This document shows, in pieces, positions 1 through 27,133 of a stretch of 27,133 nt of DNA. Source of the stretch: Parietichytrium sp. I65-24A. Lineage: Eukaryota > Sar > Bigyra > Thraustochytrida > Thraustochytriidae. The stretch spans positions 1 through 27,133 of the forward strand of contig BLSF01000149.1 in NCBI GenBank assembly GCA_012862575.1, read 5' to 3'. Position 1 is the first letter of the stretch. Every line of letters starts with the position of its first letter. The notes beneath the pieces were generated by a model. That model did no database searches. It was given only the letters and a program-made list of their open reading frames with translations, and was not told the origin of the DNA. The position numbers and the translations under genes were made by a program.

Positions 1-66
1 AGTCTAGTGATCAATTCTTTGTAACACGCGAGTCATGAAAAAAAACAGAGATACTGATCTCCTGAT

Positions 67-1389
67 TTAGTGAATTAGTCTATTATCTACACACAGTTTC
101 ATGAATGGTTTCCACCCGCATAGAGGTGCATCTTGAGCACATGCTTCCTTGCTCTTGTTCAGCACACATGGGCGCAGCGCTGCATGCATGTTGAAAAACT
201 GAAACTCCACGTCGTACAACCAATCTGGCTGATCGTAATGACCGCCTTCGTAGACGACTTGTACAACTTCTGGTGTAGCAACATCACCGCATTGCGTCTT
301 TGCATAAAACTGATTCTTTGCCTGGGTCATGTCGTACGATGCAGCAATGTCCGTCTGACTTGGAAAAGAACTGTCCGTCTTCTCATCGGTACATCCGTTC
401 TCCTCCGACCACCGAGCCAACGTGAGATTCTGAGTGACATAAAAGTACTTGTCATATCCGGTGACTGCATATCCGATTGCGTCATCCTCCTCGTTACCAG
501 GTGGCGCGACGGTATCCAGACGTCCCATGATCGAAATAACTGGCACTTGGCCAAATCGCGGCGACTTGCCATCATTGTACCCACGATGAGGCGTGCCAAT
601 GAAGGGAGCAATCGCCCGAAACGGAACGTGCCGAACATAGTCCCAGAGTGCCATCCCGCCATTGGAAACACCAGATGCAAAAATATTGTACGAGTCTACG
701 CATGCCACATCTTGCACGTGATCAATCAGAGTATGAATAAACTCGACTGGATCACTTGCACACTCGGTCCATCCACAGACATCTGCCGCCGTGTCGGGTG
801 GTGAGCCAAGAATATCACTACCACCATAATGCTCATCCTTGTCAGGGTTGCATGCACATGTTCCTGAGTAGCAGTATTCGAAAAACTGCGTAGTGTAATT
901 ACAAACAGGAGTGATGCCATCTGGGCCCACACCGGTGGTTGAACCAGGGAACGGCCACGAGTTGTAGGTGTTCCATGCACTGTAGGTGTAATCATCGTTC
1001 TGGATGGTAGGATCAAACCCAAAGTCTAGATCACTCAAGCCAGTCGGTGCCACGATGACCATGTTGTATTTCTCTGCTGCCTCACGAACAGCTTCTTGCT
1101 CATAAAAGCGAGTCTTGCCATCACCTGACCAGCCATGAAACATGATGACTGTCTTGTGTGGCTTGTTCTGATCATAACTTGCTGGAAAATACAAGTAATA
1201 CTCGCGTTCAATGTCACCATACGGCTGGATGTTCATGGTGAAATTGTATCGGCCAGGTAGTGATGGCTGGTCAAGAAAACACCCATCCCCTTGACGTCTC
1301 CCACCAGCAAAAGCTGCTTTTCTTGAGGCAGATGCTGTTGCGAATGCGGTTGCTGTAGCAGTGGCGAGAAGAAATGAGAATCTGACCAT
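67..1389 (-). CDS. Secreted PHB-depolymerase / feruloyl-esterase-like alpha/beta hydrolase
   Basis: Probably a secreted serine esterase acting on polyester or ester-linked polysaccharide. The 440-residue protein starts with a hydrophobic, Ala/Thr-rich signal peptide (about residues 1-22). The fold is recognisable from an oxyanion motif MFHGWSG (about 83-89), a nucleophile elbow GVSNGG with Ser242, a candidate acid Asp292 in MGRLDTVAPP, and a candidate His384 in EGGHYDQPDW. These match the LpqC / esterase-PHB (CE1-like) family. Many cysteines, including a Cys-rich insert near 163-180 and a C-terminal Cys-rich tail, suggest disulfides and extracellular use. A TATA-like box lies 36 nt upstream of the ATG. 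The exact substrate cannot be read from sequence. Confidence 0.82.
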   Translation of the reverse strand: MVRFSFLLATATATAFATASASRKAAFAGGRRQGDGCFLDQPSLPGRYNFTMNIQPYGDIEREYYLYFPASYDQNKPHKTVIMFHGWSGDGKTRFYEQEAVREAAEKYNMVIVAPTGLSDLDFGFDPTIQNDDYTYSAWNTYNSWPFPGSTTGVGPDGITPVCNYTTQFFEYCYSGTCACNPDKDEHYGGSDILGSPPDTAADVCGWTECASDPVEFIHTLIDHVQDVACVDSYNIFASGVSNGGMALWDYVRHVPFRAIAPFIGTPHRGYNDGKSPRFGQVPVISIMGRLDTVAPPGNEEDDAIGYAVTGYDKYFYVTQNLTLARWSEENGCTDEKTDSSFPSQTDIAASYDMTQAKNQFYAKTQCGDVATPEVVQVVYEGGHYDQPDWLYDVEFQFFNMHAALRPCVLNKSKEACAQDAPLCGWKPFMKLCVDNRLIH

Positions 1390-1424
1390 ATTTTTTCTAA
1401 TTGCTTTTTTCTAAATTAATCTTA

Positions 1425-1433
1425 GTATATATG
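1425..1433 (-). promoter_or_regulatory. TATA-like box of the esterase gene
   Basis: The gene-strand reading is CATATATAC, 36 nt upstream of the ATG at 1389. It is one member of the recurrent ATATATAC series seen before most genes of the compact parts of this window. Confidence 0.5.
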
Positions 1434-1446
1434 TTAGTCGTTACTC

Positions 1447-1806
1447 TCATCCCCAAGATTTATTCCAAGGGACGGTTAAACGTTCATTTTCGTCCTCCCT
1501 CTCGTCTTTAATCATTTCATCTGCAACACTACATATTTCCAGATTTGTTTTGTGCTCAACACTATTCAGGTGTTTCAACTGAATCAATGGTTCGCCATGA
1601 ATATCCTCAATGCATACACTACATTTCATTACATGGTCACGATGTCCACATTTCAATCGATCAAGCATTGAATAATCCTTACGGCATACTTTACAATAAA
1701 ACTTGACCCATCCATCATTTCGTGAGTCATAACCATCGAAGTTGAGATGAAACGAATCAGTCTTTTTAGGAACTCTCTTTCCACAAGTCGTGCAAATGGA
1801 CGACAT
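1447..1806 (-). CDS. Small RING/treble-clef-like Cys-rich protein
   Basis: 119 residues when started at the ATG at 1806, which places a TATA-like box (1844-1850) 38 nt upstream. A longer in-frame extension would swallow that box. Metal-ligand pairs are C5/C8, C38/C41, C53 with H55 or H58, and C62/C65, an arrangement like a RING or LIM-type treble clef. The C-terminal half is charged and not recognisable. The first residues (MSSICTTC) and the upstream DNA resemble those of the next gene (MSSVCSSD), so the two look like a tandem duplicate pair. Function unknown; binding of protein or nucleic acid through zinc is inferred only. Confidence 0.6.
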   Translation of the reverse strand: MSSICTTCGKRVPKKTDSFHLNFDGYDSRNDGWVKFYCKVCRKDYSMLDRLKCGHRDHVMKCSVCIEDIHGEPLIQLKHLNSVEHKTNLEICSVADEMIKDEREDENERLTVPWNKSWG

Positions 1807-1843
1807 TCCGAACCTAGACTTCAATACATATTTTACTTGATGC

Positions 1844-1850
1844 GTATATA
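1844..1850 (-). promoter_or_regulatory. TATA-like box
   Basis: TATATAC on the gene strand, 38 nt before the ATG at 1806. The surrounding segment (1844-1864) is nearly repeated at 2168-2194, upstream of the neighbouring paralogue. Confidence 0.5.
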
Positions 1851-1927
1851 GTATTTGCGTTTCACCGATGCAATATACATTGCAATGGATGTGTCGCGAC
1901 CGTTCTAACGTTGGCAGTAATAAAACT

Positions 1928-2134
1928 TCAAGTCCTCCATTCAAAGCAGAAGCGGCCACAGTAGATCTCTCTGTACATAAAAGTGCAGCAGGTTTGACAG
2001 AAAACCTTTCTACATACTACGCAGTACCAGAGGCTCTGACCAATCGCGATGGTCTCTTTGCAATCTGTGCACTTGTGTTTTTCTTTTGCGATCTCTTCGT
2101 TGTAACCCAAATCGCTTGAGCAAACGGACGACAT
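1928..2134 (-). CDS. Tiny ZZ/RING-like zinc-finger protein
   Basis: 68 residues from the ATG at 2134. Ligand spacing is C22-x2-C25-x12-C38-x2-C41-x4-C46-x2-C49, with further cysteines at 50, 59 and 63, resembling a short ZZ- or RING-type cross-brace finger. A TATA-like box lies 34 nt upstream (2168-2174). The start context and promoter DNA closely match the previous gene, which supports recent tandem duplication followed by protein divergence. The 2134-2263 spacer is shared with the divergent gene at 2263 and holds a TATA-like box for each direction. Function unknown. Confidence 0.55.
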   Translation of the reverse strand: MSSVCSSDLGYNEEIAKEKHKCTDCKETIAIGQSLWYCVVCRKVFCQTCCTFMYREIYCGRFCFEWRT

Positions 2135-2167
2135 TCCGTGTTTAAAATAATGATTTATCCTTGCTGT

Positions 2168-2174
2168 GTATATA
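2168..2174 (-). promoter_or_regulatory. TATA-like box
   Basis: TATATAC on the gene strand, 34 nt before the ATG at 2134. With 2222-2227 it makes a 128-bp bidirectional promoter region. Confidence 0.5.
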
Positions 2175-2221
2175 CATAGTATTTGCGTTTCACCATGCAT
2201 AAAATCAACGTTTCACGATCA

Positions 2222-2227
2222 ATATAT
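2222..2227 (+). promoter_or_regulatory. TATA-like box
   Basis: ATATAT followed by GC, 36 nt before the ATG at 2263, within the bidirectional spacer. Confidence 0.45.
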
Positions 2228-2262
2228 GCAATGACTAAACGCAACCAAAAGTATGTAACCAA

Positions 2263-2553
2263 ATGGAGCATCTCAAAGCTTGTTTTATTCGTGCAGTTCA
2301 ACTTGAGCGATACAGTGCGGCCATGACACACTTGTCAATGCTTGCGGCAAGATACCATGTTCGTTTAGGAGATGATGATGATGAAACTTTCCAGTCACAC
2401 ATTCGACAATGCATGCTTGCAACAGACAAACGACAATGGCTTCTTGATGAACACATTTTCAAACACTACAAGGTCATCTTTCATACTGAAACATTAGAGT
2501 TTTTCTATAGATGGAAATTAGAACCGAAAGATGGTGTGTGTATATATGTATGA
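2263..2553 (+). CDS. Orphan protein, possible N-terminal part of a frameshifted gene
   Basis: 96 residues with no recognised domain: a helical, His- and Tyr-rich N-terminus, then an Asp run (GDDDDE). The frame ends in a GT/AT dinucleotide tract (2533-2548), and the next frame opens inside the same tract, so this, the next and the following frame may be one gene of about 730 codons broken by slippage. Alternatively the TATATAT in the tract is the promoter of an independent second gene. A TATA-like box sits 36 nt upstream of this start. Function unknown. Confidence 0.5.
   Translation: MEHLKACFIRAVQLERYSAAMTHLSMLAARYHVRLGDDDDETFQSHIRQCMLATDKRQWLLDEHIFKHYKVIFHTETLEFFYRWKLEPKDGVCIYV
2538..2547 (+). 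promoter_or_regulatory. TATA-like box or slippage-prone GT/AT tract
   Basis: A GTGTATATAT tract at the overlap of two reading frames. It is about 38 nt before the ATG at 2585, the usual distance in this window, so it may be a promoter rather than coding DNA. Confidence 0.35.
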
Positions 2554-2584
2554 AGCAGTATACAAAAGCAAACAAAAAGGAAGG

Positions 2585-3550
2585 ATGTATACTACCACCA
2601 CCACTAGCGGCGCTGCACTAAGCGGAGTGCACGGGCGGATGAGAAAAAAACTAGAAGAACTGTATCACAACTGTCAGTATGGGCATCCAATATCGTACAA
2701 AACGTTTCAAAAGCATATATCGTACAAAACGTTTCAAAAGCAAAATGATGATAAAGAAAAGAACGGCCTGTTCATGATGATCTACATACATCAGAATGAC
2801 CATCTTGTACAATCGGACGAAGTGTTATCGCAGATGTTTGAAACATGGATGGACAAAAATGAAAAAGTGCTGGAAAGTTTTGATAAACTTTATGAATTTG
2901 AGAGAAATAATTTCTCGGTTACATTCGACAAGTTTATAAATCACTTGAAACACTTTCTCTCTGAAGAATCTCATGCGTTTTATATGGTCATCTTGCATGT
3001 CATATGGACGTTCTTTCTTGCAAAAAAGCACAGTCTTTTGTTGGAATCAACGTACTGTAAGGAAAAGTTCGAGGTTGAAATGCAAAAAATTATGGAGCTG
3101 TACCGAGAAACTGATGACATTCAGACTATTATGGATTCCGGTTATGAATCTCCTATCATTTTTTTGAATGTACTTGAGAAAGCACTAGAACAAGGCCGTG
3201 TCAAAACCTTTTACCAAGAGTATTCAGTTTCTGGGCTCTCACCCGCTTATGGAAACTATTCCATCATCCGTTCCGCGATTCGACACAAGCAAAATGATGT
3301 GTGGGAATCACTTCTACAAGCAGAAAAAGAATTGTCCGAATTTGACACTCAACAGCTCATCACATGTGCCTGTGAGGAGAGGAACAACAAAGCACTCCAT
3401 TATTTATTGTTTAATTACAAGTTCATGTTTTACAAGTACGACATGAAAACTTATGAAGAATGGTTCGATATTGTAGAGACATCTATCTCATTATGTGATA
3501 TACTACGAAAAGGATACAATCGAGATGTAGGACTTGGGCAAGTCGATTAA
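2585..3550 (+). CDS. Orphan helical protein, possible middle part of a frameshifted gene
   Basis: 321 residues from the ATG at 2585; an ATG at 2531 would add 18 residues but would overlap the TATA-like tract. It begins with a Thr run and carries an exact-style in-frame duplication (units ISYKTFQKH and ISYKTFQKQ). The rest is alpha-helical with aromatic-rich segments. The C-terminal third (for example ALHYLLFN) faintly recalls degenerate ankyrin-type repeats, but this is weak. It ends TAA, one base before the next frame's first ATG. Removing one base near 3531-3550 would fuse it to the next frame. No function can be assigned. Confidence 0.5.
   Translation: MYTTTTTSGAALSGVHGRMRKKLEELYHNCQYGHPISYKTFQKHISYKTFQKQNDDKEKNGLFMMIYIHQNDHLVQSDEVLSQMFETWMDKNEKVLESFDKLYEFERNNFSVTFDKFINHLKHFLSEESHAFYMVILHVIWTFFLAKKHSLLLESTYCKEKFEVEMQKIMELYRETDDIQTIMDSGYESPIIFLNVLEKALEQGRVKTFYQEYSVSGLSPAYGNYSIIRSAIRHKQNDVWESLLQAEKELSEFDTQQLITCACEERNNKALHYLLFNYKFMFYKYDMKTYEEWFDIVETSISLCDILRKGYNRDVGLGQVD
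2690..2743 (+). repeat. 27-bp in-frame tandem duplication
   Basis: Two adjacent 27-bp units (2690-2716 and 2717-2743) differing only at the last base. Each encodes ISYKTFQK plus one residue. The perfect match indicates a recent duplication that kept the frame. Confidence 0.85.
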
Positions 3551-3551
3551 C

Positions 3552-4412
3552 ATGCGTAAATTTAAGCAACTTGCGGCAATACGTGAAAGCCCCGTGAGTT
3601 TCCTAGAGTCACTGAAATGTGGATACCTAGATGTCAATACAAAGCGTTGGGCCAAGATAGAGGCCATCACCTACAAAGAAAACCCCAAATCGTACATCAT
3701 GCAAGTATCGTTTCAATCACAGTTTCAGATAACGAATGATCATAACACTTTAAAGCAGTTTGATATGCGTAGAGTCATGTTGGCATTTCTTCAGAATAGT
3801 GGGGATGTCAAAATAGTAGATTCATCGCCATCGTTTTATGCGCGTGAATTTGATCGGCCACTTTACTTGGAAGTGATGAAGAAGAATCAATCTCGACGAT
3901 ACTGTCGATTGAACCTCTCCAAACTGTGGTCGGAACTTTTCTTGCAAACTGGATGGGCTTCGTTACAAGAGCAAAAGCATCACAATTCCGTTTTTTTATT
4001 CCCATACCAAGGTTTGTACATTGATCAAATGCGGCGATACTTTCGTCCGTATCTTGAAATGCGCGAGTACACATTGTATAGAACGAAAACGTTGCGTATC
4101 TCATTTGCTTGCAATTCTAACGAACTCATCGATGTTAGCGCTGATGGGCAAACTGTCACGATCATTGACAACTCACCACTGCAAGAACATGAATCTCAAA
4201 AGATCACTTTTGAGTTTGAATTACAAGATTTGCTATCAATAAAACTCAATGGCTCTATTGAATTGTCAGAGATTGATCAATTTCAGATCATCAAACCACC
4301 TCAACTTTCATGTCCTTCGAAACGTTACAACCTCGGTCATTTATGGGACATTATCGAGAAGAAGAAAATAAATTGTACAATATGTGGTAGACTAAAAAAA
4401 AGTGAAAATTGA
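3552..4412 (+). CDS. Orphan protein, possible C-terminal part of a frameshifted gene
   Basis: 286 residues from the first ATG. The frame is open from 3531, directly after an in-frame TAG, and overlaps the end of the preceding frame by 20 nt with no promoter between, which favours a frameshift in one gene over two genes. The protein has beta-rich segments in the C-terminal half and ends in a CTICGR cysteine pair. Its last 21 nt overlap, tail to tail, the end of the minus-strand gene at 4392-4700. No family recognised. Confidence 0.5.
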   Translation: MRKFKQLAAIRESPVSFLESLKCGYLDVNTKRWAKIEAITYKENPKSYIMQVSFQSQFQITNDHNTLKQFDMRRVMLAFLQNSGDVKIVDSSPSFYAREFDRPLYLEVMKKNQSRRYCRLNLSKLWSELFLQTGWASLQEQKHHNSVFLFPYQGLYIDQMRRYFRPYLEMREYTLYRTKTLRISFACNSNELIDVSADGQTVTIIDNSPLQEHESQKITFEFELQDLLSIKLNGSIELSEIDQFQIIKPPQLSCPSKRYNLGHLWDIIEKKKINCTICGRLKKSEN

Positions 4413-4700
4413 TTTGTTGCCATGCTTAATTTCTTTCCGTAGGAATACAGGCAGATTCGGGTGGTCTTTAACTTGCCAAATGCGCTGATTGATCTCCTTG
4501 TCACTTTGTAACAGCATCATTTTGATCAATGGACGAAATGAAGGATCGGTTTCGACAATCTCAAGGAGAGGCCCACAAATTCGTGAGAGATATTCAATCT
4601 CATCGAGTTCTTTGGTTATATCATACAAGATCATCTCATGATCATCCAACTCGCCCCAACATGGTTCTTTCATCTTTCCGTTGCAACGCCCACAAATCAT
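4392..4700 (-). CDS. Small helical orphan protein with N-terminal CxxC
   Basis: 102 residues. It starts with a C3/C6 pair (MICGRC) and continues as charged helices. A central pattern (YLS, IC, then LL-x-x-D and NQR-x-WQ) is shared loosely with the genes at 5087-5440 and 5456-5740, suggesting diverged tandem copies. Its 3' end overlaps the convergent gene ending at 4412. Its TATA-like box (4740-4746) lies inside the coding end of the upstream gene. Function unknown. Confidence 0.55.
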   Translation of the reverse strand: MICGRCNGKMKEPCWGELDDHEMILYDITKELDEIEYLSRICGPLLEIVETDPSFRPLIKMMLLQSDKEINQRIWQVKDHPNLPVFLRKEIKHGNKSIFTFF

Positions 4701-4724
4701 AGTGTTACTCTTATTTGATTCTTA

Positions 4725-5048
4725 TTATACATTTTCTTCTATATATCGATTCGCAACAATGATGAACACGCCAGTTGTAAGATAGATCAATCCAAATCCG
4801 ATGACCCACTGCGGCTTAAAGCAGCATGTAAGCTTCTCATCGTGGATGCTATTGTACTGAGCATCGGAGAAAAAACAAACGGTGATGACTGTGGATAGTA
4901 GTGTGACAAATAGAAGCGACGTTAGAATGGTGGAGATGATGAAGCGTTCATCAAGTGTCAAGAAGAACGAGACCGAAGTGACGCCAATCATGAAGATAAT
5001 GACAGTCATCCCAACGCAAGACCATTGTAAACATTCAGAAGATGTCAT
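4725..5048 (-). CDS. Small membrane protein with three predicted spans
   Basis: 107 residues with hydrophobic stretches near 10-31, 36-60 and 83-99, and a short Cys-containing loop (FSDAQYNSIHDEKLTCC) between spans 2 and 3. This looks like an integral membrane protein of unknown role. It sits in a minus-strand run, 24 nt from the next gene's start. A TATA-like box lies at 5077-5084. No family recognised. Confidence 0.6.
   Translation of the reverse strand: MTSSECLQWSCVGMTVIIFMIGVTSVSFFLTLDERFIISTILTSLLFVTLLSTVITVCFFSDAQYNSIHDEKLTCCFKPQWVIGFGLIYLTTGVFIIVANRYIEENV
4740..4746 (-). promoter_or_regulatory. TATA-like box nested in a coding end
   Basis: ATATATA, 40 nt before the ATG at 4700 and inside the last codons of the 4725-5048 gene. 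Confidence 0.45.
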
Positions 5049-5076
5049 TTGTTGTTTGATACTCTAATTTAACCAC

Positions 5077-5084
5077 GTATATAT
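5077..5084 (-). promoter_or_regulatory. TATA-like box
   Basis: ATATATAC on the gene strand, 29 nt before the ATG at 5048, in the 38-bp gap to the upstream gene. Confidence 0.5.
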
Positions 5085-5086
5085 CT

Positions 5087-5440
5087 CTAATCTATTCTCA
5101 TATGCAAACGTTGTTCATTCTCATCTTTGGCAAAATGTGTTTGAATGTACTCTTTGATCTCATCATCGAAAACCTCAAAACGTGGAGTTTTTTGACTGAA
5201 ATAATAGATGGTATGGTATACTTCATCAGTGGATTTGAGAAATTGCCATAGTTTTCTCTGATTGTCTTTTGTCAATAATTTTCTGAATTGAAGCGCTAAA
5301 TGTTCGTTAGATTCTTCATCTTCATCGAAATTGCAGATGAGCGACAAGTAGTTATGTAGGTCAGTGTTGGTAAAATCAAATGACATCAAATGCTGTAGAT
5401 ACAGCATTTTGAAGAAATCTGGCCCGTGAATGGAGTTCAT
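5087..5440 (-). CDS. Small helical orphan protein
   Basis: 117 residues, strongly acidic in the middle (DEDEESNE), with the pattern YLSLIC ... LL-x-x-D-x-QRK-x-WQFL that loosely matches both flanking small genes. It is probably a diverged tandem copy. No membrane segment or known domain. A TATA-like box lies 33 nt upstream (5473-5480), nested in the coding end of the upstream gene. Confidence 0.55.
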   Translation of the reverse strand: MNSIHGPDFFKMLYLQHLMSFDFTNTDLHNYLSLICNFDEDEESNEHLALQFRKLLTKDNQRKLWQFLKSTDEVYHTIYYFSQKTPRFEVFDDEIKEYIQTHFAKDENEQRLHMRID

Positions 5441-5455
5441 ATCTGTTATTTTATG

Positions 5456-5740
5456 TTATGTATTTCCTCTACGTATATATCTTTCCCATCGTTTGGGAAA
5501 AATGGATTCATACCAACACATCTCTTTCAGCATTTTCCTGGATGGATGAAACGCTTTATCAAGGCACTGGAAACTTTGATCCAGGCGCTCATCATCTTCC
5601 AACAGACCAGTTAGATACTCTCGCGCAACACTACTCTCGTCTGCCATGTCAACAAGATTGTGACAAATCTCCTCGATCTGTAGACTCGAAAGATACGGCA
5701 AATCGATCATCATTAGAAACCTGTCTGTGAGAGTGCTCAT
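5456..5740 (-). CDS. Small helical orphan protein
   Basis: 94 residues from the ATG at 5740; longer frames would need a non-ATG start and would run into the TATA-like box at 5761-5767. Helical and acidic, with IC followed by a GLLEDDE segment and a Gln-rich helix, comparable to its two downstream neighbours. The gap to the next gene's start is only 15 bp. The upstream region is shared with the divergent MYND gene. Function unknown. Confidence 0.5.
   Translation of the reverse strand: MSTLTDRFLMMIDLPYLSSLQIEEICHNLVDMADESSVAREYLTGLLEDDERLDQSFQCLDKAFHPSRKMLKEMCWYESIFPKRWERYIRRGNT
5473..5480 (-). promoter_or_regulatory. TATA-like box nested in a coding end
   Basis: ATATATAC on the gene strand, 33 nt before the ATG at 5440 and inside the terminal codons of the 5456-5740 gene. 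Confidence 0.5.
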
Positions 5741-5760
5741 AATCGCTCTATGTCCTCTGT

Positions 5761-5767
5761 GTATATT
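5761..5767 (-). promoter_or_regulatory. TATA-like box
   Basis: AATATAC on the gene strand, 21 nt before the ATG at 5740. It lies in the divergent spacer with the MYND gene. Confidence 0.4.
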
Positions 5768-5863
5768 CACATGTATAAACGGATCTATAGAGAAAAAACG
5801 GATCTATCGGGCTTTCATTGCCACCACCAGACCCCCAATTCAACCCAACCTTCTCACGCGAAA

Positions 5864-6691
5864 ATGCCCGCGGCGATCAGCGCCGTCATCTATGTCTTGA
5901 GATGCGTCCTCTTTGACAACGCGCATAAAAATGCCAAACATCTCGGTCTTCGTGAGGTGGCGGTGGAAGAAGCAAATGAACATTTGCTGTGGTGCGACAC
6001 TTGCTCCGAAAAGATCGACGGTGAAAACACGGCGCTGCGATGTAAAACATGCAAACTTGCAGTTTTTTGTAGTGAAGCGTGCAGACAAGGTCAGCAGACG
6101 CATACATGCGAGGAGATGGCTCTTCGTCGAAGCGAATTAGATCGCCTGATGGCAACCAGACTCGTGATGTTCTGGGACCATTTATTGTACCGTGAGCTGC
6201 TCAAGATGTTCAATCGCACCATCCTGGACACCAAAAAGATAAAAGTCTACGTACTGATCACAAAGTTTACCAATTACCAGCATGAAAAGTACCACTATTT
6301 CATTGGTGGATTCCAGCGATACTTTGAACAATCGATCCATCGTGTGGGCGTGAATAACTGGATTATCCATGCCGATTACACGGTTTCGTTAGAAGTGGAT
6401 ATGCGCGATCTAGACAACATTGGAGAGTGTCAAGAGCGGCGTGAATTTGCGTTGAGCTTTGACCCTGAACGCCAGTACAAGTGCAACGAGATTATCTCCG
6501 ATCCTAAGCGCGTAAAGCTAATACGCAACATGATGTCACAGCCGCCGCAGCACAAGCCAAAGGAACGAATGGTTCCGATTCCATTTGTGATCAATGATCA
6601 GGATGAAGCGTCCATCCTCGATACATCAAGGATGGCCGAAGAATTACCAGAATCATATGAACGATTAGTCAAGTTGAATTTAGTTTTTTAG
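5864..6691 (+). CDS. MYND-type zinc-finger protein
   Basis: 275 residues from the ATG at 5864; an ATG at 5750 would add 38 unlike residues and overlap the divergent promoter. A MYND-like finger is formed by C44/C47, C60/C63, C69/C73 and H80/C82. The last pair is H-x-C, tighter than the usual H-x3-C. MYND fingers normally bind proline-rich peptides in protein partners. The remaining 190 residues show no SET or other known domain. Its last 23 nt overlap the convergent gene at 6669-7061. Role unknown beyond likely protein interaction. Confidence 0.7.
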   Translation: MPAAISAVIYVLRCVLFDNAHKNAKHLGLREVAVEEANEHLLWCDTCSEKIDGENTALRCKTCKLAVFCSEACRQGQQTHTCEEMALRRSELDRLMATRLVMFWDHLLYRELLKMFNRTILDTKKIKVYVLITKFTNYQHEKYHYFIGGFQRYFEQSIHRVGVNNWIIHADYTVSLEVDMRDLDNIGECQERREFALSFDPERQYKCNEIISDPKRVKLIRNMMSQPPQHKPKERMVPIPFVINDQDEASILDTSRMAEELPESYERLVKLNLVF

Positions 6692-7061
6692 GATATGGCT
6701 TGAATAGCTTTTCAATGTTGTTTCGAAGACTTTGAAGCGACGTTTCTGACAATGAGCCCAGGATCTGCGCATTGATGACTTGAGGGTCTGGATCATCGAG
6801 GAGATAATACAACTCGTACCCATCCAGCCAATCAACAATGATATTTCTTGCGGTGTCGTACGGACTTGTATTTACTATGAATGGCGGTAGACAAATTGAT
6901 TCCCCACGGCAGACTACACCGATAATGTAATTGCTGACACGTTCAGCCTGACATCGCCCATGTACGCATATCTTGTCGTTTACAGCTAATAGGCCTGCGA
7001 AAACGTCGTCGAAAGTGATGTCATATTCTTCTTTCATTGCGATACTACTACAAATCTCCAT
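6669..7061 (-). CDS. Orphan acidic protein
   Basis: 130 residues with no recognised domain. There is a short Cys-containing segment (KICVHGRC), then a mixed beta/helical region. It overlaps the MYND gene tail to tail, and its start lies only 15 bp after the stop of the next minus-strand gene, whose terminal codons contain this gene's TATA-like box (7093-7099). Function unknown. Confidence 0.55.
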   Translation of the reverse strand: MEICSSIAMKEEYDITFDDVFAGLLAVNDKICVHGRCQAERVSNYIIGVVCRGESICLPPFIVNTSPYDTARNIIVDWLDGYELYYLLDDPDPQVINAQILGSLSETSLQSLRNNIEKLFKPYPKKLNST

Positions 7062-7076
7062 TTTTTTATCACATCT

Positions 7077-7658
7077 CTATCTAATTTGCATGGTATATAG
7101 ATGATTCACGTCATCAGAATTCCAACGATTCCAACGTTGAATAGTTCGTTCGCCTGTAGTTGGATCTCGATGAAAGATTCCTAAACAAAAGCAGCCAAAC
7201 TTCATGGCATGATCCATGTTTAACATCAGATCATTGCTATCGCGACTGTCTAGGAATGCGTATGTCATTATTTCATCCTGATTTTGTAAGACAAAGCGAA
7301 TGATTCCATTTCTGTGCACCACCCAGATGTATGGAACTTCAAACTGAAAAGTCTCTCCAAAAGTTCCATCTGGTGGATTGTTGATAGGATGATGCAAATC
7401 AGCTCTCGCGATTTTGCATTTGCCCATGTCTATTGCACCAACAATGTCGCTGCCTCGCGCACATGACTTGCAATTAGAGTCAAGTTGAGTTGCAAACGCA
7501 TGACCGTTCACACGTGGATCGGATGCTGGGATGATGCACTCTTCCGATGTGACGTATTCAAAGTCGCCATGTATTGTTGAAAACGTGACGGTGCCAATGA
7601 CATCATGGATATCGTTAATCGGGGTCGCAAATTGGCGAGCAATGCTCTCAGAATTCAT
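7077..7658 (-). CDS. Orphan beta-rich protein
   Basis: 193 residues from the ATG at 7658. The frame stays open upstream to about 8108, but those codons overlap the PAP2 gene, are low in complexity and would include the TATA-like box at 7690-7697, so the short form is preferred. The protein has a CKSC motif near residue 58 and alternating hydrophobic strands (for example PYIWVVHRNGIIRFVL), compatible with a small beta-sandwich. No known family recognised. Confidence 0.6.
   Translation of the reverse strand: MNSESIARQFATPINDIHDVIGTVTFSTIHGDFEYVTSEECIIPASDPRVNGHAFATQLDSNCKSCARGSDIVGAIDMGKCKIARADLHHPINNPPDGTFGETFQFEVPYIWVVHRNGIIRFVLQNQDEIMTYAFLDSRDSNDLMLNMDHAMKFGCFCLGIFHRDPTTGERTIQRWNRWNSDDVNHLYTMQIR
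7093..7099 (-). promoter_or_regulatory. TATA-like box nested in a coding end
   Basis: TATATAC on the gene strand, 32 nt before the ATG at 7061, inside the last codons of the 7077-7658 gene. Confidence 0.5.
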
Positions 7659-7689
7659 CTCTTTTTGGTTCCTAAACAAAAAACTGTCC

Positions 7690-7697
7690 GTATATAT
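7690..7697 (-). promoter_or_regulatory. TATA-like box
   Basis: ATATATAC on the gene strand, 32 nt before the ATG at 7658; it decides the start choice for that gene. Confidence 0.5.
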
Positions 7698-7980
7698 TAT
7701 CATTCTTGGTTTGTAGATGCCGCAAGTATCACCGCCGCTGCTGCCATTGCTGCTGCTGACGTTGAGCGAGGGTAAAAAATATGAGCAGGTGTTGGTGGAG
7801 TAGAGTAAAACAATGCTGCATTTCGTCGTTGTCTGCGCTGATTGGTGCCGCCGATGTTGCTGCTGTTGTCGATACTTTGTGTCATATTTTATCGTTGCGC
7901 GCTCACCCGAGTTTGGTGTTTGCTCATTGCACGATGCTTCCACTCGCTCAAATGAACAAAAACGAACGTGCGTTAATTCC
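7698..7980. other. Intergenic stretch with GCTGCT/GCCGCC triplets
   Basis: About 280 bp between the PAP2 stop and the promoter of the 7077-7658 gene. It contains imperfect GCC/GCTG triplet runs. No convincing gene is seen on either strand. Confidence 0.4.
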
Positions 7981-9066
7981 TTAGTAGTCGTTACTAACAA
8001 TCCATCGATTGAGGTGGTAGACACCTGCGACATGCCATAAACCATAGAACACCTGCATCGGCATTCGCACGATGTATTCGTTGGTGATTTTGAATTGCTT
8101 GGCGACAAAGTTGCGAATAAAACGCTCCATCACAGTCAGAAAGACGCTTCCAAGAACGGACAAGACTGCCATCTGATATTCTCCTCCATCCTCCGGGAAT
8201 GGCTCTTCGACCTCCATCCCACCATGCGCCAGTCCGAGAAAGAGACTCATCAAGTAAATGTAGTTTGTGATGTCCGTAAAGATCATAAAGATCTTGACGC
8301 GTGATGGGTAGTTATTAACGGGAACTCGAGCGATATACGGTGGTGGTGCAATCGATTGCCCGTTGAAAACAACGTATAACGCTGCAATGTGTGCCAAAAT
8401 CAACGCCGTCGAAATTCCTACAATGTAGTAGAACGCTGTGTGAATGTTAAATGCATTGATAGGGACTGCTAGATTGATATAGTATGATACTACTGCGAAT
8501 AGTGTCCCAATCAACGCCCCAACTAGCACATCTTGAGGCCAATGGACAGCCAATGCCAGCCTGGAACATCCGACAATCAGCGTTGCTAGACAATATGCCA
8601 GCATGGATTGCCACTGGCAATTGTAGTACATTGCAAACATCATGGAAGCAAATGAAACAAACGCGGTATGTCCACTTGGGAATGAGAAATCTCTGGTGGG
8701 TGCATCGGGAGTTCGCACTCGATCCGACGCTACCCATTGAGGCCTAGGTACTTGTATGTAGGATTTTAGAAAGTCGACAGTAGGGGAGACTAAGATGTCG
8801 CCGTACACCTCTAGTCCCAATTGGACATTCCAGCTAACATGCGCAGGTAGGATCCAGTACATTGCAGGCCATAGCGTGATCTTGATAGGACGCTTATAGA
8901 GCCAATGAAAGAGTAATGAGAGGGGTTCGAGGAAGAATTTGAAACGCTGGAAGAAGCAGATGAGGCTGATCTGTAACTCTTCATATGGGACTACCGCTTC
9001 GCGTTCTGAGTTTATTATTTTAGGTGGTAGTGGTGGCGTCGTAATCACAAAAGAACTGCTGCACAT
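7981..9066 (-). CDS. PAP2-family membrane lipid phosphatase
   Basis: An integral membrane phosphatase of the PAP2/acid-phosphatase superfamily, probably dephosphorylating a lipid phosphate such as sphingosine-1-phosphate or phosphatidate. All three signature boxes are present (numbering from the ATG at 9066, 361 residues): K101-x6-R108-P109, P130-S-G-H133, and S168-R169-x5-H175-x3-D179. Several hydrophobic spans surround them (about 62-85, 133-150, 154-172, 180-200, 215-238), with further spans toward the C-terminus. The order of spans and the long C-terminal membrane half resemble eukaryotic S1P-phosphatase-like proteins. An in-frame ATG at 9126 would add 20 residues; a weak TATA-like sequence at about 9109-9117 favours the shorter form. 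Confidence 0.85.
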   Translation of the reverse strand: MCSSSFVITTPPLPPKIINSEREAVVPYEELQISLICFFQRFKFFLEPLSLLFHWLYKRPIKITLWPAMYWILPAHVSWNVQLGLEVYGDILVSPTVDFLKSYIQVPRPQWVASDRVRTPDAPTRDFSFPSGHTAFVSFASMMFAMYYNCQWQSMLAYCLATLIVGCSRLALAVHWPQDVLVGALIGTLFAVVSYYINLAVPINAFNIHTAFYYIVGISTALILAHIAALYVVFNGQSIAPPPYIARVPVNNYPSRVKIFMIFTDITNYIYLMSLFLGLAHGGMEVEEPFPEDGGEYQMAVLSVLGSVFLTVMERFIRNFVAKQFKITNEYIVRMPMQVFYGLWHVAGVYHLNRWIVSNDY

Positions 9067-9202
9067 GGTGGTCTGCGTTTTCAAGGACTGATTTTTTTTC
9101 TTGACTTGGAAATTATATCTATACATCTATGGATATCATGTCACCACAATTATCACAATGGCGTTGTGATATCGAAGCGAAGTTTGTCACGTGTGGGTTT
9201 GT

Positions 9203-9427
9203 TTATCGAAGTCGAAGTACAAGATGTAGTGTGGAATCCTTCATAACATTATAGTCAGCAAGTGTTCGTCCATCTTCAAGTTGTTTGCCGGCAAAAATAA
9301 GCCGCTGCTGGTCAGGTGGGATCCCTTCCTTGTCTTGGATCTTGGTTTTTATTGTCTCAATCATGTCTGTTGCTTCCACGTCAAGTGTGATCGTTTTACC
9401 AGTCAATGTTTTTACGAATATTTGCAT
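9203..9427 (-). CDS. Ubiquitin monomer ending at Arg74, without the Gly-Gly tail
   Basis: A single ubiquitin unit of 74 residues, nearly canonical. All seven lysines (K6, K11, K27, K29, K33, K48, K63) and the L8/I44/V70 hydrophobic patch are kept. Differences from common eukaryotic ubiquitin are D16, A19, T20, M22, T25, I26, T28, A57, V61, M62 and D64. The frame stops with TAA directly after LRLR, so the Gly75-Gly76 needed for activation by E1 and for conjugation is not encoded. No Gly-Gly codons follow in any nearby frame. A TATA-like box lies 28 nt upstream. It may be a non-conjugatable decoy, a recently broken gene or a specialised ubiquitin-like protein. Confidence 0.93.
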
Positions 9428-9454
9428 GTTTATTCCGTTTTAAGCATCTCCTTC

Positions 9455-9462
9455 GTATATAT
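9455..9462 (-). promoter_or_regulatory. TATA-like box of the ubiquitin gene
   Basis: ATATATAC on the gene strand, 28 nt before the ATG at 9427. Confidence 0.55.
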
Positions 9463-9478
9463 CTTTCGAGCACTGATG

Positions 9479-9520
9479 ATGAATGAACGAATGGATGAGT
9501 GAATGAATGAATGAATGGCG
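9479..9520 (+). repeat. GAATGAATG simple-sequence tract
   Basis: An imperfect run of GATGAATGAACGAATG units. It marks the change from the compact gene territory to the repeat-rich territory. Confidence 0.6.
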
Positions 9521-9562
9521 ACACTGTTTATTTCACCAACTGGTACGCCCGGTACCAAGCCT

Positions 9563-9580
9563 GGAAATCAACGGTGTCGC
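9563..9580 (+). repeat. Dispersed GAAATCAAYGGTGTCGC motif
   Basis: GGAAATCAACGGTGTCGC here matches, with two changes, the motif found after the stops of recombinase-cluster genes 2 (21912-21930) and 3 (23531-23549). It is probably a stray end of the same element family. Confidence 0.45.
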
Positions 9581-9603
9581 AAATATTTCATTTCCCCTCG
9601 TTG

Positions 9604-9906
9604 CTACACTCGTCGCAATGGATAACGGTGTACTGCCGGCGGCGAAGAATCCTCATCATCGCGAAACCTCTTCTTTTTCTTCTTCTGCTGCTGCTGATTC
9701 TCGGTCACGTCAGGTTCAATTGCATCCTTCTTTTTCGTCTTCTTCTTCTTCTTCTTCTTCTTCTTTAGTTCCTTTGACGCGCGCGAAACTGTCTTCTTCG
9801 ATTCTTCGCCACCTGACGGAGACGACACAGGATCATCTTCGGTTTCAGCCCCATCGTCGAGTGGTGCCACCTGCTCCATCAGTCCAATATTGGGTCTGTT
9901 GGACAT
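9604..9906 (-). CDS. Lysine-rich basic protein with nuclear-localisation-like runs
   Basis: 100 residues from an ATG. An acidic, Ser-rich N-terminal third is followed by two lysine blocks (about residues 48-60 and 75-79) separated by an acidic and Gln-rich spacer, ending in RYPLRRV. The lysine blocks would act as nuclear-localisation signals. The coding strand is dominated by an AAG/AAA tract, so a spurious frame over a purine repeat is possible. No TATA-like box is seen. Confidence is moderate at best. Confidence 0.4.
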   Translation of the reverse strand: MSNRPNIGLMEQVAPLDDGAETEDDPVSSPSGGEESKKTVSRASKELKKKKKKKKKTKKKDAIEPDVTENQQQQKKKKKRFRDDEDSSPPAVHRYPLRRV

Positions 9907-9943
9907 GCAACTCCGGGATCTTTAGCAGGACATTCCTGGTCCT

Positions 9944-10216
9944 ATTGAACAACATAATAGTGGCATCTCTCGACGCCAAATAAAGTACGGTCACCTGTGT
10001 GCTAGACAACGACGAATTCAAGTTCTGAACGACGGCTCTCCCGTCCAGTAGCATTTGGCGGGATCAAAAGATGCGGACAAGCAACTATTGAAGAACGTAA
10101 TAGCGGCATCTCTCGACGCCAAACAAAAGTACTGAATGAATTTCATGACCTGTGTGCTGGACAGTTCTGAACGACGACTCTCCCATCCCTCAGCATTTGA
10201 CGGGATCAAAAGATGC
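9944..10216. repeat. Two-copy tandem repeat, about 130-bp units
   Basis: Unit 1 (9944-10074) and unit 2 (10087-10216) repeat the same blocks in order: a shared core GGCATCTCTCGACGCCAAA, then CCTGTGTGCT, then GTTCTGAACGACG, then GGGATCAAAAGATGC. Small indels separate them. A partial third occurrence (TCTGTTGGACA) appears at 9894-9904 and again after unit 2. No coding function is evident. Confidence 0.75.
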
Positions 10217-10435
10217 TTTCTGTTGGACAGCAGTACCGACCTATGGTATCTTACTAAATAGAGTAGGTACTTTAATTGGATCTACCATAAACCGCGTTTT
10301 GCAATAAGAGTGTATATTCAAGAACTACGAATTGTATTTACAATTATGCCCCTGTTTAGTTCTCGATCAGAGAACTTTTCTATAGGATCTCAATGAATAG
10401 TTTTTTGTTCACGGGATATGACTCGTTTTGTGATA
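10217..10435. other. AT-rich intergenic stretch
   Basis: About 220 bp of unique AT-rich DNA before the LRR gene. No gene or repeat could be supported. Confidence 0.4.
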
Positions 10436-10444
10436 GATATATGC
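10436..10444 (+). promoter_or_regulatory. TATA-like box of the LRR gene
   Basis: GATATATGC, 29 nt before the ATG at 10473. It overlaps the start of a short upstream frame. Confidence 0.45.
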
Positions 10445-10473
10445 AGATGAGATTCGTTGCTTGGGATAACTGA
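10441..10473 (+). CDS. 10-codon upstream frame overlapping the LRR start
   Basis: A frame of ten codons (MQMRFVAWDN) whose stop TGA shares its last A with the ATG of the LRR gene (TGATG). If transcribed it could couple re-initiation to the main frame. It may equally lie outside the mRNA. Confidence 0.25.
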   Translation: MQMRFVAWDN

Positions 10474-11348
10474 TGCAGTGTCAAGTTTGTGGGAGGGGTT
10501 TCAAGGGCTCTTCTTTTTTGCTGCTACAATCAGATTCAGAATCAGATGACGATGAGGAATTCTTTTCGCGCAGCAGACCACGTCTCAGAGACCTATCAGA
10601 TCTTGCTGGCATGTGTCAAATACAGGAGACTATTGTATTCCAAGACATGGATTGTTCTGGACTTGTCGAAAAGCTTACGCGATGCTTTGAAAAAAGCAGT
10701 ATGACAACATGCGTCCGAATCATCAATTGCACGAATTTTGATCTGACACTGTCTGATGCCAAGGTGTGGCTCTCGAGTGGACTTGAGGAGCTGCAAATCA
10801 CAACAAAAGAAGAAAATGGGACAGATCTGATGGAAATTCTGTTGAAAGCATCTGAGAAACTTTATGGTACTGAAACTCCTTCAAAGTTAAGAAAACTGAC
10901 GATTCAACTATCTCAGTCCGGTGATGTTGCGAGATACCAGATGATGAAAAGACTGTTCAATAATAACCGTGCATTAGAACACTTGTCGCTACGCGGCACG
11001 CCATTGAATGTTGCCGATCTCAATGCCATCCAAGAGTGGATCTGTGTCTTTTTTCGTCAAGAAGAAGATGGTCCTTTTCTCAGCTTAGACCTCACCGGGT
11101 GTTCATTGATGACAGCTGTCATGCACGAGTCAAGCTTTGACTTGGTGTTGCCACACTTGTCGAGTCTGGTTGTAAGCGACAACCCGGGACTGGGTGATTG
11201 GTGCATAGAGATTCTAGAGACGATGCTTCCAGAACACCTCATCAAATTCGAAACACTCAATATAAGCAATTGTGGTATCGACAAGGACTGGATGATGAAA
11301 TTCCTAGTGAAGCGATGGAGTCTGGCAGGAAAAACTGTGCAATATTAG
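10473..11348 (+). CDS. RNI-type leucine-rich-repeat protein
   Basis: 291 residues. A short CxxC start (MQCQVC) and an acidic, Ser-rich linker (QSDSESDDDEE) precede an LRR region from about residue 75 to the end. Repeat cores are LRKLTIQLS, LEHLSLRGTPL, LSLDLTGCSL, LSSLVVSDN and FETLNISNCGI, separated by 25-30 residues of helix, as in ribonuclease-inhibitor-like LRRs. Such proteins usually form curved protein-binding scaffolds. No F-box or NACHT domain is visible. The partner is unknown. Confidence 0.7.
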   Translation: MQCQVCGRGFKGSSFLLLQSDSESDDDEEFFSRSRPRLRDLSDLAGMCQIQETIVFQDMDCSGLVEKLTRCFEKSSMTTCVRIINCTNFDLTLSDAKVWLSSGLEELQITTKEENGTDLMEILLKASEKLYGTETPSKLRKLTIQLSQSGDVARYQMMKRLFNNNRALEHLSLRGTPLNVADLNAIQEWICVFFRQEEDGPFLSLDLTGCSLMTAVMHESSFDLVLPHLSSLVVSDNPGLGDWCIEILETMLPEHLIKFETLNISNCGIDKDWMMKFLVKRWSLAGKTVQY

Positions 11349-11404
11349 ATCACAATGTTGATTCCAATGGTGGTTTCATCATCATCATCCTTGGTGGGTG
11401 GGTG

Positions 11405-11465
11405 GATCCATCAATCAATCAATCCATCCATCCATCGATCGATCGATCGATCGATCCATTCATGG
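11405..11465 (+). repeat. ATCA/ATCC/ATCG microsatellite
   Basis: Tetranucleotide runs: ATCA units, then ATCC units, then five GATC-phased ATCG units. Confidence 0.85.
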
Positions 11466-11867
11466 GAGGGAGGAGCGAGCATCATCAAGAAAGTCAGTCA
11501 ATGCTACTGGTACCTATCTGGCACTATAAACATCAGAACATTGATCCACACTTCCTGAAATTGGGTCAGAATAATTACCTGCAAAATGCTGGTGTTCATT
11601 TATCTTATACTTACGCTACCAGTGTGTAGTGTGACTATCGATTCGTGCTTACTTAGCTGGTTCTATTTGTGGACGACGTTTGATGCCTGTTGTTTTCTCT
11701 ACCTAAGGACGTGGCAGCACACGCCGTGAAACACAATACTGTACTACCCATATTGCCACCATAAACTATAATGTTTTTGTGCTCTGGGTGTGCACACCTT
11801 TTGGCACAACTGGAATGGGCGGAGAAAGAGGGTGCAACAAGTTGAAGCAAGGGGGAGGACGCGCACG

Positions 11868-11940
11868 AACAGCAAGCAGCAAGCAACAAGCGGCAAGCAG
11901 CAAGCAGCAAGCAGCAAGCAGCAAGCAGCAAGCAGCACGC
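11868..11940 (+). repeat. AGCAAGC heptamer tandem repeat
   Basis: About ten heptamers of AGCAAGC with few variants, 30 bp before the ATG of the small membrane gene. All antisense and sense frames over it give low-complexity peptides, which are not genes. Confidence 0.85.
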
Positions 11941-11970
11941 AGCGCGAACGAGAGGCGACGAACAGGCACG

Positions 11971-12219
11971 ATGAGCTCGGACAACCGTATTGAAAACCAA
12001 CTGACAGAGTCGGCCGTGGAATTGATCAGCTCAGCCACTGGTGTTCTTCTTGGTTTCATGAGTCTCACTGCAGCGGTTGCTTGGAGGAAGTTTGGGAACG
12101 CAGCCTCAAATGAAGAAGTCAATACAGCCTCTGAACGACTTGTCGAGATGCGAGAACAATTGCGGAACAGTGAAGTTGTTCGAAGCGATGATGTGGAAGG
12201 AATTATCTCTGAAGTTTAG
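11971..12219 (+). CDS. Small single-span membrane protein
   Basis: 82 residues from the ATG at 11971; an in-frame upstream extension would cross the heptamer repeat and is less likely. It has one hydrophobic segment (about residues 15-36, with a GVLLGFMSLTAAVAW core), then a charged amphipathic helix. Function is unknown. It converges on the kinase-like gene with only 21 bp between the stops. Confidence 0.55.
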   Translation: MSSDNRIENQLTESAVELISSATGVLLGFMSLTAAVAWRKFGNAASNEEVNTASERLVEMREQLRNSEVVRSDDVEGIISEV

Positions 12220-12240
12220 AACTAACAAAAAATAATGATT

Positions 12241-13518
12241 TCACACGTCTCCGTTCACCAAATCGGGGAAAACCTCTCTTGACAGGCGCATTGCATGAAA
12301 ATAGGCACACAGGTACGACAATATGGCTTCACGTGTCTTGACCCACATAAGAGGCGAACTGAAGAACATAAGCGAGATATTTCTCGCGCGTGCAATGAGA
12401 CGTTTCATCTCTTTGGAAGACGTTTTTGGAAAGCACTTCGCAAGATCAGGAGATAAATCGTTGATACGGGACATGTACTTGGCATATACTGATTTATTCT
12501 CCGGCTTCAAGCTTAGACACGCCCCATTCGATAAAGTACCCAAAAAACCGACTAAATCTTCATGCGGAGTCATGAACCTGACCGATCCAAAGTCTACAAG
12601 AGCAATGTTACCACAATTATTGAACATGACGTTGTGTGCCCATGGATCGCCGTGGCTCAAAATTTTGGCGCCGCCTATATTATCACCAAAAGACTCGATC
12701 ATTGCCTCCTTGCTTGACTTTAGTTCGTTGATGTGCTCCTTGAAGTTTTGATGAAACGGCCATATTTCAATGGCCTGATCAAGCGAGTGTCGGAGAATCT
12801 GTCTACCCATGGATATGGCAGTGTCGTTGTTCATAGACTCGGTGAACTCAAACTGGTCCCGGATGCTCCATAGAGCAATGTGAAAATCAGCAAGCGCGAT
12901 CGCAAATGCCTCACTCTGGTCAAAATCAATATTGTCCGTGTATTTCTGTGTCTTGAAATCACGCGCCGTGAGATCCTCCATGACCAGCATCGTCGGGTGT
13001 TTCTCCTCGGCCTCAGGGTCAATAAAAACCTTTGGACCTTCAAACAATTTTGGAATGACCAGCTTGGTGTCTTCTGGTAGCAACAAGGTGCCATCATCTG
13101 CAGCTTTCCACCATTTGCGCAAAAACGCACGCTCGAGCTTTAGTTGATCGGTAGGCTCCATGATCGCCAGTGACGGTGGGCATTTCTCGTCATACTCGGC
13201 AAGAGCATCCTGCCCGGCTTCTTTGATGGCATCCTCGTCTTTTCCAAGTGTCCTGGCCCACTCCTCCGCCTTGATGCGCACATTGTCTCGCTGCTCCTTT
13301 GCTTGCTCCTTGTACGAGTGTTCGGGGACCACCTTGATAAACAGCGGCACCTCCCATCGCGGTCCACGCAACGTAAAGCTCGTCGACTGCAAGCCCAAAC
13401 TGTCCTTGATCACCTCGAGTACATCGCCATCTGCCTCACTCAACCCAAGTGCACGCACTACCCTGTCGCGTGATTGCTCAGGGTTGTCGAGCTTCAAGTC
13501 CTGCCGCAACTGCTCCAT
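12241..13518 (-). CDS. APH/choline-kinase-like small-molecule phosphotransferase
   Basis: 425 residues from the ATG at 13518. A kinase of the aminoglycoside-phosphotransferase / choline-kinase / ecdysteroid-kinase-like fold, probably phosphorylating a small alcohol. A candidate phosphate-binding lysine is in FIKVV (K62). The hinge is LVMEDL (178-183). The catalytic Brenner motif is H289-G-D291 with N296, and the metal-binding D309-F-G follows in LVDFGS. The substrate cannot be inferred. The frame is open upstream to 13671, but the added residues are low in complexity and cross a CG microsatellite (13554-13566), so the inner ATG is preferred. Confidence 0.8.
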   Translation of the reverse strand: MEQLRQDLKLDNPEQSRDRVVRALGLSEADGDVLEVIKDSLGLQSTSFTLRGPRWEVPLFIKVVPEHSYKEQAKEQRDNVRIKAEEWARTLGKDEDAIKEAGQDALAEYDEKCPPSLAIMEPTDQLKLERAFLRKWWKAADDGTLLLPEDTKLVIPKLFEGPKVFIDPEAEEKHPTMLVMEDLTARDFKTQKYTDNIDFDQSEAFAIALADFHIALWSIRDQFEFTESMNNDTAISMGRQILRHSLDQAIEIWPFHQNFKEHINELKSSKEAMIESFGDNIGGAKILSHGDPWAHNVMFNNCGNIALVDFGSVRFMTPHEDLVGFLGTLSNGACLSLKPENKSVYAKYMSRINDLSPDLAKCFPKTSSKEMKRLIARARNISLMFFSSPLMWVKTREAILSYLCAYFHAMRLSREVFPDLVNGDV

Positions 13519-13579
13519 TCTTTTTTTCCTGGCTGGTGAGGTTGGAAGCGCACGCGCGCGCGCGCGTCTCGGTAGACAG
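13519..13579. repeat. CG dinucleotide tract upstream of the kinase-like gene
   Basis: An alternating CG/CGCG run (about 13551-13566) just upstream of the kinase-like ATG, followed by TAGG repeats. No TATA-like box is evident, unlike the compact genes. Confidence 0.5.
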
Positions 13580-13715
13580 GTAGGTAGGTAGGGACGGATG
13601 GATGGATGAAAGCAACGTGCAGTTGCGTGTCTGCTTGTGCTCCGGCCTGTTGCTTGTGTCAGAGTGTGCACGGGGTCGTAGTATGAATATTAAATTATAT
13701 TTTGTAGATATAAAA

Positions 13716-13905
13716 AATAGTTCGTTGTTCGTCCATATGATGTCACATGTACCCCAATGTTAATCTGGTCCAGCCGAGCTAGCGGCTATTGTACAAAACA
13801 GTAGTTCATTAAAAAAATAGTTCGTTGTTCGTCCCGACATAACAAAGCCGTCCATGATATTAGGGAAATAGTTCGTTGTTCGTTCGGACGTATCAAAGCA
13901 GTCCT
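13716..13905 (+). repeat. Iterated AATAGTTCGTTGTTCGT units, copy A
   Basis: Three units begin near 13716, 13814 and 13865. The second and third continue as GACRTAWCAAAGCMGTCC. Such iterations look like clustered protein-binding sites. Confidence 0.65.
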
Positions 13906-13934
13906 TGTTCCGTAGTAGATGCGACGCGACGAGA

Positions 13935-13999
13935 GTGAAACCACCAGTGCCGTAAGGATGGTTCAATGCAACCAATTGTGACGGCAAAGATGGTTTGAC
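13935..13999. repeat. Inverted repeat, copy 1 of 4 (copy A version)
   Basis: The left arm is GTGAAACCACCAGTGCCGT (13935-13953) and the right arm is GTGACGGCAAAGATGGTTTGAC region (13978-13999), able to form an imperfect hairpin. The same structure precedes each of the three recombinase-cluster genes. Confidence 0.6.
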
Positions 14000-14055
14000 T
14001 GCTTGAATCACCCATTCATTTTTCAAAAAATAAATCATTCCCAACGAAAATAACC

Positions 14056-16035
14056 TCAACTCAGGAAAATCGGAGTCCTCGTCTGGACCCGCTGGCGACA
14101 GATATGGCATTTGACCAACCGCGCAGAGCACGCCTTGCATGCCACATGTCCGCATTGGAAAGCGGTAGGTTGAAGCTCCCCATTACATTCGAGCGTCTCA
14201 AAGCACACTCGGCATTCACTTTTATCCGGAGCATTTTCTTTGGCAGAGGGAATCTCAACTCTGATCATCGAAAGCGCTCCGTTTGCAGCGTTTTGCACGC
14301 CTTCATGATTCGGATGAGTTTCCAAGACCTTGTTGATCCGCTCAATGGCACCTAGTTGCATCAGCCTGATTTTAATTTCAAGATGATTCGCACCAAGGTT
14401 TGCAAGCGCTCCACATGCACATTCTTGCACGTCCGCACGGCCCAGATAATTTTTTTTTTTTGGCCGCATCGAGTAGCTCAAGGGCACCTAGCTGCACAAA
14501 TTTCCTTAGATTCTCAGGATGATTCTCAGTAAGGCTTGCAAGCGCTAGACATGCACTTCCTTGCACGTCCGCATGCTCCAGATGTCTTTCCATGGCCGCA
14601 ACGATCCGCTCACCGGCACCTAGTTGCATCAACTCGGTACAATAACCATTAGCAAGGTTTTTAAGCGCTCTGCACGCATGCTCTTGCACGCCCGCATGGT
14701 CCAGATGTCTTTCCATGGCCGCAACGATCCGCTCACCGGCACCTAGTTCCATCAACTCGGTACTATAACGATAAGCAAGGTCTTCAACGAGTAGTGTNGC
14801 ACGCCCGCATGGTCCAGATGTCTTTCCATGGCCGCAACGATCCGCTCACCGGCACCTAGTTGCATCAACTTTTCTTTATGACGAATAGAAGAAAGATAAT
14901 CATAAGCAAGGTATACAAACCCTCTGCATGCACATTCTTGCACGCCAGCATGGTCCAGATACTCGTCCATGGCCGCAACGGTCCGCTCGATACTGTCGTT
15001 TGTTGTATATATCACACTGAATTGGGTACAAAGCGCGTTGGATGTCATTTTTTTCACGAATGTATCCATGAGGGCAACGATCCGCTTTGGTTGTAAAACC
15101 ATCACACCAACGAACGCAAGACAGACTGCATACACGGGTGGATGTGTTTTCATAAGCGTAATCGCAATTGGGACCATAAGCGCGAGTGTAAACGCGAGGG
15201 TAGCGGTCGACGAAAACATGCCCGCAACCAGTTCCCGGTGCCGCCTCGCAAAGAGGTCGACCAAATACACAACTTGGGAGATAACCCAACATATTGAGTA
15301 CAAGCATATTAGTATTAGAGACGCATAAAGGAACGAACCAAACAATATCCCCACACATTCCATGTATATGTCCGTCAGGGGAACCAATCCCGATATCGAG
15401 CTTCCCAATTCCGCGTTTCTCTGTATGTATTTCTGCGTGTTCTTGGAATCGAAACCGCCGATATTGTCGTGGATGGCCTGTATCATCCACACCTCACCAA
15501 AGTGCACAATCGCGTTCATAAGCTTGCACATAGCAAATTGTGCAACGATCGCAAGTACGAACATAAGCCAACACAAAATCATATGCGTAACAAAAACCGC
15601 AAATGCATGTATAGAGCCATCAAAGCGTGACTGATTTTCATCAAGTTTTTTCGAAACCAACCATTGCATAGCCATTACAGGAGTTGTCAATCGGTGTGAT
15701 AATCTTCCCAAATATATGCCAAGAAATACCAACGATATCAAGTAACCTAAGGCATCGTAAGCAAGCAGAACTTCATCTCTGTAGTTGTCCAAACTCAGCA
15801 AAAAATATGTAATGGATAGTAAAAAAACGTCCACAATCCAGAACTCAAGGACGAGGTTCCATAATCCCCCAATTTGCTCACATGTAAAGACAAGTAGTAT
15901 TTGAAGGATATAAACTATCTCTTTCTCCAATGAATACATGTGTACCAGTAGTAGTATTCCAAGGGCATATTGTAAGCTAACTTCGTTTGGAATGAGAAAC
16001 AAGTCCGCATCCGCATCCATTGGAACCGGCGCCAT
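14056..16035 (-). CDS. Multi-span membrane armadillo-repeat RING protein, interrupted by two sequence faults
   Basis: One gene read in three frame segments (16035 to about 14800, then to about 14461, then to 14056). The N-terminal 315 residues hold about seven hydrophobic spans (near 22-53, 60-82, 92-115, 143-168, 226-258, 270-290, 296-313). Then come armadillo-type repeats of about 40 residues with near-identical cores (LGAGERIVAAMERHLDHAGV), and a C-terminal C3HC4 RING (ECRVC ... QCGHVACKAC ... CHIC). This suggests a membrane-anchored E3 ubiquitin ligase. The frame breaks at an N (14799), where about 10 bp are missing relative to sister repeats, and at a 12-T run (14450-14461). Both look like assembly or sequencing faults in repeats, so repeat number is uncertain. 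Confidence 0.7.
14380..14990 (-). repeat. Armadillo-repeat coding tandem array
   Basis: Units of about 120-126 bp share TCTTTCCATGGCCGCAAC and GATCCGCTCACCGGCACC on the plus strand, recurring near 14580, 14707 and 14819, with a diverged version near 14960. The first three are nearly identical at the DNA level, indicating recent expansion or conversion and explaining the assembly gap at 14799. Confidence 0.8.
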
Positions 16036-16785
16036 TTGTTGTTCGGTGACTGGAAGGCAATGAACTACTGCCCAGGGAACGGGGACTGCTGCTCAGTCGA
16101 AAACTGTCCCTTGGAAGAGATTGATTCACAAAACTTGTTACTGAGCTTACATAAGAGTTGAGTAGGATGGATTATGTCACGGGCGGATGGGTGAACAGGT
16201 GAGCGCTGTCGGGGGAAACAGACGTGTGTGCGACACCATTGTCCATTTTCTTTCTGCATAGAGTGTATGAACAAGAAACGGAAGACTCGTTGACACGCTA
16301 GATAGCTATTAAGACTCTACCTTTCACTATATTGCTAATAGAAGGATCTTACGACCATTGTCCATTTCTTCCATTATTGTGTGTGTTATGTTGTTACTAA
16401 GACTCTTCCTTTAGTCCTTTCCACATCCGCGCCGACGAAAGTGGATTCTTCCATTGTACTGTAACAAAGCCCCCCCCCCTCGATAGACTATAAGCTATCA
16501 TAGCATTTCTTCTATGTAACAGGCACCCTCTCGTGACGTCTTATAGTTTGCTACTATTTCCACGTGGTGACTGGAGTGAGTGAAAATGTAACATGTAACC
16601 CCTGAGTGAACGTGTGAAATAATACTTTTATTTTTTCTGGTAGCATCTACATCTAAAAAAATCTGACCACATTTGCTAATCCCCCAGCAAGTGGAAACTG
16701 TACGGCGAAAAGGGAGTGGTAGCTGCCTAGTGAATGCACGTTTCGTTCTACTGCTTTGCACGTCGCATTCTACGGAGAGGAATAG
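16036..16785. other. Gene-poor spacer
   Basis: About 750 bp. It contains two GACCATTGTCCATTT-like segments (near 16232 and 16352), of which the first starts as GCGACACCATTG like the cluster's 3' motif, a run of nine or more C (16470-16479), and a small GATAG...CTATC palindrome (16482-16499). Short frames here lack domain or promoter support. Confidence 0.45.
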
Positions 16786-16977
16786 AGCTGCCGTAAGGCA
16801 GTTCTATCCGATCCTCCCGTTAGGCGATTGAGTACGCCTGCCGAAGGCATGGCGTTACTCAAGAGCCTATGCACCGAGTAAGCCTGGCTTCGGCAGACGC
16901 AACTCGCGAAGATGGACTGTGAACGCGCAACTCTCAAGCACGAAGAAGACCGCCGAAGGCGGGCGCACTTTGGCTTG
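16786..16977. ncRNA. GC-rich block of strong hairpins, possible structured RNA or organellar insert
   Basis: Four hairpins in 190 bp: AGCTGCC-GTAA-GGCAGTT (16786-16803); a 15-bp stem with two single bulges capped by GAA (16828-16862); CGAGT...ACTCG (16875-16906) containing a CTTCGG turn; and CCGCC-GAA-GGCGG (16950-16962) inside an outer CAAGC/GCTTG pair (16935-16977). The GNRA-type and UUCG-type caps and the GC content stand out from the neighbourhood. It could be a structured RNA gene, a transferred organellar palindrome cluster, or a DNA foldback element. Strand is undecidable. Confidence 0.35.
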
Positions 16978-16991
16978 TAACAGATAAAATA

Positions 16992-17351
16992 GTAGGTAGG
17001 TAGGGACGGACGGATAGATGAAAGCAACATGCAGTTGCGTGTCTGCTTCTTGTTGCTTCTGTTGCTCGTGTCAGAGTGTGCACGTGGTAGTAGTAGTGGG
17101 AATATTTGGAAATATGAACTTATATTTTGTGTATATAAAAATAGTTCGTTGTTCGTCTGGACGTAACAAAGCGGCCAATGGTGTTATGGAAATAGTTCGT
17201 TGTTCGTTCGGACGTAACAAAGCCGTCCTGGTTCCGTAGTAGATGCGACGCAAGTGAAACCACCAGTGCCGTAAGGATTGTGACGGCAAGGATGGTTTGA
17301 CTGCTTGAATCCTTCATTCATTTATTCGTTCGTCGTAAAAAAAAATCATTC
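16992..17351 (+). repeat. Long direct repeat, copy B
   Basis: The second copy of the 13580-14041 repeat, in the same orientation, ending 145 bp before recombinase gene 1. It includes two GTTCGTTGTTCGT iterations (17141-17157, 17190-17206), each followed by GGACGTAACAAAGC, and the GAAACCACC inverted repeat. Confidence 0.75.
17254..17301. repeat. Inverted repeat, copy 2 of 4, before recombinase gene 1
   Basis: The left arm GTGAAACCACCAGTGCCGT (17254-17272) faces GTGACGGCAAGGATGGTTTG (17280-17299), with a 7-bp loop. It lies about 195 bp before the ATG at 17496. Confidence 0.65.
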
Positions 17352-17495
17352 GAGACGGAAAAGTCCGTTGTAAACTAACGCAGCGCAACGGACAAGAAGC
17401 AAACCAGAGCAGACCAGACCAGTCCACTCCAGGCCAGACCCGCAATTACAAACCGCGCTCAAGCAAAGCGAAGCAAACTACGTCACGTCAACACA

Positions 17496-19217
17496 ATGGA
17501 TGACGAGGAGCTTTTCTTTGAGTTTGATGCCACCATATGCGAATCCAATGTTGCCTCACCAGACAACGACGACCTGGACTGGGATGAATTGATGCATTTT
17601 GCTTCTTCTTCTTCTTATGATGATGATGATGTCCTGGGCGAAGAAATTCTTTTAAAAAAAGAGCTGGTGTCGCCGCAGCCGCAGCCACAACCGCAGCCAC
17701 AGCCACAGCCGCAACCGCAACCGCAACCTCATCTCATCGTCATCGTCAAAAACCCTGGTGATGTGCCTCAGGTTGTTCAATTCAAAGCGCAAGACGTGAG
17801 AATCAAAAAGTTTCTGAAAGCCATGTCCGAGCAATGCGACTTTATAGGCGGCGATGGTAAAATGTTTATCGATTACTTTCAGTCAACTTTGCGAGCAAAG
17901 GTGAATCGTGACACTGTGAGTGCATTCGCGTCCAATTACATTGTCGAGTTTAGTGAGTATCAGCGGAGGAAACAAAATGCAACTGGTGGGACAATGACTC
18001 GTCGATTGAAGGAAGCGTTCGATCGCTGGAAGATTCCATACGATGAGAACAAGGTCAATGTCGTCGTTCGCGAACTTTTACGTGAAGAGCATCAGTCCCA
18101 GTCCCCACTAAAACAACGAAAACTGATGAGTGATAGCATGTTTGTGAATGAAGTGGTGAAATTCGAGCAATGCTTGCGTAAATTGATCAAGTTCCTAGGA
18201 TCGACCAGTGCGTCCATGATGAAAAAACAATGCAGTGCTGCAGTAGATCATTTTAAATGCTCAAAACGATCCAATTTGGTGGAAAGTTTGACCAAAATGA
18301 TGGCATTGGATGATTTATTACTGACCAAGTATATGATGGCATTGAGGGCGATGGTTGCCATTTCGTCAGTGACAGGTCTTCGACTTTTAGCGTACAATCG
18401 GATGCGAATCGAAGATATCAAACTTTCTAGCAACAAGGACGGGCTTATCATCTCTTACCAGGATTCAGCGACGGCGACGACACTTTATTGTAAGGCAGTG
18501 AGGCATAAAGATCCCCAAGTCGATGCGATTGTCTGTCTGTCACAGTACATTTCATTTCTACAAAAGCATTCAGTGGCGCAGCAGTCTAGGCCAACAACCA
18601 AAAGGCGGTTCAAAGACAACATTCGTGATCTTGGGTTTCCTGAATTGCTTTTTATTACAAGCGACCAGCACCTGTGTAGTGAGATGACCTGGTTGAGAGA
18701 TTTTAATGGCCTACTGATCGCAGCTGCTTTTGCCACCGGCGATTCGGAGCTCTTCCAAAAGAGTAACAAGAAATTCCATCAAATTCGCTGGTATTGTAAT
18801 GCCATGCTTACCATCCGCGGTGCATTGGAATCTGAGCGAGAACTTTTACTGGGAGAGTCACCCAAACCATTACATGCAGTAGAGACCAATAAAGCGTGTT
18901 TCATTGCAGCCCAGCGTTTGAACAGGTTATCGTCTACGGCTGGCGGCGAAAAAATTGAGGATGAGCCAAGTACCTGGAAGCGAGTGCCAACTGATTGTGA
19001 CTATTATCCCGGGCAAATTAATGCCATCTGCTCCATTGCGGAAGAAGAATCAGTCGAGAAGAAGTACCATCGCGAATTAAAGGATGAAATCCGCGAGCTG
19101 GAAAGTAGGTATCGAGAGACGAACGATGAAGTCAATAAACTCAAGCGAACGATGGAGTTTCTGGAAGTGGAGATGGCACTGAAGCGCTCGAAAATAAATT
19201 CGTTGAGGTGCACGTAA
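17496..19217 (+). CDS. Recombinase-cluster gene 1: tyrosine-recombinase-like protein lacking catalytic Lys and Tyr
   Basis: 573 residues. An acidic N-terminus with DWDELM (28-33) and about ten Pro-Gln repeats is followed by a helical SAM-like DNA-binding region sharing EYQ-x-RKQNATGGTMTRRL with gene 2, then a recombinase core. Kept: the box I arginine R296 (SVTGLRLLAYNRMR) and the box II pair H428-x-x-R431. Lost relative to gene 2: the Lys-bearing beta-turn (gene 2 K383) and about 12 residues with the GW motif and nucleophile Tyr537; here LLLGES runs directly into PKPLHAVE. It ends in a coiled coil and lacks gene 2's C-terminal domain. DNA binding without cleavage is the likeliest activity. 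Confidence 0.72.
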   Translation: MDDEELFFEFDATICESNVASPDNDDLDWDELMHFASSSSYDDDDVLGEEILLKKELVSPQPQPQPQPQPQPQPQPQPHLIVIVKNPGDVPQVVQFKAQDVRIKKFLKAMSEQCDFIGGDGKMFIDYFQSTLRAKVNRDTVSAFASNYIVEFSEYQRRKQNATGGTMTRRLKEAFDRWKIPYDENKVNVVVRELLREEHQSQSPLKQRKLMSDSMFVNEVVKFEQCLRKLIKFLGSTSASMMKKQCSAAVDHFKCSKRSNLVESLTKMMALDDLLLTKYMMALRAMVAISSVTGLRLLAYNRMRIEDIKLSSNKDGLIISYQDSATATTLYCKAVRHKDPQVDAIVCLSQYISFLQKHSVAQQSRPTTKRRFKDNIRDLGFPELLFITSDQHLCSEMTWLRDFNGLLIAAAFATGDSELFQKSNKKFHQIRWYCNAMLTIRGALESERELLLGESPKPLHAVETNKACFIAAQRLNRLSSTAGGEKIEDEPSTWKRVPTDCDYYPGQINAICSIAEEESVEKKYHRELKDEIRELESRYRETNDEVNKLKRTMEFLEVEMALKRSKINSLRCT

Positions 19218-19250
19218 TGAATTACTAATGAATCTTATGAATGACTAGAT

Positions 19251-19313
19251 GAAACCACTAGTGCCGTCACCAATTGGTTTTGCAAAAGCAACAGTGACGG
19301 CATGGGTGGTTTC
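19251..19313. repeat. Inverted repeat, copy 3 of 4, before recombinase gene 2
   Basis: GAAACCACTAGTGCCGTCAC (19251-19270) against GTGACGGCATGGGTGGTTTC (19294-19313): 17 of 20 positions pair, with three central mismatches. The 23-bp spacer is AT-rich. It lies 109 bp before the ATG at 19423. Confidence 0.8.
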
Positions 19314-19315
19314 AA

Positions 19316-19422
19316 ACTTCCTTCCTTCCTTCCTTCCCAACCGCAACCGCAACCGCATCAGACCCGCAACTGCGCTGTGCGACCAAGCAAGCAAAGCAAA
19401 GTAAAGCAAAGCAAAGCAAGCG
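19316..19422 (+). promoter_or_regulatory. Leader of gene 2, homologous to the leader of gene 3
   Basis: A TTCC run, AACCGC repeats, then CAGACCCGCAACTGCGCTG and AAGCAAAGC repeats up to the ATG. The leader of gene 3 (22147-22240) is nearly the same, and that of gene 1 retains CAGACCCGCAA and AAGCAAAGC. No TATATAC box is present. Confidence 0.55.
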
Positions 19423-21876
19423 ATGGAGCTCCTCTTTGATGTCACGCACAAGTCCGGAGTCTCTCCGGCCGACATCGACTGGGATGAACTGATGCGTTGT
19501 TCTTCGGATGTTGTTGAAGTGACGAATGAAGCGCATGAACAAAAACCTCCGTTGTCACCAGCACAAGTTGAAGCAGTTTTAGCACCGACGCAACAGCAAA
19601 TTCGTATCATGATCGTAAAAAAGTCTGGTGACGATCGCGATGATATCGGAGATGTCGAATTTAGTAACAATGCCATTGTTCAGTCATTCCTTGTGAAAAA
19701 TGGCGCGGCTCTCTCTACCGCCACTAGCACTGCAACAACATTGTCAGTCAACGGCAGTGACTCAGAGACTGCGAGTTCATCTGAAGGCGTTGGTGGTACT
19801 GGCGTTGGTGGTACTGGCAAGAAACTGTCGGCTCATTACAAAAAGCAAGACGCCAAAATTAGACAGTTTGTCCAATCCATGGCAGATCGTTGTACCTTTG
19901 TGGGTGGCGATCGTGAAACGTTTCTTGAACACTTTCGATCTACCTTACGAGCAAAGGAGAATCGTGATGCAGTGTGTGCATTCACGTCCAAGTACCTTGC
20001 CGAATTTATTGAATATCAGCAGAGGAAACAGAATGCAACGGGTGGAACGATGACTCGACGTTTGAGAGAAGCGTTCGATCGCTGGAAGATTCCGTACGAT
20101 GAAAAGGAGGTGAATAATATCGTGCGTATACTCATGCGTGAAGAACATCGAAAGCAGCAATCACCGCGAAAGCAGCGATTCGGAAAAGAATTGAACGGTG
20201 GTAGTAGTAACAGCAATAGCAAGAGCAACAGTCTGATGGATGTGGCAAAGTTCCAGCAATGCTTGCGTAAATGGATCGTGTACCTAGGTTCTACTAGCGC
20301 GTCTGTGATGAAGAAGCAATGCAGTGCTACCGCAGATCATTTTGAATCGGCAATGGGGATCTCGAAACGATGTTACCTGGTGGAAACGTTTAAAAAACTT
20401 GCAAACCTAGATGACCTCTTGCTTACAAAGTATATGATGGCACTAAGGGCAATGATTGCAATTTCGTCAGTGACAGGTCTTCGGCTTGTGGCGTACAACC
20501 GGATGCGAGTCGGGGATATCAATCGTTCAAACAACAAGGAGGGTTATATCATTTCTTACCATACGGGCAAGACGCAAAAGGGTTTGATGACGACTCTTCA
20601 TTGTAAAGTCGTGAGACACATTGACCCACAAATCGATGCAATTGTTTGTCTGTCACAGTATATTGCATATCTACAGAATCAGCCGAAGGTGGATCCACAA
20701 TCACACAGCAGCAGCAGCAGCATCAGGAGCGGGAAGAAACTCAACAAGACCAAAGACATTCGTGATCTCGGGTTCACAGAGTTGCTCTTTATTACAAGCG
20801 ATCAGCACGCAAAGAGCGAGATGACATGGTCAAAGGATTTCAATGGTCTACTACTGGCAACTGCCTTCAGCACTGGAAGCTTGGAACTCTTTGAGAATAG
20901 CAGTCATAATTTCCATCTCATTCGTGGGTATTGTACTTCTATGCTCACAGTACGCGGTGCACTAGAATCTGAGCGGCATCTGTTACTGGGATGGTCAGAC
21001 AACGCACAAAAGTCAACCGAACGCAAGCATTACCTTCCAGAAATGCATGCTGTGGAGGCCAATAAAGCATGCTTCATTGCAGCCCAACGTCTCGACCGGT
21101 CTGGGGACATAGTTGGTGAAATCGAGAACGAGTCAAGTATCTGGGAAAGTGTGCCGAAAGACTGTGAATATTTTCCCGGGCAAATTGATGCCATTTGCTC
21201 AATTGCGGAATCGGCTGGTGTGAGGTGTATATGTTTGCCACAACGTCAGCAGGATCAACAACAAGACCAGATTAGACGCATTCTGGAGACTGAGGCTCAA
21301 ATCCGAGAATCGAAAAACAAGGAATCGTTGGACATAAAGTATCGAAAGTCGGTCATGGAGGTGAATAAACTCAAGCGAAATGTAGAGTCACTTGAAGCGC
21401 AAATGACTCAAAAACGTTTGAAGACTGGAGAACAAAGTACTTTGGTAACTACATTCAAGACTCCGCTTGAACATCTCGAACACATTTGGTCGACCTATCT
21501 CAAGCCCAATGTGAAAAACGATGATTTTCCACAAAGGTGTGTGGATGTTTTCAGAAACCATTTGGTAAACGTCATCGACACGAATCGCAACCATAATCTC
21601 CCGCATATTTTTGCTGGGATTGACGGGATGGACTCTTCTTCGGGGTTTGCTAAAAAGTTGTTTGCAGTGTTTGACTTGGCTTGTATGTCTCCAATCATCA
21701 ACAGCGGGGGGCAAGCGACGACAACACGTGAGAAAGGCCAATCTTGGGTCGCCTGGATCACTGCGCCCAAAAACAAAGGAGAGGTGAATCTGTTGCTGAT
21801 TCGGGCGATGGAGCGACATACCATAAAGCGACGTTGGGATCACATTAGTTCGCACATTTTGAAGACATCGGGCTAA
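19423..21876 (+). CDS. Recombinase-cluster gene 2: full-length Cre/Crypton-like tyrosine recombinase with extra C-terminal domain
   Basis: 817 residues. Order: acidic N-terminus with DWDELM (19-24); Ser/Gly linker; helical core-binding region (about 140-330); catalytic domain; coiled coil (about 625-665); unknown C-terminal domain (about 683-815). Catalytic candidates are R354 in VTGLRLVAYNRMRVGDI, K383 in the YHTGKTQKG beta-turn, H498 and R501 in FHLIRGY, W524 in LLLGWSDN, and Y537 in KHYLPE. Together these reproduce the R-K-H-R-(H/W)-Y set of tyrosine recombinases and resemble Cre and Crypton enzymes. No GCR1-type domain was recognised. An inverted repeat before the gene and a GTGAAATCAATGG motif 35 bp after the stop may be its DNA sites. 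Confidence 0.75.
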   Translation: MELLFDVTHKSGVSPADIDWDELMRCSSDVVEVTNEAHEQKPPLSPAQVEAVLAPTQQQIRIMIVKKSGDDRDDIGDVEFSNNAIVQSFLVKNGAALSTATSTATTLSVNGSDSETASSSEGVGGTGVGGTGKKLSAHYKKQDAKIRQFVQSMADRCTFVGGDRETFLEHFRSTLRAKENRDAVCAFTSKYLAEFIEYQQRKQNATGGTMTRRLREAFDRWKIPYDEKEVNNIVRILMREEHRKQQSPRKQRFGKELNGGSSNSNSKSNSLMDVAKFQQCLRKWIVYLGSTSASVMKKQCSATADHFESAMGISKRCYLVETFKKLANLDDLLLTKYMMALRAMIAISSVTGLRLVAYNRMRVGDINRSNNKEGYIISYHTGKTQKGLMTTLHCKVVRHIDPQIDAIVCLSQYIAYLQNQPKVDPQSHSSSSSIRSGKKLNKTKDIRDLGFTELLFITSDQHAKSEMTWSKDFNGLLLATAFSTGSLELFENSSHNFHLIRGYCTSMLTVRGALESERHLLLGWSDNAQKSTERKHYLPEMHAVEANKACFIAAQRLDRSGDIVGEIENESSIWESVPKDCEYFPGQIDAICSIAESAGVRCICLPQRQQDQQQDQIRRILETEAQIRESKNKESLDIKYRKSVMEVNKLKRNVESLEAQMTQKRLKTGEQSTLVTTFKTPLEHLEHIWSTYLKPNVKNDDFPQRCVDVFRNHLVNVIDTNRNHNLPHIFAGIDGMDSSSGFAKKLFAVFDLACMSPIINSGGQATTTREKGQSWVAWITAPKNKGEVNLLLIRAMERHTIKRRWDHISSHILKTSG

Positions 21877-21911
21877 CTCACGGAGCAAATTAATTGATGT
21901 ATAAGAAAGAA

Positions 21912-21930
21912 GTGAAATCAATGGTGTCGC
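21912..21930 (+). repeat. 3' motif after gene 2
   Basis: GTGAAATCAATGGTGTCGC, identical to the right arm of the foldback after gene 3 (23531-23549), and alignable at 12 of 19 positions with the left arm of the 5' inverted repeat (GTGAAACCACCAGTGCCGT). It is followed within 7 bp by a gene-1-like fragment. Confidence 0.65.
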
Positions 21931-21936
21931 AAACCC

Positions 21937-22032
21937 AACGATGAAGTCAACAAACTCAAGCGAACGATGCAGTTTCTGGAAGTGGAGATGGCACTGAAGC
22001 GTTCGAAAATAAATCCGTTGAGGTGCACGTAA
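21937..22032 (+). pseudogene. Fragment of a gene-1-like 3' end
   Basis: 32 codons including the stop, in frame, nearly identical to the last codons of gene 1 (19122-19217). Two amino-acid changes are visible (Glu to Gln, Ser to Pro). Homology continues into the spacer up to the next inverted repeat. It shows that another gene-1-type copy once lay between genes 2 and 3 and was lost by deletion or unequal exchange. Confidence 0.85.
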
Positions 22033-22082
22033 TTAATCAGTGTTTAATCTAATGGACCTTATGAATGACGTATGAATGTAAT

Positions 22083-22146
22083 GAAACCACTAATGCCGTC
22101 ACCATTTGGTTTTTGGAAAAGCAACAGTGACGGCATGGGTGGTTTC
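22083..22146. repeat. Inverted repeat, copy 4 of 4, before gene 3
   Basis: GAAACCACTAATGCCGTCAC (22083-22102) against GTGACGGCATGGGTGGTTTC (22127-22146). The right arm is identical to that of copy 3. It lies 95 bp before the ATG at 22241. Confidence 0.8.
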
Positions 22147-22240
22147 AACTTTTCTTCTTTCCTTCCTTCCTCCCTTCCTTCCCAACCGCATCAGACCCGC
22201 AACTGCGCTGCGAACAAGCAAAGCAAAGCAAAGCAAAGCG

Positions 22241-23461
22241 ATGGAGCTCCTCTTTGATGTCACGCGCAAGTCCGAAGTGTCTCCAATCGACATTGATTGG
22301 GATGAACTGATGCGTTGTTCTTCCTTGGAAGATGAGAAGAAGAAGAAGAAGAAGGAGTATGTTGATGACCTTGGACTGGTAACTGACGATGATCAAAGTC
22401 ATAGCGACGATGAAACGAGGGATGATAAAAACGACAGCGACAGCGGCAACATTGACTGTGATGAACTGATGGGTTGTTCTTCTTTGGAAGATGAGAAGAA
22501 GAAGAAGAAGTATATTGATGACCTTGGTCTGGTAACTGACGATGATCAAAGTCATAGCGACTATGAAACGAATGATGATGTTGATGATAAAAACGGCGGC
22601 GGCAGCAGTAGCAGCGAGAATGATGACCTTGGACTGGTAACTGATGATGATCAAAGTGACCTTGGACTGGTAACTGACGATGATCAAAGTCATAGCGACT
22701 ATGAAACGAGGGATGATAAAAACGGCAGCGGCATCAGCAGCAGTGAGAATGTTAAAGTCATTGTGATTCTGAACGAAACGCTACGACGAAAGAATAAGCG
22801 TCTGATGCTCGAAAACATTGAACTGAAAAACAATGTCCAGCGACTGGAAAGAGACATTACCTACAATCGGATAACGTCGAATCAACATGAGCAGCAGCAG
22901 CCGCAACAACAAGTAGCACTAGATGATGTCCTATCGCCGCATGACAAGGTGATACAGATCTGGGACATGTACCTTAAGCCGCATGTAAAGCAGACAGATT
23001 TCCCGATGAGATGTCTGTCGATTGTGAGAGATCATCTCATCCCTCTCATTGATGCGAATAGAAGCCTCGGGCACAAGCACATTCTTTCGGGAGTGAATCT
23101 GGAGTCCAACTCAGCAATAGGGAAGCGAATCTATTGCGTAATTGATTTGGCCTGTATTGCATCAGTACAAGGCGGTGAGTTGTGTCGCGAACTGCTCTCG
23201 AGGGAAGAAGGCCAATCATGGTTTGCCTGGGCAAACAACAAGTTGCACAGGCAGGAGTTGAATGCAATTCTTGCGGTTTTAATGCCTGGTAGATCACGGT
23301 TTCGAAATTGGAATCAAATCAGCCACCTTATTCTTCATCCGGCTTCCGTGAACGTGTCCTTGGTGGAGGCGATGAAAAACATTGACGATGGCCTTCCATC
23401 CGTTTCTCCGCCTCGAGTTGTAGAGAAATTACATGGCAATAAACGACAAAGAGTATGTTAG
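22241..23461 (+). CDS. Recombinase-cluster gene 3: recombinase-less relative with acidic repeats and the shared C-terminal domain
   Basis: 406 residues from the ATG at 22241, chosen because its first codons match those of gene 2. The N-terminus (MELLFDVT ... DWDELMRCSS) is followed by lysine runs and four copies of an acidic DLGLVTDDDQS unit with a second CDELMGCSS module, then a coiled coil (about 170-212) and the C-terminal domain (about 235-370). That domain matches gene 2: W-x-x-YLKP-x-V, DFP-x-RC, a hydrophobic IDLAC-type strand, EGQSW-x-AW and W-x-x-ISH-x-IL. The entire recombinase core is absent. It could regulate, tether or compete with gene 2 through the coiled coil or the shared domain. 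This is inference. Confidence 0.65.
   Translation: MELLFDVTRKSEVSPIDIDWDELMRCSSLEDEKKKKKKEYVDDLGLVTDDDQSHSDDETRDDKNDSDSGNIDCDELMGCSSLEDEKKKKKYIDDLGLVTDDDQSHSDYETNDDVDDKNGGGSSSSENDDLGLVTDDDQSDLGLVTDDDQSHSDYETRDDKNGSGISSSENVKVIVILNETLRRKNKRLMLENIELKNNVQRLERDITYNRITSNQHEQQQPQQQVALDDVLSPHDKVIQIWDMYLKPHVKQTDFPMRCLSIVRDHLIPLIDANRSLGHKHILSGVNLESNSAIGKRIYCVIDLACIASVQGGELCRELLSREEGQSWFAWANNKLHRQELNAILAVLMPGRSRFRNWNQISHLILHPASVNVSLVEAMKNIDDGLPSVSPPRVVEKLHGNKRQRVC
22318..22750 (+). repeat. Coding tandem repeats of gene 3
   Basis: AAG runs (GAGAAGAAGAAG) and four copies of GACCTTGGWCTGGTAACTGA with GATGATCAAAG, at about 22358, 22519, 22624 and 22658. High DNA identity with only silent or single changes indicates recent expansion. 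Confidence 0.8.
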
Positions 23462-23488
23462 GAAAATAAATTATTTGATCTAATGTTG

Positions 23489-23549
23489 GCGACAATGTTG
23501 ATTTCATCAGATTGGTTACGTACGTAACAAGTGAAATCAATGGTGTCGC
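23489..23549. repeat. Foldback after gene 3
   Basis: GCGACAATGTTGATTTCATC (23489-23508) faces GTGAAATCAATGGTGTCGC (23531-23549). The centre holds a perfect 14-bp palindrome GTTACGTACGTAAC (23515-23528). It is 27 bp after the gene 3 stop. The structure resembles a terminal inverted-repeat site or a small MITE. Confidence 0.75.
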
Positions 23550-23822
23550 TATTGATGTCATCATCGTCATATAAAACAAAAATTAAATTTGTACGCTGAT
23601 CATTGATTGCTTCTATATCATGCACGTGTTGGTTTGTCATTTACTCTTCGATACTTGCTCTGAGCAATACATCTGTTGTTATTTAAGCAATTTATGTGAC
23701 AAAACATCTGAAAATATATGTTTTTGAAGGCGGTAGACTTTAAGATTAAGTCAGTCGTATGTCTAGATGATGCGATTCTAAGTAGATAGTGGAGGTGGAC
23801 TTTAACTTTACGCCGCCTAAGC
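23550..23822. other. AT-rich spacer
   Basis: About 270 bp between the recombinase cluster and the RING-CH gene. It has loosely inverted AGGCGGTAGACTTTAA (from about 23728) and TTTAACTTTACGCCGCCT (to about 23819). No gene is supported. Confidence 0.4.
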
Positions 23823-23830
23823 TTATATAC
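23823..23830 (+). promoter_or_regulatory. TATA-like box of the RING-CH gene
   Basis: TTATATAC, 37-44 nt before the ATG at 23867. It marks the return of the compact-territory promoter signature. Confidence 0.5.
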
Positions 23831-23866
23831 ATGTACACTTACGAAAAGAGAGAGGGAGAAAAATAA

Positions 23867-24685
23867 ATGTTGGAAAATGAAATGTCACGCGAGAATAATA
23901 TTGATGCAAAGACGCCATTGATGACCAAGTCATGTCGCATTTGTCTGGAAGAAGAAGAAGAAGACCTAAAAGGAGGAAAAGGAGATCTGATTGCACCTTG
24001 CTTGTGTGCTGGAACGTGCAAATATGTCCATCGAGAATGTCTGGACAATTGGCGGGTTGCTGATGTTGGATTGAACGCGTTCTATCAGTGTCCCAACTGT
24101 AAATTTCATTACGAGTTTGTAAAAGAGATGAACATCATGCAACGCATCTCTGCCATGTCATGGTTTCTCGCCCAAACTCTGCTGCTGATCGTGGGCTTTC
24201 TTGTCGTCATGTCATGTGCAGCCATCTTTTTTTCATTTTTGATCATTGTATTCGTTCGATCTGATAAGCTTCATTTCTCTGTCGAGAGTCTAATGGAGAC
24301 ATTTCCAATTGGATTGTTCTTTGCGTTTTTATTGATTGGTTTCATCTCGATCTTTTACATTTCCGTCACCACTCCAAGCAATGCTCGAGGCACCGCTTCA
24401 AGCACCGCTTCAAGCACCACTCAAAGCACGAATGGTCCAACCTGCAATATCATCGCACCAAATTGTTACTGCCCGCCACCAGCACCATCTCATCAGCACA
24501 ACAATTCGATTGTAGATGATCTTGTTGGCGCCTTGTTTGCAATCGTGCTCATTTTCATTGCATTGGTTGGATTGATCACTGCACTCCAGATTATTTGGAC
24601 ACAAATTGAGATCAATCGAACGCGCGCTTGGAAGACACAGATTCATACAAGAATGGTGGTGAAGAATTTAGAAGAAGAAAAGTAA
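23867..24685 (+). CDS. MARCH-like RING-CH membrane E3 ubiquitin ligase
   Basis: 272 residues. The N-terminal RING-CH finger is complete in C4HC3 order: C23/C26, C45/C47, H55/C58, C75/C78, with the typical W at 62 before the last pair. Three hydrophobic spans follow (about 100-130, 147-168, 225-252), with a Ser/Thr-rich loop containing a short tandem repeat (TASS units) and a Cys/Pro-rich segment before span 3. MARCH-family proteins ubiquitinate membrane proteins. The C-terminal tail is basic and cytosolic by analogy. An ATG at 23882 would remove only five residues. Confidence 0.83.
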   Translation: MLENEMSRENNIDAKTPLMTKSCRICLEEEEEDLKGGKGDLIAPCLCAGTCKYVHRECLDNWRVADVGLNAFYQCPNCKFHYEFVKEMNIMQRISAMSWFLAQTLLLIVGFLVVMSCAAIFFSFLIIVFVRSDKLHFSVESLMETFPIGLFFAFLLIGFISIFYISVTTPSNARGTASSTASSTTQSTNGPTCNIIAPNCYCPPPAPSHQHNNSIVDDLVGALFAIVLIFIALVGLITALQIIWTQIEINRTRAWKTQIHTRMVVKNLEEEK

Positions 24686-24702
24686 TAAAAAAAGAAATCA
24701 AG

Positions 24703-25020
24703 TTATTCAGGTATCGTGTGCTGATGTAGGGTATGAATTAGGTAACCAGGATAACCGTAAAACCTTTTTTTACAAAATCGGCAATGATATTGAATATTTG
24801 GCATTGCACAATCATTGCAAATATGTTTTATCAACTCGTCTGAATTGCCATATATTGTTTGACACATAGGACATTTGCGACAACACATCTCATGTATAAA
24901 AATGTTGTCCATATAGTCCGTTCCAAATGTACAGCCTTTTTGTGAGCATTTATACAAATGTACCTCCTCCTCCTCCTGATGTTGAAATTTGCCACAAGTT
25001 GTGCAACGTGGGCGACTCAT
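24703..25020 (-). CDS. C2H2-like zinc-finger protein
   Basis: 105 residues. The C-terminal finger is C80-x2-C83-x12-H96-x4-H101. A second finger-like unit is CPMC (50, 53) with H66 and C68, and further pairs are C6/C9 and C25/C30. The opening CTTCGK recalls the CTTCGK of the 1447-1806 gene. It is probably a nucleic-acid- or protein-binding zinc protein; targets unknown. The start is followed upstream by a TTTC repeat and a TATA-like box 34-43 nt away. It converges on the RING-CH gene with 17 bp between the stops. Confidence 0.62.
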   Translation of the reverse strand: MSRPRCTTCGKFQHQEEEEVHLYKCSQKGCTFGTDYMDNIFIHEMCCRKCPMCQTIYGNSDELIKHICNDCAMPNIQYHCRFCKKRFYGYPGYLIHTLHQHTIPE

Positions 25021-25047
25021 TTTCTTTCTTTCTTTCTTTCTTTCTTT
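25021..25047 (+). repeat. TTTC microsatellite
   Basis: About seven TTTC units immediately upstream of the C2H2-like gene start (GAAA on its strand), in the presumed 5' leader. Confidence 0.85.
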
Positions 25048-25053
25048 ATACCT

Positions 25054-25063
25054 CTATATATAT
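25054..25063 (-). promoter_or_regulatory. TATA-like box
   Basis: ATATATATAG on the gene strand, 34 nt before the ATG at 25020. Confidence 0.45.
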
Positions 25064-25074
25064 CACCTCCAAAC

Positions 25075-25091
25075 ACCAGCATTATGCAGGT
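25075..25091 (+). repeat. Dispersed ACCAGCATNNTGCAGGT motif
   Basis: ACCAGCATTATGCAGGT here, ACCAGCATAATGCAGGT at 26340-26356, and the reverse complement of ACCAGCATTTTGCAGGT at 11577-11593. It is a near-palindrome of unknown role. Confidence 0.5.
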
Positions 25092-25201
25092 AAAATACTT
25101 GTTCGAAGCATGGGTGAAACCTGCGGAAGAGAATTCAGTGTGGTATGTGATAGATAGATAGATAGGTATGTAATAATTCTCAATTAAAAAAAAGACGAAT
25201 C

Positions 25202-25900
25202 ATGTCAAGCACAAGCAAAGTTCATTCTCTCTACGATGTTTTGCCAGCTTCATACCAAGATGCTCTGGGCAAGATGGCGCGAGATTGGTGTGAAGGACCA
25301 TTAGTGTTTTCTAGTCTTCTAGAGAAACTTCCTCGTTCTCCGTTCTTCTCCAGTGAAGAGAGTTATGAACCCGAATTGAGCTCTGAAATCATCAAAGAGT
25401 TTGAAGATGCCATGCAGATCGAGGTACCAGGCGAATACCTACTGCGACACGTCTACATGCATCCAAAGATTGTTGCATTGATCTACAGTGACGGGCGGAT
25501 TTTTCAAAGCCCTTGGACAGGAATCGTGTTCAGAGATGTGTGCAAAAAGTGTGCTTTCAATTTGACTCCAGTCCATTCAGAGTCATGGTACATGACCATG
25601 GCGAGGCTATACTTGGGTTATCTAATTTCTGATCGTCGCGCGCGTAGAATGATTACAAGTGAATTAATTGCAAACTTCCGTTTAACGATGATTCCCATCT
25701 ACGAATGGGGGGGAAACTGGTCACGCCGTGACATCGCAGACATGTTTCTGTTGGAGCTCAATAAATGCAGGCGAGAAAATTTGTGGCGCAAGGCAATTTG
25801 TTATGCGCGGTGCTGTGTTTATTTTAACCGAGCGTATTTGCAAGGACGACGACATGACGAGTCGCGAAAGAAAGATCGATGGAGTTGTTTTATAACCTAA
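25202..25900 (+). CDS. Orphan basic protein
   Basis: 232 residues with no recognised domain. It is helical and rich in Arg, Trp and Tyr, with a single CxxC (about residues 114-117, KKCAF region) and a basic C-terminal tail. There is no signal peptide or clear membrane span. The upstream region has GATA repeats and an A-run but no ATATATAC box, unlike the other compact genes. Function unknown. Confidence 0.58.
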   Translation: MSSTSKVHSLYDVLPASYQDALGKMARDWCEGPLVFSSLLEKLPRSPFFSSEESYEPELSSEIIKEFEDAMQIEVPGEYLLRHVYMHPKIVALIYSDGRIFQSPWTGIVFRDVCKKCAFNLTPVHSESWYMTMARLYLGYLISDRRARRMITSELIANFRLTMIPIYEWGGNWSRRDIADMFLLELNKCRRENLWRKAICYARCCVYFNRAYLQGRRHDESRKKDRWSCFIT

Positions 25901-25963
25901 ATCAAGTAACCACAAAACATAATCTCTTTTTTAGGTGCGAACTGTAAAGGTGGAACTATTGTG

Positions 25964-26052
25964 TTGAACCACCAGTGGAACCACCATTGGAACCACCACT
26001 CTCCTGCCACAGCAAATGATGGTTCCAAAGATGGTTCAAAGAGTGGTTCCAA
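25964..26052. repeat. Foldback of GGAACCACCA units
   Basis: Three direct units (GAACCACCAGT, GGAACCACCATT, GGAACCACCACT; 25964-26001) face three inverted units (GATGGTTCC, AGATGGTTC, GAGTGGTTCC; 26018-26052) over a 16-bp loop. The unit resembles the GAAACCACCAGTG arm of the recombinase-cluster inverted repeat. Confidence 0.7.
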
Positions 26053-26070
26053 TACATCGATTCAAAAAAC

Positions 26071-26298
26071 ATGGAACTCCTGGAATTCATGAATAGATTT
26101 CTCGTTCTCAACAGATGTGTTCGTAAGTCAGAAAGCCGTTGGAATAAAAGAACAAGTATTTATTCCTACCATAAGTCCTTGGTGAAATTGAGCACCACAC
26201 CAATTCTGGTGAATAGATATACACAAAATAAGAGTGTCGCAATAATAACGGACAAGTGTATGAACTTGGCAGTTGTAGGAGCACCATATGACTTGTAA
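26071..26298 (+). CDS. Possible small orphan gene
   Basis: 75 residues from an ATG, with no domain, no TATA-like box and unremarkable composition. The stop lies within GTAAGT. It could be an exon but no continuation was found. Listed only as a weak candidate. Confidence 0.2.
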   Translation: MELLEFMNRFLVLNRCVRKSESRWNKRTSIYSYHKSLVKLSTTPILVNRYTQNKSVAIITDKCMNLAVVGAPYDL

Positions 26299-26358
26299 GT
26301 CTTATGATATACTCTATACCAGTGGTAATACTTTAATTTACCAGCATAATGCAGGTGA

Positions 26359-26589
26359 TTATTTTGTCAACTTTTTTGAAAAGAGTTCTACTTTATTCAC
26401 CCATTTGATCGAGTCATTCATTTGTTCATCGCATGGAAATTCGTACCTGGACATTTTTCCATGTTGATCATGAGAGAATGACGTTGGAGATGGTGACATT
26501 GTTCCGGTGTACATAGAAGCCACACAAAAAAAGTTATGAGACATCGGATCAGGTGTCGTTGCGGTGTTGAATGGTGATTCGGAATTCAT
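26359..26589 (-). CDS. Possible small orphan gene
   Basis: 76 residues from the first ATG at 26589. Ser/Thr/Pro-rich N-terminus and charged C-terminus, no recognised domain. The start MNSES and the EcoRI-like GAATTCAT context coincide with those at 7658, but the proteins are otherwise unlike. No promoter box is seen. Confidence 0.25.
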   Translation of the reverse strand: MNSESPFNTATTPDPMSHNFFCVASMYTGTMSPSPTSFSHDQHGKMSRYEFPCDEQMNDSIKWVNKVELFSKKLTK

Positions 26590-27066
26590 ATCTAGACATC
26601 TACCAATCGGTGACTCGGATGGGACAACTGAAAACGAGAATGACAAAGTTCTTGTATCGACAGTCAATGTAAGATTAGGTTAAATTGTTCTATTGTCTAT
26701 ATCCAAACTTTAGCAGTTCGTAGGTGATGTCATGTTGGCAGGTTCCGCGCCGTCATGACACTGAATCTGTTATAAGTGCACATTAAGATGTATTGAGTGG
26801 ATCTTATTGTCTTATTGAGACACTAAGGAATAGTGTATGTCCAAGAAAAAGTCCATGTTCAGGTGTACTGGCCGATGGCTGAATGCTACTTTTCACTGGA
26901 TTGTTAGGTTGATCTAAGTAGGTCTTACTCATCAGGGCGGCGAGTTGGGTCTTAGTAATCAAATAGATGAATACTAGTTCACAGGCGAGAATGGATTTTC
27001 TCGCTGATAAAGTTGAGCAGTGATGACCCAATACAACTCTGTGAGAAAATGGCCGAATCAGCCGGA
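26590..27066. other. Gene-poor stretch upstream of the rRNA fragment
   Basis: About 480 bp with no supported gene. It does not resemble the body of an 18S gene, although the 18S end follows directly. It may be intergenic DNA joined to rDNA by rearrangement or misassembly. Confidence 0.5.

Positions 27067-27099
<33 letters not shown>
27067..27099 (+). rRNA. 3'-terminal 33 nt of nuclear 18S rRNA
   Basis: GTTTCCGTAGGTGAACCTGC and the following GGAAGGATCATTA are the universally conserved end of eukaryotic 18S rRNA (site of the ITS1 primer). The normal preceding sequence (GTCGTAACAAG and helix 44) is absent, so the gene is truncated at 27067. Confidence 0.93.
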
Positions 27100-27133
27100 T
27101 CACACTTATTGTTTTGGTTGTTGTGTTATATTG
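27100..27133 (+). other. Start of ITS1
   Basis: AT- and GT-rich sequence directly after the mature 18S end, as expected for ITS1; it is cut by the window edge. Confidence 0.75.

Follow-up and report, generated by a model that had tools for sequence, protein, structure and literature searches.

We propose, at a probability of about 0.45, that a three-gene set duplicated in tandem in the genome of Parietichytrium sp. I65-24A may work as one multi-protein site-specific tyrosine-recombinase module, with the palindromes around its genes as candidate sites. The window, that is, the whole stretch of DNA analysed, comprises 27,133 nt (contig BLSF01000149.1, here C149, positions 1-27,133; assembly GCA_012862575.1). 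In it the cluster is formed by three plus-strand ORFs in a row, which constitute one tandem block and not separate elements. It is complete on two contigs (C149 and C146) and partial on a third (C152). The features are as follows.

9518-9580, unstranded: another B-type palindrome, at a distance from the cluster.
13935-13999, unstranded: extra A-type inverted repeat inside a duplicated stretch of ~340 bp, 3' of an ORF that appears ARM/RING-like by eye; no cluster gene follows.
17240-17253, unstranded: left limit of homology between the C149 and C152 copies, reading TAGATGCGAC..., 14 bp to the left of the first inverted repeat.
17254-17301, unstranded: A-type inverted repeat upstream of gene 1, its loop shortened here and longer in C146 and C152; fold z -5.1.
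17496-19217, plus: gene 1, 573 aa; N-terminus with DLDWDELM, recombinase-like region and coiled coil, without the C-terminal domain.
19250-19314, unstranded: A-type palindrome between genes 1 and 2, 32 nt past the gene 1 stop; fold z -6.7.
19423-21876, plus: gene 2, 817 aa; the sole member with a complete R-K-H-R-W-Y set.
20482-21033, plus: catalytic-like residues of gene 2, namely R354 (20482-20484), K383 (20569-20571) or K386 (20578-20580), H498 (20914-20916), R501 (20923-20925), W524 (20992-20994) and Y537 (21031-21033).
21244-21423, plus: long helix of gene 2, residues 608-667, a probable coiled coil in a low-confidence structure model.
21463-21873, plus: predicted all-helical C-terminal domain of gene 2, residues 681-817, common to gene 3 (low-confidence model and sequence comparison).
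21912-21930, plus: B-type half palindrome after gene 2, a match to the half-site pattern.
21923-22054, plus: duplicated 3' end of gene 1, 87% identical to 19108-19239; forms part of the gene 3 "leader".
22082-22147, unstranded: A-type palindrome between genes 2 and 3; fold z -7.8.
22241-23461, plus: gene 3, 406 aa; acidic repeats, coiled coil and C-terminal domain, without the recombinase region.
23489-23549, unstranded: complete 61-bp B-type palindrome, 28 nt past the gene 3 stop; fold z -6.6.

The original prediction described three modular genes that share parts, and the ORFs, the BLASTP comparisons and the terminal identities bear this out. An acidic N-terminus with a WDELM motif is present in all three. 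The central and coiled-coil regions of genes 1 and 2 are 53.6% identical over 534 columns (BLASTP). As had been predicted, gene 3 retains the N-terminus, the coiled coil and the C-terminal domain with no recombinase: its first 28 residues are nearly the same as those of gene 2 (25/28), and the coiled-coil and C-terminal region shares 64 of 190 residues with it (E 4e-32). The leader DNA, inverted repeat included, was also expected to be homologous. It can be aligned across the three genes (identical aligned bases 139/159 for genes 2 and 3, 85/149 for genes 1 and 2, 82/140 for genes 1 and 3), but part of the gene 3 leader is the copied 3' end of gene 1, which points to tandem duplication.

The residues of gene 2 follow the order found in Cre and Flp, with R-K separated by 29 or 32 positions, H-R by 3, R-W by 23 and W-Y by 13. 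The corresponding distances, computed from the residue numbers in the excerpted text of PMC4381057, are 28, 3, 23 and 9 in Cre and 32, 3, 22 and 13 in Flp. The R-to-H distance of gene 2 (144) exceeds those of Cre (116) and Flp (114) by some 30 residues. Three spacing patterns of rising strictness, drawn up after the sequence was seen, were matched by 68, 9 and 0 of 40,000 shuffles, and in a set of 277 real sequences gene 2, entered twice, was the only match. The C146 copy, clipped by the locus border in that set, carries the same catalytic residues, and all catalytic positions are kept in both full copies.

Profile comparisons were proposed as a check of gene 2, and they agree with a recombinase in part. 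Pfam Phage_integrase (PF00589) gave E 0.012 and 15.8 bits, under the curated cut-off of 27.1; hhalign against 10 known recombinases gave E 0.002, and our own HMM gave E 0.0017, the best of 3,000 shuffles reaching 0.018. Profile alignments span the first box (TGLR) only. No profile passed its curated cut-off, and the genome-wide search with PF00589 listed nothing, gene 2 included. GCR1_C, the DNA-binding domain of CryptonF, had no Pfam match in genes 1-3 at E up to 10, a search in which the HMMER filters drop most weak matches. Structure prediction, likewise proposed, modelled the C-terminal domain as all-helical, but at low confidence (mean pLDDT 39.8 and 39.3 for the two models of gene 2), and fold searches with these models (Foldseek, VIA) gave no significant match and no tyrosine recombinase among the matches listed. 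The sequence search of PDB returned weak, unrelated-looking matches and no recombinase; in PHROGs gene 2 was unmatched, and genes 1 and 3 had weak matches only. Judging from its residue set and Cre/Flp-like local spacing, we consider that gene 2 is likely a divergent tyrosine recombinase, as had been predicted.

The same was claimed of gene 1, and here the claim did not hold. Gene 1 keeps R296, H428 and R431, but in its three copies the catalytic Lys, Trp (E454 in its place) and Tyr are absent, and gene 1 was rejected as a working recombinase for this reason. It had no Phage_integrase match by Pfam, and with our own HMM its E value (0.037) was worse than that of the best shuffle (0.018). The dN/dS between copies was 0.13-0.24 for gene 1, 0.17 for gene 2 and 0.28 for gene 3. 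With the fraction of synonymous sites assumed fixed at 0.24 or 0.22 in the Fisher tests, these data show that all three genes are under purifying selection between copies. No internal stops occur in the full copies. The accessory genes thus look selected, unlike decaying non-autonomous copies.

The half-sites GTGAAAYCA-NN-RGTGYCGY lie between genes and recur on few contigs, some of them virus-like, and their distribution is nonrandom. The half-site pattern GTGAAAYCANNRGTGYCGY, composed after the sites were seen, is found 9 times in the window with up to 2 mismatches, against 0.03 expected. The A and B arms are identical at 13 of 18 positions, which 6-7 of 100,000 shuffles reach. All 36 exact matches of the B-type half-site are confined to 13 of the 172 contigs; with up to 1 mismatch there are 68, against 4 for the reversed control. 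In the fetched stretches we counted 40 palindromes, many on C61 and 2 inside ORFs; they are not independent, since they comprise 35 distinct sequences, some arrayed. They are arranged as an outer box, a variable 4-nt stretch, an inner box and a variable loop, often 3' of an ORF; the tally behind this drew on those 28 of the 35 distinct copies that are 60-61 bp long, and the pattern used to find them is itself biased towards pairing, except at the four N positions. Thirteen of the 40 lie within 120 nt of the 3' end of an ORF, where random intergenic placement gives 5.6 (as many as 13 in 2 of 1,000 trials), and 5 lie near a 5' end. On C18 there is also a diverged inverted pair ~50 nt past another ORF labelled ARM-like by eye.

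The same inverted repeat had been predicted upstream of each gene. It is indeed present before all three, but it is intergenic, and no cluster gene follows the extra copy at 13935. The second motif, predicted downstream of genes 2 and 3, was found after both; however, it is half of a 61-bp palindrome which is whole only after gene 3 and was not found at the corresponding place in C146. The motifs are not specific to these genes: an A-type copy without a cluster gene and B-type copies across 13 contigs led us to reject that idea. The proposed genome search yielded no empty sites, and it showed the downstream motif to be one of a larger group of palindromes, some of which lie on virus-like contigs. 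The original prediction took flanking motifs unrelated to these genes elsewhere as evidence against it, and this is, in part, what was found. Two other candidates were discarded. As general 3' hairpins of the genome the palindromes fail because the 6 inverted repeats found by a strict scan of 11 stretches were all A- or B-type; as miniature transposons with target duplications they fail because a lenient search gave a 4-bp match in 4 of 40 and none longer. Rfam gave no match at gathering score over 13500-24000.

Genome searches gave at least three copies of gene 1, two of gene 2 plus one gene 2 start, and two of gene 3. Of the three loci, two represent one and the same region in largely collinear form, and the gene order is identical in both full copies. 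The C152 copy has different flanks and ends within gene 2. C146 and C149 show large block differences. Of the three analysed, two are edged by palindromes with no common breakpoint, and one of these two is explicable by direct-repeat recombination; simple integron-like exchange was rejected because the boundaries do not fall at one palindrome point. A lipid-gene block with related palindromes at its borders differs between these contigs. Throughout, where Pfam gave no match, the labels ARM, RING, desaturase-like, carrier-protein-like and sphingolipid were assigned by eye. A dispersed repeat at ~16646-16980 was matched on more than 20 contigs.

The context appears to derive from a large DNA virus, since viral hallmark genes occur on contigs where the palindromes are also present. 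C61 (278 kb), in which no copy of genes 1-3 was detected, carries a B-family polymerase and a Pox_A22 match (22.5 bits, cut-off 22). C152 encodes a terminase (Terminase_6N 26.7 bits, above the cut-off of 22; DNA_pack_N 24.7, just under 25), and this protein is also on C164. The sole NCLDV capsid match is on C116. In IMG/VR the C61 polymerase had no pattern match; scans of IMG/VR with gene 2 and with alignment A1, and of GTDB genomes with gene 2, which reach close relatives best, gave pattern matches of which none was confirmed by tblastn.

Considering these data together, gene 2, with its complete catalytic set, would be the cutter, provided that its fold and activity are those of a recombinase. 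Gene 1, given its homology and the selection on it, may be a dead tyrosine-recombinase-like protein retained as a partner that binds DNA; gene 3 may be an accessory that would join through the coiled coil and the C-terminal domain it has in common with gene 2. The palindromic half-sites are likely binding or recombination sites, presumably recognised by these proteins. Such a module would probably integrate, excise, resolve or rearrange DNA that belongs to a large virus-like element resident in the genome or that this element has captured.

Some of this evidence can be read otherwise. It is possible, though on the unlikely side, that the three proteins are transcription or replication regulators in which the former recombinase region only binds DNA and the dispersed palindromes are binding sites, as with IE1 and the hr palindromes of baculoviruses. 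The parts would suit this role: an acidic, activation-like N-terminal motif (DIDWDELM), a DNA-binding core and a coiled coil for dimerisation. Two of the three members are noncatalytic yet selected, 13 of the 40 palindromes lie close to 3' ORF ends, and many are on C61, where no cluster gene was detected. According to the excerpted PMC3212892, many Crypton-derived genes, whose domain is without most catalytic residues, regulate transcription. However, the palindromes are enriched at 3' and not 5' ORF ends, and gene 2 keeps every catalytic position in both copies, which would be unexpected if only binding mattered.

The original prediction placed the cluster in a Crypton-like or Cre-like element family of autonomous and accessory members, of which gene 2 would be the former and genes 1 and 3 the latter; we now regard this as improbable. 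The active-site Trp, as in Cre and Flp, and the unrelated flanks of the C152 copy, whose homology starts 14 bp beyond the first inverted repeat of the window, agree with it. But that copy stops inside gene 2, the searches found only two full copies of gene 2, and neither a right end nor a target-site duplication nor an empty site of an element was found; a family of autonomous and accessory members is not supported by 3, 2 and 2 copies in a single tandem block, with two loci collinear and the accessory genes selected. The lack of a GCR1_C match also counts against a Crypton-like origin, though this domain is absent from CryptonS too. Very improbable is that these are ordinary tandem duplicates in an unstable, repeat-rich region (e.g., subtelomeric or at a virus-host border), with no joint function and with palindromes that are unrelated repeats. 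The copied 3' end of gene 1, the dispersed repeat and the C146/C149 block differences would fit, whereas the dN/dS of 0.13-0.28, the uninterrupted frames and the conserved gene order would not.

For the proposed module, the closest layouts are bacterial. In the excerpted PMC10214605 and PMC5385486, recombination is reported to require the adjacent genes of SE elements (IntA-Tfp-IntB-Srap) and GInts (GinABCD); in Tfp and GinC the recombinase-like core has an incomplete catalytic set, and Srap and GinD are not recombinases. SE and GInt elements are reported to pair active recombinases with neighbours of the same fold that lack the catalytic set (PMC10214605, in part), much as gene 1 adjoins the complete-looking gene 2 and gene 3 is a nonrecombinase. 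Unlike those systems, which have two active recombinases as described there, only gene 2 is catalytically complete here, gene 1 is its paralogue, and relatives of gene 2 were unconfirmed by the GTDB scan. Tn554 (TnpABC) is related in layout but has no dead partner.

Cre of phage P1 and Flp of the yeast 2-micron plasmid have, like gene 2, a Trp in place of the usual His of the pentad, and Flp shares its Trp-Tyr distance of 13 (PMC4381057, excerpt). Gene 2 has extra N- and C-terminal regions, and it showed no significant full-length similarity to a recombinase set that included Cre, Flp being outside the set. The W-S-D beside the active-site Trp is, we assume, common to Flp and gene 2, and the palindromes are presumably not of lox or FRT type. 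With Cryptons, including the stramenopile CryptonS, the cluster shares a eukaryotic tyrosine recombinase with no reverse transcriptase and, likened by description only, a C-terminal region of its own without GCR1_C; differences from the excerpted account (PMC3212892) are the noncatalytic paralogues in tandem and a left limit, TAGATGCGAC, where neither TATGG (most CryptonS) nor 5-6 bp terminal direct repeats are seen. DIRS and Ngaro elements differ in that no reverse transcriptase was among the Pfam matches of genes 1-3 and 11 further ORFs of the window. The endogenous phaeovirus integrase, compared by description only, is a single gene generally near the element end (PMC13236599, PMC12993054, excerpts). 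Integron attC sites have an outer box, a variable 4-nt stretch, an inner box and a variable loop. The palindromes share this layout and often lie 3' of an ORF; in contrast to integrons, no fixed crossover point was seen in the C149/C146 block differences, and block boundaries fall only partly at palindromes. It is highly doubtful, though conceivable, that the cluster is a virus-associated eukaryotic counterpart of multi-protein recombinase/cassette systems, in which cutter, dead recombinase and accessory protein would act on dispersed 61-bp palindromes, so that entire gene blocks, the lipid-gene block among them, would be acquired, lost and shuffled.

The eukaryotic tyrosine recombinases described in the excerpted sources are either encoded by one gene each, as in Cryptons and for the phaeovirus integrase, or domesticated domains (PMC3212892, PMC13236599, PMC12993054). 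If the module is real, it would open to experiment the way in which a large virus, or what is left of one, integrates or rearranges in the nucleus of a protist, and also the question whether eukaryotes evolved the bacterial logic of an active recombinase with a dead partner.

The assembly comprises 42.5 Mb in 172 contigs, and the window is all of the 27,133-b contig C149. The recombinase cluster is formed by three open reading frames (ORFs) in the window:

17496-19217, + strand, gene 1 ORF
19423-21876, + strand, gene 2 ORF
22241-23461, + strand, gene 3 ORF

The domain layout given in the original prediction was correct: the central region and the coiled coil are common to genes 1 and 2, and genes 2 and 3 share their 28 N-terminal residues as well as the coiled coil/C-terminal region. 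Between genes 2 and 3, part of the sequence duplicates the end of gene 1, which indicates that the gene set expanded via tandem duplication. Protein-based genome searches located gene 1 on three contigs (C149, C146, and C152), and genes 2 and 3 each on two of these, C149 and C146; C152 additionally carries a gene 2 start of about 100 codons. No internal stops were found in the full copies of the three genes. Because C149 and C146 are collinear across most of their shared length (~80 to 97% identity depending on the block), we consider them to represent a single region in two copies or haplotypes; several blocks were found in one contig only. The C152 copy lies in different flanks, its homology starting at window position 17240, 14 bp ahead of the first inverted repeat, and stopping within gene 2.

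The residues expected of a tyrosine recombinase occur in order in gene 2: R354, K383 or K386, H498, R501, W524, and Y537. The spacings (R-K 29 or 32, H-R 3, R-W 23, W-Y 13) agree with those of the reference enzymes Cre and Flp, derived here from the residue numbers reported in PMC4381057; by the same source, the R-to-H distance of 144 is longer than the 116 of Cre and the 114 of Flp. Spacing patterns at three levels of increasing strictness, composed after the sequence had been inspected, were present in 68, 9, and 0 of 40,000 shuffles; in a set of 277 real sequences, made up of 274 ORFs plus the three proteins, gene 2 (entered twice) was alone in carrying them. The profile matches were weak and covered the first box only: Pfam gave E 0.012, under the cut-off; hhalign against ten fetched recombinases gave E 0.002 with 14% probability; and a custom HMM gave E 0.0017 for gene 2 and 0.0007 for the truncated C146 copy, the best of 3,000 shuffles reaching 0.018. 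In the Pfam family search across the genome nothing was listed, even gene 2 being missing. Two AlphaFold runs, with only two or three sequences each, had mean pLDDT of 39.8 and 39.3, and fold searches with these low-confidence models returned nothing usable; the C-terminal domain (681-817) was modelled as all-helical, with block means up to 84. Gene 2 is likely, though not certainly, a tyrosine recombinase.

In all three copies of gene 1, the R, H, and R are kept, the Lys loop and the Tyr stretch are gone, and the Trp is replaced by Glu. Gene 1 had no match to the Pfam recombinase profile, and its E of 0.037 with the custom HMM was weaker than the best shuffle. The recombinase region is absent from gene 3. 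The dN/dS between copies was 0.13, 0.20, and 0.24 for the three pairs of gene 1, and 0.17 and 0.28 for the single pairs of genes 2 and 3; the synonymous excess was significant for each gene (approximate p from 7e-13 to 1e-4). On the basis of these values, the noncatalytic genes 1 and 3 look functional.

Two families of inverted repeats accompany the cluster. The A-type repeat, TGAAACCACYARTGCCGT, is inverted around a loop of ~23 nt between genes 1 and 2 and between genes 2 and 3. Exact matches occur at 9 sites, confined to C146, C149, and C152, and at these sites there are also 5 partners that differ by one mismatch. With up to 3 mismatches, the genome-wide count (83) was not above that of the reversed control (109), and therefore these looser matches carry no weight by number. 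A possible exception is one inverted pair on C18, 3′ of an ORF that is ARM-repeat-like by eye; the pair lies ~50 nt past the ORF end. ORFs that are ARM-repeat/RING-like by eye were also seen at window 14056-14988 and on C18, C34, and C41, with DNA matches in arrays elsewhere. The B-type palindrome has the structure GCGACA-N4-TGATTTCA, loop, TGAAATCA-N4-TGTCGC, and measures 60-61 bp in 32 of the 40 copies in the fetched stretches. For its half-site pattern TGAAATSANNRGTGTCGC, which was modelled on earlier matches, all 36 exact matches (36/36) fall on 13 of the 172 contigs, C61 alone holding 17; with up to one mismatch there were 68 matches versus 4 in the control. Thirteen of the 40 palindromes, of which 35 are distinct and which are thus not independent, lie within 120 nt of an ORF 3′ end (5.6 expected; 13 reached in 2 of 1,000 trials). 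Near 5′ ends the count was 5/40, the random level, and 2/40 lie within ORFs. Aligned in the same frame, A and B half-sites share 13 of 18 bases, a level reached by 6 to 7 of 100,000 shuffles. Each of the seven palindromes submitted to folding prediction scored below shuffles (z -2.7 to -7.8), which does not imply folding in the cell.

Among the genes of C61 are one for a B-family DNA polymerase and one for a resolvase of the Pox_A22 type, the latter slightly above its cut-off. A terminase on C152 matched the phage-type Terminase_6N above the cut-off and the herpes-type DNA_pack_N slightly below it; the protein is listed as 100% identical on C152:230-1990 and C164:6066-7826, with a weak match on C61. 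This terminase large subunit suggests mirusvirus-like DNA in the genome. Considering the polymerase, Pox_A22, and terminase matches, we regard the palindrome-bearing contigs as at least partly of large-DNA-virus origin. When IMG/VR was searched with the polymerase from C61, nothing was found. For the NCLDV major capsid, the genome search listed one match (C116:55066-55647, E 5.1e-35), on a contig without exact palindrome matches. A dispersed repeat of ~300 nt at window ~16646-16980 matches more than 20 contigs, and therefore C149 belongs to the genome of the same assembly. The cluster may be either viral or host.

It was also possible to see that C61 (278 kb) is gene-dense and virus-like, with PAP2 and NUDIX genes and palindromes recurring at 203-219 kb, and that further polymerase matches lie on C153, C156 (one internal TGA), and C158. 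At window 2531-9126, ORFs are densely packed on both strands, several overlapping, in a virus-like layout; one of five scanned with Pfam was above the cut-off (PAP2). An Ecdysteroid-kinase-like/APH ORF lies at 12241-13518, with ~750 bp 93-94% identical on C126 and C129; no recombinase cluster was found near this match within the ~4-kb stretches read.

Two blocks of C146 are missing from C149 (labels are Pfam based except where by eye):

C146:5056-9875, block 1, aminotransferase, short-chain dehydrogenase, and PAP2 genes
C146:18801-23757, block 2, DUF676 esterase and AMP-binding enzyme, directly 3′ of gene 3

Palindromes belonging to a third sequence type flank block 1 on either side, half of one remaining in C149; the block looks like a sphingolipid gene block. 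By eye, its aminotransferase is serine-palmitoyltransferase-like, and a desaturase-like ORF had no Pfam match. The edges of block 2 are, by eye, another repeat; this block also holds a long ORF, carrier-protein-like by eye, with no Pfam match. A third block, C149 14024-17141, is missing from C146 and sits between copies of a ~340-bp stretch bearing the A-type repeat; ordinary direct-repeat recombination also explains this difference. The junctions fall at no single palindrome point, and therefore the differences do not demonstrate site-specific exchange.

The most economical account is that the cluster would be a multi-protein recombinase module, because this covers together gene 2 as a complete-looking cutter, gene 1 as its dead yet selected sister, gene 3 as a non-recombinase relative sharing the joining parts, and the non-random half-sites among these genes. 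Its main rival is that genes 1-3 are a family of DNA-binding regulators; the palindromes of C61, which occur without detected copies of these genes there, fit such a role, and the intact catalytic residues of gene 2 argue against it. Membership of the cluster in the Cryptons was not demonstrated, the cluster itself being real and unusual. As described in PMC10214605 and PMC5385486, the bacterial SE and GInt elements operate with multi-protein sets in which one recombinase-like member lacks some of the catalytic residues, as gene 1 would in the module; Tn554, by the same descriptions, has a similar layout but lacks the dead partner. For phaeoviruses, the proposed mechanism involves a tyrosine recombinase acting at a site that has inverted repeats on both sides (PMC12993054). 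Where tested, sequence relation was not found, and we read these parallels as likeness of working, not kinship.
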